From the NCBI RefSeq assembly GCF_020990385.1, contig NZ_CP087598.1, positions 912,001 through 976,000 of the forward strand: DNA of 64,000 nt, in the 5' to 3' direction. This document shows, one piece after another, positions 1-64,000 of the stretch. The stretch comes from Paracoccus sp. MA (lineage in GTDB: Bacteria > Pseudomonadota > Alphaproteobacteria > Rhodobacterales > Rhodobacteraceae). A program made the translations under genes and the position numbers. The first letter of the stretch is position 1. Each line of letters starts with the position of its first letter. Under the pieces are notes generated by a model. The model saw nothing but the letters and a program-made list of their open reading frames with translations, had not been told where the DNA came from and made no database searches.

Positions 1-964
1 CAAGCACCCCGAAGGCAAGGCGCTGCTGAGGCGCCTGGTCCGGACGGCCGATGTGCTGGTCGAGAATTTCCGCCCCGGCGTGATGGACCGGCTGGGCGTC
101 GGCTACGAGGTGCTGAAGGCCGAGAATCCCCGGCTGATCTATTGCGCCATCTCGGGCTTCGGCCAGGACGGGCCGTGGCGGGACCGCCCGGCCTATGACC
201 AGATCATCCAGGGCGCGTCGGGGGTCATGTCGATCACCGGCGACAAGGACAGCGCGCCCCTGCGCGTCGGTTATCCGCTGGCGGATACGGTCGGCGGGCT
301 GACGGCGGCCATGGCCATCGCGGCGGCGCTGAACGCGCCGGAGCGCGGCGGCTTCATCGACGTCTCGATGCTCGAAGCGGTGGTGGCGACGATGGGATGG
401 GTGGTGTCGAACTATCTTGTCGCCGGTGTCGAGCCGCAGGCGAACGGCAACGAGAACGTCACCTCTGCCCCCTCGGGCGCCTTCGAGACGGCGGACGGCC
501 CGATCAACATCGCCGCCAACAAGGACGAGCAGTGGCAGAGCCTGGCCAGCTACCTGGGCCGCGACGACCTGCTGGACGATCCGGATTTCGCGACGCGAGA
601 GCTGCGCAAGGCCAATCGCATCCGCCTGCGCGGCGAGCTGGAAAAGACGCTGGCGACCCGCGGCGCCGAGGAATGGGCCGCGGACCTGAACCGCATCGGC
701 GTTCCGGCCGGTGCGATCCTGACCGTGCCGCAAGTCCTGTCCGCCCCGCAGATCGCGGACCGGGGATTGCTGGCCACCTATCCCGCACCGGAAGGGGTCG
801 GGCGCGACATCACCGTGGTGCGGACCGGGGTCAAGCTGAACGGCGCAGCGCCGGTGGTGGACAGCCCTCCGCCGCGGCTCGGGGCCGATAATGACGACAT
901 CTATGCCGCGCTGGGGATGTCCCCCAAGGACATCGCGCGGCTGAAATCAGAAGGGGTGATCTGA
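1..964 (+). CDS. CaiB/BaiF (family III) CoA-transferase, 5' end outside window
   Basis: The frame is open from base 2, so the start lies to the left. About 320 residues remain of the roughly 400 usual in this family. Seen: the VENFRPG segment, YDQIIQGASGVM and GGFIDVSMLEA, all typical of family III CoA-transferases, which move CoA between carboxylic acids through an aspartyl-CoA anhydride. By recalled alignment, the position of the aspartate nucleophile of formyl-CoA transferase (SMQDAV) reads SMLEAV here, giving Glu; this needs a structure-based check. The stop overlaps the start of the citryl-CoA-lyase-like gene (ATGA), so the two are probably translationally coupled. Likely role: activating the tri- or dicarboxylate imported by the adjacent Tct system. 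The substrate is not known. Confidence 0.93.
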   Translation, partial: KHPEGKALLRRLVRTADVLVENFRPGVMDRLGVGYEVLKAENPRLIYCAISGFGQDGPWRDRPAYDQIIQGASGVMSITGDKDSAPLRVGYPLADTVGGLTAAMAIAAALNAPERGGFIDVSMLEAVVATMGWVVSNYLVAGVEPQANGNENVTSAPSGAFETADGPINIAANKDEQWQSLASYLGRDDLLDDPDFATRELRKANRIRLRGELEKTLATRGAEEWAADLNRIGVPAGAILTVPQVLSAPQIADRGLLATYPAPEGVGRDITVVRTGVKLNGAAPVVDSPPPRLGADNDDIYAALGMSPKDIARLKSEGVI

Positions 965-1776
965 TGGGCGACGACCGGAAACTGGCCGAGGACTGGTGGG
1001 CGACATCCATCATCAAGATGCGCCCCGGCGAAATCCGGATGCGCGGCTATGCCGTCGAGGATCTGATCGGGCGCGTCACCTATCCGCAGATGGTCTGGCT
1101 GATGACCCGCGGCGAACTGCCGACCGAGGCGCAGGCCCGGCTGCTTGAGGCGGCGATGGTGGCGGGCGTCGACCATGGCCCGCAGGCGCCCTCGATCGCG
1201 ATCTCGCGCATCGCGGTGACGGGGGGCGTCGGGATCAACGGCGCGATGGCCTCGGCGATCAACGTGCTCGACGATGTCCATGGCGGCGCGGGCGAGCAGG
1301 CGGTGGAGCTTTATCACGAGATCGACGCGGCAGGCGGCCCCGAGGCGGTGCCGGAAGTGCTGGCGCGACAGGCGGCGGCCGGCATGAAATACTTGCCCGG
1401 CTTCGGCCACCGCTTCCACCCGGTCGATCCGCGCGCGCCCCGGCTTTTGTCGCTGATCGACGATGCCGTGGCGGCGGGAACGGTCGAGGGGCGCTTTGCC
1501 GCCATCGCCCGCGCCATCGACGCGCATCTGCGCCGGACGAAGTCGCGCCCCGTGCCCATGAACATCGACGGGGCCACGGCCGCGATCTATGCCGAGCTCG
1601 GCTTTGCGCCGCCGCTCTGCCGGGGGCTGTTCATCTTGTCCCGCTCGGTCGGGATCCTGGCGCATGCCTATGAACAAAGCCTGGGGTCGCAGCGCAACAA
1701 GGGGCCGATCCCCCGGCAATGGCTCTGGACCTATGAGGGTCCCGAGAACCGCAAGCTTCCGGGCGACGGGGACTAG
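964..1776 (+). CDS. Citrate-synthase-fold citryl-CoA lyase-like protein
   Basis: 270 residues, much shorter than citrate synthase (about 370-430) and in the range of stand-alone citryl-CoA lyases. The three catalytic positions of the fold are visible: His106 in DDVHGGAG, His149 in PGFGHRFHP and Asp202 in PMNIDGA. Such enzymes cleave citryl-CoA, or a related 3-hydroxy-3-carboxyacyl-CoA, to acetyl-CoA and an oxoacid. The gene overlaps the upstream CoA-transferase by four bases and is followed 37 bases later by tctC. Acid import, CoA transfer and C-C cleavage is therefore a plausible chain (inference). A condensing citrate or methylcitrate synthase is possible but less likely given the size. Confidence 0.85.
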   Translation: MGDDRKLAEDWWATSIIKMRPGEIRMRGYAVEDLIGRVTYPQMVWLMTRGELPTEAQARLLEAAMVAGVDHGPQAPSIAISRIAVTGGVGINGAMASAINVLDDVHGGAGEQAVELYHEIDAAGGPEAVPEVLARQAAAGMKYLPGFGHRFHPVDPRAPRLLSLIDDAVAAGTVEGRFAAIARAIDAHLRRTKSRPVPMNIDGATAAIYAELGFAPPLCRGLFILSRSVGILAHAYEQSLGSQRNKGPIPRQWLWTYEGPENRKLPGDGD

Positions 1777-1813
1777 TCGCGCGGGACCGCACCTTCAGGG
1801 AGGAGAAGAGACC

Positions 1814-2542
1814 ATGAACCGCAGAAACTTCATGATGACGACCGGCGCCATCGGCCTGATGGCGGCCATGCCGACCTTGACGCTGGCGCAAGAAATCGGC
1901 TCGCTCGAGATCTTCGTGCCGGCGGCGCCGGGCGGCGGCTGGGACCAGACCGCGCGCGTGATGGACCAGATCCTGCGCGGCGAAGGGCTGATCGGCTCGG
2001 CCCGGATCACCAATGTCGGCGGCGCCGGCGGCACCATCGGCCTGCCGCAGTTCATCAACCAGTATTCCGGCGAAGGCAATGCGCTGATGACCGGCGGCAT
2101 GGTGATGATCGGCGCGATCATCACCAACAACGCGCCGGTGGACCTGACGATGGTGACGCCCATCGCGCGGCTGACGGGCGAATACCTGACCATCGTCGTG
2201 CCCGCCGCGTCCGACATCCAGACCATGGAGGACCTGGTGGCCAAGCTGAAGGCCGATCCCGGCTCGGTCTCCTGGGCGGGCGGCAGCGCGGGTGGCAGCG
2301 ACCACATGCTGGCGGGACTTGTCGCCCAGGCCGCGGGCGTCGATCCGCTGGCGCTGAGCTATGTCGCCTTTGCCGGCGGCGGCGAGGCCATGGCGGCGCT
2401 TCTGGGCAACCAGGTCACCTGCGGCGTGTCCGGCTGGGGCGAGTTCTCGGAACAGGTGGGGGCGGGCAACCTGCGCGTCATCGGCATCTCGGCGCCCGAG
2501 CGGGTCGAGGGCATCGACGCGCCGAGCCGCGCCCCGACCTGA
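1814..2542 (+). pseudogene. tctC: Truncated TctC (Bug) periplasmic tricarboxylate-binding protein
   Basis: The start follows a strong GGAGGAGA site and gives a Tat/Sec-like signal peptide (MNRRNFMMTTGAIGLMAA, cleavage near residue 27). The body matches the Bug family: PGGGWDQTAR, VGGAGGTIGL, SWAGGSAGGSDHM. The frame stops at residue 242, just after GIDAPS, where the intact paralogue at 6760 continues for about 83 more residues (GVDVPTFKEAG onward). The missing part forms much of lobe 2 and closes the ligand cleft, so this copy is probably not functional. The sequence right after the break reads as the middle of TctB, which shows a deletion rather than a simple nonsense mutation. Confidence 0.85.
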
Positions 2543-2775
2543 TCCCCATGGCCTGGGTCGGCGGGGGCCTGGTCCTGAACCTGCTCCTGATCGCGCCCCT
2601 CGGCTTCATCCTGTCCTCCAGCCTGATGTATCTGATGGTCGCCAAGGGGTTCGGCGCCCGGCGCATCTGGCTGGCGGCGCTGATTGGCTTCGTCCTGGCA
2701 CTCGTCGCTTATTACGGCTTCGCGCAGCTTCTCGGGCTTCGCATGGGCGGCGGACTTATCGAGGATCTCCTCTGA
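2527..2775 (+). pseudogene. tctB: 3' remnant of TctB small membrane subunit
   Basis: In the TctB frame this stretch encodes about 80 residues ending GGGLIEDLL. It aligns with the second half of the intact TctB at 7754: [17 protein letters not shown] here against LEWLGWVIAGSLMYATV there, and FGARRIW against FGERRIG. Homology starts just before the ATG at 2548 ([10 protein letters not shown]), with no ribosome binding site. The first 75 or so residues, including the first two membrane helices, are missing. The stop overlaps the tctA start by one base, as in a normal tct operon. The remnant is the right side of the deletion that also cut tctC. Confidence 0.85.
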
Positions 2776-4286
2776 TGGAAGGCTTCACCTCACTCCTGCA
2801 CGGCTTCTCGGTCGCGTTGACGCCGATGAACCTGCTCTGGTCGGTCGTCGGTGTCACGCTGGGCACCGCGATCGGCGTCTTGCCCGGCCTTGGGCCCGCA
2901 CTGACCATTGCCCTGCTGCTGCCGATCACCTTCCAGGTCGAACCGGCCGCAGCCTTCATCCTGTTCGCCGGCATCTATTTCGGCGCGATGTTCGGCGGCT
3001 CGACGACCTCGATCCTCATCAACACGCCCGGCGAAAGCGCGACCATCGTCACGGCCCTCGAGGGGCACAAGATGGCCCGGTCCGGCCGCGGCGGCCCCGC
3101 GCTGGCCACCGCCGCCATCGGCTCCTTCGTGGCAGGCACCATCGGAGTCGTCGGCATCACGGTCCTGGCGCCGATCATCGTCAAGCTGGCGCTGCTCTTC
3201 TCGCCCGCCGATTACTTCGCCTTGATGGTGCTGGCCTTCGTCACCGTCTCGGCGGTGCTGGGCACATCGATCCTGCGGGGGTTGTCCGCGCTGGCGATCG
3301 GCCTCTTCATCGGGCTGATCGGCGTGGACCTGCAGACCGGCCAGGCGCGGTTCACCTTCGGGCAGATGGCGCTGCTGGACGGGATCGACGTGGTGATCGT
3401 CTGCGTCGGCCTGTTCGCCGTGGGCGAGACGCTGCATCTCGCCTCGCGCTATCGTCGGGGCCAGGACGAGATCGTGCCGATCAAGGGCTCGCTGTGGATG
3501 AATGCGCGTGACTGGGCCCGGTCCTGGAAGGCCTGGCTCCGCGGCGCGCTGATCGGCTTTCCCATCGGCGCCATGCCCGCGGGCGGCGCCGAGATCCCGA
3601 CCTTCCTGTCCTACTTCATGGAAAAACGGCTCTCGAAACATCCTGAGGAGTTCGGCAAGGGGGCCATCGAAGGCGTGGCCGGTCCCGAGGCGGCAAACAA
3701 CGCCTCCGCCGCAGGCGTGTTCGTGCCGCTGCTGACGCTTGGGCTGCCGACCTCGGCGACCGCCGCGATCATGCTGTCGGCGTTCCAGAGCTACGGCATC
3801 AATCCCGGTCCGCAGCTTCTCTCGACCCAGCCGGATCTTGTCTGGGGCCTGATCGCCAGCCTCTATATCGGCAACATCATGCTGCTGGTCCTCAACCTGC
3901 CGCTGGTCGGGCTGTGGGTGCAGATCCTGAAGATCCCGGCGCCCTATCTTTATGCCGGCATCCTGGTCTTCGCCACCATCGGCACCTACGGGATCAGCCG
4001 TTCGGTCTTCGACCTGGCTCTGCTTTACGGCATCGGCGTGATGGGCTTCTTCATGCGGCGCTATGATTTCCCCACCAGTCCGGTGATCATCGGCATGATC
4101 CTCGGCCCCTTTGCCGAACAGCAGTTCCGCCGCGCGATGACCATCAGCCAGGGCGACATGACCGTGTTCGTCACGCGTCCCATTGCCGCAACGCTCCTTG
4201 CGATCGCATTCCTCGCGATCCTGGTGCCGGTGCTGTTCGAGGTAGCGCGGCTCTATCGGTACCGGAACAACACGAGTTCCGCTTGA
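2775..4286 (+). CDS. tctA: TctA large permease subunit of a tripartite tricarboxylate transporter
   Basis: 503 residues, full length for TctA (about 500), with roughly 12 hydrophobic segments. Family hallmarks are present: an N-terminal [11 protein letters not shown] stretch, GVLPGLGP and [15 protein letters not shown] in the first half, and [11 protein letters not shown] plus [12 protein letters not shown] in the second. It is closely similar throughout to the TctA at 8261. The start is the ATG that overlaps the tctB remnant stop. The transporter should use the proton or sodium gradient to import a carboxylate delivered by a TctC. Because its own tctC and tctB are broken, it may be silent or served by another binding protein in the cell (inference). 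Confidence 0.93.
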
Positions 4287-4400
4287 TCTGGTGAGCGTCC
4301 CGTATCCTGCTTTACCCCATGTCCTCCACCACAAAGTTGTAGGCGCGTGGATGCAGAGGGTGGTGTTACAGGAATGCCGGTCGGCACCGCACACCATATC

Positions 4401-4425
4401 GGCGCGCCTGCAACATGGGCGCGCC
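4401..4425 (+). terminator. Possible stem-loop after tctA
   Basis: Two GGCGCGCC octamers (4401-4408 and 4418-4425) are separated by nine bases and can pair into an 8-bp stem. The element lies in the 276-base gap between convergent tctA and the GntR gene; nothing gene-like was seen in the rest of that gap. There is no clear U-run, only GTTTC, so terminator function is weakly supported. Each octamer is itself palindromic. Confidence 0.3.
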
Positions 4426-4562
4426 GTTTCACAGGCGCGTCCGGGTGCGGTGTGCAGGTCGCGGACCGCTGGCGCCTTCTCCGGACTGCGAGCAATGTTT
4501 TCCTGTCCGCTGTGCGCCGCGCCCTGCCTCGGATCCGCAAGGGGGCCTTTTTCCCATGGCCC

Positions 4563-5444
4563 TCACCCAGTCGCTCTTGCCCGGCTTTTCAGGGGCCCCA
4601 GCGCCGCCAGATGCTGGCGCATGAATTCCGAGGCTTCTTCGTTGCGGCCCATCAACACCAGGTGCAGCAGCTCGATATGCTCAAGGCAGCGTTCGCGCGC
4701 CACGTCGCGATCCAGCATCTGGCGATAGTCGATCAGGCGCCGCAGCCGGTCCACCCGCTTCAGCGCGTCGATGAAGAAGATGTTCTGGCTGCATTCGATG
4801 ACCGATTCGTGCATGCCGCTGTTCAGCTCGAACAGTTTCGCATCCGGCACGGTCCAGATCCCGCCCTCGACCAGCCAGCGTTGTTCGGCCAGCCGGCTTT
4901 CCAGCACCGGGCGGTTCAGCTGGAAGCGCGGTTCCAGCAGCGCCGCCGGCTCGATCAGCTGGCGGAAGCGATAGCTGTCGCGATAGGATTCCAGCGAGGT
5001 CAGCACCGGCAGAAATTCCCAGCCATGACCCGGAAGGCGCTCGATCCACCCCTCCTGCGCCATGCGCCGCAACAGCTTGGCCAGCCGGCCCTTGGTCAGG
5101 TCGTATCGGCGCTGAAACTCGCTTTCCGTGATCCGCTCCGGCAGTTTTCCGGTGACGCGGTCGTCGGCGATCTGCAGATAGATCCTTTCATCTTCATCGA
5201 CTTCCGCGACAGGGGCGTTGAACTGCTCGGCGGCTGCGGCATCGACCAGCCGATAGCCGCTGCGGTCGCCTGAGACCAGCACCCCGGCCTCTTCCAGCTG
5301 CTTCAGCGCCGCCCGCACCGGCGAGCGCGAGACGCGGAACTGCTCGGCCAGCTTGCGCTCGGTCAGCCGGTCGCCGGGTTGCAACCCGTCCGCACTGATA
5401 TGCGCGGCGATCTGGCTGACGAGGGTGTTGGCGAGGTTGGTCAT
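4563..5444 (-). CDS. GntR-family regulator with two winged-helix segments and an FCD-like C-terminus
   Basis: 293 residues from the ATG preceded by GGAAAGG. Residues about 5-70 form a typical GntR winged helix (LTERKLAEQFRVSRSPVRAA). A second HTH-like segment follows at about 105-150 (ITESEFQRRYDLTKGRLAKL then GWIERLPGHGWEF), before an all-helical effector domain of FCD type (RFRQLIEPAALLEPRF, ELNSGMHESVIECSQN). The paralogue at 28661 has the same layout. The gene diverges from the dehydrogenase operon starting at 5647 and probably controls it, with an organic acid as effector (inference). A start at 5525 is open but would add 27 unusual residues and lacks a good binding site. Confidence 0.92.
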   Translation of the reverse strand: MTNLANTLVSQIAAHISADGLQPGDRLTERKLAEQFRVSRSPVRAALKQLEEAGVLVSGDRSGYRLVDAAAAEQFNAPVAEVDEDERIYLQIADDRVTGKLPERITESEFQRRYDLTKGRLAKLLRRMAQEGWIERLPGHGWEFLPVLTSLESYRDSYRFRQLIEPAALLEPRFQLNRPVLESRLAEQRWLVEGGIWTVPDAKLFELNSGMHESVIECSQNIFFIDALKRVDRLRRLIDYRQMLDRDVARERCLEHIELLHLVLMGRNEEASEFMRQHLAALGPLKSRARATG

Positions 5445-5512
5445 GCGAGCCTTTCCGAGGGGGTTTCCATGAAAATGGCATGCGGCAGGGCATCTGCCAA
5501 GACAATTGGTAT

Positions 5513-5527
5513 TTTTGTATTGCAAAA
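5513..5527. promoter_or_regulatory. Candidate GntR operator between divergent genes
   Basis: TTTTG-TATTG-CAAAA is a perfect inverted repeat with 5-base arms. It contains TTGTATTGCAA, close to the TTGTATACAA-like sites of FCD-type GntR proteins. It lies 69 bases upstream of the GntR start and 120 bases upstream of the dehydrogenase start, in an AT-rich patch that is the natural place for both promoters. Confidence 0.5.
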
Positions 5528-5646
5528 TTCCGAATCATTACGTATCTGGCATTTACATACATCAAAAGACCACTGGAGGAGGTCGCGCCGGAAACGCGGA
5601 CGGGATACCGGCTCGCGTCCCGACAACTCTCCAGCAAACAACAAGG

Positions 5647-6714
5647 ATGAACGACGTGCGCCTTCTGGTTCTGCCCGGAGACGGGATCGGCCCTGAAATC
5701 ACTCAAGCCACCCTGCGCGTGCTGGATGCGGCCGACCGCCGTTTCGGCCTGGGGCTGCAGATCGAACAGGCCGATATCGGCCTGAAATCGCTGGCCGAGC
5801 AGGGCACCACGCTGTCCGATGCGGTGATGGAGCGCATCCCGCAGATGGACGGCGTCATCCTGGGCCCGGTTTCGCATTACGACTATCCGACACGCGACAA
5901 GGGCGGCATCAACCCCTCGGGCGAGTTGCGGGTCAAGTTCGAGCTTTTCGCCAATGTCCGGCCCTGCAAGTCGCGGCCCGACCTGACGGTGCTGCGTAAG
6001 CCGATGGACCTGATCATCGTGCGCGAGAACACCGAGGGGTTCTATTCCGACCGCAACATGTTCGCCGGAACCGGCGAGTTCATGCCCGACCCGGACATGG
6101 CGCTGTCGGTCCGCAAGATCACCGCGCGTGCTTCGCGCAATGTCGCGAAAGCCGCCTTCGAACTGGCGCGCGGCCGCCGCAAGAAGGTGACGGCGGTGCA
6201 CAAGGCCAATGTGGTGAAGCTGTCGGACGGCCTGTTCCTGCGCGAGGTGCGCAAGGTCGCCGCGGACTATCCGGACGTCGCACTTGAGGAGCTGATCGTC
6301 GACGCGACGGCCGCGCTGCTGATCCGCAAGCCCGATGCCTTCGACGTGATCGTCACCACCAACATGTTCGGCGACATCCTGTCGGACGAGGCGTCCGAAC
6401 TGTGCGGCAGCCTGGGCCTGGGCGGCTCGATCAACCAGGGCGCCGATGTCTGCGTGGCGCAGGCGCAGCACGGCTCGGCGCCCGACATTCAGGGCCAGGG
6501 CAAGGCGAATCCGACTTCGCTGATCCTGTCGGCAGCGATGCTTCTGGATCACCTGGGCAGCAAGCACGGCAAGCCGGTGCTGAACCAGGCCGCCCGCGCC
6601 ATCGAGGCCGCCGTCGAAGTCACACTGGACCGGCCCGAGAGCCGCACCGCCGATCTGGGCGGGCCGCTGGGCACTGCGGCCTTCACCGACGCGGTCGTCG
6701 CCGCGCTGGCCTGA
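5647..6714 (+). CDS. Isopropylmalate/isocitrate dehydrogenase-family oxidoreductase (tartrate/malate type?)
   Basis: 355 residues. The start is the ATG after ACAAGG. Family signatures: PGDGIGPEIT at the N-terminus, the Arg/Tyr region IIVRENTEGFYSDRN, the Lys-containing VTAVHKANV, and the metal-binding DATAALLI and NMFGDILSDE motifs. These NAD-dependent enzymes oxidise and decarboxylate a 2-hydroxy acid such as 3-isopropylmalate, isocitrate, D-malate or tartrate. Sitting in a catabolic operon with a Tct importer, it is unlikely to be the leucine-pathway LeuB; a tartrate or substituted-malate dehydrogenase is more plausible. It is first in a plus operon running to 17030, with a paralogue at 27453. 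The substrate cannot be read from sequence. Confidence 0.9.
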   Translation: MNDVRLLVLPGDGIGPEITQATLRVLDAADRRFGLGLQIEQADIGLKSLAEQGTTLSDAVMERIPQMDGVILGPVSHYDYPTRDKGGINPSGELRVKFELFANVRPCKSRPDLTVLRKPMDLIIVRENTEGFYSDRNMFAGTGEFMPDPDMALSVRKITARASRNVAKAAFELARGRRKKVTAVHKANVVKLSDGLFLREVRKVAADYPDVALEELIVDATAALLIRKPDAFDVIVTTNMFGDILSDEASELCGSLGLGGSINQGADVCVAQAQHGSAPDIQGQGKANPTSLILSAAMLLDHLGSKHGKPVLNQAARAIEAAVEVTLDRPESRTADLGGPLGTAAFTDAVVAALA

Positions 6715-6759
6715 TTTTTCAACGAACGGTCCGGGAGGGACCGAAAGGGAGGAAGAGCC

Positions 6760-7731
6760 ATGACCAGGATCACCCGTCGCGCCTTTGCCGTGCTGATGGC
6801 CGGCGCGCTGAGCGTCGCAAGCCTTGCCCCGGCGCAGGCCGACGCACTGCTGCCCTCGCTGGAGCTGCTGGCCCCGTCCAGCCCCGGCTCGGGCTATGAC
6901 CAGCTGGCCCGCGCCGTGCAGGGCGTCTTGCAGGCCCGCGGCACCGTGCCGGCGGTCGAGGTGACGAATGTCGCCGGCGGCGGCGGCACCGTGGGGCTGG
7001 CGCAATTCGTGACCTCGCGGCCCAGGAAGCCCTCGGCCCTGATCGTGGGCTTTGCGCTGGTCGGCGGCGTGCTTTCGACCAAGTCGGCGGTGACGCTGGA
7101 GGACGTGACGCCCATCGCCCGGCTGATGGGCGACGTCGATGCCATCGTCGTGCCGGCCAAGTCCGATATCAAGACGCTGGACGACCTGATCGCGAAGCTG
7201 AAATCCGATCCGGGCGCGGTGTCCTGGGCGGGCGGGTCCATCGGCGGGGTCGATCACATCACGGCGGGGCTGTTTGCCAAGACCGTGGGCGTCGATCCGA
7301 CCGCGATCAATTACGTCGTCCATGCCGGCGGCGGCGAGGTTCTGGCCTCGGTCCTCGGCGGCCATGCCACGGTCGGGATTTCGGGGTATGAGGAGTTCCG
7401 CGCCCAGGTCGAGAATGGCGATCTGCGCGCTCTGGCGGTCTCGGGCGAGGAACGCATCGACGGCGTGGACGTGCCGACCTTCAAGGAGGCCGGGGTCGAT
7501 CTGGCGGTGCAGAACTGGCGCGGGATCGTCGCCAATCCCAAGGCGAAGGATGCCGACCGCGAGGCGCTGAAAGCCGCCATCGACGACATGGTGAAATCCC
7601 CGGAATGGGCCGAGGCGCTGAAAGCCCGCGGCTGGATCGACAGCTATCAGCCGGCCGAGGAATTCGATGCCTTCCTGCAATCCGAGACCGACCGCATCGG
7701 CCAGGCCCTGAAGGACGCGGGCGTCCTGTGA
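6760..7731 (+). CDS. tctC: TctC (Bug) periplasmic carboxylate-binding protein
   Basis: 323 residues, full length. The signal peptide covers about residues 1-27 (MTRITRRAFAVLMAG, then PAQA). Bug-family motifs: PSSPGSGYDQLARAV, VAGGGGTVGLAQF, PIARLMGDVDAIVVPA, SWAGGSIGGVDH. It is paralogous to the broken copy at 1814 and serves as the reference for that deletion. It lies upstream of tctB and tctA in the standard order, preceded by a purine-rich GGGAGG-type region and AGGAAGAGCC. It should deliver the operon's substrate to TctBA. Confidence 0.93.
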   Translation: MTRITRRAFAVLMAGALSVASLAPAQADALLPSLELLAPSSPGSGYDQLARAVQGVLQARGTVPAVEVTNVAGGGGTVGLAQFVTSRPRKPSALIVGFALVGGVLSTKSAVTLEDVTPIARLMGDVDAIVVPAKSDIKTLDDLIAKLKSDPGAVSWAGGSIGGVDHITAGLFAKTVGVDPTAINYVVHAGGGEVLASVLGGHATVGISGYEEFRAQVENGDLRALAVSGEERIDGVDVPTFKEAGVDLAVQNWRGIVANPKAKDADREALKAAIDDMVKSPEWAEALKARGWIDSYQPAEEFDAFLQSETDRIGQALKDAGVL

Positions 7732-7753
7732 TCGGGGCGCGGAGGGCTTCGTC

Positions 7754-8251
7754 ATGAAACGCTTGCTGCGTCCTCACAATGCCGAGCTGGTGCCGGGGGT
7801 CTTCTGCCTTGGCCTGGGCGCCTACATGCTGCTGGATGTCTGGTCGAAGCCCGGCATCGCCACCAAGGCTGCCGTCGGGCCGGGGCTGTTTCCGGCCATC
7901 ATCGGCGCCGGGCTGGCGGCGGTCGGCGCCAAGCTTTGCCACGAGGCATGGCGCCGCCGGGGCCAGCTCGAACCTTTCCGCGAACTGGACCTGCGCGCGG
8001 CCTTCCAGGGCGCCATCGCCTTTCTGGTGATGATCCTGACGCTGGAATGGCTGGGCTGGGTCATCGCCGGGTCGCTGATGTATGCGACCGTCGCCCATGC
8101 CTTCGGCGAGCGCCGCATCGGCCGCTCGCTGGCGCTGGGACTGGCGTTGACCATCGTGACTTGGGGGCTCTTCGACCGCGTGCTGGATCTGGCGCTGCCG
8201 GTCGGCACCGTGGTCGAGCAGGTGCTGACCCATTTCGGCTACGAGATCTGA
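7754..8251 (+). CDS. tctB: TctB small membrane subunit
   Basis: 165 residues with four predicted membrane helices, the first at about residues 13-30 (LVPGVFCLGLGAYMLLDVW) and the last near 130-150. This is the normal size and topology for TctB. The gene starts after GGAGGG and lies 22 bases behind tctC and 9 before tctA. The second half matches the remnant at 2527-2775, which fixes how much of that copy was lost. Confidence 0.9.
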   Translation: MKRLLRPHNAELVPGVFCLGLGAYMLLDVWSKPGIATKAAVGPGLFPAIIGAGLAAVGAKLCHEAWRRRGQLEPFRELDLRAAFQGAIAFLVMILTLEWLGWVIAGSLMYATVAHAFGERRIGRSLALGLALTIVTWGLFDRVLDLALPVGTVVEQVLTHFGYEI

Positions 8252-8260
8252 GGGGCAGGG

Positions 8261-9745
8261 ATGGACACGTTTTCCGCATTGATGCACGGCTTTTCGGTTG
8301 CGACCACCATAGGCAACCTGGGCTGGTGCCTTCTGGGCGTGGTGCTGGGCACCGCCATCGGCGTGCTGCCCGGCATCGGCCCGGCGCTGACCGTGGCGCT
8401 GCTGCTGCCGGTGACCTACGGGATGGAGCCCGCCTCGGCCTTCATCATGTTCGCCGGCATCTATTACGGGGCGATGTATGGCGGATCGACCACCTCGATC
8501 CTGCTGAACACGCCGGGCGAAAGCGCCTCCATCGTCACCGCGCTGGACGGGCACGCCATGGCCCGGCAGGGACGCGGCGCGCAGGCCCTGGCGACGGCGG
8601 CCATCGGGTCCTTCGTCGCGGGCACCATCGCCACAGCCGCGCTGACCTTCGTCGCGCCGCTGATGGTCAAGCTGGCGCTGCTGTTCGGCCCGGCGGACTA
8701 TTTTGCGCTGATGGTGCTGGCGCTGACCACGGTGACGGCGGTGCTGGGCGACTCGCTCTCGCGCGGGCTCGCCAGCCTGCTGTTCGGCCTGGCGCTGGGC
8801 CTTGTGGGCATCGACCTGCAGACCGGGCAGGCGCGCTTCACGCTGGGCATCCCCGAGCTGCTGGACGGCATCGACGTGGTCGTGGTCGCGGTGGGCCTGT
8901 TCGCCGTGGGCGAGACGCTCTACACGCTGGCCCGCCACCGCTACGAGAACGAGGAAATCTACGCCCTCAAGGGCTCGAAATGGATGGACCGCGAGGACTG
9001 GCGGCGGTCCTGGAAGCCCTGGCTGCGGGGCACCGCGCTGGGCTTCCCCATCGGCGCGCTGCCGGCCGGCGGCTCGGAAATCCCGACCTTCCTGTCCTAC
9101 CTGACCGAAAAGCGGCTGTCGAAAAAACCCGAGGAATTCGGCAAGGGCGCCATCGAGGCCGTCGCCGGTCCCGAGGCCGCCAACAACGCCTCGGCCGCAG
9201 GTGTCCTGGCGCCGCTACTGGCGCTTGGCCTGCCGACCTCGGCCACGGCGGCGATCATGCTGGCGGCTTTCCAGCAATACGGCATCCAGCCCGGCCCGAC
9301 GCTGTTCGACAAGCAGCCAGAACTGGTCTGGGGCCTGATCGCGAGCCTTTATATCGGCAACCTGATGCTTCTGGTGCTGAACCTGCCGCTGGCCGGGGTC
9401 TGGGTGAAGGTTCTGGCCGTGCCGCGGCCCTGGCTCTATGCCGGCATCCTGCTGTTTGCCACCATGGGCGCCTATACGCTGAACAACAACATCACCGATG
9501 TGGTGCTGCTCTGGATCATCGGCATCATCGGCTTCGGGATGCGTTGCTATGACATCCCCATCGCGCCCTGCATCGTCGGCCTGATCCTTGGCCCGCTGGC
9601 CGAGCAGCAGTTCCGCCGCGCGCTGACCATCAGCCAGGGCGACGCCACGGTCTTCTTCACGCAGCCCCTGTCGCTGTCCCTGCTGATGATCGCTGCGGCT
9701 CTTGTCGTCCTTCCCATGATCCTGCGCCAAAGGAGCAAGCCATGA
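8261..9745 (+). CDS. tctA: TctA large permease subunit
   Basis: 494 residues with the full set of TctA motifs: [71 protein letters not shown] and [12 protein letters not shown]. About 12 membrane segments are seen. It follows AGGGGCAGGG and its stop overlaps the next gene by four bases (ATGA), so transporter and downstream dehydrogenase are made together. It forms a complete importer with the TctC and TctB just upstream. Confidence 0.94.
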
Positions 9746-10800
9746 CGCAGCTTTTCACCGCCGAGGCGCTGACCGATTATGCCCGGGCCATGTTCCTCGC
9801 CGCCGGGCTGCGCGAGGCCGATGCCGCCCTGGTCGCGGGCGATCTGGTCAAGGCCAACCTGCGCGGGGTGGACAGCCACGGCGTCAGCCGCATCCCGATG
9901 TATCTGGAGCGGCTGCGGCGCGGACTCGTCAACCCGCGCCCCGCGATTCACGTCAGCAAGGTCGCCGGGGCGGTCGCCCATGTCGATGGCGACAACGGCA
10001 TGGGCTTCATCGCCTCGGACGTGGCGATGAACACGGCCTGCGATCTGGCGGGCGAGATGGGAATCGGCCTCGCCGGCGTGCATCGCTCGACCCATTTCGG
10101 CATGGGGGCCTGCTATGCGCTGCGGGCGATCGAACGCGGCTATATCTCGCTGATCTTCACCAATTCCTCGCCGGCGATCCCGATGTGGGGCGGGCGGACC
10201 ACCTTCCTGGGCGCTAGCCCCATCGCGGCGGGCATCCCGGGCGGCAAGCATCCGCCCTATGTCATGGACATGGCGATGACCGTCATCGCGCGCGGCAAGA
10301 TCCGGCTGGCGGCGATGAAGGGCGACCCGATCCCGCCCGGGCTGGCGCTGGACGTGGACGGCAACCCGACCACCGATGCGGCCAAGGCGTTCGAGGGCGT
10401 CTGCCTGCCCTTCGGCGGCGTCAAGGGCTCGGTCCTGGGTACGCTGATGGACCTTTTGTCGGGCGTGTTCACGGGGGCCAATTTCGGGGGTAACGTGAAG
10501 TCGCTCTATTTCGACCACTCGGAACCGCAGAACGTCGGCCACCTGTTCCTTGCCATCCGGCCCGACCTGTTCATGGCCCTGACCGATTTCCAGGCGCGGA
10601 TGGATACGTTCTATGAACGCATCAAGGCGCTGCCCCGCGCCGCTGGCGTCGATGAGATCATGCTGCCCGGCGAGCCCGAGCAGCGGCGCGAGGATCAGCG
10701 CCGCCGCGACGGCATCCCCGTCACCGACAACGTGATCGCCGATCTGACCGCCGAAGGCGCGCGGCTGGGCGTCGTCTTCCCTTCGGCGCTGGCGGCATGA
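9742..10800 (+). CDS. Ldh2/MDH2-family NAD(P)-dependent malate/lactate-type dehydrogenase
   Basis: 352 residues. The family's catalytic region [15 protein letters not shown] is present with His46, along with [12 protein letters not shown], and [17 protein letters not shown] near residues 224-240. This fold includes malate/L-sulfolactate, ureidoglycolate and 2,3-diketogulonate dehydrogenases and imino acid reductases. The start overlaps tctA and the stop overlaps the isomerase gene, both by ATGA, so it is a core step of this operon. It probably oxidises a 2-hydroxy acid; the substrate is unknown. A paralogue at 42110 has a very different context. Confidence 0.88.
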
Positions 10801-11594
10801 CCCGGCTTTCGGCCCATATCGGCTATCTCTACGCCGATGTGCCGCTGGCCGATCGGCTGGCGGCGGCCGCCCGCGACGGCTTCACCGCCGTCGAGCATCC
10901 GGGGCCTTACGAGATTCCGGCGGCCGAAATGCGCAGGCGGCTCGACGATCTGGGCCTGGGCTTCTCGCAGATCACCTCGGGGATGGGGCGCGAGGGCGAA
11001 AAGGGTCTTGCCTGCCTGAAGGGGCGAGAGGCCGAGTTCCGTGCCGGTTTCGACCGGGCGCTGGATTACGCGCAGGCCATCGGCTGCCCCTATCTCCACC
11101 CGATGGCAGGCGTTGTCACAGGGGGCTGGCTGGATGCGGGCGAGGTCTATCGCACCAATCTCGGCTGGGCGCTGGAGCACTGCGAAGGCACCGGCGTGCG
11201 CCTGCTGGTCGAGGCGATCACCATCCCCGGCTATTACATGGGCACGCTGCGGGCGGCGGCGGAATTGCAGGATGCCTTTGCCCGCCGCTTCGACCTGCTC
11301 TTCGACAGCTATCACGCCGCCGTCCTGGGCGAGGATCCGGCGGCGTGGGTTGCGGCCAATGTCGACCGCATCGGCCATGTCCATATCGCCGATCATCCCG
11401 GGCGGCACGAGCCCGGCACGGGGCGCATCGACTTTTCGGCTCTGCTTTCGGCGCTGGCCGGCGCCGGCTACGGCGGCGCCATCGGCTTTGAATACATCCC
11501 CAGCATCCCCATGGCGGAAAGCGCGCGCTTTCTGTCCCGCTGGAAGCGCCTCCTCCCCGGCGCTTCCAGCCTTTCAACAGGAGTCACCCAATGA
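10797..11594 (+). CDS. hyi: Hydroxypyruvate isomerase-like (Hyi/OtnI) TIM-barrel protein
   Basis: 265 residues. Hydroxypyruvate isomerase signatures: an N-terminal LSAHIGYLYADVPLADRL and GFTAVEHPGPYEIPA, the metal-binding Glu in LLVEAITIPGYYM, Asp/His in LLFDSYHAAV, and GHVHIADHPGRHEPGTG followed by IGFEYIP. Family members isomerise hydroxypyruvate or 2-oxo-tetronate. The gene overlaps both neighbours by ATGA. Its N-terminus matches the peptide fused in front of aconitase at 19635-19782, so the two operons once shared this activity (inference). Confidence 0.88.
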   Translation: MTRLSAHIGYLYADVPLADRLAAAARDGFTAVEHPGPYEIPAAEMRRRLDDLGLGFSQITSGMGREGEKGLACLKGREAEFRAGFDRALDYAQAIGCPYLHPMAGVVTGGWLDAGEVYRTNLGWALEHCEGTGVRLLVEAITIPGYYMGTLRAAAELQDAFARRFDLLFDSYHAAVLGEDPAAWVAANVDRIGHVHIADHPGRHEPGTGRIDFSALLSALAGAGYGGAIGFEYIPSIPMAESARFLSRWKRLLPGASSLSTGVTQ

Positions 11595-12967
11595 GCACGA
11601 TCACCTCTGTCAACCCAACGACCGGCCAGCCGATCCAGAGCTACGATTTGCAGGACGCCGCCGCCGTCGAGGCCGCGCTGGACGCAGCCGCGCGGGCGCA
11701 ACGCGAATGGCGCCTTGTCCCCGTGGCCGAGCGCGTCACCCTGCTGACCCGCATGGCGCAGGTGCTGCGGGCAGACAAGACGCGCTATGCCGAGATGATC
11801 ACCCGCGAAATGGGCAAGCCCATCGCGGAATCCGAGGCCGAGATCGAGAAATGCGCCTATAACTGCGATTTCTACGCCGAGCACGCGCCGCAATACCTGG
11901 CGGACGAGCCTGTGCCCTCGAATGCCACCGAAAGCGTGGTCGAATTCGACCCGCTGGGCGTGGTGCTGGCGATCATGCCCTGGAACTATCCGTTCTGGCA
12001 GTATTTCCGCTTTGCCGCCCCGGCGCTGGCCGCCGGCAACGGCGCCATCCTGAAGCATGCCAACAACGTGCCGGAATGCGCGCTGGCGGTGCAGGAGGTG
12101 ATGGAGAAGGCCGGCGCGCCCAAGGGCCTGACCGCGACGCTGCTCATCGACAATTCGCAGGTCGCCGGCATCATCGCCGACGACCGCATCGCCGCCGTGA
12201 CCCTGACCGGCTCGACCGAGGTCGGGGCCATCGTTGCCGCACAGGCAGGCCGCGCGCTGAAGAAGCAGGTGCTGGAACTGGGCGGCTCGGACCCGTTCAT
12301 CGTGCTGGCCGATGCCGATCTGGAGGCCGCCGCCGAAACGGCCGTGAAGGCGCGCTACATCAATGTCGGGCAAAGCTGCGTCAACGCCAAGCGGTTCATC
12401 GTCGAGGAAAGCGTCGCCGACCGCTTCGTCGAGCTGTTCGTGCAGAAGGCGGCTGACCTGAAAATCGGCGATCCGATGGAGCGGGATACGAAAATCGGTC
12501 CCATGGCGCGCGGCAACCTGCTGGCCACCTTGCACGACCAGGTGCAGCGTTCGGTCGCCGAAGGCGCTGTGCTGAAGCTGGGCGGTGCGCCGGTCGAAGG
12601 TGACGGCTTCTATTATCCGCCGACCGTTCTGGATCATGTGAAACCCGGCATGGTCGCCTTCGTCGAGGAAACCTTCGGCCCGGTCGCCGCCATCGTGCGC
12701 GCCAGGGATGCCGACCACGCCATCGCCATGGCCAATGACAGCGAATACGGCCTTGGCTGTGCGTTGTGGTCTGGCGACGCCGCCCGCGCCCGCGAGCTGG
12801 CGCGGCGCATCGACGCCGGGGCGGTCTTCGTCAACGGCATGACCGCCTCGGACCCGCGCTATCCGTTCGGCGGCATCAAGCGTTCGGGCTACGGCCGCGA
12901 GCTTGGCGTCTACGGCATCCGCGAATTCGTCAACATCAAGACCGTCTGGATCGGTCCCGCAAAGTGA
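11591..12967 (+). CDS. NAD(P)-dependent aldehyde dehydrogenase (succinate-semialdehyde type)
   Basis: 458 residues, at the short end for this superfamily and like Sad-type succinate-semialdehyde dehydrogenases. Catalytic elements: the oxyanion Asn region IMPWNYPFWQ, general-base Glu in LELGGSDPF, nucleophile Cys in NVGQSCVNAKRF, and EETFGPVAA near the C-terminus. The start overlaps the isomerase gene by ATGA. It probably oxidises a semialdehyde produced by the preceding enzymes. The aldehyde at 32526 is handled by a different, betaine-aldehyde-type enzyme. Confidence 0.9.
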   Translation: MSTITSVNPTTGQPIQSYDLQDAAAVEAALDAAARAQREWRLVPVAERVTLLTRMAQVLRADKTRYAEMITREMGKPIAESEAEIEKCAYNCDFYAEHAPQYLADEPVPSNATESVVEFDPLGVVLAIMPWNYPFWQYFRFAAPALAAGNGAILKHANNVPECALAVQEVMEKAGAPKGLTATLLIDNSQVAGIIADDRIAAVTLTGSTEVGAIVAAQAGRALKKQVLELGGSDPFIVLADADLEAAAETAVKARYINVGQSCVNAKRFIVEESVADRFVELFVQKAADLKIGDPMERDTKIGPMARGNLLATLHDQVQRSVAEGAVLKLGGAPVEGDGFYYPPTVLDHVKPGMVAFVEETFGPVAAIVRARDADHAIAMANDSEYGLGCALWSGDAARARELARRIDAGAVFVNGMTASDPRYPFGGIKRSGYGRELGVYGIREFVNIKTVWIGPAK

Positions 12968-12976
12968 GGTGAAACC

Positions 12977-13384
12977 ATGGCTGAACCCGCCATCCTTCGT
13001 CCGTCCGAACTGAAGACCAATGACCGCGGCGGCGGCGCGCGGACGACGCCGCTGGTCACGCGCCGCTGCGGCTCGACCAGCATGATCAACGGCATCACCC
13101 ATTTCGACCCCGGCGCCGCCATCGGGCTGCACATGCACAATTGCGAGGAAAGCGTGATGGTGATCGAGGGCGAGGCGGTGGTCGAGATCGACGGCACCCG
13201 CCACCACCTGGGCACCTTCGACACCACCTGGGTGCCCGCGAACGTGCCGCATCGCTTCCTGAACGAAACCGACCGGCCGATGAAGATCTTCTGGACCTAT
13301 GCCACGGTGGACGCGACCCGCACCATGATCGCCACCGGCGAGACGCGCAGCATCGATGCCGAACACGGCCACGCCAAGGCGTGA
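12977..13384 (+). CDS. Small cupin-domain protein
   Basis: 135 residues, one cupin barrel. The metal-ligand motif reads HMHNCEESVMVIEGE (two His and a Glu), and motif 2 is seen near PANVPHRFLNE. Single-domain cupins act as isomerases, decarboxylases, dioxygenases or ligand sensors; nothing here decides between them. It starts after GAGGTG, ten bases behind the aldehyde dehydrogenase, and so belongs to the operon. Confidence 0.83.
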   Translation: MAEPAILRPSELKTNDRGGGARTTPLVTRRCGSTSMINGITHFDPGAAIGLHMHNCEESVMVIEGEAVVEIDGTRHHLGTFDTTWVPANVPHRFLNETDRPMKIFWTYATVDATRTMIATGETRSIDAEHGHAKA

Positions 13385-13390
13385 GTCCCT

Positions 13391-13411
13391 GCCGGGCCGG
13401 CATGGCCCGGC
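13391..13411 (+). other. Intercistronic GC-rich hairpin
   Basis: GCCGGGCC (13391-13398) and GGCCCGGC (13404-13411) form a perfect 8-bp stem with a 5-base loop, in the 54-base gap between cupin and ABM genes. There is no U-run. It may stabilise or process the upstream mRNA, or partly attenuate the distal half of the operon. Confidence 0.5.
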
Positions 13412-13438
13412 CTCATCCCGCAAACAGGAGTCCAGGCC

Positions 13439-13735
13439 ATGTCCCATGTCCTTGAGGTGGCGGAGATTTCCGTGACCGAGCCCGCCGCATTCGAGCAAGC
13501 CGTTGCAGCCGCCCGCCCGCATTTCCTTGCCGCCGAGGGCTGTCTGGGTCTTGCACTGCGCCGCGTCGTCGAGGCGCCCGACACCTATCGCCTGCTGGTG
13601 AAATGGCGCAGCGTCGAGGATCACATGGTCACTTTCCGCGCCTCGGAAGGGTTCCAGAAATGGCGCGAACTGGCCTCGCCCTTCTTCGCGAAGCCGCCGG
13701 TCGTCACCCATTCCACAGAAGTCGAACTGGGCTGA
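13439..13735 (+). CDS. ABM-domain (antibiotic biosynthesis monooxygenase-like) small protein
   Basis: 98 residues, the size of a single dimeric ferredoxin-like ABM barrel. Typical patterns: a beta strand VAEISVTEPAAFEQAV, AAEGCLGLALRR and LLVKWRSVEDHMVTFRASE. Such proteins can be cofactor-free monooxygenases, isomerases or stress proteins, and the function here is open. An AGGAGT site precedes the start, and the next gene begins three bases after the stop. Confidence 0.8.
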   Translation: MSHVLEVAEISVTEPAAFEQAVAAARPHFLAAEGCLGLALRRVVEAPDTYRLLVKWRSVEDHMVTFRASEGFQKWRELASPFFAKPPVVTHSTEVELG

Positions 13736-13738
13736 GAG

Positions 13739-14800
13739 ATGCCCGCCATGCTGCCCCTGGCTGGCCGGAAAGTGCTGACCCTTCTGCTGGGTCTGGGCGG
13801 AGTGGCGGCGTTCTGGCTGCTGGGGCTGCCGCTGCCTTTCCTGTTCGGACCGATGACGGCCTGCCTGGTCGCCGCGCTGCTGCGTGCGCCCCTGACCGGG
13901 CCGGGACGGATCTCGGTCGCGGCCCGCACGGTGCTCGGGGTCGCGATCGGCGCATCGGTGACGCCCGAGGTCATCCAGCGATTGCCCTCGATGCTGGCCT
14001 CGGTGGCGCTGGTGCCGGTCTATATCGTCGCCATCGGCCTTGTCGGGGTGCCCTTCTTTCGCCGGATCTGCGGTTTCGATCCGATAACGGCCTTCTATGC
14101 GGCGATGCCGGGCGGTGCGGCCGACATGACCATCTTCGGCCAGGAGGCCGGCGCCAATGTCCGGCAGCTGTCCCTGGTCCATGTCACCCGGCTGATGGTG
14201 ATCCTGGTGCTGGTGCCGTTCCTGCTGGTCCATCTTTACGGTGTCGGCCTGGGCAATCCGGTCGGCCCGCCCGCGACCGACCTGCCTCTTTCCGAGCTGG
14301 CGACGATGCTGGCCGCGGCCATCCTGGGCTGGAAGGCGGCCGAGCGCGCCGGGCTTTTCGGCGCGGCCATCCTCGGGCCGCTGATCGTCGCCGCGATCCT
14401 GTCGCTGGCCGGATTCCTGCACATGCGCCCGCCGCGCGAGGCGCTTTGGGCCGCGCAATTCTTCATCGGGCTGGGCATCGGCATCGGCTATGCCGGCGTC
14501 ACCCTGCGCGAGTTTCGCGACACCGTCATGGGCAGCGCGGCCTTCGTGCTGATCCTCGCCGCCCTGGCCGCGATCGTGACCGAGACCGTGACGCTGACCG
14601 GCATCGCCCCGCCGGTCGAGGGATTCCTGGCCTTTGCCCCCGGCGGCCAGGCCGAGATGTCGATGCTGGCGATCATTGCCGGCGCCGACCTGGGCTTTGT
14701 CGTCATCCACCACCTCACCCGCATCCTGCTGGTCATCCTGGGCGCGCCGCTGGTCGCCCGCTGGCTGATCCGCGTGCCGGACGAAAGGAAACCCTCATGA
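13739..14800 (+). CDS. AbrB-family membrane protein (COG3180, often misnamed ammonia monooxygenase)
   Basis: 353 residues with about ten hydrophobic segments and an internal two-fold repeat: GLPLPFLFGPMTACLVAAL in the first half, and GAAILGPLIVAAILSL with FAPGGQAEMSMLAI in the second. The YAAMPGGAADMTIFG motif is typical of the family, which is thought to include regulators or transporters of the inner membrane. The old name ammonia monooxygenase is not supported. The position between metabolic genes and a second importer suggests transport, perhaps export of an intermediate (inference). Confidence 0.8.
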   Translation: MPAMLPLAGRKVLTLLLGLGGVAAFWLLGLPLPFLFGPMTACLVAALLRAPLTGPGRISVAARTVLGVAIGASVTPEVIQRLPSMLASVALVPVYIVAIGLVGVPFFRRICGFDPITAFYAAMPGGAADMTIFGQEAGANVRQLSLVHVTRLMVILVLVPFLLVHLYGVGLGNPVGPPATDLPLSELATMLAAAILGWKAAERAGLFGAAILGPLIVAAILSLAGFLHMRPPREALWAAQFFIGLGIGIGYAGVTLREFRDTVMGSAAFVLILAALAAIVTETVTLTGIAPPVEGFLAFAPGGQAEMSMLAIIAGADLGFVVIHHLTRILLVILGAPLVARWLIRVPDERKPS

Positions 14801-15669
14801 CCGCACTTCCCGCCGGAGCCTGCGACAGCCATGTCCACGTCTTCGACCCGGACCATTTCCCCTATGTCCCGGACCGGGCCTATACGCCCGGTCCCGCCGG
14901 TTGCGAGGCATTGCAACAGCATATGGCGCGCCTTGGCCTGGGTCGGTGCGTCCTAGTGCAGCCCAGCGTTTACGGCACCGACAACCGCTGCCTGCTTTCG
15001 GCCCTGCAGGCGCTTGGCCCGCAGGTCTCGCGCGGGGTGGCGGTGATCGATCCGCAAACCGTCAGCGATGCCGAACTTGAGGCCCTGCACGCCGCCGGCA
15101 TCCGGGCCGTGCGGGTGAATTTCGAGGCCGGTGGCGGCAAGGCGGTCGACAAGCTGGCCACGATTCAGGCCACGGCGCGGCGACTCGCCGGCACCGGCAT
15201 GGCCGTGCAGCTTTACGTGGATACCGCGACTGCGGCCGCCGCGGTGCAGGCGGTCCGCGAGGTGCCGCTGATCCTTGACCATTATGCCGGCTTCAAGGCG
15301 GGAACTGAGGTATCCGGGCGCGATTTCACCGCCATCCTGCGGGCGCTGGAAAGCGGGAGGGTCTGGGTCAAGCTGTCGGCCCCCTATCGCTGCGGTTGCC
15401 GCAGCCCCGACCATTCGGAACTGCGCCCGGCGGCCGAGGCGATGATCGAGGCGGCGCCGCAGCGCATGGTCTGGGCGTCGGACTGGCCGCATACCGGCGG
15501 CGGCGCCGACCGGGCCGCCCGCAGCCCCGACCAGATCGAGCCGTTCCGCCAGATCGACAGCAACGCCGATCTTGGCCGGTTGCGGGCATGGGTGGCCGAC
15601 GATGCGCGGATGGCCGCGATCCTGACCGCCAATCCGGCCACGCTCTTCGATTTTCCGTCTTTCGCCTGA
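14797..15669 (+). CDS. Amidohydrolase-family TIM-barrel hydrolase (LigI/2-pyrone-4,6-dicarboxylate lactonase-like)
   Basis: 290 residues. The N-terminal CDSHVHVFDPDHFPY has the paired His metal or substrate ligands of cog3618-type amidohydrolases, and MVWASDWPHTGGG carries the conserved C-terminal Asp. LigI-like members hydrolyse lactones such as 2-pyrone-4,6-dicarboxylate or sugar lactones. The start overlaps the AbrB gene by ATGA. The end NPATLFDF matches the type of tail left at 22552-22638, where a related gene was deleted from the minus-strand operon. Confidence 0.83.
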   Translation: MTALPAGACDSHVHVFDPDHFPYVPDRAYTPGPAGCEALQQHMARLGLGRCVLVQPSVYGTDNRCLLSALQALGPQVSRGVAVIDPQTVSDAELEALHAAGIRAVRVNFEAGGGKAVDKLATIQATARRLAGTGMAVQLYVDTATAAAAVQAVREVPLILDHYAGFKAGTEVSGRDFTAILRALESGRVWVKLSAPYRCGCRSPDHSELRPAAEAMIEAAPQRMVWASDWPHTGGGADRAARSPDQIEPFRQIDSNADLGRLRAWVADDARMAAILTANPATLFDFPSFA

Positions 15670-15689
15670 TCGCATTCCGGGAGGATGTC

Positions 15690-17030
15690 ATGACCGCTTC
15701 TACCCCAACCCACGCCATTCCATCCGCCGAGCCGGAACGCCGCAGAAACGCATGGGCCCGCCTGATGGACCACGACCTCGGCATCATCCCGCTGCCCGCC
15801 TATGTGCTGCTGGTCGTCGTGCTGGCGAGCTTTGTTCATCTGGGCAAGGTCAAGGGCGACATTGCCACCGTCATCGGCATCATGGCCGCCTTCGCCTTCA
15901 CCCTGGGCGAGATCGGCAAGCGCCTGCCCGTCGTGCGCAATATCGGCGGCGCGGCGGTCGTCGTCACATTCGTGCCGTCCTATCTGGCCTATAAGGGCTG
16001 GATTCCCGAGCAGATGACCTCGGTGGTCGAGACCTTCTTCAAGTCCACCGGCGTGCTTTACGTGTTCATCGCGGCGGTGATCGTCGGCTCGATCCTCAGC
16101 ATGGACCGCTCGACGCTGATCAAGGGCTTCATGAAGATCTTCGTGCCGCTGGCGGTCGGCTCGATCTGCGCGGCGACGGTGGGCACCCTGGTCGGCACCT
16201 TGCTGGGGTTGGGCACTTGGGACACGTTCTTCTTCATCGTCGCGCCGATCATGGCCGGCGGCGTGGGCGAGGGGGCCATCCCGCTCTCGGTCGGCTATCA
16301 TGGCATCACCGGCATGGACCAAGGCGAGGTGCTGGCCCGGGTGATGCCGGCCATCCTGGTCGGCAACCTGACCGCCATCATCTGCGCCGGCGCACTCAGC
16401 TGGCTGGGTCGTCGCAAGCCGGCACTTACCGGCAATGGACAGCTGCAACCGCATGGCGACGATGATCTTCTGGCCGGCGCCGAGCCGGTGAAACCCGACG
16501 GAAACGTCCAGAACATCGCTGCGGCCGGCATGATCGCGGTCACGCTTTATCTGGCGGGCGCCCTGTCCCAGCAGCTTTGGGGCTTTCCGGCGCCGGTGGT
16601 GATGCTGGCGCTGGCGGTGGCGCTGAAGTTGTTCCACGGCATCACGCCCCGCCTGCAGGCCGGCTCCTATACGGTCTACAAATTCTGCCTGACCGCAATC
16701 GCCTATCCCATGCTTTTCGCCTTCGGCATCGTGCTGACGCCCTGGGAAAAGCTGATCGAGGGCTTCGCGCCCGCCAATCTGATCACCATCGTCGCGACCG
16801 TGCTGACGATGACGGCCTCGGGCTTTCTGACCGCGCGGCTGGTCAATCTTTATCCGATCGAATCCGCCATCGTGACCAGCACGCATAGCGGCATGGGCGG
16901 GGCAGGGGATATCGCCATCCTGTCGGCTTCGAACCGGATGATGCTGATGCCCTTCGCGCAGATCGCCACCCGCATCGGCGGCGGCATTACCGTGGCGCTG
17001 GCGCTGATCCTGATGGCGGCACTGGCTTGA
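15690..17030 (+). CDS. 2-hydroxycarboxylate transporter (2HCT family, CitS/MaeN-like)
   Basis: 446 residues with about 11-12 membrane segments. Both re-entrant GGxG loops of the 2HCT family are visible: GGVGEGAIPLS in the N-terminal half and GGAGDIAILSASNRM in the C-terminal half, followed by LMPFAQIATRIGGG. These are sodium- or proton-coupled carriers for citrate, malate or related 2-hydroxy acids. It is last in the operon, 20 bases behind the hydrolase with a GGGAGGA site. The operon thus carries two unrelated carboxylate importers, suggesting one for substrate and one for product or counter-substrate (inference). Confidence 0.92.
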   Translation: MTASTPTHAIPSAEPERRRNAWARLMDHDLGIIPLPAYVLLVVVLASFVHLGKVKGDIATVIGIMAAFAFTLGEIGKRLPVVRNIGGAAVVVTFVPSYLAYKGWIPEQMTSVVETFFKSTGVLYVFIAAVIVGSILSMDRSTLIKGFMKIFVPLAVGSICAATVGTLVGTLLGLGTWDTFFFIVAPIMAGGVGEGAIPLSVGYHGITGMDQGEVLARVMPAILVGNLTAIICAGALSWLGRRKPALTGNGQLQPHGDDDLLAGAEPVKPDGNVQNIAAAGMIAVTLYLAGALSQQLWGFPAPVVMLALAVALKLFHGITPRLQAGSYTVYKFCLTAIAYPMLFAFGIVLTPWEKLIEGFAPANLITIVATVLTMTASGFLTARLVNLYPIESAIVTSTHSGMGGAGDIAILSASNRMMLMPFAQIATRIGGGITVALALILMAALA

Positions 17031-17037
17031 CGCATCG

Positions 17038-17065
17038 CCGGCGGCGTGGCTTTCCGCGCCGCCGG
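17038..17065. terminator. Bidirectional stem-loop between convergent operons
   Basis: CCGGCGGCG (17038-17046) and CGCCGCCGG (17057-17065) form a perfect 9-bp stem with a 10-base loop. The element sits exactly in the 49-base gap between the 3' ends of the 2HCT carrier gene and the aconitase gene. No strong U-run follows on either side, so it may be a weak or Rho-assisted terminator. Confidence 0.6.
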
Positions 17066-17079
17066 TTCCCCTCGTCGGG

Positions 17080-19782
17080 TCAGTTCGCCGCCTTGGCCCG
17101 AGCCGCGCGGTCGAGGATCAGGGGCAGGAGGCCGCCTTGCGCCAGCGTCTCGATCTCAAGGCTGGTTTCGATGGCGGCGGTGGCGTCGAATTCCTCGACC
17201 GTGCCCGCGGTGCGATGGATCGCCACCGCGACAGGCGCGCGCGGTTGCAGCCGCGCCGGATCGAGCGCGATCTCGATCCGGTCGGCGACCGTCAGCGCCA
17301 GCGATTGCGGCGATGTTCCGGCGGGCAGGCGCAGCGGCAGGATGCCCATGCCGATCAGGTTCGCGCGGTGGATGCGCTCGAAGCTTGTCGCCAGCACCGC
17401 CCGCGTGCCCAGAAGCGCCGCCCCCTTGGCCGCCCAGTCGCGCGACGAGCCCATGCCGTAACGCTCGCCCGCGACGATGACGACCGGGGTGGAGCTCTCG
17501 CGGTAATGCTCGGCCGCGCGCCAGAGCGGCAGGATCCGCCCGTCGGGCAGGATGGTGCTGCCGGGCGGGATGTCCTCGGCCAGCAGGTTGCGCACCGATT
17601 TGTTGGTGAAGAGCCCGCGCAGCATCGCCTGCCAATTGCCGCGCCGCGAGGAGAAGACGTTGAGGTCGTCGGGCCTCTCGCCGCGCTCGATCAGGTAGCG
17701 GCCGGCCTCGCTGTCGGCCGGGATGGCGCCGGCGGGCGAGATGTGATCGGTGGTGATGTCGTCGCCCAGCACCAGGATCGGCGCCGCAATGATCTGCCGC
17801 GGCCGCGTGCCGGGGAAATCCGCGAAGGGCGGGCGGCGGATATAGGTCGAGGCCGGATCCCAGGGAAACAGCGGCGCGTCCGGGGCGTCGAGGTCGCGCC
17901 AGAGCCCGCTCGCCTCGGCCTGGTCATAGGCGGTGGCATAGTCGTCGGCATCCTGCGCCCGGGCCAGCGCCGCGTCGATCTCGGCCCCCGAGGGCCAGAG
18001 ATCGGCCAGCCCCACGCCCGGCGCGATCTCGTCGTGCAGGATGTCGCGTTCGACGTCTCCGGCCAGGGCGAAGGCCACGACCAGCGGCGGCGAGGCAAGG
18101 AAGCCTGCCTCCAGCTGCGGATGCACCCGGCCGGGAAAGTTGCGATTGCCCGACAGGACCGCGACCTGCAGCCGTCCCGCGGCCTGTGCCTCGACGGCCG
18201 TGTCCGGCAGCGGACCGGAATTGCCGATGCAGGTGGTGCAGCCATAGCCGACGATGCCGAAACCGACGGCCTCCAGATCCTCCAGCAGGCCGGCGCGCTG
18301 CAGATAGCGTTGCGCGGTGGGCGATCCCGGCGCCAGCGAGGTCTTGACATGGGCGGGCGGGCGCAGCCCCAGGGCCCGGGCCTTGCGCGCGACCAGCCCC
18401 GCGGCGACCAGCAGGCGCGGGTCGCTGGTATTGGTGCAACTGGTGATGGCGGCGATGGCGACGGCGCCGTCCGGCGCCTGGCCCGGCGGGGCGGGAAGGG
18501 GCGCATGGCCGCGCATCGCCGCCGTGGCCTGGGCGGTGGCCGAGGCCGGGATGCGGTCCTGCGGCCGGCGGGGGCCGGCGACGCTGACCTCGACCGCGCC
18601 CAGGTCCAGGTCGATCACCTCGGTGAAGACCGGGCTCTGGCTTGGATCGAACCACAGGCCCTGACGGCGGCAATATTCCTCGACCAGCGCGCAATGGTCG
18701 GGCGTGCGGCCGGTCTGGCGCAGATAGGTGATAGTCGCCTGATCGACCGGGAAGAAGCCGGAATTGCCGCCGAATTCCGGCGTCATGTTGGCGACGACCG
18801 CGCGATCCCCGGCCGAGAGCGCCGAGACGCCGGGCCCGAAGAACTCGACGAAACGGTCGGCCAGATCGATGCGGCGCAGCCGTTCCGTGACGGTCAGCGC
18901 CAGATCGGTGGCAGTCACGCCCTCGCGCAGCCGCCCGGTCAGCCGCACGCCCACCACCTCGGGCACGCGCAGCATCACCGGCATGCCGAACATCACGCTT
19001 TCCGCCTCGATCCCGCCGACGCCCCAGGCCAGCACGCCGATGCCGTTGATCATCGGCGTATGGCTGTCGGTGCCGATCAGCGTGTCGGGCATGATCCAGC
19101 CGTCGCGTTCCGTCACCACCATCGCCAGCCGTTCCAGGTTCAGCGTGTGCATGATGCCGGTCCCCGGCGGGTGGGCGCGGAAATTCGCCAGGCTGTTCGT
19201 TGCCCATTTCATGAAGCGGTAACGCTCGGCATTGCGGCGGTATTCGTTCCGGATATTGCGGGCCATGGCGCCGGGGGCGGCATAGGCGTCCACCGCCAGC
19301 GAATGATCGGTCGAGACATCGACCGGCAGCACCGGGTTCAGAAGCTGCGGGTCGTGCCCGGCCTCGGCCAGGGCCGAGCGCATGGCGGCGATATCGACCA
19401 GCGCCGGGCCGCAGGTGGTGTCGTGCATCAGCACGCGGCCCGGCAGGAAGGGGATCTCGGCTTCCGAGCGGCCCTTTTCCAGCCAGGCGAGGATCGCGGC
19501 ACGGGCGGCCTGCGGGTCGGGCGCATTGCGGAGCACGTTTTCCAGCAGCAGGCGATGGATATGCGGCAGGCGGATCAGGTCGGCTCCTGCGGCGGCGGGC
19601 AGGTCGATGATTTTCTGGTCCTGCCGCAACACGTCGGACTGCTCATGCGGTTCGGGCGCCGGAATGTCGCAGCGGTCCGGACGTTCGACGGCGTCAAAGC
19701 CGACGCGCCCTGCCGCACCCGGCCGCCCGGCCAACGGCAAGCCGCCATGCAGATGGGCAATATAAGCCGGCAGCCGGCTCAT
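17080..19782 (-). CDS. acnA: Aconitate hydratase (AcnA type) with a foreign Hyi-like N-terminus
   Basis: The aconitase part is complete in its key features: Cys ligands of the 4Fe-4S cluster at about residues 448 (TSCTNTSDP), 514 and 517 (GYGCTTCIGNSG), LIGTDSHTPMINGIG in domain 1, and RNFPGRVHP and GERYGMGSSRDWAAKGA in the swivelling domain. Residues 1-50 are not aconitase but match the start of hydroxypyruvate isomerase. Recognisable aconitase begins near QKIIDLPAAAGADLIRLPHI. The ATG at 19782 is the old isomerase start; a GTG at 19632 would give a near-normal aconitase but has no clear binding site; 19842 is also open. The enzyme interconverts citrate, aconitate and isocitrate (or analogues) and is last in its operon. 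Confidence 0.9.
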   Translation of the reverse strand: MSRLPAYIAHLHGGLPLAGRPGAAGRVGFDAVERPDRCDIPAPEPHEQSDVLRQDQKIIDLPAAAGADLIRLPHIHRLLLENVLRNAPDPQAARAAILAWLEKGRSEAEIPFLPGRVLMHDTTCGPALVDIAAMRSALAEAGHDPQLLNPVLPVDVSTDHSLAVDAYAAPGAMARNIRNEYRRNAERYRFMKWATNSLANFRAHPPGTGIMHTLNLERLAMVVTERDGWIMPDTLIGTDSHTPMINGIGVLAWGVGGIEAESVMFGMPVMLRVPEVVGVRLTGRLREGVTATDLALTVTERLRRIDLADRFVEFFGPGVSALSAGDRAVVANMTPEFGGNSGFFPVDQATITYLRQTGRTPDHCALVEEYCRRQGLWFDPSQSPVFTEVIDLDLGAVEVSVAGPRRPQDRIPASATAQATAAMRGHAPLPAPPGQAPDGAVAIAAITSCTNTSDPRLLVAAGLVARKARALGLRPPAHVKTSLAPGSPTAQRYLQRAGLLEDLEAVGFGIVGYGCTTCIGNSGPLPDTAVEAQAAGRLQVAVLSGNRNFPGRVHPQLEAGFLASPPLVVAFALAGDVERDILHDEIAPGVGLADLWPSGAEIDAALARAQDADDYATAYDQAEASGLWRDLDAPDAPLFPWDPASTYIRRPPFADFPGTRPRQIIAAPILVLGDDITTDHISPAGAIPADSEAGRYLIERGERPDDLNVFSSRRGNWQAMLRGLFTNKSVRNLLAEDIPPGSTILPDGRILPLWRAAEHYRESSTPVVIVAGERYGMGSSRDWAAKGAALLGTRAVLATSFERIHRANLIGMGILPLRLPAGTSPQSLALTVADRIEIALDPARLQPRAPVAVAIHRTAGTVEEFDATAAIETSLEIETLAQGGLLPLILDRAARAKAAN
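19635..19782 (-). pseudogene. 5' fragment of an OtnI/Hyi-like isomerase fused to aconitase
   Basis: About 49 codons from the ATG at 19782 read SRLPAYIAHLHGGLPLAGR, then GRVGFDAVERPDRCDIPAPE. They align with the intact Hyi at 10797: [19 protein letters not shown], then RDGFTAVEHPGPYEIPAAE. After this point the frame runs straight into aconitase with no stop. The rest of the isomerase, about 215 residues with the metal site, is gone. OtnK and OtnC lie just upstream in the same operon, and OtnI (Hyi family) is their known partner in tetronate catabolism, so the lost gene was probably otnI. Confidence 0.75.
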
Positions 19783-19874
19783 GTCGCAAAGCGCGGCAGG
19801 CCGCCGGGGGACGTGATCTTCCTGCGGATTTCGACACGACATGATCCCGGTGTTTCCCTGTGTGACATGCTCAT
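19779..19874 (-). CDS. Possible 31-residue small ORF before the isomerase/aconitase fusion
   Basis: The ATG at 19874 is preceded by AGGTCCGGAGACA and opens a 31-residue frame (MSMSHRETPG... ending PRFAT). Its TGA overlaps the ATG at 19782 as ATGA, the arrangement used throughout this window for translational coupling. The peptide was not recognised. It could be a leader that drives translation of the fused gene, the tail of another deleted gene, or chance. Confidence 0.3.
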   Translation of the reverse strand: MSMSHRETPGSCRVEIRRKITSPGGLPRFAT

Positions 19875-19911
19875 TGTCTCCGGACCTTTCTGCAGCGTTG
19901 ACCCGGACGGC

Positions 19912-20628
19912 TCATTCCGGGATGACCGCATCCGCCATGCCATGCCGCCGGAAACTGTCGGCCACCGTGCCGTCCGCCTTCATCCGTGCGATCAATTCGC
20001 TGGCGGCGGCCAGAGCCTCGGAACGCCCCTTGGGAACGGCAATCGCGGTTTCTGCGACATGGAAATTGCCTTCGGTGATACGGGTGCCCGGCAGACGCCG
20101 CACCAGATCGTCGAGCGCAAGCCGGCCAAGCGCCAAAGCGTCGCATTCCCCGGCCTCGAACGCCGCAACCGCCTGGGGCAGGGCGGCCGCGCCTGTCACC
20201 TGCGCGCCCGCTGCCGCCTTCTGCGCAGAGCGGATGGTCGCGGTTTCGGCCACGCCCATGATCCTGACGCCGGGGCGATGCAAATCCTCGGCCCGGAGGA
20301 AGGGGCTGGTCTCTCGCACCAGATAGCTGCTTTCCCCGACATGATAGGCCGGGCCGAAATCCACGATCTCGCGGCGGGCTGCGTCGACAGGGGTGAAGGA
20401 CAGATCCCAGATGCCTTGGTCGGCGGTGGCGATGATCTCGCCCGAGCTGGACAGAGGCACCAGCCGCACCGGCAGGCCGGTGATCTCGCCGATGCGGCGG
20501 GCCAGATCGACGGTGACGCCTTCGGGTTCGGTCCCGCCCTCGGGGATCCGGGTCCAGACCGCGGATTTCGTCGGACCCACGGCGATCGCAATGCGGATTT
20601 CCCCGGTCGGGGCCAGAATTTCGAACAT
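19912..20628 (-). CDS. Periplasmic-binding-protein-like (SBP_bac_3) protein without a signal peptide
   Basis: 238 residues. The start after AGGAGA gives FEILAPTGEIRIAIAVGP directly: the first beta strand of a type II binding protein with no signal peptide. The body is typical of amino acid-binding proteins (LARRIGEITGLPVRLVPL, WDLSFTPVDAARREIVDFGP, CDALALGRLALDDL). As written the protein stays in the cytoplasm, so it cannot serve an ABC importer in the usual way. It sits 10 bases behind otnC. It may be a cytosolic sensor, sponge or enzyme built on the fold; a mis-assigned start hiding a leader is unlikely because upstream codons run into otnC. Confidence 0.82.
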   Translation of the reverse strand: MFEILAPTGEIRIAIAVGPTKSAVWTRIPEGGTEPEGVTVDLARRIGEITGLPVRLVPLSSSGEIIATADQGIWDLSFTPVDAARREIVDFGPAYHVGESSYLVRETSPFLRAEDLHRPGVRIMGVAETATIRSAQKAAAGAQVTGAAALPQAVAAFEAGECDALALGRLALDDLVRRLPGTRITEGNFHVAETAIAVPKGRSEALAAASELIARMKADGTVADSFRRHGMADAVIPE

Positions 20629-20638
20629 CTCGCTTCTC

Positions 20639-21280
20639 CTATCGCATGGCGGCGGCATAGCGCGCTTCCAGCGCCTCGATATCCGCGCCCTTCAGCAGGC
20701 GGACCTTGCGGCCAGCCAGCAGGACGGCCAGTTTCGCGGTTTCCTCCAGCTCCTCGGCGGCATAGACCGCCGAGCGCAGATCCCGGCCCGAGACGACCGG
20801 GCCGTGATTGGCCAGCAGCACGGCCGGATGCCGGCCCTCCAGCCCCCGGATCAGCTCGCCCGAGGCCGGATCGCCGGGGATGACATAGGGGATCAGCGGC
20901 ACCCGCCCGACGCGCATCACCACATAGGGGGTCAGCGGCGGGATCGTATCTTCGGGGTCCAGATCCTCAAGGCAGGACAGCGCGGTCGCATGGGTCGAAT
21001 GCAGATGCACCACCGCGCCGGTGCCGGGGCGGGTTTCGTAGAAGGCACGATGCAGGAAGACCTCTTTCGAGGGCCTGTCGCCGCCGACATGATTCCAGTC
21101 CCGGTCCAGCCGCGAGATGCGGTCGGCCTCAAGGAAACCCAGGCAGGAATTGGTCGGCGTCATCAGCCAGCCATCCGGCAGCGCCACGCTGATATTGCCG
21201 GCCGAGCCGACCGAAAAGCCGCGCTCGTAAAGCGAGCGCGCCAGGCGGACCAGTTCTTCGCGCAATTCCTGTTCGGTCAT
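20639..21280 (-). CDS. otnC: Class II aldolase/adducin-family protein, OtnC-like 3-oxo-tetronate 4-phosphate decarboxylase
   Basis: 213 residues, the size of L-fuculose-phosphate aldolase relatives. Metal-binding His residues are visible in VHLHSTHATALSC and a third in LANHGPVVSGRDL; SVGSAGNISVALPDG is the phosphate-binding part. The start overlaps the OtnK kinase gene by ATGA. OtnK plus OtnC is an established pair: the kinase phosphorylates 3-oxo-tetronate and OtnC decarboxylates the product to dihydroxyacetone phosphate. The assignment rests on that pairing as well as on the family. Confidence 0.85.
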   Translation of the reverse strand: MTEQELREELVRLARSLYERGFSVGSAGNISVALPDGWLMTPTNSCLGFLEADRISRLDRDWNHVGGDRPSKEVFLHRAFYETRPGTGAVVHLHSTHATALSCLEDLDPEDTIPPLTPYVVMRVGRVPLIPYVIPGDPASGELIRGLEGRHPAVLLANHGPVVSGRDLRSAVYAAEELEETAKLAVLLAGRKVRLLKGADIEALEARYAAAMR

Positions 21281-22530
21281 GCCTTGCCTCTCATCATGTC
21301 CAGAGCGCGGATGAAGAAATCCTCATCCCCAAAATTGCCGGATTTCAGCGCGAGGGCCAGCCCCTCCGCCGAGGTCAGGACCGGCACGCCGGGCGCGATC
21401 TCGGCTCCGATCTCCAGCGCGCCGAGGTCCAAAGCCGAGACCACCGCGCCCGAGGTCTCGCCCCCCGCAACCACCAGCCGGCCAACGCCCGAGGCGACCA
21501 GGCGGCGGGCGACATCGCCGAACAGGGCGTCAAGCCGTCCGGCGACCGCTTCGCGGCCATATCGCGCCTGCATCGCGGCGACCTGCCCGGGGTGGCCCGA
21601 AGAAAAGGCCAGAGGGGCGCGGTCCGGGTGATGCAGCAGGAAAGCGGCGATGTCATCCACGCCCAGCCGGTCCTGCATCACTGCCTCGACGTCGATTTCC
21701 AGCACCGGATGGTCGCGCCCATGCGCCTCGATCTGGCGGCGCGTCATGCCCGAGCAGCTTCCGGCAAGGATCGCGCCCGGCGCGTCATTGGCCCGGGCCG
21801 CCGCTGCACCGAGGCGGCCTGCGCCCGGGAAATTGCGCGCAAGGCCAAGCGCGATGCCGGAGCCGCCGGTCACCAGGCGCGCCCCGGCGACGGCGCGGCC
21901 GATCTGCATCAGATCGGCGTCGTCGATGGCGTCGACCACGACCAGCGTGGCATCGCTGTCGGCCAGCGCCTGCCGGATGGCGTCGGCGCCCTGTCGCACC
22001 ACCGGCGCGGGCACCAGCCCGACCGGCCCCGGCACCTGATGGGACAGCCAGCGGCGGATATCCGGGTCGGTCATCGGGGTCAGGGGATGATCTTGCATCC
22101 CGCTTTCGCTCAGCAGGCGGTCATTGACGAAAAGGTGCCCCTGATAGATCGTGCGACCCATCGTCGGAAAGGCCGGGCAGACCACGACGCCGCTTGCGCC
22201 CAGCCGCTCGGCCAGCGCCTGCGCCACCGGGCCGATATTGCCCTCAGGTGTGGAATCGAAGGTCGAGCAGTATTTGAACACGATCTGCCGACAGCCCTGC
22301 GCCAGCAGCCAGTCCAACGCGGCAAGCGACTCCCGCACCGCCTCGGCCACCGGGGTCGAGCGGCTTTTCAGCGACACCACCCCGGCCTCGACGCCGGTAT
22401 CGGCGGGCTGGTCGGGAACGCCCAGATATTGCACGACGCGCAGGCCGGGACTGTCCTCATGCCCCTTGGCCAGCGTGTTGGCGATATCGCTCGCCCCGGT
22501 AAAATCGTCCGCGATCACCCCGATCAGCAT
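21277..22530 (-). CDS. otnK: Four-carbon acid sugar kinase, OtnK-like (DUF1537 family)
   Basis: 417 residues, full length for the family. The N-terminal domain carries IADDFTGASDIANTLAKG, with the substrate-binding Asp pair. The C-terminal nucleotide domain carries VVAGGETSGAVVSALDL. These kinases phosphorylate 3-oxo-tetronate or tetronate acids. The start follows GAGGAA, and the stop overlaps otnC. A dehydrogenase that oxidises threonate or erythronate would normally feed it; the isopropylmalate-type enzyme at 27453 or a gene elsewhere could do so (inference). Confidence 0.87.
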   Translation of the reverse strand: MLIGVIADDFTGASDIANTLAKGHEDSPGLRVVQYLGVPDQPADTGVEAGVVSLKSRSTPVAEAVRESLAALDWLLAQGCRQIVFKYCSTFDSTPEGNIGPVAQALAERLGASGVVVCPAFPTMGRTIYQGHLFVNDRLLSESGMQDHPLTPMTDPDIRRWLSHQVPGPVGLVPAPVVRQGADAIRQALADSDATLVVVDAIDDADLMQIGRAVAGARLVTGGSGIALGLARNFPGAGRLGAAAARANDAPGAILAGSCSGMTRRQIEAHGRDHPVLEIDVEAVMQDRLGVDDIAAFLLHHPDRAPLAFSSGHPGQVAAMQARYGREAVAGRLDALFGDVARRLVASGVGRLVVAGGETSGAVVSALDLGALEIGAEIAPGVPVLTSAEGLALALKSGNFGDEDFFIRALDMMRGKA

Positions 22531-22551
22531 GGTTTTCCTCTCTGCGCTCGG

Positions 22552-22638
22552 TCAGGCGCCAATGCCGTAGAGCGCCGCCGCATTGTCCACGAACAGCTTT
22601 TGCCGCGCTCCTCCGGCGCGATCACTTCTTCAGCCCAG
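22552..22638 (-). pseudogene. C-terminal scar of a deleted amidohydrolase
   Basis: Overlapping the end of the racemase gene, one frame reads EEVIAPEER. After a shift of one base another reads QKLFVDNAAALYGIGA and then stops. Together these look like the last 25 or so residues of an amidohydrolase of the cog3618 type, whose usual ending is a DNPAxLYGF-like motif. No start or body is present. A LigI-like gene of this class is intact at 14797 in the parallel plus-strand operon. Confidence 0.6.
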
Positions 22639-23283
22639 AAGGCTTCTCAGCCTTGCGATTGCCGCCGGCGGGCTGGCGAAGACCGGAATCTCCGTCACCG
22701 CCCGCACCGCCTCCAGCGCATGGGTCGTCGAAAAATGCGCCAGCGTGATCGCGTCGAAGCCGGTCAGCCCCTTGGCGGCCTCGGCCACCAGCCGGTTATG
22801 CGTTGCGATATCCCCGGCCCTGACCGCCTCGATGGCGCCGGGCGCGAGGATCGAGGTCAGGCGGGCATCCGGGTTCAGCCGGGCGGCCTCGTCGCGGAAT
22901 TCCTCCTCCATCGAGGCGGCGGCGGGCGGGAAGGTATAGATCATCGCCACCCGGCCGCCGGCGCGGATCGCGGACTGGAACATCGCCTCGTTGGGCTTCA
23001 GCACCGGCACCGGGCATTCCGCCGCCGCAGCCTCGATGGCGCTGCCGAAGGCGGAACAGGTGAACAGCACCGCCCGCGCGCCCGTGCTGACGCCGTAGCG
23101 GGCCAGCGCCGCGATCCGCTCGGCCAGTTGCGGGGTGATCCCGCCGCCGGCCGCCCGGTCGGCCGAGAGGCTGTAATCCATGATGTCGATGGGCTCGGCC
23201 TCGGGCCAGTCGCGTGCGAAGGCGGCATGGATCGGGTCCACCGCGATGGGGGTGGCGTGGATCAGGGCAATACGGGGCGGCAT
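22630..23283 (-). CDS. Asp/Glu/hydantoin racemase-family protein
   Basis: 217 residues, normal length. The first catalytic region VLFTCSAFGSAIEAA has its Cys. At the second site, where racemases carry another Cys, the sequence reads ITLAHFSTTHAL with none. A two-base racemase is therefore unlikely; a one-Cys isomerase or lyase-type member of the superfamily is more probable. The gene lies between an ABC importer and the OtnK/OtnC pair on the same strand, so the substrate is likely a hydroxy or oxo acid handled there. Confidence 0.82.
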   Translation of the reverse strand: MPPRIALIHATPIAVDPIHAAFARDWPEAEPIDIMDYSLSADRAAGGGITPQLAERIAALARYGVSTGARAVLFTCSAFGSAIEAAAAECPVPVLKPNEAMFQSAIRAGGRVAMIYTFPPAAASMEEEFRDEAARLNPDARLTSILAPGAIEAVRAGDIATHNRLVAEAAKGLTGFDAITLAHFSTTHALEAVRAVTEIPVFASPPAAIARLRSLLG

Positions 23284-23336
23284 CGGATGGTCCTTGGGAA
23301 AATGGCGGACGCGCGGTCAGGCGCGCCCTTGCGACG

Positions 23337-24413
23337 TCATGCGGCCTGTGCCGGGAACACCCAGACATGTTCGGGCGAGATGTCGGCATAGACCCGGCCG
23401 GCGGGCAGGCTGTGCGCCCCGTGGGCCTTCAGCGCGAAATCGCCGCGCCGCAGCCGGTATTCCCAGCGGTCGCCGAGATAGAGGCTGTCGTCCAGCTGCA
23501 TCTCGATCCGGCCCGCGCCGGGCTCTTGCGCGACGCGGATCTGTTCGACCCGGATCACCGCCTGCGCATCCGCGCCGGGCGCAAGGCCGGCCGGATCGCG
23601 CACCGCCCCGTTCAGCTGCCAGCCGTCGCCGCCCAGCAGGACCTGGGGCCCGTTCACCGACAGCACCTTGCCGCGCGCGATATTGTTCGCGCCAAGGAAA
23701 TCCGCCGCGTAGAAGCTGGTCGGGTTGGTATAGATGTCATGCGGAGAGCCGTCCTGCACGATCCGCCCGTTTTCCAACAGCAGGATATGGTCGGCCGCGG
23801 CCAGCGCCTCGGTCTGGTCATGCGTCACCAGGATGGCGCAGATCTCCAGGTCCAGGATCAGCTTGCGGATCCAGTAGCGCGCTTCCTCGCGCAGCTTGGC
23901 GTCGAGGTTCGACAGCGGCTCGTCCAGCAGCAGCACGCGCGGCTCGTAGACCAGCGCCCGGCAGATGGCCACCCGCTGCTGCTGCCCGCCCGACAACTGG
24001 CTGGGATAGCGGTCGGCCAGATGGCCGAGGCCAAGGCGGTCCAGGATATGCTGGATGCGCCTGCCCATCTCGGCCGCGTTCACGCCGCGCAGCTTCAGCC
24101 CATAGCCCACGTTTTCCTTGACCGTGCGGTGCGGCCACAGCGCATAGGACTGGAACACCAGCCCGATATTGCGCTGTTCGGGCGGCAGCTGGATGGCTTT
24201 CTCGCTGTTCAGCGCGATCTTGTCGCCGATCTTGATATAGCCGATCTCGGGCTGTTCGAGCCCCGCGATACAGCGCAAGAGCGTGGTCTTGCCCGAGCCC
24301 GAGGCGCCCAGCAGCGCCACGATCGAGCCGCGTTCCCCTTTCAGCGAGGCGCCTTTCAGGATCTGCAGGCCGCCCAGCCATTTCTGGACATTTTCAACGA
24401 TGAGTTCAGTCAT
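23337..24413 (-). CDS. ABC transporter ATPase (PotA/FbpC type)
   Basis: 358 residues. Walker A GASGSGKTTLLRCIAG, signature LSGGQQQRVAICRAL and Walker B VLLLDEPLSNL are intact, followed by a TOBE-type C-terminal domain (residues about 240-358) usual in iron, polyamine and 2-aminoethylphosphonate importers. The ATG at 24413 overlaps the end of the permease gene by eight bases. It energises the importer formed with the next two upstream genes. Confidence 0.93.
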   Translation of the reverse strand: MTELIVENVQKWLGGLQILKGASLKGERGSIVALLGASGSGKTTLLRCIAGLEQPEIGYIKIGDKIALNSEKAIQLPPEQRNIGLVFQSYALWPHRTVKENVGYGLKLRGVNAAEMGRRIQHILDRLGLGHLADRYPSQLSGGQQQRVAICRALVYEPRVLLLDEPLSNLDAKLREEARYWIRKLILDLEICAILVTHDQTEALAAADHILLLENGRIVQDGSPHDIYTNPTSFYAADFLGANNIARGKVLSVNGPQVLLGGDGWQLNGAVRDPAGLAPGADAQAVIRVEQIRVAQEPGAGRIEMQLDDSLYLGDRWEYRLRRGDFALKAHGAHSLPAGRVYADISPEHVWVFPAQAA

Positions 24414-26160
24414 GGATTTTCGCTCCCAGACGAAGGGCAAGGGTCAGACCGGCGGCGGTCATGATGATCGAGATGAAGGCCAGCGCGGCGATCGTGTCCA
24501 TCGCCCCGGTCTGCAGCAGCGTGACCATGAGCGAGCCGATCACCTCGGTTCCCGCGCCCATCAGATAGACGCCGGTGGCGTATTCGCGCAGGAAGATGAT
24601 CATGATCAGCGCCCAGGCGCCGGCCAGGCCGGGACGCACGATGGGGATCACCACGTCGCGCCAGGTGCGGCCGATGGTGGCGCCGGTGGTGCGGGCGGAT
24701 TCCTCAAGCTCGGGCGCGACTTGGATCAGCGTGCCCTGCAACAGACGCAGGCCATAGGACAGCCCGACGATCATATAGGCCACGAACAGCGCGATCAGCG
24801 TCGGGCGCAGCGGCGTCAGGAAGGGCACGAACAGGAACACCCAGAAGAAGGCCAGGCCGACCACCAGCCCCGGCAGCGCGCGCGGCAGCAGCACGATATA
24901 GTCCAGCACCGTGTTGCTGTGGCCGGTGTTGCGATGCCCGGCAAGGCCGATCAGCAGATAGAGGAACACCGCCGCCGCGCCGCCCACCACGCTGAGCAGC
25001 AGCGTGTTCACGATCCCCCGGCTGAGGCTGGGCACGCTGAGCATCCGGTCGAAATTGGCCAGCGTCAGGTGATCCCACAGGCTGATGCCCTGTCCCCAGG
25101 CGCTGACGAAGGCGCGCACGGTGATGCCGCCGATGGGCAGGACCACCGACACGAACAGCCACAGCCCGATGATGGACAGCGCGATGGTCTGACCCTTCGT
25201 TCCCAGCTTCAACCGCGTGGTCCGGGCGCCCTTGCCGCCAAGCGCGGCATAGCGGCGGCTGTTGCGCAGCAGGCGGCGCTGGAAGAAGACCAGCGGCAGG
25301 GTGATCAGGATCAGCACCACCGCGACCACCGCCATCAGCTGATAGGTCGGCACGCCGAACAGCGTCGTCAGCTTGTAGATATAGGTGGTCAGGACCAGGA
25401 TCCCGTTCGGATCGCCCAGCACCAGCGGGATGCCGAAGGTTTCGAAACCCAAGAGCAGGTTCAGCGCGGCGGCGAAGATCAGCGCCGGCAGCACCATCGG
25501 CAGGGTCACGTCGCGCGAGACCTGCCAGATGCTGGCGCCCGAGGTGCGCGCCGCCTCTTCCAGGTCCGAGGGCAGGTTGCGCATCGCGGCCGAGACATAC
25601 AGGTAGACATGCGGCACATGGCTGAGACCGGCGATCAGGATGATGCCCGGCAGCGAATAGAGGTTCCAGGGCACGAAGCCGAAGACGCTGCGCATCCACA
25701 TCGACACGAAGCCCGACGGCCCGACCGAGACGGTATAGCCGAAAGCCAGCACGATGGACGAGATGAACATCGGCACCAGCACCAGGATTTCCAGCGTCCG
25801 CTTGAAGCGGATGTCGGTCCGGGTCAGCAGGAAGGCCAAAAGCCCGCCAAGCGGGACCGCGATCGCGACCATGCCGACTGCGAAGACGGTCGTCGTCCAC
25901 AGGGCCTTCCAGAACATCGGGTCGGTCAGCACATAGCTGTAGGCGCTGAAGCTCAGCGTGGCGCGGGGGCTGAAGAAGGGCCCGTCGAGAAAGCTTTGAT
26001 AGATGATGAGGCCGACCGGCGCCATGACGGCGATGGCGAGCAGGCCGATGACGATGATGCGATACAGGCCCGCATCGCTGCGATGGCGGATCTTCGGCGG
26101 CGGGGCGGGGATCCCGGTCCCGGCACTTGCCCGCGCGGCAAGGATGGAATTGGCGGTCAT
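24406..26160 (-). CDS. ABC transporter permease with two fused BPD domains (FbpB type)
   Basis: 584 residues, about twice a single permease. Two permease halves each have about six helices and an EAA-like loop: EEAARTSGASIWQVSRDVTL in the first half, and EESARTTGATIGRTWRDVVI in the second. This fused form is common in Fe(III), putrescine/spermidine-type and phosphonate importers. It lies between the binding protein and ATPase genes in one operon. Confidence 0.92.
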   Translation of the reverse strand: MTANSILAARASAGTGIPAPPPKIRHRSDAGLYRIIVIGLLAIAVMAPVGLIIYQSFLDGPFFSPRATLSFSAYSYVLTDPMFWKALWTTTVFAVGMVAIAVPLGGLLAFLLTRTDIRFKRTLEILVLVPMFISSIVLAFGYTVSVGPSGFVSMWMRSVFGFVPWNLYSLPGIILIAGLSHVPHVYLYVSAAMRNLPSDLEEAARTSGASIWQVSRDVTLPMVLPALIFAAALNLLLGFETFGIPLVLGDPNGILVLTTYIYKLTTLFGVPTYQLMAVVAVVLILITLPLVFFQRRLLRNSRRYAALGGKGARTTRLKLGTKGQTIALSIIGLWLFVSVVLPIGGITVRAFVSAWGQGISLWDHLTLANFDRMLSVPSLSRGIVNTLLLSVVGGAAAVFLYLLIGLAGHRNTGHSNTVLDYIVLLPRALPGLVVGLAFFWVFLFVPFLTPLRPTLIALFVAYMIVGLSYGLRLLQGTLIQVAPELEESARTTGATIGRTWRDVVIPIVRPGLAGAWALIMIIFLREYATGVYLMGAGTEVIGSLMVTLLQTGAMDTIAALAFISIIMTAAGLTLALRLGAKIHD

Positions 26161-26218
26161 GTCTGGTTACTCGTCCTGCAAGGGGGTGCCGCGCAAACGG
26201 CGACGGCACCCGGGAGGA

Positions 26219-27313
26219 TCATTTGCCGATGGCGGCGTTCCACTCGCGGAAGAACTCCACGCGCTTTTGCGGCGCCATGTAGGTCAGCAGGTCCTCGCTG
26301 ACCGCGATGGGCTTCAGGCTGCCGCCCACGCGCTCGTTGAGCGAATCGATGTTCAATCCGGTCGTCACGTCGCTGCGCACCGAGGGCAGCCCGCCCGCCG
26401 CCAGGGCCGACTGCCCCTCATGCGAAAGCATGAAGTCGATCAGCAGCTTGCCGGCGTCGGGATGCGGGGCGCCCTTGGTCAGCAGCGCAAGACGCGAGAA
26501 GGCGGCGGTGTAATCCTCGCCGAAGGCGACGCCCAGGTTCGGGCTGTCCTCGACCCATTCCAGCGCGTAGGAGCCGATGATGTTGATCGACATGACATTC
26601 TCGCCCGACACCACGGTCTCGCGCATCGAACCGGAGCTGGAATAGGTGCGCACGCCGACGGCGCCCAAGGCCTTTGCCAGATCCCAGAAATTGTCTGTCT
26701 GCTCGACGTCGTTGGTGTGATGCAGGAAGCCGGTGCCGCTTTTTTCCGGGTCGAAGGTGGCGACCTTGCCCCGCAGCTTGTCCCGGTTTTCGTTCAGATA
26801 GGCGATCAGATCGGCCCGGGTCCGGGGGAATTCCTCCTCGGAGATCGCGCCGGTATTGTAGATGATCCCGATCGGCTCGACCGTGGTGGCATAGATCTGG
26901 TCCTGATAGACCGCCCATTCCGGCAGGTTGCCGGTTTCGGGGGACGCGTAGGTTTCCGCATAGCCGTCGGCGGCCAGCACCATCTGCAGGTCCATGGCGG
27001 AACTCCAGACGATATCCGCGCCCATCTGGTTCGCGGCGGCCTCGGAAATCGCGCGGTTATAGGCGCCATTGGTGCCCAGGTCGTTATATTCGACCTGGAT
27101 GCCGTATTTCTGCGTGAAGGCGTCCAGCATGGCCTGGGCCTGGGCAATGTCGGTAGAGGTGTAGACCACCACCTTTCCCTGCGATTTGGCCGCCTCGACA
27201 AGTTGCGCATAGTCGTTGGGATAGCCTGCGGGAACATCCTGGGCCCATCCCGCCCCGGCCGCCAGGGCCAGAGCGCAGCCGGTTATCGCGAATGCGCGTC
27301 TTGTGAGTTTCAT
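26219..27313 (-). CDS. ABC transporter substrate-binding protein (iron/polyamine-type, extracellular family 1)
   Basis: 364 residues. The start at 27313 is chosen because GGGAGGA lies six bases upstream; an ATG at 27319 touches that site. The signal peptide covers about residues 1-24 (MKLTRRAFAITGCALALAAG, then WAQD). Mature motifs are those of Fe(III)/2-aminoethylphosphonate-type binders: VVVYTSTDIAQAQAMLDAF, VEPIGIIYNTGAI and SIRE-like helices. No Tyr iron ligands could be assigned by eye. In this operon an organic acid or its metal complex, for example ferric citrate, is a fair guess (inference). Confidence 0.9.
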   Translation of the reverse strand: MKLTRRAFAITGCALALAAGAGWAQDVPAGYPNDYAQLVEAAKSQGKVVVYTSTDIAQAQAMLDAFTQKYGIQVEYNDLGTNGAYNRAISEAAANQMGADIVWSSAMDLQMVLAADGYAETYASPETGNLPEWAVYQDQIYATTVEPIGIIYNTGAISEEEFPRTRADLIAYLNENRDKLRGKVATFDPEKSGTGFLHHTNDVEQTDNFWDLAKALGAVGVRTYSSSGSMRETVVSGENVMSINIIGSYALEWVEDSPNLGVAFGEDYTAAFSRLALLTKGAPHPDAGKLLIDFMLSHEGQSALAAGGLPSVRSDVTTGLNIDSLNERVGGSLKPIAVSEDLLTYMAPQKRVEFFREWNAAIGK

Positions 27314-27452
27314 CGTCATTCCTCCCTGAATTACGAGATATGGTGATGCCGCTGCCGCCGATGCGCGGCTCGCCTGCCGATCTTTCCGGGCCCCTTCTGG
27401 CCCGATATCATTCGCGGAGCCCTCCTCCGGGCCCCGCGAAGCCGGTGCTGCC

Positions 27453-28535
27453 TCAGGCCGCCGACGAAGCCGCCGGCCTTGCGATCTCGGCCGCGACCAG
27501 CGCGCCGAAGGCGTCGGTGTTGACCGAGCCGCCCAGATCGCGGGTGCGGTTTTCCGGCCTTTCCAGCACGGCATCCACCGCGCGGTCGATCTCGGCCCCG
27601 GCGGCGCACAGCGCCTCGTTGCCGTTGCGCTCGCCCAGCCAGCTCAGCATCATCGCCACCGACAGGATCAGCGAGCAGGGGTTGGCGATGTTCTGGTTCT
27701 CGATATCGGGCGCCGATCCGTGCTGCGCCTGCGCGCAGACCAGCCCGGTTTCCGCATTGGCGTTGATCGAGCCGGCCAGCCCCAGGCTGCCCGACAGTTC
27801 CGAGGCCAGATCCGAGATGATGTCAGAATAGAAATTGGTCGAGACGATGACGTCGTAGCGCGAGGGGTCGCGCACCAGATGCGCGGCCATGGCGTCGATG
27901 ATGACATCGTTCAGCTCGACTTCGGGGAAGTCCTTGTGGACCTTGCGCACCCAGTCGAGGAAGAAGCCGTCGGTGATGATGAAGTTGTTGGCCTTGTGGA
28001 CCGCCGTCACCTTCTTGCCCCGCCGCATGGCCAGCTTGAACGCTTCGCGGGCGATCCGCTCGCAGGCCTTCGAGGTCAGCTTGCGCACCGACAGCGCCAC
28101 GTCCTCGGTCGGCATGAACTCACCAAGGCCCTTGAACATGTTGCGGTCGGGATAGAAGCCCTCGGTCGCCTCGCGCATGATGACCAGGTCCATCTTCTTG
28201 CCCGGCAGGAAGGGCCGGGTCCGCGCCGGGCGGACATTGGCGTAAAGGTCCAGCCTGACGCGGAACCCGCCCGAGACGTTCACCCCGCCCTGGTCGCGCG
28301 GCGGATAGTCCATATGCGATTGCGGGCCAAGGATGATCCCGTCATAGGTTTTGGCTTTTTCGATCACTTCATCGCGCAGCGTCGTGCCGTATTTCGCCAG
28401 GCTGGGGAACCCAACATCCTCGTAGTCGCTGGCGATACCCAGTCCGAAGCGCGCATTGGCCGCCTCGAGAACTTCCATTGTGGCCTTGGTAATTTCGGGC
28501 CCGATGCCGTCGCACGGCAGGACGAGGAAACGCAT
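27453..28535 (-). CDS. Isopropylmalate/isocitrate dehydrogenase-family oxidoreductase (second copy)
   Basis: 360 residues, clearly paralogous to 5647: LVLPCDGIGPEIT against LVLPGDGIGPEIT at the start. DLVIMREATEGFYPDRN, VTAVHKANNFI and STNFYSDIISDLASEL match the substrate, Lys and metal motifs. REATEGFY replaces the usual RENTEGFY, a change next to the substrate Arg that may reflect a different acid. First gene of the minus-strand operon, it faces the GntR gene at 28661 exactly as the first copy faces its own GntR. The likely role is oxidation and decarboxylation of a substituted malate, tartrate or threonate-like acid. Confidence 0.9.
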   Translation of the reverse strand: MRFLVLPCDGIGPEITKATMEVLEAANARFGLGIASDYEDVGFPSLAKYGTTLRDEVIEKAKTYDGIILGPQSHMDYPPRDQGGVNVSGGFRVRLDLYANVRPARTRPFLPGKKMDLVIMREATEGFYPDRNMFKGLGEFMPTEDVALSVRKLTSKACERIAREAFKLAMRRGKKVTAVHKANNFIITDGFFLDWVRKVHKDFPEVELNDVIIDAMAAHLVRDPSRYDVIVSTNFYSDIISDLASELSGSLGLAGSINANAETGLVCAQAQHGSAPDIENQNIANPCSLILSVAMMLSWLGERNGNEALCAAGAEIDRAVDAVLERPENRTRDLGGSVNTDAFGALVAAEIARPAASSAA

Positions 28536-28583
28536 TCATCTTCTCCCTTCTGCCGCGCTGCGAATCGAGGCGGCCTGCGGTCA

Positions 28584-28613
28584 GATTGGCTTTGTTGCGA
28601 AATAAAGGCAATC
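28584..28613. promoter_or_regulatory. 30-base near-perfect dyad between divergent GntR and dehydrogenase genes
   Basis: GATTGGCTTT (28584-28593) and AAAGGCAATC (28604-28613) are inverted repeats with one mismatch in ten, around a 10-base spacer. It lies 48 bases from each start codon (28535 minus, 28661 plus), an ideal place for one dimer to control both promoters. The spacer half TTTGTTGCGAAA loosely recalls the site at 5513. Confidence 0.6.
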
Positions 28614-28660
28614 ATAATTTTGGATTTGTGCGTCAAGAAAATCATCTGTAGGATAGGGCC

Positions 28661-29638
28661 ATGAACAGCAGCAGGCGGAAAGCGATGCGAGACGAACCGG
28701 AAAGCAGCCGTTCCCCAGCCCCGACGCCGCTGGTGATCAGCCTGGCCGGCCGCATCCGGGACGACATCCTGGGCAAGGAGCTGCCGGTGGGGACGAAGCT
28801 CGTTACCCAGGGGCTGGCCGATCAGTTCGGGGTCTCACGCTCTCCGGTGCGCGAAGCCCTGGCGCTGCTTTGCGAGCAGAAGATCATCGAGCAGATTCCC
28901 AATCGCGGCTTTTTCACCTGTGCAGCGCCGCAGGAGGTGCTGAAATCCAGCGATCCGCTTCCCCGAGAGGCGAACCGGGCCTATTACAGGCTGGCCGACG
29001 ACTGGATCGACGACCGGATCGAGGCCGATGTCACCGAGCAGATGCTGCGCGACCGCTATGGCCTGACCCGCACGCAGGTGACCGATATCCTGATGCGCGC
29101 CTCGCGCGAGGGCTGGGCCGAGCGCAAGCAGGGCTATGGTTGGCGCCTGCTGCCGGTTGCCAAGACCCCGGAGTCCTTCGAGCAGATCTATCGTTTCCGG
29201 ATGATCATCGAGCCTGCGGGGATGCTGGAGCCCAGCTTCCGGCTCGACCGCCAGATCCTGTCCGAACAGCGCCGCATCCAGGAGCGGATGCTGGAAACCG
29301 ACATTGCCAATCTTCCCGCCGAGCGGCTGCTGGAGAACGGCTCGCTATTCCACGAGGAATTGCTGCGCATGTCCGGAAATCCTTTCCTGCACATGTCGCT
29401 GGTGCGCATCAACCGGATGCGGCGCCTGCTGGAATATCGCGCCAATGTGGACCGCGACAGGCTCCGTATCCAGTGCTCGGATCATCTGAAGATCCTCGAC
29501 GCGCTGGACCAGCATGAGGTGCTGGAGGCGTCCTATCTGATGCGAAAGCATCTCAGCGGCGCGCTGGAAAGAAAATCTCCGCTGCGTTGGACGCCCACCG
29601 GAGGCGGTTCACCAGAGGAAGCTTCCGATACGGCATAG
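28661..29638 (+). CDS. GntR-family regulator with two winged-helix segments, paralogue of the 4563 gene
   Basis: 325 residues. After about 20 basic, flexible residues comes a GntR winged helix (LVTQGLADQFGVSRSPVREA). A second HTH-like segment follows at about 120-165 (VTEQMLRDRYGLTRTQVTDI, then GWAERKQGYGWRLLP), and then an FCD-like helical domain (YRFRMIIEPAGMLEPSFRLD, ENGSLFHEELLRMSGNPF). The order and sequence match the regulator at 4563 throughout. It probably represses or activates the minus-strand operon from 27453 and itself through the dyad at 28584. The start follows AGGATAGGG. Confidence 0.92.
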   Translation: MNSSRRKAMRDEPESSRSPAPTPLVISLAGRIRDDILGKELPVGTKLVTQGLADQFGVSRSPVREALALLCEQKIIEQIPNRGFFTCAAPQEVLKSSDPLPREANRAYYRLADDWIDDRIEADVTEQMLRDRYGLTRTQVTDILMRASREGWAERKQGYGWRLLPVAKTPESFEQIYRFRMIIEPAGMLEPSFRLDRQILSEQRRIQERMLETDIANLPAERLLENGSLFHEELLRMSGNPFLHMSLVRINRMRRLLEYRANVDRDRLRIQCSDHLKILDALDQHEVLEASYLMRKHLSGALERKSPLRWTPTGGGSPEEASDTA

Positions 29639-29991
29639 CCGGAAAGCAGAAGTTGGGCCGTTTTGTCCGGATTGGCGAGCTTCCCCGCTTGCGCATGCCG
29701 GCGTGGCGAACGCAATGCCGCCGAGAAGGTCGGACCGGGCTTCGTCCCTGATGCGTTCCATCATGCGGACATAGCCCGCCCCGCCCACCGAGCGGGTGAT
29801 GCCGCTGTCGGCAGCAGGTGCTGGAACTGCGCGCCGGTGGATCGCGATCCCCGATCCGAACCATGGAGGAGCGCATCGGCCTTCCCCCACCGCCAGCGGC
29901 AAAGACGCGCCTTGCCCCGGCTTCCTCAACAACGTCTCCTTGACCGAGGCAGGGAAGCACGCCGACCTCGGGTCCGGGCTCGTGTCCTGCC
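29639..29991. other. 353-base gap without a supported gene
   Basis: Located between the 3' ends of the convergent GntR gene and an SDR gene. Several frames are open because the region is GC-rich, but none has a recognisable domain, a binding site or wobble-base bias like that of the neighbours. The longest minus frame here (29609-30037) overlaps the SDR gene and looks like noise or old debris. No clear terminator with a U-run was found. Confidence 0.5.
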
Positions 29992-30744
29992 TCAGGCGAC
30001 GGCCTGCGCGCCGGTGATCTCGACCAGAGAGCCGCACATGAAGGCGGCCTCGTCCGAGGCGAGGAAGGCGACCAGCGCCGCCACCTCCTCGGGCTTGCCG
30101 ATGCGGCCGAAGGGCACCAGCCTGTCCAGGTCGGCGATGGTGCGGCCCGCGCGCCTGACCCCCGCCTCCAGCATCGGCGTGTGGATCTCGCCCGGACAGA
30201 CGGCATTCACGCGGATCTTCTGGGGCGCATAGTCGCGGGCGAGGTTCTGGGTAAAGCTCGCCACTGCCGCCTTGGTCACGTTATAGGCGATATGGTTCGG
30301 CGCCGGATAAAGCCCCCATTGCGAGGCGGTGTTGACGATGGCGCCGCCGCCCGCCGCGATCATGTGGGGCAGCGCCGCCTGGCACAGGTGGAACATCGCA
30401 TCGACATTGATGGCGAAGGACAGCCGCCAGTCCTCGGGCGTCAGCGCCAGCAGGTTGCCGCGCCGGTTGATGCCGGCATTGTTGCACAGCACGTCGATGG
30501 CGCCTTCGGTGGCGATGACGTTCTCGACGATCGCCCGGCAGCCTTCGGGCTGCGCGATGTCGCTGGCCAGCGCGCGAGCCTTGCCACCCTGCGCCACGAT
30601 CTCGGCCACAGTCGCTTCGGCGCCTTCGGCGTTCACGTCGGTGACGACGACCTGCGCGCCCTCGGCGGCGAAGCGGGCGCTGATCGCCGCGCCGATGCCG
30701 CCCGCGGCGCCGGTGACGATGACGGTCTTGTTCTGGAAACGCAT
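29992..30744 (-). CDS. Short-chain dehydrogenase/reductase (classical SDR)
   Basis: 250 residues with all classical elements: the Rossmann glycine motif TGAAGGIG, NNAGIN, Ser in NTASQWGLY, the YNVTKAA active site (Tyr, Lys) and a PGEIHTPM loop. It probably oxidises or reduces a hydroxy acid or polyol with NAD(P). It is the last gene of the minus-strand hydroxyproline operon, four bases after the previous SDR. Its substrate in that pathway is not obvious. Confidence 0.9.
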   Translation of the reverse strand: MRFQNKTVIVTGAAGGIGAAISARFAAEGAQVVVTDVNAEGAEATVAEIVAQGGKARALASDIAQPEGCRAIVENVIATEGAIDVLCNNAGINRRGNLLALTPEDWRLSFAINVDAMFHLCQAALPHMIAAGGGAIVNTASQWGLYPAPNHIAYNVTKAAVASFTQNLARDYAPQKIRVNAVCPGEIHTPMLEAGVRRAGRTIADLDRLVPFGRIGKPEEVAALVAFLASDEAAFMCGSLVEITGAQAVA

Positions 30745-30748
30745 GGTG

Positions 30749-31501
30749 TTACCTCAGGTAGCTGCCGCCGTTCACATCCAGCACCGCACCGTTCAGCGAC
30801 GCTTGCGAAGGACGGAAGGCGAAGGCGGCGATTTCGCCGATCTCCTCGGGCGCGGCCATGCGGGCAATGGGGATTCCGGCCAGCGCCGCCGCCTCGCCAT
30901 GCTGGGCGATATAGGCCTCGGCCATCTCGGTGCGCACCCAGCCGGGCGCCAGGGCGACCGAGGTCACGCCTTCATGGCCATGGCTTTGCGCGATGGATTT
31001 TGTCAGGTTGATCAGCGCGGCCTTGGAGGCGCCATAGGCCATGGCGTTCGAGGCATAGCCGCGCTGGCCGGCGCGGCTGGCCATGTTGACGATGCGCCCG
31101 CCGCCATTTTGCCGGAAATGCAGGATCGCCAGCTTCGACAGATCCACGGCCGACAGGAAATTCACCCGCATCTCCTGCGCCCAGACCCGCTGCCATTCGT
31201 CCATCGGCGCGTCCACCGCGACCTCGGAACGGATGCCGGCATTGTTGACCAGCCCGGTCAGCCGCCCCGCCGCCGCCACGGCCCGATCCCACAGCGCCTG
31301 CGGGGCCGCGGGGTCGGACAGGTCGGCCGAAAGGCACCAGCCCCGGCCGTCCAGCGCGGCCAGCAGCGCCTCGGCCGCGTCGCGGTTGCGGCCGTAATGG
31401 ATGACGACCCGCGCGCCCTCGGCCACCAGCGCATGGCAGATCGCCCGGCCGATGGCGCCGGTCGCGCCGGTGACGAGGATGGATTGCCCGGACAGCGTCA
31501 C
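30749..31501 (-). CDS. Short-chain dehydrogenase/reductase (classical SDR), GTG start
   Basis: 250 residues. The GTG start overlaps the stop of the epimerase gene (GTGA), which decides the start. Motifs: TGATGAIG, NNAGIR, NMASRAG, YGASKAA and APGWVRTEM. Catalytic Ser, Tyr and Lys are all present. It is tightly coupled to the proline-racemase-family gene, so it may act on a hydroxyproline-derived compound such as a 3-hydroxy or 4-oxo intermediate (inference). Confidence 0.88.
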   Translation of the reverse strand: MTLSGQSILVTGATGAIGRAICHALVAEGARVVIHYGRNRDAAEALLAALDGRGWCLSADLSDPAAPQALWDRAVAAAGRLTGLVNNAGIRSEVAVDAPMDEWQRVWAQEMRVNFLSAVDLSKLAILHFRQNGGGRIVNMASRAGQRGYASNAMAYGASKAALINLTKSIAQSHGHEGVTSVALAPGWVRTEMAEAYIAQHGEAAALAGIPIARMAAPEEIGEIAAFAFRPSQASLNGAVLDVNGGSYLR

Positions 31502-32529
31502 AGCTCGCCCACCTGCGGACCCCAGGTGTCCGACATGGCAAAGCCCTGCGCAAACGGATCCTGCGGATCCAGCCGCAATTGCTGGCGGCCGAAGATATAG
31601 CCCTGTCCGGTGATGCGCGGCAGGACGGCGGGGCGGCTGCCGACGGTGGTTTCGCCCAGGATCTCGGCGGTGAAGGTGCCGCCGATGATGCTGTGCGACA
31701 GCCGCTTGTCGCCGGTCTTCGCCAGCCCGCGCGCATGCAGCACCGCCAGGTTGGCCGACGATCCGGTGCCGCAGGGCGAGCGGTCGACCCGGCCCGGCTT
31801 CAGCGTGGTGCAGGTCACGACCGAGCCGTCCGGCTGGTAGTCGCGGAACATCACATAGGCGATCTCGTTCAGGCTGGCGATCTCGGGGTGCTGGACCGCG
31901 ACCTGCTCGGCCAGCAGCGCCTTGATCTCGGTCCCGGCCTCGGCCAGGGCGCGGGCCGCCTCGGGCACGATGCGCAGGCCGACCTGGTCCACGTCGATCT
32001 GGGCGTAGAAGACGCCGCCAAAGGCGATGTCGGCCTGGATCGTGCCCCATTCCGGGGTCGAGACCGGAACGTCGAGCTGCTGGACGAAGGCCGGCACGTT
32101 GTCGAGGCTGACCGAGAGGCAGCGGCCGTTTTCGCATTGCGCGCGCGCCACGATCAGCCCGGCGGCCGTGTCCAGCCGCACCACGGTTTCCGGCTCGACC
32201 ATCTTGACCCGCCCGGTTTCCAGAAGCGCCGTCACCACGCAGATGCAGTTCGAGCCCGACATGGGATGGGCGCGATCCGGTTGCAGCACGATGAAGCCCG
32301 CATCGGCATCGGGCCGGGTCGGTTCCAGCAGCAGGTTGGTGGTATGAACCACCTGCGCCCGCGGCTCGCGTGTCAGGAACAGCCGCAGCGAGGGGTCGAC
32401 CTGGTTGAGGTGGTTCATCTTGTCGAGGATGGTGGCGCCCGGAATCTCGGGCGCGCCGCCGACCAGCACGTTGCCGCTTTCGCCCTGGCAATGCACCAGC
32501 AGGATGTCGAGGGATTTCTCGAAGGTCAT
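31498..32529 (-). CDS. Proline racemase-family epimerase, probable 4-hydroxyproline 2-epimerase (Ser/Cys type)
   Basis: 343 residues, usual length. The two catalytic positions read Ser91 (PMSGSNCIC, where proline racemase has MCGH) and Cys253 (DRSPCGTGSS). Ser/Cys members are known from surveys of this superfamily and include hydroxyproline epimerases. The role proposed is trans-4-hydroxy-L-proline to cis-4-hydroxy-D-proline, the first step of the pathway whose later enzymes are at 34715, 36007 and 32526. The ATG at 32529 overlaps the aldehyde dehydrogenase stop (ATGA); an ATG at 32541 is possible. A second Ser/Cys relative lies at 41132. Confidence 0.85.
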   Translation of the reverse strand: MTFEKSLDILLVHCQGESGNVLVGGAPEIPGATILDKMNHLNQVDPSLRLFLTREPRAQVVHTTNLLLEPTRPDADAGFIVLQPDRAHPMSGSNCICVVTALLETGRVKMVEPETVVRLDTAAGLIVARAQCENGRCLSVSLDNVPAFVQQLDVPVSTPEWGTIQADIAFGGVFYAQIDVDQVGLRIVPEAARALAEAGTEIKALLAEQVAVQHPEIASLNEIAYVMFRDYQPDGSVVTCTTLKPGRVDRSPCGTGSSANLAVLHARGLAKTGDKRLSHSIIGGTFTAEILGETTVGSRPAVLPRITGQGYIFGRQQLRLDPQDPFAQGFAMSDTWGPQVGEL

Positions 32530-33995
32530 TTCAGATACCATCCCCAGGGCTCTTCGCTGACGAAGCTGGTGATCTGCTTGGTTTCCAGATAGTTATCCAG
32601 ACCCCAGCGGCCCAGTTCGCGGCCGATGCCGGATTGCTTGTAGCCGCCCCAGGGCGCCTCGGTGAAGGTGGGCTGGCTGCAGTTGATCCAGACGATGCCG
32701 GCGCGGAAGGCGCGGGCGACGCGCTCGCAGCGCGCCTCGTCGGCGGACATCACCGCCGCGGCCAGGCCGAAGCGCGAATCGTTGGCCAGCCGGACCGCCT
32801 CGTCCTCGGTGTCGAAGGGGCGGATGCAGACCACGGGGCCGAAGATCTCCTCGACCCAGGCGTCGCTGTCCAGCGCCATGTCGGTCAGCACGGTCGGCGC
32901 CACCCAGAAACCCTTGTCGAAGCCGTCGTAGCGGCCGCCGCAGGCGACGGTCGCGCCCTGTTCGACGGCGCGGTCGATATGGCGCAGCACGTCTTCATAC
33001 TGGCTTTTGTTGACCAGCGGGCCAAGCAGGGTGCCCTCGTCCAGCCCGTTGCCGATGCGGATCTTTCCGGCTTCCTCGACCAGCCGCTCCAGCAGGCGCG
33101 GGTAAAGCGGCGCCTCGACCAGCACGCGCGAGGTGGCCGAGCAGACCTGACCCTGGTTCCAGAAGATGCCGAACATGATCCATTCGACCGCCTTCTCGAT
33201 ATCGCTGTCGGCGAAGACCACGAAGGGCGACTTGCCGCCCAGTTCCAGGCTGATGCGCTTCACGTCCTTGGCGCCCGTGGCCATGATCCGCGACCCGACC
33301 GGACCCGAGCCGGTGAAGGCCACCTTGTCGACCTGCGGATGCTCGACCAGCGCCTGGCCGACGACCGAGCCCTTGCCGGACAGGATGTTCAGCACCCCCT
33401 TGGGCAGGCCCGCGGCCTCGGCGATGGCGCCCAGTTCCAGCGCGGTCAATGAGGTGGTCTCGGCCGGCTTCAGGATCATGGTGCAGCCTGCCGCCAGCGC
33501 CGGGGCGACCTTCCACGAGGCCATCAGCAGCGGATAGTTCCAGGGCACGATGGCGACCGCGACGCCCAGAGGCTCGCGCACCGCCTTCGAAGCGAAGCGG
33601 TCGTCGGCCAGCTTCACCTCCTCGACCTCGCCGTCCAGCTCCTCGGCCAGATCGGCGTAGAAGTCGAAACAACCGGCCGCGTCGCTCAGATCCCATTCGG
33701 ATTCGGGCAGCGGCTTGCCGTTGTCGCGGGTCTCGATATGCGCCAGTTCCGGCAGCCGGTCGCGGATGCCCTGGGCGATGGCGCGCAGGTATTTGGCGCG
33801 CTCGGCACCGGTCATGCGCGGCCAGGGACCGTTGTCGAAAGCCTCGCGCGCGGCGGCGACGGCGATTTCGGCATCGGGGGCGGTGGCGGCGGGGATGTGG
33901 TGGAGTACTTCCTCGGTCGCCGGGTCGATGACCGGCAGCGTCCCGCCCTCGACCGGGGCCACCCATTCGCCATTGATATAGAGTTTGGTCTGCAT
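32526..33995 (-). CDS. NAD-dependent aldehyde dehydrogenase (betaine-aldehyde type; candidate 2-oxoglutarate semialdehyde dehydrogenase)
   Basis: 489 residues from the ATG behind GAGGAACAAG; a GTG at 34007 overlaps the previous stop and is the alternative. Motifs: VPWNYPLLMASW, Glu in LELGGKSPF, nucleophilic Cys in WNQGQVCSATSR and EEIFGPVVC. The WNQGQVCSATSR form is like betaine-aldehyde dehydrogenases. In this operon the expected aldehyde is 2-oxoglutarate semialdehyde from hydroxyproline breakdown, so it is the best candidate for the last step; activity on betaine or amino aldehydes cannot be excluded. Confidence 0.88.
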   Translation of the reverse strand: MQTKLYINGEWVAPVEGGTLPVIDPATEEVLHHIPAATAPDAEIAVAAAREAFDNGPWPRMTGAERAKYLRAIAQGIRDRLPELAHIETRDNGKPLPESEWDLSDAAGCFDFYADLAEELDGEVEEVKLADDRFASKAVREPLGVAVAIVPWNYPLLMASWKVAPALAAGCTMILKPAETTSLTALELGAIAEAAGLPKGVLNILSGKGSVVGQALVEHPQVDKVAFTGSGPVGSRIMATGAKDVKRISLELGGKSPFVVFADSDIEKAVEWIMFGIFWNQGQVCSATSRVLVEAPLYPRLLERLVEEAGKIRIGNGLDEGTLLGPLVNKSQYEDVLRHIDRAVEQGATVACGGRYDGFDKGFWVAPTVLTDMALDSDAWVEEIFGPVVCIRPFDTEDEAVRLANDSRFGLAAAVMSADEARCERVARAFRAGIVWINCSQPTFTEAPWGGYKQSGIGRELGRWGLDNYLETKQITSFVSEEPWGWYLK

Positions 33996-34003
33996 CTTGT
34001 TCC

Positions 34004-34702
34004 TCACATATGCCGGGTCAGACCGCCATCGACCCGAAGGCTCTGGCCGGTGATGTAGCTTGAATCGTCGGTCAGCAGGAAAGCGGCGGCCTTGGCCTGT
34101 TCCTCGACCTTGCCGATGCGTTTCAGCGCCGTCAGGTCGCCGAATTTCTCAACGTCCAGGCTGTCGGTGAAGCCCGGAAGCAGGCAGTTCATGCGGATGT
34201 TTTCCGGCCCGTAGCGGTCGGCGTAGAGCTTGGTAAAGGACGACACCCCGGCGCGATAGACGCAGGAGGCCGGAAACCACAGCGAGGGTTCGAAGGCCGC
34301 ATAGGTGGTGATGTTGACGATCGAGCCGCCGCCCTGCGCCTGCATGATCGGCGTCACCAGCCGCGCCATGCGGACGACCGATTTCACGATCATATCGTTG
34401 GCAAGGTCCCAGTTTTCATCCGTGATCTCAAGCAGATCGCCTTTCGGCGGGTGGCCGGTATGGTTCAGCACCGCGTCGATGCGGCCATAGCTGGACATCG
34501 CCAGATCGACGATGCCCTTCAGGTCCTCGGCGCTTTGCGCGACCCCGCGCCGGGCCACGCCGCCCAGCTCCGCCGCCAGCGTCTCGCAGCTTTCCGAGGG
34601 CGACATCAGCGCCAGGCGGTAGCCGCGGGTCTGCATCTCGCGCGCGACGGCGGCACCCATGCCGCGGCCGCCGCCGGTGATCAGACAAACCTTCTGGGTC
34701 AT
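34004..34702 (-). CDS. Atypical SDR-fold protein lacking the catalytic lysine
   Basis: 232 residues. The Rossmann start ITGGGRGMG is intact, but NNAG reads NHTG, and the active-site YxxxK reads Tyr149-Arg-Ala-Gly-Val153, without Lys. The position about 13 residues before Tyr, normally Ser, is Ala. C-terminal SDR elements are otherwise normal (MNCLLPGFTDSLD, ITGQSLRVDGG). It may use a shifted mechanism, be a binding or structural protein, or be a degenerate enzyme. It lies between the FAD dehydrogenase and aldehyde dehydrogenase genes of the hydroxyproline operon. Confidence 0.87.
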   Translation of the reverse strand: MTQKVCLITGGGRGMGAAVAREMQTRGYRLALMSPSESCETLAAELGGVARRGVAQSAEDLKGIVDLAMSSYGRIDAVLNHTGHPPKGDLLEITDENWDLANDMIVKSVVRMARLVTPIMQAQGGGSIVNITTYAAFEPSLWFPASCVYRAGVSSFTKLYADRYGPENIRMNCLLPGFTDSLDVEKFGDLTALKRIGKVEEQAKAAAFLLTDDSSYITGQSLRVDGGLTRHM

Positions 34703-34714
34703 GGGGACTCCCTT

Positions 34715-35947
34715 TCAGAAACGGTCGATGCGATAGGGGCGCATGTCGATGGGCGGGGGCGCCCCGGTGATCAGGTCGCCCATCAGCCTGGCATTGGTCG
34801 CGGCATAGGTCACGCCCAGATGGCCGTGGCCGGTGGCATAGAACACGCCCGGCACCTTGCCCGAGGCCGACATGACCGGCACGGTATCGGGGAAGGCCGG
34901 CCGGTGGCCCATCCATTCGGTGAAATCCTCGCAACGCAGGTTCGGCAGCGCCTCGCGCGCGCGCTTCACGGTGATCTTGCTGCGCCGATAGTCGGGCGGC
35001 GCGTCCAGCCCCGCCATCTCGACCGTGCCGCCGACGCGGATGCCGCCCGCGGTGGGCGTGACCATGAAGGCGCGGGCGGGCCAGATGATCGAATGCCGCA
35101 TCGAGATGCCGGGCGCCATGATCTGGGTGTGATAGCCGCGCTCGGTCTCCAGCGGCATCGGCTCGCCCAGCAGTTTCGAGAGCCGGGCGCTATGGGCGCC
35201 GGCGCAGATCACCACTTCGTCGGCAGGGATGGTGCGGCCGTCCGTCAGCCGCACGGCGGTGATGCGGTCGCTGCGGTCGAAGCCGGCGACCTCGCCGCGC
35301 TCGATGCGGCCGCCAAGCGCGGCGAAGCGGTCGGCAAGGGCGACGACCAGCCGATGCGGGTCGCGCAGGCTGCGGTTCTGCGGGAACAGCACGGCGATGC
35401 CGATGCTGTCCGACAGTTCCGGCTCCAATTCGCGGGCCTCGGCGCCGGTCAGCCGCCGGTGCGGAAAGCCGAAGCGTTCGAGGATCTCGATATGCTCGCG
35501 GTCGGCGCGGAATTCGGCCTCGTCGCTGTAAAGCGACAGGCAGCCTTCCTCGGTCAGCTCGCCCTCAAGGCCCGTTTCGCGCAGCAGCGGCAGCAGGTCG
35601 TCATAGACGCGCGCGCACAGCGCCGCGCCCTGCGCCTCCAGCTGGCGCAGCTTCGAGGGGCGCGAGGCGGCGATGAACCGCATGAACCAGGGGATCAGTT
35701 TCGGCATGTAAGCGGGGCTGACGCGCACCGGGCCTTCGGGGTCCAGCATCCAGCCGGGGATCTGTTTCCAGACCGAGGGGCGCGAGGCGGGCATGAATTC
35801 CGTCACCGCGATCGAGGCCATGTTGCCATAGGAGGCGCCGCGCCCGACCTCGCCCTTGTCCAGCAGGATGACCTGCCGGCCGCGCTTTTGCAGCTCATAG
35901 GCAAGGCTTGTCCCGATGATGCCCGCGCCGACGATGACCGTGGCCAT
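34715..35947 (-). CDS. FAD-dependent D-amino acid dehydrogenase family (probable D-hydroxyproline dehydrogenase)
   Basis: 410 residues, DadA/DAO superfamily. The N-terminal VIVGAGIIGTSLAYELQKRG binds the ADP part of FAD; RGASYGNMASIA and the C-terminal GHGHLGVTYAATNARLM are typical of DadA-like enzymes. Expected reaction: cis-4-hydroxy-D-proline to 1-pyrroline-4-hydroxy-2-carboxylate with electrons to the respiratory chain or oxygen. It starts after GGGAGGAGG and lies 12 bases before the atypical SDR gene. Assignment rests on family plus the epimerase and deaminase in the same operon. Confidence 0.9.
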   Translation of the reverse strand: MATVIVGAGIIGTSLAYELQKRGRQVILLDKGEVGRGASYGNMASIAVTEFMPASRPSVWKQIPGWMLDPEGPVRVSPAYMPKLIPWFMRFIAASRPSKLRQLEAQGAALCARVYDDLLPLLRETGLEGELTEEGCLSLYSDEAEFRADREHIEILERFGFPHRRLTGAEARELEPELSDSIGIAVLFPQNRSLRDPHRLVVALADRFAALGGRIERGEVAGFDRSDRITAVRLTDGRTIPADEVVICAGAHSARLSKLLGEPMPLETERGYHTQIMAPGISMRHSIIWPARAFMVTPTAGGIRVGGTVEMAGLDAPPDYRRSKITVKRAREALPNLRCEDFTEWMGHRPAFPDTVPVMSASGKVPGVFYATGHGHLGVTYAATNARLMGDLITGAPPPIDMRPYRIDRF

Positions 35948-36006
35948 GCTTGTCCTCCTCCCGTTGATCGTGGGCCGGGCGGGGTCCGCCGCCCGGCCGG
36001 GTTGGC

Positions 36007-36885
36007 TTACCAGTTCAGGATCGGCTCCATGGCGGCGCGGAAATCGGCCTTTTCCTCATCCGTCAGCGGGCCAAGGGGCGCCCGGCATTCGCCGACCGGC
36101 ATGCCCTGGATCTCGCAGCCGTATTTCAGCTTCTGCACGAACTTGCCCGATTCCAGAATGTTCATCGCGGTATAAAGCGTCGCCATCTGCGCGCGCGCCT
36201 TGTCGAGGTCGCCAGAGCGATAGGTGCGGTCGAGGTCGCAGACCGCCTTGGCCATGCAGTTCGCCGGCCCGCAGATCCAGGCGTCGGCGCCCCAGAACAT
36301 GAAGTCCAGCGCGATGTCGTCCGAGCCCGAGACCAGCTGGATGCGGTCCTTGTAGCGGGTGGCGATGCCGATGGCGCGCTGCAGCGAGCCCGAGCTTTCC
36401 TTGATGCCGATGATGCGCGGATCGTCGGCCAGCGCGTCCAGCACCTCCCAGCCCAGCTCGATGCCGTCCTTGTCCGGGTAGCTGTAAAGCACGATGGGCA
36501 TGTCGGTGGCTTCCAGCACCGTCTGGAAATGCTTGATCAGCTCGGCCTGCGTCGGCTTGGTGTAGAAGGGCGTCGCCAGCAGCACGGCATCATAGCCCAT
36601 TTCCTTGGCGCGCAGCGTGTTGGCGATGACGCCGGCGGTCGAGGGCGCGTTGGTGCCGGCGATCAGGATCTCGCCCGGCTTGGCGAAGTCCTTGACGAAT
36701 TTCAGCACGCTGTCGCGTTCCTCGTCGGACATGAAGTTGTATTCGCCCGAGGAGCCGCAGGGCACCCAGCCCGAGACGCCGGCTTCGCGCAGGTTGGTCA
36801 GCAGCTTCTCGAAAGCGGCGAAGTCGATCTTGCCGGCCGCGTCGAAGGGCGTGACAAGGGCGGGCATGACACCTTGCAGTTTCAT
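36007..36885 (-). CDS. DapA-family lyase, probable 1-pyrroline-4-hydroxy-2-carboxylate deaminase
   Basis: 292 residues, typical of the dihydrodipicolinate synthase/N-acetylneuraminate lyase family. The Schiff-base Lys is in IIGIKESSGSLQ, the carboxylate-binding GTTGE motif appears as CGSSGEYNF, and the Tyr is in IVLYSYPDKDG. In bacterial hydroxyproline catabolism a DapA-like enzyme deaminates and dehydrates 1-pyrroline-4-hydroxy-2-carboxylate to 2-oxoglutarate semialdehyde. The context matches, with importer genes upstream and the FAD dehydrogenase downstream. Another 2-keto acid aldolase role is possible on sequence alone. Confidence 0.9.
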   Translation of the reverse strand: MKLQGVMPALVTPFDAAGKIDFAAFEKLLTNLREAGVSGWVPCGSSGEYNFMSDEERDSVLKFVKDFAKPGEILIAGTNAPSTAGVIANTLRAKEMGYDAVLLATPFYTKPTQAELIKHFQTVLEATDMPIVLYSYPDKDGIELGWEVLDALADDPRIIGIKESSGSLQRAIGIATRYKDRIQLVSGSDDIALDFMFWGADAWICGPANCMAKAVCDLDRTYRSGDLDKARAQMATLYTAMNILESGKFVQKLKYGCEIQGMPVGECRAPLGPLTDEEKADFRAAMEPILNW

Positions 36886-36909
36886 GGTGTTTCCTTTCTT
36901 TTCAGATGA

Positions 36910-37581
36910 TTATGCAGAGAATTTGCGCAGCAGCTTCTGCTCGACGACGGTGACGGCCCGCGTCAGGGGGAAGGCGATGACGAAGTAGATGCCGGCAACC
37001 ACGGTCAGCACCTCGACCGGGCGGGCCGTGTTGTTCGAGATGTTCTGGCCGATGAACATCAGGTCGGCCATGCCCACCGCCGAGACCAGCGCGCTTTCCT
37101 TGAACAGCGACACGGCGTTGGACAGCAGCGTCGGCACGGCGCGCAGCACCGCCTGGGGCAGGATCACGTTCACGATCTGCGCCGCACGCGGCAGGCCAAG
37201 CGCCACGCAGGCATCCATCTGCTCGCGGCCCACCGAACGCAGCGAGGCGCGGAAGGTCTCGGAGGTGATCGCACCCATGTAGAGCGTCAATGCGATGGTG
37301 GCCGAGACGAAGTTCGAGAACTCGACCCCCAGGATCAGCGGCAGGCAGAAGAAGATCCAGAACAGCTGGATCAGCACCGGCGTGCCCCGGAACAGTTCGA
37401 CATAAAGGCCCAGCAGGCCGCGGACGAAGGCATTGCCGCTGCTGCGCAGCAAGCCGATGACGAAGCCCAGCGAGGTGCCCAGGACGATGCACAGCAAGGT
37501 CAGCTTGATCGTGGTCCACAGCCCGATGGCCAGCGCATCGGTAAAGCGCAGCAGGATCGAGAAATCCAGTGTCATACCCAT
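36910..37581 (-). CDS. Polar amino acid ABC transporter permease
   Basis: 223 residues, HisM/GltK type, with about five membrane helices. FRGTPVLIQLFWIFF and the EAA loop region SVGREQMDACVALGLPRAAQ are diagnostic. It starts after GGGGGA, 12 bases behind a second permease gene, as usual for a heterodimeric amino acid importer. The likely substrate is hydroxyproline (inference from the operon). Confidence 0.93.
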   Translation of the reverse strand: MGMTLDFSILLRFTDALAIGLWTTIKLTLLCIVLGTSLGFVIGLLRSSGNAFVRGLLGLYVELFRGTPVLIQLFWIFFCLPLILGVEFSNFVSATIALTLYMGAITSETFRASLRSVGREQMDACVALGLPRAAQIVNVILPQAVLRAVPTLLSNAVSLFKESALVSAVGMADLMFIGQNISNNTARPVEVLTVVAGIYFVIAFPLTRAVTVVEQKLLRKFSA

Positions 37582-37593
37582 GATCGGTCCCCC

Positions 37594-38256
37594 TTACGAA
37601 TGGCTCTGCCGGCGCTCCAGCCAGTTCACGAACTGGCCGACCGGGTAGGAGATGGCGAGATAGATCAGGGCGACGACCGTGAAGGTCTCGATCGGGCGAT
37701 AGGTGGCCGTGGCCAGCGTCTTGCCCTGATACATCAGGTCGGCGACGCCGACGATGGCGACCAGCGCGCTTTGCTGGAAGATGCCGATGCCGTTGGTCAA
37801 GAGCACCGGCACCGAATTGCGCAGGGCCTGCGGCAGCACGATGTTCAGGATCCGCTGCGTCGGCGACAGACCCAGGGCGATGCCGGCATCCAGATGCTCG
37901 CGCGGCACCGCCTGGATCGAGGCGCGATAGGCTTCGGCATTGAAGGCGGTCAGGTTCAGGCCCAGGGCGATGATGCCCATGAAGACCGGGCCCCAGAACA
38001 CGTTGAAGATCATCGGCACGCAATAGAAGAACCAGACGATCTGGACGATGGCCGGGGTGCAGCGGAAGAATTCCACGAACAGCATCGACGGCCAGCGCAG
38101 GAGGGCAAGCTTGCTGGTGGTCAGCAGGGCCAGCGCGAAACCGGCGATGACGCCGATGACATTGGCGGCCAGCGTCAGCTGCAGCGTCACCCAAAGCCCG
38201 TCCATGAGCGGGCCCATGTTCCGGGTGACCGCTCCCAAGTCGAGTGTGTAATCCAT
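37594..38256 (-). CDS. Polar amino acid ABC transporter permease
   Basis: 220 residues. The start at 38256 (MDYTLDLGAVTRNMG) is eight bases behind the ATPase gene; longer open sequence upstream belongs to that gene in another frame. FFRCTPAIVQIVWFFY and AVPREHLDAGIALGLSPTQR are the family motifs. It pairs with the permease at 36910 to form the membrane part of the importer. Confidence 0.92.
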   Translation of the reverse strand: MDYTLDLGAVTRNMGPLMDGLWVTLQLTLAANVIGVIAGFALALLTTSKLALLRWPSMLFVEFFRCTPAIVQIVWFFYCVPMIFNVFWGPVFMGIIALGLNLTAFNAEAYRASIQAVPREHLDAGIALGLSPTQRILNIVLPQALRNSVPVLLTNGIGIFQQSALVAIVGVADLMYQGKTLATATYRPIETFTVVALIYLAISYPVGQFVNWLERRQSHS

Positions 38257-38264
38257 GACGCGCC

Positions 38265-39041
38265 TCAGGCCTTGATATGGAAGACGCGGTTGATGAATTC
38301 GCGGGTGCGTTCCTCCTTGGGATCGCCCAGCACCTGCTCGGGCGGGCCGTCCTCGACCACCACGCCGCCGGCGCAGAAGATCACCCGGCTGGCGACGTTG
38401 CGGGCAAACCACATGTCATGGGTCACCATCATCATCGGCATGCCCTGTTCGGCCAGCTGCAGGATCACCGCCTCGACTTCCGCCACCAGTTCCGGGTCGA
38501 GCGCCGAGGTCACCTCGTCGAAGAGCATCAGCCGCGGGTCCAGCATCAGCGCGCGGGCGATGGCGACGCGCTGCTTCTGGCCGCCCGACAGCTGGCTGGG
38601 ATAGGCGTCGGCCTTGGCGCCCAGGCCGAAACGCTCCAGGATCTTCTGTCCGCGCTCGCGGGCCGAGGCGCGGCTTTCGCCGTTCACCTTGCGCGGGGCG
38701 AGGATCAGGTTTTCCATGATGCTCAGATGCGGGAACAGGGTGTAATGCTGGAAGACCATGCCGATTTGCTTGCGCACCTCGGTGTCGATGACGGTCTTGC
38801 CGCCCTTGGTCGAGATATAGGGCTTGCCGCCGAAGCGGATCTCGCCGCCCTGGATCTGTTCCAGCCCCATGACCACGCGCAAGAGCGTCGACTTGCCGCC
38901 GCCCGAGGGGCCGATGACCACGACGCGCTCGCCCGGCATCATCTCGATGTTGAGGCCCTTGAGAACCTGGATGTTCGGACCATAGCTCTTGTGAAGGTCG
39001 TGGATCTCGACCAGCGCAGACCCGTCCTGCATATCCGCCAT
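38265..39041 (-). CDS. Polar amino acid ABC transporter ATPase (GlnQ type)
   Basis: 258 residues from the ATG behind GAGAGG. Walker A GPSGGGKSTLLRVVMG, Q-loop MVFQHYTLFPHL, signature LSGGQKQRVAIARAL and Walker B LMLFDEVTSALDPE are intact. Members of this family usually read GPSGSGKST and LNxxGGM(S), so the small differences are within family range. It powers the permease pair downstream. Confidence 0.93.
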   Translation of the reverse strand: MADMQDGSALVEIHDLHKSYGPNIQVLKGLNIEMMPGERVVVIGPSGGGKSTLLRVVMGLEQIQGGEIRFGGKPYISTKGGKTVIDTEVRKQIGMVFQHYTLFPHLSIMENLILAPRKVNGESRASARERGQKILERFGLGAKADAYPSQLSGGQKQRVAIARALMLDPRLMLFDEVTSALDPELVAEVEAVILQLAEQGMPMMMVTHDMWFARNVASRVIFCAGGVVVEDGPPEQVLGDPKEERTREFINRVFHIKA

Positions 39042-39124
39042 AAGCCTCTCTCCCGAATATGGCTGTTCCGCGAACCGCCGCCTCCCGCGGCGGTTCGTTG
39101 TTTGCATGTCTTGTGGGGTTGGTC

Positions 39125-39946
39125 TCAGTTCCCGCTTGCGGCCAGAACCTCGTCGGCCGCCTTGGTGATCAGCGCATCGACGGCGCCGGTGGCGACCTTT
39201 TCCTCAAGGAAGATGTCCACGACGGCCACGTCCGAGGCGCGCAGGCTCAGCGGCAGGCCGAAGGACACGCCCTGCTTGGCCAGCGCCGGTTCGGGGTTCA
39301 GGGCGACCGCCCAGTCCGGGTTCGCCTGCGTGAACAGCAGGTTGGTGTCCGAGGCGTCGACGATGATATCGGCGCGGCGCGACTGCACGGCCAGGCGGGT
39401 CTCGTCGGCCGAGGGCAGGCGCAGGATGGTCGCGTTCTTGACCGCGGCCGAGATCGCCTTGTCCTGGGCGGTCCCGGCCATGACCGCCATGGTGACGCCG
39501 GCCACGTCGACATCCGCGACCGAAACCGGGTTCGCCGGGATCTTGGGGTTGTCCTTGTTGTAGACGAGCGAGATCTGGTATTCCATCGCCGGGATCGAGA
39601 ACTGCACCGCCATGGCGCGCACCGGGGTGCGGTTCAGCGCCAGCGACATGTCCCACTTCCCGGCCTGAAGCCCGGCCACGATATTGTCCCAGGTGGTGTC
39701 GACGAATTCCGGCTGCACCTCCAGCACGGCGGCGAATTCGCGGCAGAGATCGGCGTAGAAGCCGGAATACTCGCCCGTTGCCGGATCGCGCATCACATAG
39801 GGCGGGGCGACGGCGGCGCCGCAGCGCAGCTTGCCGGCACTTTGAACCTTCTGCCAGTAGCCACCGGTTTCCTGGGCAGAGGCAACGCCTGCCGAGAGCG
39901 CGACGGCCAAGGCCATGATTGACGCCGGTTTCGAGATTTTCCTCAT
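39125..39946 (-). CDS. Polar amino acid ABC transporter substrate-binding protein
   Basis: 273 residues. Signal peptide about residues 1-25 (MRKISKPASIMALAVALSAG, then ASAQ). The mature protein is an SBP_bac_3 type II binder: KLRCGAAVAPPYV, GFYADLCREFAAVL, DMSLALNRTPVRAMAVQFS. First gene of the minus-strand importer and hydroxyproline operon. Its promoter region contains the TGCCGACA repeats, pointing to control by the GntR protein at 40140. Confidence 0.92.
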   Translation of the reverse strand: MRKISKPASIMALAVALSAGVASAQETGGYWQKVQSAGKLRCGAAVAPPYVMRDPATGEYSGFYADLCREFAAVLEVQPEFVDTTWDNIVAGLQAGKWDMSLALNRTPVRAMAVQFSIPAMEYQISLVYNKDNPKIPANPVSVADVDVAGVTMAVMAGTAQDKAISAAVKNATILRLPSADETRLAVQSRRADIIVDASDTNLLFTQANPDWAVALNPEPALAKQGVSFGLPLSLRASDVAVVDIFLEEKVATGAVDALITKAADEVLAASGN

Positions 39947-40019
39947 CAGCGTGTCCAGTCTCCTCCTGATCGTTGGACGGCTAATCTGTCGTCTTTGCGG
40001 CATTCCACTTGTCAACAAC

Positions 40020-40083
40020 GTGCCGACATAAAAACAGCATGCCGACACAATGACGGCACGTCAATAAAAACTTTGTGTCGACA
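40020..40083. promoter_or_regulatory. Operator cluster: TGCCGACA repeats and TGTCGACA palindrome
   Basis: TGCCGACA occurs at 40021-40028 and 40040-40047. TGACGGCA (reverse complement TGCCGTCA) at 40051-40058 faces the second copy to make TGCCG-N9-CGGCA. A perfect palindrome TGTCGACA lies at 40076-40083. The cluster sits between the importer gene and the GntR gene, and the same words recur beyond that gene, upstream of 41132. Confidence 0.6.
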
Positions 40084-40139
40084 ACACTGGCGCCGTCGCC
40101 CTATCATCGGGTGCATAAAACACCGGCAGGAGAACGCGT

Positions 40140-40847
40140 TTGGCCGACGAAGCTGAGATCAGGCATGCCAAGGGGACGGGCTGGCGCTTTGTCTACCAGA
40201 CCTTGCACGACGAGATTCTGTCCCTGGTTCTGGAGCCGGGGGCGCTTCTGGACGAGACGACATTGGCCGAGCGATTCGGCATGTCGCGCTCACCCATCCG
40301 CGAGGCGCTGATCCGCCTGTCGGGCGACGACCTGGTGGTGACGCTGTCGAACCGCTCGACCATCGTGGCGCCGATCGACGTGCTGAGCTTTCCGAAATAT
40401 GTCGAGGCGCTGGACTTGGCGCAGCGCATGAACACACGCCTGGCCGCCGAATTGCGCAGCGAGGCCGACCTGAAGGCCATTGCCGCGCGGCAGAAAGAGT
40501 TCGAGGCGGCGGTCAAGAGCGGCAACCACCTGCTGATGTCCGAGGCGAACAAGCAGTTCCACATGGCCATTGCCACCGCCGGCCGAAATCCCTATCTGGC
40601 CGCCTTCTACGAGCGGCTGCTGAATCAGGGCCGCCGCATGCTGCACCTGCATTTCGACTATATCGAGCGCAGCAACGACAGCTATCTGCTGACGGACGAG
40701 CATACCGAGATGCTGGAGGCCATCCGGGCGCGGGATGTCGAGCGGGCCGATGCGCTGGCCCATGCCCATACCCGGCAGTTCCGCGACAACTTCATCGAGT
40801 TCATGAAGGAAAACTATTCGCAGAACTTCTCCTTCGTCGGGAAGTAG
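40140..40847 (+). CDS. GntR/FCD-family regulator of the hydroxyproline genes, TTG start
   Basis: 235 residues. No ATG fits; the TTG at 40140 has AGGAGA six bases upstream, and the next residues are ADEAEIRHAKGTGWRFVYQ. One GntR winged helix (LDETTLAERFGMSRSPIREA, residues about 35-75) is followed by an FCD domain with metal-type His residues (EANKQFHMAIATAGRNPYL, LLTDEHTEMLEAI). Lying between two transcription units that share TGCCGACA words, it is their likely regulator. This is a standard single-HTH member, unlike the two at 4563 and 28661. Confidence 0.9.
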   Translation: MADEAEIRHAKGTGWRFVYQTLHDEILSLVLEPGALLDETTLAERFGMSRSPIREALIRLSGDDLVVTLSNRSTIVAPIDVLSFPKYVEALDLAQRMNTRLAAELRSEADLKAIAARQKEFEAAVKSGNHLLMSEANKQFHMAIATAGRNPYLAAFYERLLNQGRRMLHLHFDYIERSNDSYLLTDEHTEMLEAIRARDVERADALAHAHTRQFRDNFIEFMKENYSQNFSFVGK

Positions 40848-40936
40848 GCACCCGATCTCCCGCGATGAGCCTGACTGACCCGGCATTCTGATGCCGGGTT
40901 TTTCCGTTCTGCTCCTGCGAGGGCGAATTTCCATGT

Positions 40937-41003
40937 TGCCGTCATAGAATCGTTGACGGTGCCGACATTCAGGCGACATATTGTTGGCGACACGTAGTCG
41001 GCA
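40937..41003. promoter_or_regulatory. Second operator cluster with TGCCGTCA/TGCCGACA words
   Basis: TGCCGTCA is at 40937-40944, TGCCGACA at 40960-40967 and GTCGGCA (inverted) at 40997-41003. CCGTCA (40939-40944) and TGACGG (40954-40959) are perfect inverted arms with a 9-base spacer, the same spacing as in the cluster at 40040-40058. The 284-base gap 40848-41131 holds nothing else clear. Confidence 0.55.
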
Positions 41004-41131
41004 GTTGACCCACCTTTTCGCATCGCCGCCGGTCGGGGCCAAACCGTGCAGGGCGGGGGACATCGCGCGGCAAGGCGACCATGCGGCCCGGCTGCGGATC
41101 GCGTCAGAAACCTGTCCTGAAAGGAGACGAG

Positions 41132-42097
41132 ATGCGCTGGAAGCGGACCCTGAACGTCGTCGACAGCCATTGCGAGGGCGAGATCGGCCGGGTGATCACC
41201 GGAGGGATCGGGCAGGTTCCCGGCCAGACCATGTTCGACAAGAAGCTCTGGCTTGAAAGCAACCTGGACGAGATCCGCAAGCTGGTGCTGTTCGAGCCGC
41301 GCGGTGCGGTCTGGCACAATGCCAACATCATCCTGCCGTCCAACCACCCGGAAGCGGCGATGGGCTACGTCATCCTCGAGACGACGGAATATCCGGCCAT
41401 GTCCGGCTCGAACACGATCTGCGTGGCGACCGTCCTGCTGGAAACCGGCATTCTGCCGATGGTCGAGCCGGTGACCGAACTGGTGCTCGAGGCGCCCGCC
41501 GGGCTGATCCGGGTCCGTTGCGAATGCCGGGACGGCAAGGTGTTGAGCGTCCGCTTGGTCAACCAGCCCGCCTTCTGCTATCACCGGGACGCCATGGTCG
41601 AGGCGGCCGACCTGGGCTTTGCCATCGAACCGCACGAGGCCCGCGACCTTTGCGACCTGGGTCAGCGCCTGAAGGCGGCGGCGGTCGAGCAATTGCCTGT
41701 CGCCTATCCCGGCAACCCCGACATGCCGGGGATCACCAATACCGAGTTCATGGGGCCGCTTCGCCGCGAAAACGGCTGCCTGGTGGCGCGCAATACGGTC
41801 GTCGTCTCGCCCGGACGCTGCGACCGCTCGCCCTGCGGCACCGGCTCTTCGGCGCGGCTGGCGCTGATGCATGCCCGCGGCGAGATCAAGCCGGGAGAGA
41901 CCTTCATCCACGAATCGATCACCGGCAGCCGCTTCACCTGCCAGATCGACGGGCTGACCCGGCTTGCGCAATACGATGCGGTGATCCCCGCCATCGCCGG
42001 GCAGGCCTGGATCACCGGCCTTTATCAGATGGGGCTCGACCCGACGGATCCCTATCCCGAGGGCTTCACGCTTGCCGACACCTGGTTCGACGGTTGA
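41132..42097 (+). CDS. Proline racemase-family protein, hydroxyproline epimerase or dehydratase (Ser/Cys type)
   Basis: 321 residues from the ATG after AAGGAGA. Catalytic positions: Ser91 (AMSGSNTIC) and Cys235 (DRSPCGTGSS), the same Ser/Cys pair as the gene at 31498, though the two are clearly different sequences. The neighbour at 42110 resembles 1-pyrroline-2-carboxylate reductase, which in known pathways follows trans-3-hydroxyproline dehydration or 3-hydroxyproline epimerisation. A role on 3-hydroxyproline, or on a D/L-proline isomer, is therefore favoured. Classical trans-3-hydroxyproline dehydratases are Cys/Thr, which argues against that exact activity. Confidence 0.85.
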   Translation: MRWKRTLNVVDSHCEGEIGRVITGGIGQVPGQTMFDKKLWLESNLDEIRKLVLFEPRGAVWHNANIILPSNHPEAAMGYVILETTEYPAMSGSNTICVATVLLETGILPMVEPVTELVLEAPAGLIRVRCECRDGKVLSVRLVNQPAFCYHRDAMVEAADLGFAIEPHEARDLCDLGQRLKAAAVEQLPVAYPGNPDMPGITNTEFMGPLRRENGCLVARNTVVVSPGRCDRSPCGTGSSARLALMHARGEIKPGETFIHESITGSRFTCQIDGLTRLAQYDAVIPAIAGQAWITGLYQMGLDPTDPYPEGFTLADTWFDG

Positions 42098-42109
42098 CCG
42101 AGAGATGAC

Positions 42110-43126
42110 ATGATGACCTTTGCCCTTGACCCGAATGCCACGCATATCCCGTTCGACCTGCTGGTCCTGCGCCTGCGAAGCCTGCTGGAGGAGGCGGGTG
42201 CCTCGGAAGAGGTGGCGGCGATCCTTGCCCGGAACTGCGCGGCGTGCGAGCGCGACGGCACCTTCAGCCATGGCGTGTTTCGCATCCCCGGCTATCTTGC
42301 GACCTTGCGCAGCGGCTGGGTGGACGGCCATGCGCAACCGCAGATCGCTCGTGTCGGCGCATCCTATCTGCGCATCGACGCCATGAACGGCTTCGCCCAG
42401 CCGGCCCTGGAGGCCGCAAGCGAGGACATCCGGGCCATGATCGGGGAAAGCGGCGCCGCGATCGTCGCGCTGCGCAATTCGCATCATTTCAGCGCGCTCT
42501 GGCCCGATGTCGAGCCCTGGGCCGATGCCGGGCTGGTTGCCCTGACCATGGTGACCGGAGGGCCGGCCGTCATGCCGAGGGGCGTCGCCCGGCCGGTTTT
42601 CGGCACCAATCCGATTGCCTTCGCCACGCCGGTCGAGGGCGGCCTGCCCATCGCGATGGATTTCGCCACCTCGTTCATGTCGCAGGGCGACCTGCGCATC
42701 GCGCGGGATGAAGGGCGGCGCGTTCCTCTTGGCACCGGGATCGGGCGGCAGGGCAGGGATACGGAAGACCCCGCGGAAATCCTGGACGAGGGCGGCATCC
42801 TGCCCTTCGGCGGCCACAAGGGCGCCCTGTTGTCCCTGATGGTCGAGCTGCTCGCCTCGGCCCTGACCGGCGGGCCCTTCTCGCATGAGGTGGATATGTC
42901 CTCGGCGCCGGGGGCCGAGATTCCGCGCACCGGGCAGTTGCTGATCGTGCTGGATCCGCAACGCGGCGGCAACGATCAGTTCGGCCGCCGCGTCGCCGGG
43001 CTGGTGCAGATGCTGCGCGACGCGGGAATGACGCGCTTGCCCGGCGACCACCGCTACCGGCGGCGTTCCGAAGCGGCCGGGCGGGGAATCCCCGTAACCC
43101 CCGCGATCCGGGAATTGTTCGCCTGA
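42110..43126 (+). CDS. Ldh2-family dehydrogenase, probable 1-pyrroline-2-carboxylate / 1-piperideine-2-carboxylate reductase
   Basis: 338 residues. The family's His region reads DGTFSHGVFRIPGYLAT, with RNSHHFSALWPDVEP and LPFGGHKGALLSLMVELL. Imino acid reductases of the DpkA type belong here and reduce 1-pyrroline-2-carboxylate to L-proline. It is the second gene of the plus unit under the TGCCGACA cluster, 12 bases behind the racemase-family gene. A general 2-hydroxy acid dehydrogenase remains possible. Confidence 0.87.
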   Translation: MMTFALDPNATHIPFDLLVLRLRSLLEEAGASEEVAAILARNCAACERDGTFSHGVFRIPGYLATLRSGWVDGHAQPQIARVGASYLRIDAMNGFAQPALEAASEDIRAMIGESGAAIVALRNSHHFSALWPDVEPWADAGLVALTMVTGGPAVMPRGVARPVFGTNPIAFATPVEGGLPIAMDFATSFMSQGDLRIARDEGRRVPLGTGIGRQGRDTEDPAEILDEGGILPFGGHKGALLSLMVELLASALTGGPFSHEVDMSSAPGAEIPRTGQLLIVLDPQRGGNDQFGRRVAGLVQMLRDAGMTRLPGDHRYRRRSEAAGRGIPVTPAIRELFA

Positions 43127-43139
43127 CGACATCGAGACC

Positions 43140-43156
43140 GACGGGCATGTGCCGTC
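43140..43156. terminator. Small hairpin between convergent genes
   Basis: GACGG (43140-43144) and CCGTC (43152-43156) form a 5-bp stem with a 7-base loop; flanking GACC and GGTC can extend it with an interruption. It lies in the 34-base gap between the 3' ends of the genes at 42110 and 43161. There is no U-run. Confidence 0.35.
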
Positions 43157-43160
43157 CGGG

Positions 43161-43949
43161 TCAGTAGCCGAAGAATTGCAGCATCAGCTCAAGCTGGCTG
43201 TCCAGCATCGGCGCGCCGTAACGGATCTGGCAGCCCTTCGCCTGCGCGGCGCGCAGCAGCGGGGTTTCGCGCGGCTTCATGATGATGTCGGCGACAAGGA
43301 TGTCGGGGCGCAATCGGGACAGATCGACCGGCGCCGGATCGGTTTCCGGGTGCAGCCCGCAGGGCGAGGCATTGACCAGCAGCTCGATCCCCTCCAGATC
43401 GTTCGACCCTGCGGTGGCACGCAGCTGCGGATAGCTTGCGGCGATCCTGTCGGCCAGCGATTGCGCGCGGGCCACGTCGGGATCATGCACCCGCAACGAG
43501 GCCACCCCGCTGCGGGCCAGGCCGAAGGCAATGGCGCGCCCGGCGCCGCCGGCGCCCAGAAGCAGCGCCTCGCGTCCTCTGGCATCGGCACCGCCCTGCA
43601 GCAGCCCTTGCAGGAAGCCGCGGCCATCGAAATTCTCGGCCACTATGGTGCCGTCCTCTTCCCGGCGGACGGTGTTCGCGGCGCCAAGCTCCATCGCTTC
43701 ATCGCCGACGCGATCGGCCAGTTCTGCCACCTGTTCCTTCAGCGGCACGCTGACCACCATGCCGCCCAGGTTGCGCATCCGCTTCATCGCCTGCCAGGCG
43801 GCGGCGAAGTCTGCCGGCGCGTAATGAACCGGCACCATTACTGCGTCGATGCCCCGCGCCCTGAATAACGGGTTCAGCACCTCGGGGGTGCGGACGTGGT
43901 GGATCGGGTCCGCGAGCATGAAGAAGATCCGGGTTTTGCCGGTGATCAT
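43161..43949 (-). CDS. Shikimate dehydrogenase-family oxidoreductase (AroE-like, catabolic type)
   Basis: 262 residues, AroE fold. The catalytic Lys is in VVSVPLKEQVAEL (AroE usually NVTxPxK), the substrate Asp in ENFDGRGFLQGL (usually NTDG), and the NADP loop in LLLGAGGAGRAIAFGL. The changed motif NFDG for NTDG and the solitary position outside an aro cluster suggest a quinate/shikimate-type or other dehydrogenase used in catabolism. It is transcribed alone on the minus strand, 126 bases after the aminotransferase gene ends. Confidence 0.85.
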   Translation of the reverse strand: MITGKTRIFFMLADPIHHVRTPEVLNPLFRARGIDAVMVPVHYAPADFAAAWQAMKRMRNLGGMVVSVPLKEQVAELADRVGDEAMELGAANTVRREEDGTIVAENFDGRGFLQGLLQGGADARGREALLLGAGGAGRAIAFGLARSGVASLRVHDPDVARAQSLADRIAASYPQLRATAGSNDLEGIELLVNASPCGLHPETDPAPVDLSRLRPDILVADIIMKPRETPLLRAAQAKGCQIRYGAPMLDSQLELMLQFFGY

Positions 43950-44075
43950 TCGTCCGTCCCTTTGTCTGCGAGCTCATCCTGCCAGCCGCCGGCCCTGCAA
44001 TCCGGTTCCGCGGCTGGTTTGTGCATGCCTTGATCGGCGGCGGCGCGCGCCTCTTGCCCGCGCCGGCGCGTTTGG

Positions 44076-45422
44076 TCAGATCGCAGCCAGTGCGTTGCGG
44101 GTTTCGGTCAGCAGCCGGTCCACGTCACTTTCCGAGAACACCAGCGGCGGCCGGATCTTCAGGGTATTGGCGTGATGGCCGGTCGCCGAGATCAGCACCC
44201 GCCGCTGCCGCAGGCCGTCGATCACGGCCAGGGCCGTCGCCGAATCCGGTTCCTTGCTGTCGTGGTCCCTGACGAATTCGACCCCGATATAGAGGCCCGC
44301 GCCGCGCACATCGCCGATGCGCCCGTCTTCCTTGGCAATCTGGCGGAAACCGTCCTGGATCATCGCGCCGATCCGGGCGGCGTTTTCCTGCAACCCGTCG
44401 TCGCGGATCACGTCGAAGGTCGCCTGCGCCGCCGCGATGGCCACGGTATTGCCGCCGAAGGTGTTGAAATAGCGCATTTCGTTGCCGAAACGCTCGACCA
44501 CCTCGCCGCGCAGCGCGACCGCCGCGACCGGAAAGCCGTTGCCCATCGGCTTGCCCATGGTGACGATGTCCGGCACCTGGCCGTGGCGCTGGAACCCCCA
44601 GAGCCGGTCGCCCGAACGGCCGAAGCCCGCCTGCACCTCGTCGGCGATGACCACGCCGCCGGCGGCATGGACGACCTCGGTAATCTGCTGGAGGATGTCG
44701 GTCGGATGGGCATAGATGCCATCCGAGGAGAACAGCGAATCCGCGATGAAGGCGGCGATGCCTTCGCCGCGACGTTCCAACTCGTCGATCTCGTGCCGGA
44801 CCTGCCGGGCCAGTCGGGCGCCGATCTCGGACGGGTCCATGCGATAGGAGTCGGGTGTGGATATGCGGCGCACCCATTGCCCCAGCGGGCTTTTCCTGCC
44901 CAGCGAAGGCGACAGGCCCGCCGTCAGATGGGAATTGCCGGTATAGGCTTCCGAGGTGATGACGATGCCCTTGCGCCCGGTCTGGTGCATGGCGATGCGC
45001 AGCGCCAGATCATTCGCCTCGGAGCCGGTGCAGGTGAACATGATATGTTCGATCGGTTCGCCGAAACTCGGCACGATCTGTTCGGCGAATTCCAGGATTT
45101 CGTCCTGCACATAACGGGTATGGGTGCAGAGCGTCTGCATCTGCCGATGCACCGCCTCGACCACGCGCGGGTTGCAATGACCCACCGAGACGACGTTGTT
45201 ATAGGCGTCCAGATATTCGTTGCCGTCGCGGTCCCACAGCCTGGTGCCCAGGGCGCGGCTGATCTGCACCGGATCGGCATACATCAGGCGATAGGCGGGA
45301 CCCAGCAGGCGGCGGCGCCGGCGGATCAGATCCTGCATCGCCGGATCCAGGTTGCCCATGTTGTCCGGGTCGAAGCCGTTCACCATGCCGATGTTGATCC
45401 GGGGCTTGTCCTGCGCATTCAT
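44076..45422 (-). CDS. Class III PLP-dependent aminotransferase-fold protein, phospholyase-like (AGXT2L2/AGXT2L1 relatives)
   Basis: 448 residues. The PLP Lys is in VTMGKPMGNGFPV, the Asp in VIADEVQAGFGRSG, and the cofactor phosphate site near CTGSEANDLAL. The form YNNVVSVGHCNPRVVEAV and MGKPMGNG with NTFGGN resemble phosphoethanolamine and 5-phosphohydroxylysine phospholyases, which use this fold for beta-elimination. The start overlaps the kinase gene by ATGA, and that kinase is of the type that makes the phosphorylated substrate. An ordinary omega-aminotransferase is the alternative. Confidence 0.87.
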   Translation of the reverse strand: MNAQDKPRINIGMVNGFDPDNMGNLDPAMQDLIRRRRRLLGPAYRLMYADPVQISRALGTRLWDRDGNEYLDAYNNVVSVGHCNPRVVEAVHRQMQTLCTHTRYVQDEILEFAEQIVPSFGEPIEHIMFTCTGSEANDLALRIAMHQTGRKGIVITSEAYTGNSHLTAGLSPSLGRKSPLGQWVRRISTPDSYRMDPSEIGARLARQVRHEIDELERRGEGIAAFIADSLFSSDGIYAHPTDILQQITEVVHAAGGVVIADEVQAGFGRSGDRLWGFQRHGQVPDIVTMGKPMGNGFPVAAVALRGEVVERFGNEMRYFNTFGGNTVAIAAAQATFDVIRDDGLQENAARIGAMIQDGFRQIAKEDGRIGDVRGAGLYIGVEFVRDHDSKEPDSATALAVIDGLRQRRVLISATGHHANTLKIRPPLVFSESDVDRLLTETRNALAAI

Positions 45423-46507
45423 ATCCGTGCTTCCTCTGTCGTGCGGGCCGCCTCGTTTGCGGCGCTTGGGGCGAATGTCCGGCTGATTTCGTCCAGCGGC
45501 AGGCTGAGAAACTGGTGCAGCTGCTTCCAGCCCTGATGGGTGTTTCGCATGATATAGGGCTCATTATCCGGGAATTGCCCGGCCCGCCATGTCGTGATCA
45601 GCGCGCGGGCGATGACCCGGGCCATGATCAGATGCGGCAGGACTTCCAGCTCGTCCGGGGTCAGGTCGGCCACCGAGAGATAGCCGCCCAGCAAGTCGCG
45701 GCCATGATCGAACATCGCCGGCCCGCCCTCGGGATCGAGTTGATTGAGCAGCGCGGTCGAAAGATCGATCACGATATAGGTGCGCACCGCATCGCCGAAA
45801 TCGATCACGCCAGCGACGAAAGCCGGATCGTTTCGGTCGATGACGATGTTGGAGCGGCTGAAATCGTTGTGCAGCACCTGACGGCGGCAGGCTTTCAGCC
45901 TGCTCTCGATCTGGTGGAAGCGTTCCATCCCTTCGGCCAGCATGGCGCGATGTTCGGGATCGGCCACGCCGTCCAGCAGGAAGGCGAGCTTCGGCAGGTG
46001 CTGGACGTCCCAGGCGATTTCTCGGCTGTCATGCGGATGCGAGAAATCCGCCATGGCAAGCCGCAACCGTGCCAGGGTGGCGCCGACCCTGGCCCGTTCC
46101 TCGGCGGTCGAGGCGATCCGGTCCAGCGGCGTGCCCTCCAGATAGGTCAGCATCCGCACCATGCGCGGCTGGCCGTGGCTGTCGGTGATGGTGAAGAAGC
46201 CCTTGCCATCGCGGTTGCGCATCACGCGCGGCACCGGCAGGCCGGGATCGACGCGCGCCAGATGATCCAGCAGATCGGTCTGCAGCGACAGTTCGGCAGG
46301 ATCCTCGTCGGGGTTCGAGACCTTGACGATGAAGCGATCCCCCTTGGGCGTGGCCAGCCGGAAGGTGTCGTCCTTTTCGGTGTCCAGGCGTTGCAGGGTG
46401 CCGGTCACGCCATAATGCGCATCCAGCACCGCCAGCGCCTCCTCGACGGGGATCGACCTGAACGGCGTGGCAAGACCGCCTGCCGACAGAAGGTTGGTTG
46501 AGGACAT
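45419..46507 (-). CDS. APH-family small-molecule kinase (hydroxylysine/homoserine kinase-like)
   Basis: 362 residues, aminoglycoside phosphotransferase/choline-kinase fold. Brenner motif VLHNDFSRSNIVID carries the catalytic Asp, and VAGVIDFGDAVRTYIVIDL the Mg-binding Asp. Sequence such as DFGDAVRTYIVIDLSTA is like AGPHD1, the eukaryotic hydroxylysine kinase. Coupled by ATGA to a phospholyase-like gene, it suggests phosphorylation of a hydroxy amine, then ammonia and phosphate elimination. Between it and the ABC permease gene there are 51 bases. Confidence 0.85.
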   Translation of the reverse strand: MSSTNLLSAGGLATPFRSIPVEEALAVLDAHYGVTGTLQRLDTEKDDTFRLATPKGDRFIVKVSNPDEDPAELSLQTDLLDHLARVDPGLPVPRVMRNRDGKGFFTITDSHGQPRMVRMLTYLEGTPLDRIASTAEERARVGATLARLRLAMADFSHPHDSREIAWDVQHLPKLAFLLDGVADPEHRAMLAEGMERFHQIESRLKACRRQVLHNDFSRSNIVIDRNDPAFVAGVIDFGDAVRTYIVIDLSTALLNQLDPEGGPAMFDHGRDLLGGYLSVADLTPDELEVLPHLIMARVIARALITTWRAGQFPDNEPYIMRNTHQGWKQLHQFLSLPLDEISRTFAPSAANEAARTTEEARI

Positions 46508-46558
46508 GGAATGCCTTTCGGATCGGCTTGGAAAAAGGGGGCGGGCGCCCCCAAAGGT

Positions 46559-47350
46559 TCAGGCGTTTGGCTGGCGTTGCGAGCTGTGCCAGGGCAGGGC
46601 GATCCGTTCCATCACGTCGACGGCATAGAACAGGATCGTGCCCATCACCCCCAAGAGCACCAGCGAGACGAAGACCCGCGTGGTGTCGAACTGGCCCTGT
46701 GCGGTCAGGACCAGGAAGCCCAGGCCGCGGCCGCCGGCGACGAACTCTCCGACGATGGCGCCGACCAGCGCGAAGGAGATGCCGACCTTCATGCCGGAAA
46801 ACAGCGAGGGCAGGGCGTTCGGCACCCGGATCTTGTAGATGATGTCGAATTTCGAGGCCCGCGTCGCCTTGCCGAGGTTCAGCATGTCCGGGTCGACCGA
46901 GCGCAGGCCCAGCACCGTGTTGATGACGATGGGAAAGATCGCCAGCATCACCGCCACCGCCAGTTGCGACGACATGCCGGTGCCCAGCCAGATCACGAAC
47001 AGCGGCGCCAGCGCCACCTTGGGAACCGAGTTGATGGCGATGAGCAGGGTGTAGACCGTGCGTTCAAGGAACTTCGACTGCACGATGCCGACGGCCATGA
47101 CCACGCCCAGCACCACGGAAATGGCAAAGGCCAGGCCGGTGGTCATCAGCGTGTAAAGCATGTTGCGGATGAACACCCAGGGGCTTTGCATGAAGGCCGC
47201 CCAGATCGCCGAGGGGGCGGGCAGGATGATCGCCGGCGGATGGAACAGCCGCACGGCCAGTTCCCACAGCAGGATGGTTCCCAGAAGCACCAGGACGATG
47301 TCCAGCGAGCGGTTGTCCCGCATGATTTTCGCGATGAGGCTGTTCTTCAT
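46559..47350 (-). CDS. ABC transporter permease (SsuC/TauC/NrtB type)
   Basis: 263 residues with about six helices. The start overlaps the ATPase stop (ATGA). ILPAPSAIWAAFMQSPW, AINSVPKVALAPLFVIWLG and KATRASKFDIIYKIRVPNAL are family hallmarks of importers for taurine, sulfonates, nitrate and pyrimidines. It serves the binding protein at 48155. Confidence 0.92.
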   Translation of the reverse strand: MKNSLIAKIMRDNRSLDIVLVLLGTILLWELAVRLFHPPAIILPAPSAIWAAFMQSPWVFIRNMLYTLMTTGLAFAISVVLGVVMAVGIVQSKFLERTVYTLLIAINSVPKVALAPLFVIWLGTGMSSQLAVAVMLAIFPIVINTVLGLRSVDPDMLNLGKATRASKFDIIYKIRVPNALPSLFSGMKVGISFALVGAIVGEFVAGGRGLGFLVLTAQGQFDTTRVFVSLVLLGVMGTILFYAVDVMERIALPWHSSQRQPNA

Positions 47351-48144
47351 TCCTTGAGCACTCCCAATTCGGCGAAATGGTGACGGATACGCTGGGCATA
47401 GACGCCGAAGGCATCGGATTCGCGCACCGACAGCGGGCGCGGCCGGGGCAGGTCCACGTCGAACACATCGACAATGCGGCCGGGCGTGCGCGACATCATC
47501 ACCACGCGGTCGGCCAGGAAGACCGCCTCGGAAATCGAATGGGTGATGAAGATCACCGTCTTGTTCGTTTCCTGCCACATCCGGGCCAGTTCGACGTTCA
47601 GATCGTCGCGGGTCATCGCGTCCAGCGCGCCGAAAGGCTCGTCCATCAGCAGAAGGTCGGGATCGCAAAGCAGCGCCCGGCAGATCGAGGCGCGCTGCCT
47701 CATGCCGCCCGACAGCTCCCAGGGATGGCGTTTTTCATAGCCCTTGAGCCCGAAGCGCTCCAGCAGCTGCAGGGCGCGTTCGCGGTATTGCTCGCGCGGA
47801 TGGCCCAGGAACTCGGCCTGCAACAGCACGTTGTCGAGGATGGTGCGCCAGTCCAGCAGGACGTCGCGCTGGAACACCACGCCCATGCGATCCGGCGGGC
47901 CGGACAGCGGCTTGCCGGACACGGTGATGCCGCCCGAGGTGATGTTTTCCAGCCCGGCCAGGCATTTCAGCAGCGTGCTCTTGCCGCAGCCGCTGGGCCC
48001 GACGATGCTGAGGAACTCGCCCGGGCGCACGTCCAGGTTGATGTCGCTGAGCGCAACGACGGGCCCGTGCTGCGACGGGTAGGTCTTGCCCGCGCCCCTG
48101 ATGCGCAGATAGGTGTCGGGGGTGGTGTCGGCCATCATGTTCAT
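47347..48144 (-). CDS. ABC transporter ATPase (SsuB/TauB type)
   Basis: 265 residues from the ATG eight bases after GAGG; a GTG at 48150 is also in frame. Walker A GPSGCGKSTLLKCLAG, signature ELSGGMRQRASICRAL and Walker B LLLMDEPFGALD are present, the SGGMRQR form being characteristic of this family. It lies ten bases behind the binding protein gene. Confidence 0.92.
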   Translation of the reverse strand: MNMMADTTPDTYLRIRGAGKTYPSQHGPVVALSDINLDVRPGEFLSIVGPSGCGKSTLLKCLAGLENITSGGITVSGKPLSGPPDRMGVVFQRDVLLDWRTILDNVLLQAEFLGHPREQYRERALQLLERFGLKGYEKRHPWELSGGMRQRASICRALLCDPDLLLMDEPFGALDAMTRDDLNVELARMWQETNKTVIFITHSISEAVFLADRVVMMSRTPGRIVDVFDVDLPRPRPLSVRESDAFGVYAQRIRHHFAELGVLKE

Positions 48145-48154
48145 GCTCACCGCC

Positions 48155-49135
48155 TCATTCCGGGATCAGGTCGTTGGTGAAATAATCGGCGACCTGCCAG
48201 CCGGGGTTGACCACGCCGGCGCGCTCCATGCCCTTCAGCGCGGCTTCCCAATCCTCGTCCGCCTGCCAGCCGATCGGCTTGCCTTCGGTCGCCGGCGTGT
48301 CGAAATATTCCACGGTCAGGCGGATCTGTTCGCGCAGGACGTCCGGGTTCAGCATGGCATCGGGGCGCTGGGCCAGCATCGCCTCGACGCCCAGGTCGGG
48401 ATTCCTGGCGATTTCCGCCCAGGCGCGCTGCTGGACCTCGGCCAGTTTCTTCAGCGCATCCGCCCGGTTCTCGATCGTGTCGTCCGAGGCGACAAGGCCG
48501 TAGCTGGGGAAATACAGATCGGCGGAATCCGAGGTCAGGCACTTGGACGGCCGCTGCGCCTCGGCCAGGGGCAGGGCCGAGGCGACGGTGGACATCATCG
48601 CGTCCGCGCGCCCCGAGGTATAGGTGCCCCACAGCGCCGAGGCATCGACGAATTCGATGGTGGTGTTGTTGCGGTCCAGACCGCCCGCGGCGAGGAAGGT
48701 GTCGATATAGGGCGTCCATGGGCTGGCGGCAAAGACGACCACCTTCTTGCCCTTGAGATCCGCGATCTGCTCGATGGGCGCGTCCTTGTCGACCAGCACG
48801 CAAAGATCGGTGCGGCGGTCCCAGCCGGCGATACCCTTGACCTTGGCGCCGCCCTGACGCGCCGCGGGGATCAGGCCCAGCTGGATCTGGCCGACATCGG
48901 CCTGCCCGGCATTGACCAGCTGCAAGGTATTGCCCGAGCCGCGCCCGTCCTGCACGTCCACGTCCAGCCCGGCCTCGTCGAACCAGCCCTGTTGCTGCGC
49001 AAGGTGCATGGCGGCGTGACTGCCCCAGGGCGAGAAGTCCAGCCGCACGGTCAGCTTGTCCTGCGCCAGGGCAGGCCCGGCAAGGATCAGCAGCGCGGCG
49101 ACGGCGGCTGACGGCGAAATCTGCATCTTTCTCAT
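48155..49135 (-). CDS. ABC transporter substrate-binding protein (NMT1/TauA-like)
   Basis: 326 residues; start after GGAGAGGA. Signal peptide about residues 1-25 (MRKMQISPSAAVAALLILAG, then LAQD). Mature motifs: KLTVRLDFSPWGSHAAMHLA, GWFDEAGLDVDVQDG and TLQLVNAGQADVG, as in NMT1/THI5-like and taurine/nitrate binders. The substrate is unknown; pyrimidine-like, sulfonate and amino-compound ligands all occur in this group. It heads the operon that ends with the kinase and phospholyase-like genes. Confidence 0.92.
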   Translation of the reverse strand: MRKMQISPSAAVAALLILAGPALAQDKLTVRLDFSPWGSHAAMHLAQQQGWFDEAGLDVDVQDGRGSGNTLQLVNAGQADVGQIQLGLIPAARQGGAKVKGIAGWDRRTDLCVLVDKDAPIEQIADLKGKKVVVFAASPWTPYIDTFLAAGGLDRNNTTIEFVDASALWGTYTSGRADAMMSTVASALPLAEAQRPSKCLTSDSADLYFPSYGLVASDDTIENRADALKKLAEVQQRAWAEIARNPDLGVEAMLAQRPDAMLNPDVLREQIRLTVEYFDTPATEGKPIGWQADEDWEAALKGMERAGVVNPGWQVADYFTNDLIPE

Positions 49136-49208
49136 TCGTCCTCTCCTGTTGTGCGGCCTGCGGCGAATCGCCGGCGGCTGTTCTTGTTTCCAATGTATTA
49201 ATAGCACC

Positions 49209-49342
49209 ACTAGTCCAATTATAATCAAGTTTCTTTGGTGTATTCGGAAAAAATAAACTTTAATATCTTGAAATATAAGGAATAAAAAATCGCTTGTCGG
49301 TTCGGAAATCTGCATGTTACTAAACTAACCAACTAGTCCAAT
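49209..49342. promoter_or_regulatory. Divergent promoter region with two identical 11-mers
   Basis: ACTAGTCCAAT occurs at 49209-49219 and again at 49332-49342, in the same orientation, 123 bases apart. One copy is 74 bases before the binding protein start, the other 14 bases before the HyuA start. The region between is unusually AT-rich for this window. Two copies, each next to one of the divergent operons, fit operator sites of a shared regulator, perhaps the TetR protein at 54066. Confidence 0.55.
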
Positions 49343-49355
49343 AAGGGTGAGAATC

Positions 49356-51440
49356 ATGACGGCTTCAGCGACCAGAACTGCGCGAATCGGCGTCGATATC
49401 GGCGGCACCTTCACCGATCTCGTGATGATCGAAGGCGACGGGCGGCTTTATCACGCCAAGGTGCCCTCGACCCCCGCCGCGCCCGAGGAGGCGGTGATCG
49501 CCGGCATCTCTGACCTGGTGCGGGATTCGGGCATCTCGGTCGCCGATGTGCGCGAGATCGTGCACGGCACCACCGTCGGCTCGAACACCCTGCTGCAAAA
49601 GGTCGGCGCCCGTGCCGGGCTGATCACCACGGCGGGATTCCGCGACGTGCTGGAGATCGGCCGGCTGCGCACGCCGAACATGTTTGACCTGCAATGGGAC
49701 AAGCCCGTTCCGCTGATCCCGCGCCGCTACCGGCTTGAGGCGCAGGAACGCATCGCCGCCGACGGCACCGTCATCACGCCCCTGGACGAGGCGAGCGTCG
49801 TCGCCGCCGCCGCCGCGCTGGTCGAGGCCGGGGTGGAATCCATCGCCATCTGCTTCCTGAACAGCTATCGCAATCCGGTCCACGAACAGCGCGCCGAGGA
49901 ACTGATCCGCGCGCGGTTCCCGAAGGTCCAGGTCACCACCTCGGTCTCGGTCCTGCCCGAGGCCAAGGAATACGAACGCACCAGCACCACGGTGGTGAAC
50001 GCCTATGTCGGCCCGGTTCTGGCCGCCTATCTGGAGCGCCTGCAGACCGGCATCAAAAGGCTGGGCGTGAACGCGCCGCTGCTGGTCAGCAACTCGAACG
50101 GCGCGCTGGCCTCGGCCGAGACCGCCTGCGAGAAGCCGGTGTTCTTCATCTCCTCGGGGCGGGCCGCCGGCGCGGTCGGCGGCGCCCGCCTGGGCGAGGC
50201 GCTGGCGCAGGAAAACCTGGTCATCTTCGACATGGGCGGCACCACCGCCTCGGCCACGCTGGTCAATGGCGGCGAGCTGAGCCGGGTCAGCGAATACGAA
50301 TTCCGCGCCGGCATCTCGACGCCCTCGCGCTTCATCAAGGCCGGCGGCTACATGATGAGCGTGCCGACCGTCGACGTGGCCGAGGTGGGCAGCGGCGCCG
50401 GCTCGATCGCCGCGCTGGACAGCGCCGGGCTGATCCGGGTGGGCCCGGTTTCGGCCGGGGCCGATCCGGGGCCGGTCTGCTACGGGCTTGGCGGCGACCA
50501 GCCGACGGTGACCGATGCGAACCTCGTGCTGGGCTATCTGCCCGAGGAGCTGGCCGGCGGGGCGCGGCATCTGGACAAGGCCGCCTCGGCGGCCGCCATC
50601 GCGGCGCGGCTGGGCGATGCGCTGGGGCTTGAGGCCGAGGATGCCGCCTATGGCATCCGCGAGGTGGTGAACGCCAACATGGCCCGCGCCATCCGTGCCG
50701 TGACCGTCGAGCGCGGCGTGGACCCGCGCGACTTCACGCTGGTCGCCATCGGCGGCTCGGGCCCCGTGCATGCCGCCGCCATCGCCTCGCTCCTGTCGAT
50801 GGACAAGCTGCTGATTCCGGCCACCCCCGGCGTCTTCACCGCCATGGGTATGCTTTCGGGCGATATCGAGCGTTATTTCACCGCCCCCATCGGCCGCGTG
50901 GTCGAGGATGTCGATCTGGCGCGCCTTGCCGAGGCGACCGAGGATCTGCGCCGGCAGGCCATCGCCAACCTGCGCGAGGAAGGCATCCCGGAGGAGGCGA
51001 TGGAACTGCTGCCCGAGGCGAACATGCGCTTCCGCGGCCAGGAAATGTCGCTGGCGATTCCCTTCGCCGAGCCTTTCGATCCGGCCCGCGTGCGCGAGGA
51101 TTTCCTGGAGACCTATCGCTCGATCTACAGCTATGTGTCGTCCGATGCGGTCGAGGTGGTCGGCATCCGCATGACCGGCCGCGGGTTGCGGCAGGGGCGG
51201 CTGGACTTCCGCAAGCTCTCGGCGCCGGATCACGAAGAAGCGGGGCCTGTCTCGCAGCGCAAGGTCTATTTCGGCAAGGATGCCGGCTGGATCGAAACCC
51301 CGGTCTATGACCGCACCCGCTCGCCGCGCAGGCTGACCGGCCCGGTCGTCCTGGAATCGAACGACTCGACCGTGGTCGTGCCGCCGGATGCCACCGTCGA
51401 GCGCGACGACTTCCTGAACCTTCACATCCGTCTTTCGTAA
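49356..51440 (+). CDS. hyuA: HyuA: hydantoinase/oxoprolinase N-terminal-type ATP-dependent subunit
   Basis: 694 residues, normal for HyuA. The ATG follows AGGGTGAG; a GTG at 49347 is an in-frame alternative. The actin-like phosphate loop is IGVDIGGTFTDLVMIEGDG; further motifs are HGTTVGSNTLLQKVGARAG, IFDMGGTTASATLV and GGSGPVHAAAIASLL. HyuA with HyuB makes ATP-dependent N-methylhydantoinase, 5-oxoprolinase or, in related enzymes, acetone/acetophenone carboxylase. With no carboxylase gamma subunit nearby, ring opening of a cyclic amide is favoured (inference). Confidence 0.92.
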   Translation: MTASATRTARIGVDIGGTFTDLVMIEGDGRLYHAKVPSTPAAPEEAVIAGISDLVRDSGISVADVREIVHGTTVGSNTLLQKVGARAGLITTAGFRDVLEIGRLRTPNMFDLQWDKPVPLIPRRYRLEAQERIAADGTVITPLDEASVVAAAAALVEAGVESIAICFLNSYRNPVHEQRAEELIRARFPKVQVTTSVSVLPEAKEYERTSTTVVNAYVGPVLAAYLERLQTGIKRLGVNAPLLVSNSNGALASAETACEKPVFFISSGRAAGAVGGARLGEALAQENLVIFDMGGTTASATLVNGGELSRVSEYEFRAGISTPSRFIKAGGYMMSVPTVDVAEVGSGAGSIAALDSAGLIRVGPVSAGADPGPVCYGLGGDQPTVTDANLVLGYLPEELAGGARHLDKAASAAAIAARLGDALGLEAEDAAYGIREVVNANMARAIRAVTVERGVDPRDFTLVAIGGSGPVHAAAIASLLSMDKLLIPATPGVFTAMGMLSGDIERYFTAPIGRVVEDVDLARLAEATEDLRRQAIANLREEGIPEEAMELLPEANMRFRGQEMSLAIPFAEPFDPARVREDFLETYRSIYSYVSSDAVEVVGIRMTGRGLRQGRLDFRKLSAPDHEEAGPVSQRKVYFGKDAGWIETPVYDRTRSPRRLTGPVVLESNDSTVVVPPDATVERDDFLNLHIRLS

Positions 51441-51451
51441 GGAGCGCAGCC

Positions 51452-53188
51452 ATGGCCGAGATTTCCGCCAATGACCCGATCACCTTCGCCGTGCTGAAAA
51501 GCGCCGTCGAATCCATCGTGGACGACATGGCCTATACGGTGATGCGGACGGCGCGTTCGCCCATCGTCCGCGACGTGCTGGATTATTCGACCACCATGTG
51601 CGACGCCAAGGGCCGCATCCTGGCGCAGGCCAAGACCGTGGCGCTGCATCTGGGGGCCGTTCCCGACGCGATGGAGGCGCTGCTGGCGCGGTTCCAGGGC
51701 GATCTGCATCCCGGCGACGTCATCATCTTCAACGATCCCTATGACGGCGGCATGCACCTGCCCGACATCTTCATGTTCAAGCCGATCTTCCACGGCGACG
51801 AACATCTCGGCTTTTCGGTGGTGATCTGTCACCACTGCGACGTGGGTGGCCGCGTGCCCGGCTCGAATGCCAGCGACTCGACCGAGATCTTCCAGGAGGG
51901 GCTGCGCCTGCCGCCGCTGAAGCTTTATGATCGCGGGGTCCGCAACGACATCGTGTTCCAGATCATCGAGCGCAATGTGCGCCTGCCCGACCTGGTCATC
52001 GGTGATCTTGAGGCGCAGCTGGCGACCTGCGCGCTTGGCGAGCGCGAGTTGCTGCGCATCGTCGACAAATACGGTGCGCCGACCTTCAACCGGTTCCTGG
52101 CCGATTTCCTCGATTACGGCGAGCGCCTAACCCGCAACGAGATCGCCAAATGGCCCGATGGAAGCTACGAGTTCACCGATTACATCGACGGCGACGGCTT
52201 CGACCCGGCGCCGATCCCGATCAAGGTGACGATCACCGTCAAGGGCGACCATCTGGACGTGGATTTCACCGGCAGCGCGCCGCAGGTCAAGGGCGCGATC
52301 AACTCGACTCTGTCCTTCGTGAAGTCCGCGACCTATCTGGCGATTCGCTGCACGCTGGACAGCGAGGTGCCGAACAATTCCGGCATGTATCGCGCCATCG
52401 ACATCGCGGCCCCCAAGGGCTGCTTCCTGAACCCGCATTTCCCGGCGCCGGTGGCGGCGCGCGCCCTGACCGGCTATCGCGTGGTCGATACCGTGCTGGG
52501 CGCGCTGGCCAAGATCGTGCCGACGCGCGTCGCCGCGGCGGGCGAGGGCGGCAACTCGGTGGTCTGCCTGGGCGGCTATGACAAGGACACTCGCCAGCCC
52601 TTCGTCATGGTCGACATGATCAACGGCGCCCTGGGTGCACGTGCCACCAAGGACGGCATCGACGCGATCACCAACCCGTCGCAGAACATGTCGAACATGC
52701 CGGTCGAGCTGATGGAATCGACCTATCCGATCCGCATCGAGGAATATTCGCTGCGCACCGATTCCTGCGGGGCGGGCAGGCAGCGGGGCGGCCTGGGCGT
52801 GGTGCGCCTGTATCGCCTGCTGGCCGAGGATGCGGTGCTGCAGCTGCGCGCCGACCGCTACGAGCATCGGCCCTATGGGCTGTTCGGCGGCAATCCGGCA
52901 GCACCCTCGCGCAACCTGCTAAGCCTGAACGGCGGCGCGTTCGAACTGCTGGACAGCAAGGTCACGCGCAATGTCGCAAAAGGCGACGTGATCCGACACG
53001 AACAGGCCGGGGGCGGCGGCTATGGCGACCCGCTGCAACGCCCGCTGGAGCAGGTGCTGGAGGACGCGCTGGACGGCAAGATCACCCCGGCCTTCGCCCG
53101 CGAGCATTATCGTGTCGTGATCGAGGACGGCCGCATCGACGAGAAGGCCACGGCCGAACTGCGCAACCTGCAACCGGAGATGGTCTGA
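51452..53188 (+). CDS. hyuB: HyuB: hydantoinase/oxoprolinase B subunit
   Basis: 578 residues, full length. Motifs: MAYTVMRTARSPIVRDVLDY, DPYDGGMHLPDIFMFKPIF and VVICHHCDVGGRVPGSNASD near the N-terminus, and ESTYPIRIEEYSLRTDSCGA with RQRGGLGVVR in the C-terminal half. It starts after AAGGAG, 11 bases behind hyuA. Its stop overlaps the next start by one base, so the isomerase-like gene is part of the same function. Confidence 0.93.
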   Translation: MAEISANDPITFAVLKSAVESIVDDMAYTVMRTARSPIVRDVLDYSTTMCDAKGRILAQAKTVALHLGAVPDAMEALLARFQGDLHPGDVIIFNDPYDGGMHLPDIFMFKPIFHGDEHLGFSVVICHHCDVGGRVPGSNASDSTEIFQEGLRLPPLKLYDRGVRNDIVFQIIERNVRLPDLVIGDLEAQLATCALGERELLRIVDKYGAPTFNRFLADFLDYGERLTRNEIAKWPDGSYEFTDYIDGDGFDPAPIPIKVTITVKGDHLDVDFTGSAPQVKGAINSTLSFVKSATYLAIRCTLDSEVPNNSGMYRAIDIAAPKGCFLNPHFPAPVAARALTGYRVVDTVLGALAKIVPTRVAAAGEGGNSVVCLGGYDKDTRQPFVMVDMINGALGARATKDGIDAITNPSQNMSNMPVELMESTYPIRIEEYSLRTDSCGAGRQRGGLGVVRLYRLLAEDAVLQLRADRYEHRPYGLFGGNPAAPSRNLLSLNGGAFELLDSKVTRNVAKGDVIRHEQAGGGGYGDPLQRPLEQVLEDALDGKITPAFAREHYRVVIEDGRIDEKATAELRNLQPEMV

Positions 53189-54033
53189 TGCCCGATCTGC
53201 GCCGCTTTGCGATCAACCAGATCACCACGCGGGACTGGACCCTCGAGCAGGCGGTGAACGGCTATGCCCGGCAGGGCGTCGCCGGGATCGGGGTCTGGAT
53301 GGAGTATCTGGACGCCGCCGGGATCGGGCAGGGCGCCCGGCTGATCCGCGATGCGGGGCTGTTCGTGCCCTGCCTCTGCACCAGCGCCTGGGTCAATATC
53401 GCGGACAAGGGCGGCTTTGCCGCCGCCCTTGACGAAAACCGCCGCCGTCTGGATGCCGCCGCCGAGATCGGTGCGCCTTGCCTGGTCGTCGTGCCGGGCG
53501 GGCTGGCGACGGGCGAGAAGGATCTGGCGGCGGCGCGGTCGCGGGTGATCGGGGCGCTGGAAGAGCTGTTGCCCCATGCCCGCAAGGTGGGGGTCAAGCT
53601 TGGCCTCGAGCCCCTGCATCCGATGTATGCCGCCGATCGCAGCTGCCTCAACAGCTTCGCGCATTGCCTGGATCTTTGCCGCAGCCTGGGCGAGGGCACG
53701 GGCATCGTCGCCGATACCTATCATTGCTGGTGGGACGCCGGCTTCATGCCGGGGCTGCGCGAGGCGGGGCCGGAAAATATCCTGACCTTCCATCTCTGCG
53801 ACTGGCTTGTGCCGACCCGCGATGTATACCATGACAGGGGCATGATCGGCGACGGCGTGGTCGACTTCGCGGCTTACAAGGCGCTTCTCGACGAGATCGG
53901 CTATGACGGCCCCTTCGAGATCGAGCTGTTCTCGAAGTTCGACTGGTGGCTGCGCGACGGCAACGAAACGGTCGCCGTTTCGGTCGAGCGTTGCGCGCCC
54001 TTCGTGGCGGAAAGGCAGAGGGAGCCGTGCTGA
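53188..54033 (+). CDS. Sugar phosphate isomerase/epimerase-family (xylose isomerase-like TIM barrel) protein
   Basis: 281 residues. AP endonuclease 2-type barrel with Glu in VKLGLEPLHPMYAADRS, Asp and His in IVADTYHCWWDAGF, His in ILTFHLCDWLVPTR and Glu in PFEIELFSKFDWW: the usual metal ligands. It may epimerise or isomerise the product of HyuAB or of the aminotransferase pathway; the substrate is unknown. Confidence 0.87.
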   Translation: MPDLRRFAINQITTRDWTLEQAVNGYARQGVAGIGVWMEYLDAAGIGQGARLIRDAGLFVPCLCTSAWVNIADKGGFAAALDENRRRLDAAAEIGAPCLVVVPGGLATGEKDLAAARSRVIGALEELLPHARKVGVKLGLEPLHPMYAADRSCLNSFAHCLDLCRSLGEGTGIVADTYHCWWDAGFMPGLREAGPENILTFHLCDWLVPTRDVYHDRGMIGDGVVDFAAYKALLDEIGYDGPFEIELFSKFDWWLRDGNETVAVSVERCAPFVAERQREPC

Positions 54034-54065
54034 ACGGCCCTTCGATGGAAGTGGTGGGAGGGCAG

Positions 54066-54734
54066 ATGGCGGAGAAACCCGCTATCCGGGATGCGATCCG
54101 GACGCAGGAAAAGATCCTGGCGGCAGCGCAGGCGGAATTCGCGCGCCGCGGCTATGACGGGGCCCGCGTGGACGCCATCGTGGCCCGGGCCAAGGTCAGC
54201 AAGAACCTGCTCTACCACTATTTCCGCGGCAAGGAGGATCTGTATATCCGCATCCTCGAACGCACCTACGAGACGCTCCGCCGCCGGCAGAGCGACGTCC
54301 CGGTCAACGGGCTCGATCCGCTGAACGCGATGATCCGGCTGTGCGAGAACACCTTCCGGGTCTTCGTCGAAGAACCCGACGTGATCGTGATGCTGAACAC
54401 CGAGAACCTCTATCGCGCCCGGCATATCGCCAAGTCCACGATCATCCGCAGCATGTATGACCGGCTGTCGGAAAACCTGCGCGAGATCCTGCGCCAGGGC
54501 GAAGAGCAGGGCGTATTCCGCAAGGGCGTCGATCCGGTCGAGCTGTATATCTCGATCTCGGGCCTGGGCTATTTCTACCTGTCGAACCGGCACACGCTGT
54601 CGATGCTGTTCAACCGGAAACTGAGCGCCCCCGAGAATATCGAGCACCGCCAGGCGCATCTGGTCGACATGGTGATCAGCTATCTGACGCGCAAGCCCGA
54701 GCCCGGAGACTGGACGCCGGAACTGGCGCGCTGA
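54066..54734 (+). CDS. TetR/AcrR-family regulator
   Basis: 222 residues from the ATG behind GGGAGG. The HTH is at residues about 20-60 (AEFARRGYDGARVDAIVARA, then KVSKNLLYHYFRGKEDLY). The C-terminal half is all-helical, with the EPDVIVMLNTENLYRARHI region typical of RutR-like and nearby TetR groups. It is the last gene of the hyu operon, 32 bases after the isomerase gene, and likely controls it and the divergent ABC operon. Confidence 0.9.
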   Translation: MAEKPAIRDAIRTQEKILAAAQAEFARRGYDGARVDAIVARAKVSKNLLYHYFRGKEDLYIRILERTYETLRRRQSDVPVNGLDPLNAMIRLCENTFRVFVEEPDVIVMLNTENLYRARHIAKSTIIRSMYDRLSENLREILRQGEEQGVFRKGVDPVELYISISGLGYFYLSNRHTLSMLFNRKLSAPENIEHRQAHLVDMVISYLTRKPEPGDWTPELAR

Positions 54735-54776
54735 ACCCGGCGCGCCGGCAAGGATCATCCGACCGCGAGGATTGGC

Positions 54777-55634
54777 ATGGCTGACCGGAATGCCGGCCGC
54801 TTCATCGGCACCGCCATCGGGCCGATGCTTTGGGGCACGACCTATGTCGTCTTTGTCCAGACATTGCCGACGGATCACCCGATCCTGATCTCTGCCCTGC
54901 GGGCGCTGCCGGCCGGGCTCTTGATGCTGCTTCTGGTCCGGCGCCTGCCGCCGCTTCGGATCCTGTTTCCCGTCACCGTCCTGGCGCTGACCAATATCGG
55001 CTTGTTCTTCGCGCTGCTGCTGATCAGCGCCGCGCGGTTGCCGGGCGGGATCACCGCGACTCTGGCCGCCTGCCAGCCGCTGCTGGTCGCGCTGCTGGCT
55101 TGGCCGCTGCTGGGACGGCGGCCAAGGATGGGCCAGATGGGATTGGCGGTGCTGGGCATGGCCGGTGTCGGGCTGATGGTGCTGAACGGCGGCCTCGCCT
55201 TCGACCCGGCCGGCGTGCTGGCCGGGATCGGCGCGGCATTGTCCATGGCGCTCGGCATCGTGCTGATGGAGCGCTGGCGCGATCTTGCGCCGCCGGTGCA
55301 GATGACGACATGGCAGCTGCTGATCGGCGGCGTCCTGATCCTGCCCTTTGCCTTGCTGGTCGAGGGCCTGCCCGCGCAGTGGGACATGCGGAACACCTTG
55401 GGCCTGGGCTATCTGGTGCTGTTCGCAACCGCCCTTGGCTATTGGCTTTGGGTGGGCGGGGTGCAGAGGCTGGGCAGCCGGGTTTCCGTGCTGGCCTTTC
55501 TCAGCCCCGTCGTGGCGCTGGCCCTTGGCATCGGCGTCATGGAAGAGACGCTGGATGCGCAGCAGGTGCTGGGCGTGGCGATGGTCTTCCTGTCCATCGG
55601 CCTTTCGGTAGGGAAAAATGCCTGCCCCCCTTAG
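54777..55634 (+). CDS. EamA/DMT-family transporter (probable exporter)
   Basis: 285 residues with ten hydrophobic segments in two EamA repeats (GTAIGPMLWGTTYVVFVQ at the start, GVLAGIGAALSMALGIVLM in the middle). A GAGG site precedes the start. Related proteins export amino acids or other metabolites. It lies 42 bases behind the TetR gene and may be read from the same transcript. Confidence 0.9.
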   Translation: MADRNAGRFIGTAIGPMLWGTTYVVFVQTLPTDHPILISALRALPAGLLMLLLVRRLPPLRILFPVTVLALTNIGLFFALLLISAARLPGGITATLAACQPLLVALLAWPLLGRRPRMGQMGLAVLGMAGVGLMVLNGGLAFDPAGVLAGIGAALSMALGIVLMERWRDLAPPVQMTTWQLLIGGVLILPFALLVEGLPAQWDMRNTLGLGYLVLFATALGYWLWVGGVQRLGSRVSVLAFLSPVVALALGIGVMEETLDAQQVLGVAMVFLSIGLSVGKNACPP

Positions 55635-55688
55635 GCATGAGCGGCGCAGCGCCAGCGTTAATCCGACATCGCAAAGGCCGCGGATGTT

Positions 55689-56639
55689 TCAGCAGGATGA
55701 TGGAGCCGCAGCAATCGCTGCCCTGCGTGAGGCGCTTTCAGCGACGAAACGCTGCCGTGTCAGGGCAAGGAAATGCTCGTGCAGAGGGGAGAGATCGAAA
55801 TCCCGCCGCCGGACAATCCCGATGTTTCGTTGAAAGTCGAAACCTTGAATCCGGAAACGTCCGATGCCGTCGAAACCGTGGCTGCCTGCGGTAAATTCGG
55901 GCACGACACTCAGCATGGATTGCCGGATGACCGCATATTTCAGCAGTTCGATGGAATCGGTGGCAAGGGAAACCACCGGAAAGCGGATGCCGGCAGAGGA
56001 GAATACGCTACGCAGCGCGCTCATCGCGGATTGCTCGATCAAGGGCATCGCCCAAGGATAACGGGCAAGCTCCTCGGGGTCGACCTTCCTGCTTTCGACC
56101 GGGTGGCCGGCAGGGCATATCCCGATGAAACCGTCCGTCGACCAATGCTCATAGGCAAGCTCGTTCCGGCGATCCTCTTGCTGGATGCCGTTATACATCG
56201 CCAGCACGATATCGATCCTGTTTTCCGCCAGAAGCTTGCCCAGATGCCCGGCAAAGCCGGTGATGACCTCCAGCCGGGCATCGGGATAGCCGTCGCGGAA
56301 GGTCGCCAGGACGTCCTGCACGGATTCGACATAGGGCGTGCCGATCCCGGCGATGATGCGCCCCGAAGCGCCTGCCGACACATCGCCCATTTCCGCCGCC
56401 GCGCGCCGGGCATCGACCAGGATGCGCCGGGCGTAACGCTCGAACGCGATACCGTGCGGGGTGGGGCGCACGCCGCGGGAAAGCCGCTCGAACAGCGTGA
56501 CACCAAGCCGATCCTCAAGGGTCTTGATGCTTTTGCTCAGCGCCGGCTGGGTGACATTCGCTGTTAGCGAGGCCCTGAGAAAGCTCGACGTTTCCATGAC
56601 CGCAAGGAAATGGACGATCTGGCGCAATGAGAAATCCAT
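55689..56639 (-). CDS. LysR-family regulator
   Basis: 316 residues from the ATG after GGAGGA. LysR HTH in residues about 1-60 (RASLTANVTQPALSKSIKTL, EDRLGVTLFERLSRGVRPT), then the type II effector-binding domain (IIAGIGTPYVESVQDVLATF). It is divergent from the GMC oxidoreductase gene at 56791 and probably activates it. A longer frame to 56696 adds an unlikely 19-residue extension. Confidence 0.92.
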   Translation of the reverse strand: MDFSLRQIVHFLAVMETSSFLRASLTANVTQPALSKSIKTLEDRLGVTLFERLSRGVRPTPHGIAFERYARRILVDARRAAAEMGDVSAGASGRIIAGIGTPYVESVQDVLATFRDGYPDARLEVITGFAGHLGKLLAENRIDIVLAMYNGIQQEDRRNELAYEHWSTDGFIGICPAGHPVESRKVDPEELARYPWAMPLIEQSAMSALRSVFSSAGIRFPVVSLATDSIELLKYAVIRQSMLSVVPEFTAGSHGFDGIGRFRIQGFDFQRNIGIVRRRDFDLSPLHEHFLALTRQRFVAESASRRAAIAAAPSSC

Positions 56640-56698
56640 CCGATTTCCTCCAATTATGATATTCCTATTGGTTATATATCTATGGTAAAAATGCAATT

Positions 56699-56709
56699 GT
56701 TATAATAAC
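56699..56709. promoter_or_regulatory. Palindrome in the LysR/GMC divergent promoter
   Basis: GTTATAATAAC is a perfect 11-base palindrome around a central A, 59 bases from the LysR start and 81 from the GMC start. GCAAT and ATTGC flank it as wider inverted arms. Location and AT-richness suit a LysR binding site, though the classical T-N11-A spacing is not exact. Confidence 0.4.
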
Positions 56710-56790
56710 GCATTGCCCCCATGTTGCCTTCCAACGGGCAGCGAGAAGTGAGCCTGCTTCGCAGTTGAACGTCAGGCGAGGCCGAAACCC

Positions 56791-58530
56791 ATGGGATCGA
56801 ACCGACAACCCATCCGCGCCGCCGATATCGACGGCGCGCGCTTCGACATCGTGATCATGGGCGCGGGCGCCGCCGGCAGCATCCTGGCTGCCCGTCTTTC
56901 CGAGGATGCGGCACTGAATATCGCGCTGATCGAGGCGGGCGGCGATCTGCCCCCGGGCGAGGAGCATCCCGACATTCTGGACCCGTTGCCAATCGCCTAT
57001 GGGGTGGCGGGCCGGTCATGGTCCGAGCTGAGCGCGGACATCACCGTGCATGCGCGCAGCGCCCCGGCCCGGCGGACGAAGCGGTTCACGCAGGGCAGGG
57101 GAATCGGTGGCGGCTCGGCGATCAACGGCTCCTTCGCCTTCCGGGGGCAGCCCGAGGATTACGACGGCTGGGCGGCAGCCGGGGCCGCCGGCTGGGGATG
57201 GCAGGAGGTGCTGCCCTATTTCCGCAAGCTGGAGACGGATCTGGATATCGACAACGCCCTTCACGGCTCGGACGGACCGATGATGATCCGGCGCGAGCGT
57301 CGCTCGGCCTGGTCGCCGTTTTCGGAGCATCTTGCCGGTGCGTTGCAGAAACAGGGCTATCGCTGGCTGGACGACTACAATGGCGAATTCGAGGATGGCT
57401 ATGCCGCGCCGCCGATGGCCAATCTGCCGGAACGCCGGATACCGACCTCGACCGCCTATCTGACTGCCGAGGTCCGTCAGCGCCGGAACCTGACCATCCT
57501 GCCGGATACCGAGATGCGGGAGTTGATCTTCGAGGGCCGGCGCGCGACTGGCATTCGCGCGGCGCTGCCCGACGGGACGGCCCGGATCTTCGCGCGCGAG
57601 GTGATCCTGTCCTGCGGGGGGATCTTCACGCCCGCACTGCTGCAACGCTCGGGGATCGGGCGGGCCGATCACCTGAAAAAGCTGGGGATCCCGGTCAGGG
57701 TGGACCTGCCGGCTGTGGGCGAGGGGCTGAAGAACCACCCCAAGCTGGACATCGCCTTCCATCTTCCCGATGCCTCGCGCCAGCGCGCCGATATCCGCAG
57801 CATCGGACAGGTTTGCGCGCGGCTGTCCTCGGGACGGCCGGGATGCATGCCGCATGACATGGGGCTTCTGGCCATCAACCGGACGACATGGCACGCGCTG
57901 GGGCGGCAGATCGGCGCGCTGATGCTGGCGCTTTACCAGCCGAAATCGGCCGGGCATGTGCGGATAACCGGGAGGCAGGGGCTGCCCTCCGAGATCGATA
58001 TCGACTTCGCGCTGCTGGGTCACGACGATGACTTCCTGCGCATGCGCGACGGCCTGGCCCTTGCGCTGCGCCTGCTGGCCGGCGCGCAGGCGCGGGGCGT
58101 CATCAATACCGTCTTTGCGCCGAACCAGAAACTGGTCGCAAGGCTTCAGAAACACAATACGGCCAATGCGGTTGCGGCCGGGATCATCGGGGGCATGTTT
58201 TCCAGCAGCCTGATCCGCAGGCTTGCCCTCGGGCCCGGCATCATCGAGCCCGGGGCGCTGGCCGAAGACGCCGAGGGGCTGGAGCAGATCGTCCGGCGCC
58301 ACGCCAACCTGTCCCACCATGTCTGCGGCACCTGCCGCATGGGGGCGGAGGGCGACCCGGATGCCGTCCTGACGCCCGATTGCCGGGTACGCGGGACCGA
58401 GGGGCTGCGCGTGATCGACGCCTCCATCTTCCCCGAGATTCCGCGGGCCGGGATGTTCGTGCCGGTGATGATGGCGGCCGAGAAGATGGCCGACCGGATC
58501 AAGCGGGAATGGCAGATACGGGCAGCATGA
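56791..58530 (+). CDS. GMC-family FAD oxidoreductase (choline dehydrogenase-like)
   Basis: 579 residues. FAD motif IVIMGAGAAGSILAARLSED, GMC signature 1 region GRGIGGGSAINGSFAF, and the first catalytic His in SHHVCGTCRMGAEGD. In the C-terminal segment, where GMC enzymes have a second His or Asn (typically SGNxN), the sequence reads EIPRAGMFVPVMMA with Gly aligned to Asn. The protein therefore may have altered chemistry. These enzymes oxidise primary alcohols to aldehydes. Located between its divergent LysR gene and a convergent TctC gene. Confidence 0.92.
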   Translation: MGSNRQPIRAADIDGARFDIVIMGAGAAGSILAARLSEDAALNIALIEAGGDLPPGEEHPDILDPLPIAYGVAGRSWSELSADITVHARSAPARRTKRFTQGRGIGGGSAINGSFAFRGQPEDYDGWAAAGAAGWGWQEVLPYFRKLETDLDIDNALHGSDGPMMIRRERRSAWSPFSEHLAGALQKQGYRWLDDYNGEFEDGYAAPPMANLPERRIPTSTAYLTAEVRQRRNLTILPDTEMRELIFEGRRATGIRAALPDGTARIFAREVILSCGGIFTPALLQRSGIGRADHLKKLGIPVRVDLPAVGEGLKNHPKLDIAFHLPDASRQRADIRSIGQVCARLSSGRPGCMPHDMGLLAINRTTWHALGRQIGALMLALYQPKSAGHVRITGRQGLPSEIDIDFALLGHDDDFLRMRDGLALALRLLAGAQARGVINTVFAPNQKLVARLQKHNTANAVAAGIIGGMFSSSLIRRLALGPGIIEPGALAEDAEGLEQIVRRHANLSHHVCGTCRMGAEGDPDAVLTPDCRVRGTEGLRVIDASIFPEIPRAGMFVPVMMAAEKMADRIKREWQIRAA

Positions 58531-58607
58531 ATGAAGGCCGAACCCCGGCAGGAGTTCGGCCTTTGATTTGCCCCATATGCGGACAGGGCTCGCGGTCGGG
58601 CGGCCGC

Positions 58608-59594
58608 TTATCCGGTGGCAAAGCCGATCGCGCTCACCAGTTCCTGGACCGTGGCATATTCCTCGGTGATCCTGTCCGCGAATTCCTGGCGCGAGATCTT
58701 GACCGGATTCACCATGTTGAGTTCCAGCGCCTTGAGAATATCGGGCGCAGACACGCAATCCTGGATGATCCGGTTCAGATCGTCGGCGATGTCGTCGGGG
58801 ATTCCCGCTGGCCCCTGCATGCCATACCAGCCGAGCAGGCTTTTCATCCGCGGCAGCCCGACCTCGGTCGAGGCGGGAATGCCGGGGAAGTTGGGGTCTT
58901 CGGCATCGCCCACCGACAGCAGGGGCCGTATGTGCCCTTCCTTGTAGGCGCCCATGGCCAGGGCCGGGGTCGCGAAGCCCAGCTGAACGCGGTTGCTCAT
59001 CAGGTCGGGCAGCATCGCGCCGCCGCCCTTGTAATGGACCGCATCCATCTTGATCCCCGTTTCCAGCGCCAGAAGTTCGGAGGCGAGGTGCTGTTGCCCT
59101 CCGATGCCGCTGGTGCCGTAAAAGATGGGTGCGTCACCAGCCTGCCCGAGCCGGATCAGATCGTCGAAGGTTTCGGCGGCGAAGCGGGAACTGGCCCACA
59201 GCAGATAGGGCGATTCGCCCACCAACCCGATATGCGTGAGCCCCTTGATCGGATCGAGGTTCAGCGAAGGCGTGGTCGCGGGCAGCAGCACGATCTGCGA
59301 CTGGGTCGAGGCCAGAAGATGATAGCCGTCGGCCGGCTGTTTCGCCACCGCTTCCCAGCCAAGCGCGCCATTGGCCCCGGGCCTGTTCTCGACGATGGCC
59401 GGGCCGGGGAAGGTGTGGCCCAGATAGCCCGAAACCAGACGGGCGATGATATCGGCCAGCCCTCCGGGCGTATAGCCGCATGTCAGCGTGAACTGCTTCG
59501 AGGGGAAGGATTGGGCGAAAGCCATTCCTGTCCCCGACAGGCAGGCCGCGGCCAGGCTGCCGGCGATCAGGCCGCGCCGAGAAATTTCCGTCAT
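58608..59594 (-). CDS. Orphan TctC (Bug) periplasmic binding protein
   Basis: 328 residues with a twin-arginine-like signal (MTEISRRGLIAGSLAAACLS, cleavage near AFAQ). Bug motifs: YTPGGLADIIARLV, VENRPGANGALGWEAVAK, YGTSGIGGQQHLASELL. No tctA or tctB lies beside it, as is common for the large Bug families. It could work with TctA at 2775, which has lost its own binding protein, or as a sensor. Adjacent HpcH/HpaI aldolase at 59938 is divergent. Confidence 0.9.
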   Translation of the reverse strand: MTEISRRGLIAGSLAAACLSGTGMAFAQSFPSKQFTLTCGYTPGGLADIIARLVSGYLGHTFPGPAIVENRPGANGALGWEAVAKQPADGYHLLASTQSQIVLLPATTPSLNLDPIKGLTHIGLVGESPYLLWASSRFAAETFDDLIRLGQAGDAPIFYGTSGIGGQQHLASELLALETGIKMDAVHYKGGGAMLPDLMSNRVQLGFATPALAMGAYKEGHIRPLLSVGDAEDPNFPGIPASTEVGLPRMKSLLGWYGMQGPAGIPDDIADDLNRIIQDCVSAPDILKALELNMVNPVKISRQEFADRITEEYATVQELVSAIGFATG

Positions 59595-59937
59595 TGTTTC
59601 CTCATCGGTAATGGATAAGCTTCATGGGGTGGGCCTTATCCGGTTATTTGAAACAGGACTCATGCGCATTCAGTTGGAAAAGCATGGTTCCAAGTGAATG
59701 AATCGGTTCCCCTTTCGCATCTTTTGCATATTAACTTCTGTCCGTTTCCAAGGATGGAAAAAATTCTCAGGCAGGGACAAAATTTATTTGTCGCGAAAAT
59801 CTTTCAAAGCAGGATTGCCTGGAGTGCTCGCAGCATGGAGTCGGAGGATAAATCTTCCCTCTATTGAATTTATTTGACTTGGATCATCTATAGGAACGGT
59901 GATCCATAGGAGCAAATTCCAACCGCAGAGGCTTGAC
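59595..59937. promoter_or_regulatory. Divergent intergenic region with possible promoter and inverted repeat
   Basis: 343 bases, clearly AT-richer than the genes. Toward the aldolase, TTGAAT (59864-59869) and TCTATA (59887-59892) are 17 bases apart, a possible -35/-10 pair. GGATCA (59881-59886) and TGATCC (59900-59905) form perfect inverted arms overlapping that -10, a likely regulator site. Nothing gene-like was seen in the remainder. Confidence 0.4.
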
Positions 59938-60723
59938 ATGAACAGTCGGAATGAACGGACCGGGTTTCGCCGGCGTATCCTGGACGGTGAGAAACTTCTG
60001 GGAGCGTTCTGCCCCGCACCCAGTCCGGAACTGATCGAGGTCGCAGCCTATTCCGGCTTCGATTTCGTCGTGATCGATGCCGAGCATGGGCCGATCACCA
60101 TCTCGGACGTGGTCCATATGACCCGCGCCGCCCATGCGGCGGGGGCGCCGGTGATGGTCAGGGTGCCGGAATACAGCGGCGAATTCATCATGCGTTCGCT
60201 GGATGCGGGTGTGGATGGAATCCTGGTGCCGCAGGTCGAGACGGCCGAGGAAGTGCAAAGGATCTTTCAGGCAATGCATTATCCGCCGGTCGGGGTGCGG
60301 GGCCTGGCCTTCTATGCCCGGGCGCATGGTTTCACGCGCAGAAGCGGCCCCGGCGTGATCCAGAGCGCGAACGAGCATGTCCTGACTTCGGTATTGGTGG
60401 AAACGCCGAGGGGGGTCGAGAATATCGACGAAATCATGGCAGTCGAGGGGCTGGACATGGTGCTGATGGGCACGGGCGATCTGGCCGCCAATATCGGCTA
60501 CGGTCCCGAGACCGCCATGAAGGTGGACGACGCCGTGACCCGCGTGGCGGAAGCCGGCAAGCGTCACGGCGTGACGACCGCCATTGCCGTTCAGTCCTCG
60601 GAGGATGCGGCGAAATTCGCGCGGCGCGGCTACAAGGTCGTGGTGACCGGCATGCTGCCGCATCTGCTGCGCTTCTGCAGCGATTTCGTGGATGCCGCGC
60701 GCAAGGGCATGGCTGGGGGTTGA
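59938..60723 (+). CDS. HpcH/HpaI-family 2-oxo acid aldolase
   Basis: 261 residues. The class II aldolase motifs are the metal and base region VVIDAEHGPITISD, VRVPEYSGEFIMRSLDAG, ILVPQVETAEE and LMGTGDLAANIG. The reaction is cleavage of a 4-hydroxy-2-oxo acid to pyruvate (or glyoxylate) and an aldehyde. The ATG at 59938 after GAGG is chosen over a GTG at 59899. A LysR gene is convergent on the right; the orphan TctC gene is divergent on the left. A second family member lies at 62706. Confidence 0.9.
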   Translation: MNSRNERTGFRRRILDGEKLLGAFCPAPSPELIEVAAYSGFDFVVIDAEHGPITISDVVHMTRAAHAAGAPVMVRVPEYSGEFIMRSLDAGVDGILVPQVETAEEVQRIFQAMHYPPVGVRGLAFYARAHGFTRRSGPGVIQSANEHVLTSVLVETPRGVENIDEIMAVEGLDMVLMGTGDLAANIGYGPETAMKVDDAVTRVAEAGKRHGVTTAIAVQSSEDAAKFARRGYKVVVTGMLPHLLRFCSDFVDAARKGMAGG

Positions 60724-60772
60724 TCCAGACCCTCCCGCCCGGCGGCTGGTCGCCGTCAGGCGGGGACAGGAC

Positions 60773-61690
60773 TCATGCAGCCACCAGCGTCCCGGAATGC
60801 TCCGCTTCGCGTTGAAGCCAGGCCCAGAATTGCGCGACCGGCTTCAGGTCGAAATTGGCCGAGGTGCAGACGAAATCGTAGGTTCGCTTGCTGCGGTCGG
60901 AATAGTCGAACGGGTTGACCAGTTCGCCGCGTGCCAATTCGCTTTGGACCAGCACATCCTTGGCCAGCGCAACGCCATGTCCGTCGGCGGCATAGCGATA
61001 GGCGGTGAAGTTGTTGCTGAAGCGGATGCTGTCGCTGGTGTCGATGGGGCCGTGCCCGGCACCGCGCAGCCAGCTGTTCCAGTCAACGCCGTCGACCTGC
61101 TTCAGCCCTTCGTCGTGCAGCAGAGGGTGCTTGTGCAGGTCGGACAGGCTGCGGATCGCGTTCGGGCCGGTCAGCAGCTTGGGGCTGCAAACGGCGATGA
61201 TCCGGTAGCCCAGGAAGGGGCGGCGTTCCAGGAAGGGCGGGGTCTCGGCGCTGCAAACGATGCCGATATCGCTGGTCCGCCAGCTTTTTTCCGACGTGAC
61301 CGGACGGATCGAGACGGAAAGTTCGATCTTGCGCGTCGACTGGAAGCTTGCGATCCGGGGGACCAGCCATTGCGCGGCGAAAGAGGGCGGCGCCACCACC
61401 GACAGGCGGACACGATTGTCCGGGGTCGAGACCTTTTGCGACACGGCCCGGATCAGGTCGATGGCCTGGTTGGAGCCGACGAAGAACGTCTCGCCCGCCG
61501 GGGTCAGGCAAAGGGCCGAGCCCTTGCGGATGAAAAGATCGACGCCCAGCCAGCGTTCCAGCGCCCGCACCTGATGTGTCACCGCCGCCGGAGTCACGCA
61601 TAGCTCATTGGCGGCTTCGGTGATGCTTTCGTGACGCGCGGCCGCCTCGAATGCACGCACTGCCGTCAGCGATGGCAAGCTTGTCGTCAT
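60773..61690 (-). CDS. LysR-family regulator (GcvA-like)
   Basis: 305 residues. The N-terminal SLTAVRAFEAAARHESITEA and AANELCVTPAAVTHQVRALE are like GcvA-type regulators, with LFIRKGSALCLTPAGETFF ending the DNA-binding domain. The effector domain follows (VRLSVVAPPSFAAQWLVPRI). It is convergent with the aldolase gene, and its promoter is in the 197-base gap before the GntR gene; no operator could be picked out there. Confidence 0.92.
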   Translation of the reverse strand: MTTSLPSLTAVRAFEAAARHESITEAANELCVTPAAVTHQVRALERWLGVDLFIRKGSALCLTPAGETFFVGSNQAIDLIRAVSQKVSTPDNRVRLSVVAPPSFAAQWLVPRIASFQSTRKIELSVSIRPVTSEKSWRTSDIGIVCSAETPPFLERRPFLGYRIIAVCSPKLLTGPNAIRSLSDLHKHPLLHDEGLKQVDGVDWNSWLRGAGHGPIDTSDSIRFSNNFTAYRYAADGHGVALAKDVLVQSELARGELVNPFDYSDRSKRTYDFVCTSANFDLKPVAQFWAWLQREAEHSGTLVAA

Positions 61691-61887
61691 GTCAGTTTCT
61701 CCTTTGCCGGCGCGGCGCGGCAGATGGTGCGCGCGCTTGTCTGTGAGTCTGGCCAGGGCCCTGCGAGGTGCCGGTCAGGATGGTTGTTCCGGAGTAATAA
61801 CGACAGAAGTGATCGTCTTTATCAAGGGAAGGAAACCGTCTCAATACATCGGGACAAGGGAATATTTTTCGCTGCATGGCCCTGCTT

Positions 61888-62580
61888 TCATGTGCGGGCG
61901 GCATTCGCCCGGAACTTTCCCATCCGCTCGCAAAAGAACCGCATGCCATTGGCGATATGGGATTCCAGCAGGGCGGTTGCCTTGTCCACGTCGCCCTCTT
62001 CGCTGGCCTGCACGATCATCTCGTGCTTTCTCAGCGATCCCATCACGGTTTCGGCGTCGTGCTGAATGCGGTTGCGCAAAGCCGCAAGCCTGCCGCCGAC
62101 ACGTCGATAGGCCTCGATCAGGAACCGGTTGCGGGACCTGGACAGGATGGTTTCGTGAAAGCTGGTGTCCAGAACGCCGTAAGCCTTGCCGTTCCTGGTG
62201 ACGATGCTGGCTTTCATCTCTTCCAGCAGGGCGTTCAGTTGCGCGCAGAGCCCTGCCGCATCCGATTTCAGCGCCGCCCGAAGCGCGGCGGTTTCCAGAA
62301 TCGCGCGATAGTCGCCCAGTTCCTCGAATTCGGCTTCGTCCATGTCAAAGACGAAGGCGCCCCGAAACGGGACGATCTGGACAAGGTTCTGGCCTTGCAG
62401 CTCGATCAGGGCTTCGCGCACCGGCGTCCGGCTGACCCCCAGGCTTTCGCACAGGGCTTTTTCGTTCAGCGTCATGCCAAAGGCGAATGCGCCATCGATG
62501 ATGGCGTCGCGCAGCGTCAGGGCGACGTTTTCCTGGGTCGAAAGCCGCCGCAATTTCAGGCCGTTTCCCGCTTGCACCAT
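61888..62580 (-). CDS. GntR/FCD-family regulator
   Basis: 230 residues from the ATG after GGAGGA. Winged helix at about residues 15-75 (LNEKALCESLGVSRTPVREA), FCD domain after 85 (YRAILETAALRAALKSDAAG, SFHETILSRSRNRFLIEAYR). A strong palindrome lies 33 bases upstream (62613-62634), consistent with autoregulation. It lies downstream of, and in line with, the aldolase and RraA-like genes it may control. Confidence 0.92.
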   Translation of the reverse strand: MVQAGNGLKLRRLSTQENVALTLRDAIIDGAFAFGMTLNEKALCESLGVSRTPVREALIELQGQNLVQIVPFRGAFVFDMDEAEFEELGDYRAILETAALRAALKSDAAGLCAQLNALLEEMKASIVTRNGKAYGVLDTSFHETILSRSRNRFLIEAYRRVGGRLAALRNRIQHDAETVMGSLRKHEMIVQASEEGDVDKATALLESHIANGMRFFCERMGKFRANAART

Positions 62581-62612
62581 CCTGGACTCCTCCCGAATGC
62601 AGCTCACTCGAC

Positions 62613-62634
62613 AAAATATTGCATACAATATTTT
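62613..62634. promoter_or_regulatory. Perfect palindrome upstream of the GntR gene
   Basis: AAAATATTG (62613-62621) and CAATATTTT (62626-62634) are perfect 9-base inverted arms around CATA. The centre ATTGCATACAAT resembles FCD-type GntR sites. It lies 33 bases before the start codon, so binding would block transcription of the regulator gene. Confidence 0.6.
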
Positions 62635-62705
62635 TGAGCAGCATTCAAACGATTCTGATGCCGCCTCTCAGGGGGAGATGCTGAATCCGTGGAAAAGAGG
62701 CGCCT

Positions 62706-63476
62706 TCAGCCCTGCTTTGCACGACTGACGAAATCCCGCCCCGCCCCCACGACCATCGCCATCGGGGGCGAGATCACCAGATGCGCGCCATCGGCAAAAG
62801 CCTGACGTGCACCTTCGGCATCCGAGGCCGAACAGGCCACCCATTTGCCATAGGCGCGGGCGCATTCGGTGACCTTTCGGGTGGCGGCAAGCACCTCGGG
62901 ATGCTTGCGTTCGCCGGGCCGGCCCATGCTGGCCGCCAGATCGCCCGAGCCGATAAGCACGGCGTCGACGGCGGGCGAGGCGGCGATGGCGTCGACCGCC
63001 TCGATGCCGGCCATGGTCTCGACCATCGCGCCGCAAATGATCTGGGCATTGGACGCCGCCACGAAGTCGCGCGGTGCCATGTCGATGCCGTAATTCGCGA
63101 CGCGGGTGATGGTCGTCAGCCCGCGGCTGCCCTTGGGCGGGTATCGCATCGCGACACCGGCGGCCTCGGCCTCTTGCACGGACTGGATATGCGGCACGAA
63201 GACTCCCTCCGCGCCCATGTCCAGGAATTGCTGGATCGCATGAGGCACGCCCGGCGCGCGCGCCAGGACGCTCATGCCGCCGGCCTGCGCGGTGCGCAGC
63301 ATGATCTCGCATTGCATCGGGTTCAGGATGCCGTGCTCGCCGTCCAGCATGATGAAATCGAAGCCGGACAGGGCCAGCATGTCCACGAACCAGGGGCTGT
63401 CGAAATTGATCATCGTCCCCAGCGCGGGCTCTCCGGCTTCGAGCTTCGAGCGCAGGCGCTGGGTGCCTATCATCAT
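62706..63476 (-). CDS. HpcH/HpaI-family 2-oxo acid aldolase (second copy)
   Basis: 256 residues. Motifs: IMLDGEHGILNPMQCE, VLARAPGVPHAIQQFLDMGA, VFVPHIQSVQEAEAAGVAMR and LIGSGDLAASMG. VPHIQS replaces the usual VPQVET at the metal-binding Glu region, so the Glu ligand of that motif is not in its normal form; the effect on activity is uncertain. Twenty-two bases behind the RraA-family gene, forming an operon with it. Pyruvate-aldolase chemistry is shared by both families, so they may act on the same or sequential oxo acids. Confidence 0.88.
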   Translation of the reverse strand: MMIGTQRLRSKLEAGEPALGTMINFDSPWFVDMLALSGFDFIMLDGEHGILNPMQCEIMLRTAQAGGMSVLARAPGVPHAIQQFLDMGAEGVFVPHIQSVQEAEAAGVAMRYPPKGSRGLTTITRVANYGIDMAPRDFVAASNAQIICGAMVETMAGIEAVDAIAASPAVDAVLIGSGDLAASMGRPGERKHPEVLAATRKVTECARAYGKWVACSASDAEGARQAFADGAHLVISPPMAMVVGAGRDFVSRAKQG

Positions 63477-63498
63477 CTCGGGACCCCTTCTTCGTGCA

Positions 63499-64000
63499 TC
63501 AGCGCAGGCGATAGCGGCACGCGGCGTCCGACATGGAGAGCCCCTGTCGCAGGCTTTCCTGCATTTCCTGCTCGGCGTCGCAGATCTCGACCGCGCGCAT
63601 CCAGACCATTCGTAGGTCCTTCTCGCCGACGACCACGATGCCGTCGGTATCTCCCAGGATCAGATCGCCGGGCTGGACCCGAACGCCGCCGCAGACCACC
63701 GGTTCATCGACCGAGACGCTGACGAGGTTGCCTTCGGACGGGATGAGCGAGCGGCCTGCCGCAAAGGTGCCGAAGCCGAGCGCCTCGATCTCGACCGAAT
63801 CGCGGATCGCGCCGTCGGTCACGACGCCCGCCGCCCCCAGCGCCATGGCGCGAAGGGCGAGGTTGTCGCCGAAAGTGCCGATATGGCTGGCATTCTGGGT
63901 CGCGATGACCAGCACCTCGCCCGACGAGAGCGAATCCACCACTGCATCCAGGCTGGCTCCGCAGGGCGCGGCCTCGTCCCCGTCCGGGGCGTTTCGTGGA
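63499..64000 (-). CDS. RraA/4-hydroxy-4-methyl-2-oxoglutarate aldolase-family protein, 5' end outside window
   Basis: The frame is open to the right edge, with about 166 codons visible. Motifs: QNASHIGTFGDNLALRAMAL, then GAAGVVTDGAIRDSVEIEAL with the conserved Asp-x5-Arg-like arrangement of RraA-fold aldolases, and DEPVVCGGVRVQPGDLILGD. The family includes HMG aldolase/oxaloacetate decarboxylase and the RNase E inhibitor RraA. Next to an HpcH/HpaI aldolase the metabolic function is much more likely. Missing residues at the N-terminus lie beyond base 64000. Confidence 0.87.
   Translation of the reverse strand, partial: PRNAPDGDEAAPCGASLDAVVDSLSSGEVLVIATQNASHIGTFGDNLALRAMALGAAGVVTDGAIRDSVEIEALGFGTFAAGRSLIPSEGNLVSVSVDEPVVCGGVRVQPGDLILGDTDGIVVVGEKDLRMVWMRAVEICDAEQEMQESLRQGLSMSDAACRYRLR

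Follow-up and report, generated by a model that had tools for sequence, protein, structure and literature searches.

A natural in-frame fusion joins the start of a Hyi-type isomerase gene to an AcnA-family aconitase gene in Paracoccus sp. MA

The closest described relative of the aconitase considered here is the native acn of Paracoccus denitrificans (NZ_CP141053, G090 and G075), whose body shares 95.9% protein identity over 845 residues with the window aconitase. The P. denitrificans gene lies elsewhere, behind a GntR/FCD gene, and has its own Shine-Dalgarno (SD) sequence GGGAGGA and ATG, with no Hyi extension. Aconitase genes also occur close to otnK and otnC: the order is otnK-otnC-rraA-acnA in Agrobacterium pusense (NZ_CP123353), and an otn module with acnA beyond GntR is found in Shinella (NZ_OZ000532), acnA being an ordinary separate gene in both. 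These two modules bring together genes for GntR, an isopropylmalate-dehydrogenase-like protein, an ABC transporter, OtnK, OtnC and AcnA, as the window does; unlike in the window, rraA or abrB adjoins otnC. One paper describes a threonate pathway of three steps that does without OtnI, but with another type of OtnC (PMC12540250).

The window is a stretch of 64,000 nucleotides of Paracoccus sp. MA (NZ_CP087598.1, positions 912,001 to 976,000; genome G000 below), in which the reading frame at 17080-19782 is a natural in-frame gene fusion: real, rare, recent and of limited reach. A protein search with its residues 1-100, in which 966 candidates were scored, returned one protein, P0001 (JGI metagenome, 6.6 kb contig, 900 aa), which is about 97% identical to the window protein and has the same first methionine, the same Hyi-aconitase fusion and the same first 50 residues. 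The 23 residue differences between the two all lie past residue 50, two of them just past the junction. P0001 stands for a 90% cluster with 15 sequences on one contig; because native aconitases may be among the other members, it is counted as one further case of the fusion. In the open-licence literature no Hyi-aconitase fusion was found in print, nor any paper linking aconitase with 3-oxo-tetronate kinase or DUF1537; the papers listed on aconitase N-terminal extensions or gene fusion, and on fusions and start codons, looked unrelated as judged from the title and the start of the abstract.

The chimeric gene and its two parts

The frame is open from 19842 to 17080 on the reverse strand (920 codons), and an in-frame ATG at 19782 reduces it to 900 codons (Table 1). 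From this ATG, residues 1-44 align without gaps to residues 1-44 of the Hyi-type isomerase encoded at 10797, with a score of 105 that none of 5000 shuffles reached (mean 28, maximum 58); the other five frames scored 23-26. A profile of 124 Hyi proteins, from which the chimera was left out, matched the chimeric frame at profile positions 1-44 with an E value of 2.4e-7. The shuffle and profile statistics rule out a chance resemblance, and these alignments confirm a Hyi-family origin for the first 44 residues. The earlier note had read some 49 codons as Hyi-like and set the junction near 19635; the homology holds, with a measurable span of 44 codons, and the junction can be placed only within about 19650-19621. 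The isomerase shares no more than this segment with the fusion: the significant profile match is confined to positions 1-44, and the complete xylose-isomerase-like TIM barrel that follows residue 44 in the isomerase is absent. The Pfam and NCBIfam models did not detect the 47-residue piece alone, the Pfam search gave no AP_endonuc_2 match in the chimeric frame, and the chimera was absent among the genes listed in an OtnI model search of G000.

Table 1. Features of the fusion locus and its surroundings (window coordinates)
Feature	Position	Strand	Basis or remark
Intact Hyi-type isomerase gene, related to the fused piece	10797..11594	+	ORF list, Pfam/NCBIfam, alignment
CitS-like transporter gene	15483..17030	+	Convergent with aconitase; family match below curated cut-off
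Aconitase segment	17049..19621	-	95.65% DNA identity to acn of P. denitrificans NZ_CP141053, G090, G075; includes about 30 bases past the stop
Chimeric ORF, Hyi-derived start and AcnA-family aconitase	17080..19782	-	900 aa from ATG19782; ORF list, Pfam/NCBIfam, same methionine in P0001
Junction interval, residues PHEQSDVLRQ	19621..19650	-	Hyi profile stops at position 44; P. denitrificans acn DNA identity stops at 19621
Possible internal GTG start (Met in P0001)	19630..19632	-	No good Shine-Dalgarno sequence
44 codons homologous to Hyi-type isomerase N-terminus	19651..19782	-	Relaxed at codon positions 1 and 2
31-codon leader ORF	19779..19874	-	ATG19874 or ATG19868, Shine-Dalgarno-like GGAG; TGA overlaps ATG19782 as ATGA
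SBP3-like gene, upstream of the fusion	19912..20658	-	Pfam, collinearity
otnC and otnK	20639..22530	-	NCBIfam above cut-off

Among the 120 Hyi proteins listed, the best ungapped match of the fused piece has 25 of 44 identical residues. At the DNA level, a 150-base match between the fused region and the window hyi gene extends 17 bases upstream of the hyi ATG. This 17-base extension is too weak to support a derivation of the leader from the dehydrogenase gene at 9742.

Downstream of the Hyi-derived piece the sequence reads as a complete AcnA-type aconitase, in agreement with the earlier note. Both Pfam domains exceed their gathering scores on the 920-codon frame (Aconitase at 127-595, 475.8 bits; Aconitase_C at 715-841, 101.7 bits), and three cysteines, C449, C515 and C518 in the numbering of the 900-residue protein, are invariant in 41 aligned proteins; we take these to be the Fe-S ligands. 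The chimera passes the NCBIfam subfamily model NF009520 (PRK12881; 1219.2 against a cut-off of 905) and narrowly misses the equivalog TIGR01341 (936.3 against 945), so that it is AcnA-like without being filed as an aconitate hydratase equivalog. The best NCBIfam aconitase model starts at residue 68 of the 920-codon reading, and the match to IRP1 (2b3x) starts at residue 49 of 900, which is IRP1 residue 11; the first 47 or so residues of the chimera are therefore extra. The enzyme itself is probably unchanged by the fusion and would be active as an aconitase.

Origin of the aconitase segment and its start of translation

The aconitase segment is closer to P. denitrificans than its genomic background is. 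The housekeeping acnA region is 84.4% identical to that of G090 over 5429 bases, plus 90.1% over 454 bases, and 89.9% identical to that of G075 over 6656 bases, while the rest of the P. denitrificans acn locus is matched in G000 at 65-87%, except for one 30-base piece at 93%. Since the segment itself reaches 95.65%, we infer a recent exchange, that is, an incoming aconitase. Its 5' end is incomplete: the native P. denitrificans start region reads MPFASTIRGQKIIDLP, with an SD energy of -10.9, and in the window copy the native SD, the ATG and about seven codons are missing. A relative of the window GntR protein stands directly before the aconitase, on the same strand, in 11 of the 13 aconitase loci compared. 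Genome G113 follows the window order up to 17049, and collinearity with G035 covers 19915 onwards, its border being the stop of the SBP3-like gene, so that the fused unit fills a gap between two conserved blocks.

Further features were seen around the segment. Between the convergent citS and aconitase genes lies a strong hairpin (17037-17066; -29 to -32 kcal/mol, with none of 200 shuffles as good, on either strand). A search for terminator-like sites with a T run gave none near this convergence. The SBP3-like gene has no signal peptide by eye, and counterparts occur in G035 (87% identical) and G042 (76%). Genome G122 retains only the last 103 codons of an aconitase (L107, 9022-9330), seemingly a broken copy.

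We propose that an additional AcnA-type aconitase gene, like that of P. denitrificans, arrived between the citS operon and the otn module, probably by recombination, and was stripped at its 5' end of its ribosome site, its ATG and about seven codons. The remaining coding sequence would have been joined in frame to the first 44 or so codons of a decayed Hyi-type gene, with translation starting at the former hyi ATG19782, coupled through ATGA to the stop of the 31-codon leader. The product would be a 900-residue aconitase with a disordered tail of about 47 residues that has no isomerase function and is tolerated by the enzyme. To this explanation as a whole, in which an incoming aconitase captured the start of a decayed hyi, we assign a probability of roughly 0.62.

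The start site is the step at which the main rival enters. Anti-SD energies are -1.5 for ATG19782 and -1.9 for GTG19632, neither having an SD, and -6.6 for the leader ATG19868; a further in-frame candidate, ATG19842, has a weak and distant upstream site (-4.9). Because native acn starts span SD energies from -2.5 (L036) to -10.9, a weak SD excludes nothing. The window hyi gene shows the same ATGA overlap with its dehydrogenase gene and a weak SD (-3.0), and this likeness, together with the GGAG of the leader, makes coupled initiation at ATG19782 the best guess and the most likely start on sequence grounds. The rival holds that the Hyi piece is a decayed leader and that the aconitase starts internally at GTG19632 (ATG in P0001), giving a nearly native protein of about 850 residues. 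In its favour, both sequences offer a start codon at this position, residue 71 of the 920-codon frame (GTG in the window, Met in P0001); there is a weak promoter-like match at 19787-19759 (one found against 0.2 expected), and some native orthologues have weak SDs as well. However, GTG19632 itself has no good SD, and a protein starting there would carry 7 residues ahead of the IID motif, against 11-15 in the native orthologues read that keep this motif. In addition, neither stops nor indels have arisen in the frame across the 47 worn codons, and the gene prediction of P0001 begins at the upstream ATG. We consider an internal start unlikely, while regarding it as a serious competitor.

The otn neighbourhood

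The window order is GntR/FCD, Iso_dh, solute-binding protein, ABC permease, ATPase, racemase-like, otnK, otnC, sbp3 and the fusion, with OtnK and OtnC just upstream of the chimera as had been noticed earlier. Six genes of G035 compared with the window otn module show 82-95% protein identity, and otnK matches occur in 35 of 61 genomes. In the window (19783-29638) and at loci L132, L133, L034, L116 and L117, genes for GntR, an Iso_dh-like protein, a transporter, a racemase-like protein, OtnK, OtnC and AcnA form a recurrent module with no otnI next to it; in L116 and L117 otnC and acnA are separated by an AbrB-like gene. The window holds two genes of the isocitrate/isopropylmalate dehydrogenase family (Iso_dh), at 5506-6714 and 27453-28535.

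The earlier note had explained the chimera by a deletion in the tetronate operon in which most of the operon's otnI was lost and a resident aconitase came under its start, so that the pathway would lack its isomerase unless the 10797 gene replaced it. Of the 17 otnK/otnC loci compared, 12 were chosen by otnK similarity (L057-L067 and L034, which had entered through its aconitase and ranks fifth by otnK). Three more were found by their aconitase (L115-L117) and two by a DNA search including aconitase (L132, L133), so the aconitases of these five do not count as independent evidence. The fused piece does lie downstream of otnK-otnC, and an OtnI-type gene follows otnC in two of the 12 otnK-chosen relatives (G036, G015) and lies about 10 kb off in G003. 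Against a deletion, most of the 12, and the nearest modules, those of G035 and G038, have no OtnI-type gene adjoining otnC. Moreover, the Hyi genes linked to otnC in G036 and G015 share only 34-38% identity with the 10797 protein; the fused piece matches the 10797 type and finds no match in them at E 0.01. A simple deletion also fails to explain why the aconitase stands so far above the acnA background in its identity to P. denitrificans.

Nor is the supposed loss of the pathway's isomerase supported. No otnI stands beside otnK and otnC in the window, which thus lack the arrangement of a four-step L-threonate operon, and the 10797 gene scores 187.4 against the OtnI equivalog NF043033, below its cut-off of 325. 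This cut-off was passed by no gene in 13 Paracoccus genomes and by one in 14 control genomes. On other contigs, G000 has two OtnI-like genes that score above the 10797 gene, also below 325 (G000:C1:421634-422377, 287 bits; G000:C3:389899-390642, 259 bits). With most otnK/otnC loci lacking a neighbouring isomerase and these two better OtnI-like genes elsewhere, a loss of otnI is not needed here, and we regard the deletion as improbable.

Of the 12 otnK-chosen relatives, two (G024, G060) have this type of aconitase within the stretch fetched, and in G012 it is about 9 kb away from otnK; none of the 12 stretches has an aconitase and an OtnI-type gene together. Among genomes found through their aconitase, G095, G110 and G117 have an AbrB-like gene separating it from a nearby otnC; otnK could be read in two of them, G117 being cut at a contig end. 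Judged by these gene orders, aconitase genes recur near otnK-otnC without being universal there, and no otnI is to be expected.

The Hyi-derived tail and the rarity of the fusion

Codon comparisons indicate that the Hyi piece is relaxed as an isomerase though its frame is still open. Between the tail and the window hyi, differences at codon positions 1/2/3 number 8/14/15, with dN 0.287 and dS 0.556, the latter being the smallest dS of the piece (about 36 synonymous sites). Functional hyi genes compared with the window hyi give 3/2/21 (G082), 3/1/21 (G113), 2/8/18 (G244) and 3/5/19 (G505), with dN 0.053-0.141 and dS 0.675-1.088; dN/dS is about 0.25-0.52 for the tail against five clade genes and 0.05-0.21 for these four pairs. 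Fisher tests of positions 1 and 2 against position 3, not independent of each other, give P values of 0.002 (G082), 0.0007 (G113), 0.024 (G505) and 0.08 (G244, not significant). Where five functional genes are invariant, the tail departs from them at 6/38, 9/35 and 0/10 sites (codon positions 1, 2 and 3), and leaving out each functional gene in turn gives 0-1, 0-3 and 2-5 differences. The distant functional gene of G261 shows 16/11/25 against the window hyi, so a flat pattern over codon positions is not unique to debris. In the alignment, the Hyi orthologue of G113 (L110, 8818-9561) carries an in-frame stop; the completeness of this genome is 84%.

A different view of the tail is that it is a useful new N-terminal element, serving for instance stability, partner binding or control. 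Between the window protein and P0001 there are no differences in the 50 residues of the tail region and 23 in the 850 elsewhere. Free drift predicts about six tail differences (P 0.002), or about three (P 0.055) when the 14 differences past residue 800 are left out, and relative to the plain aconitase rate the zero gives P 0.63; some constraint on the tail is possible, at a marginal level. The tail is predicted to be unstructured: an AlphaFold model from 41 rows has a well-predicted body (mean pLDDT 83.1 overall, pTM 0.86), and residues 1-50 have a pLDDT of about 26 and no secondary structure, a low confidence that is partly expected with the Hyi tail present in two of the 41 rows. Set beside this prediction, the relaxation relative to Hyi, the marginal constraint estimate and the occurrence in one lineage only, a useful tail has a very slim chance. 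There is a slight chance that this is a young enzyme with a new conserved N-terminal element gained by start-codon capture, its expression having moved from a GntR-linked gene to a coupled catabolic operon.

Within the sequences searched the extension is new to aconitase, as the earlier note had supposed, P0001 apart: the aconitases of relatives have no Hyi tail. In a search with a 67-residue query around the junction over genus, family and class genome sets that overlap, matches were found in 6 of 125 genus genomes (G000 included), 10 of 394 family genomes and 5 of 385 class genomes, and no second chimera appeared in any set. Among the matches listed, all but the chimera stop by query residue 57, before the aconitase part, at 40-55% identity. 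Those in G025 and G085 (L113, L114) do not match the full Hyi protein, so not every junction match is a Hyi gene, and most of those in the family and class sets are candidates for one. A tblastn search of a plasmid collection (72,556 records) gave no match and also missed ordinary Hyi genes, being sensitive to close copies only; a genome_contigs search confirmed none, and both searches may omit records close to the window. P0001 was the sole match of the Hyi profile to the best 120 of 7995 aconitases. Taken together, the genome, plasmid, contig and aconitase searches rule out a widespread Hyi-aconitase domain architecture. An assembly error, like chance resemblance with its shuffle and profile statistics, is of negligible probability, as P0001 has the same junction with different residues nearby and an artefact would require both assemblies to share the error.

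While the fusion is otherwise a local curiosity of one lineage, it offers a clean, recent example of a coding gene without its own start being rescued by in-frame fusion to gene debris, with the native acn of a sister species still recognisable at 95.65% identity. In addition, AcnA-type genes recur beside otnK-otnC without otnI.
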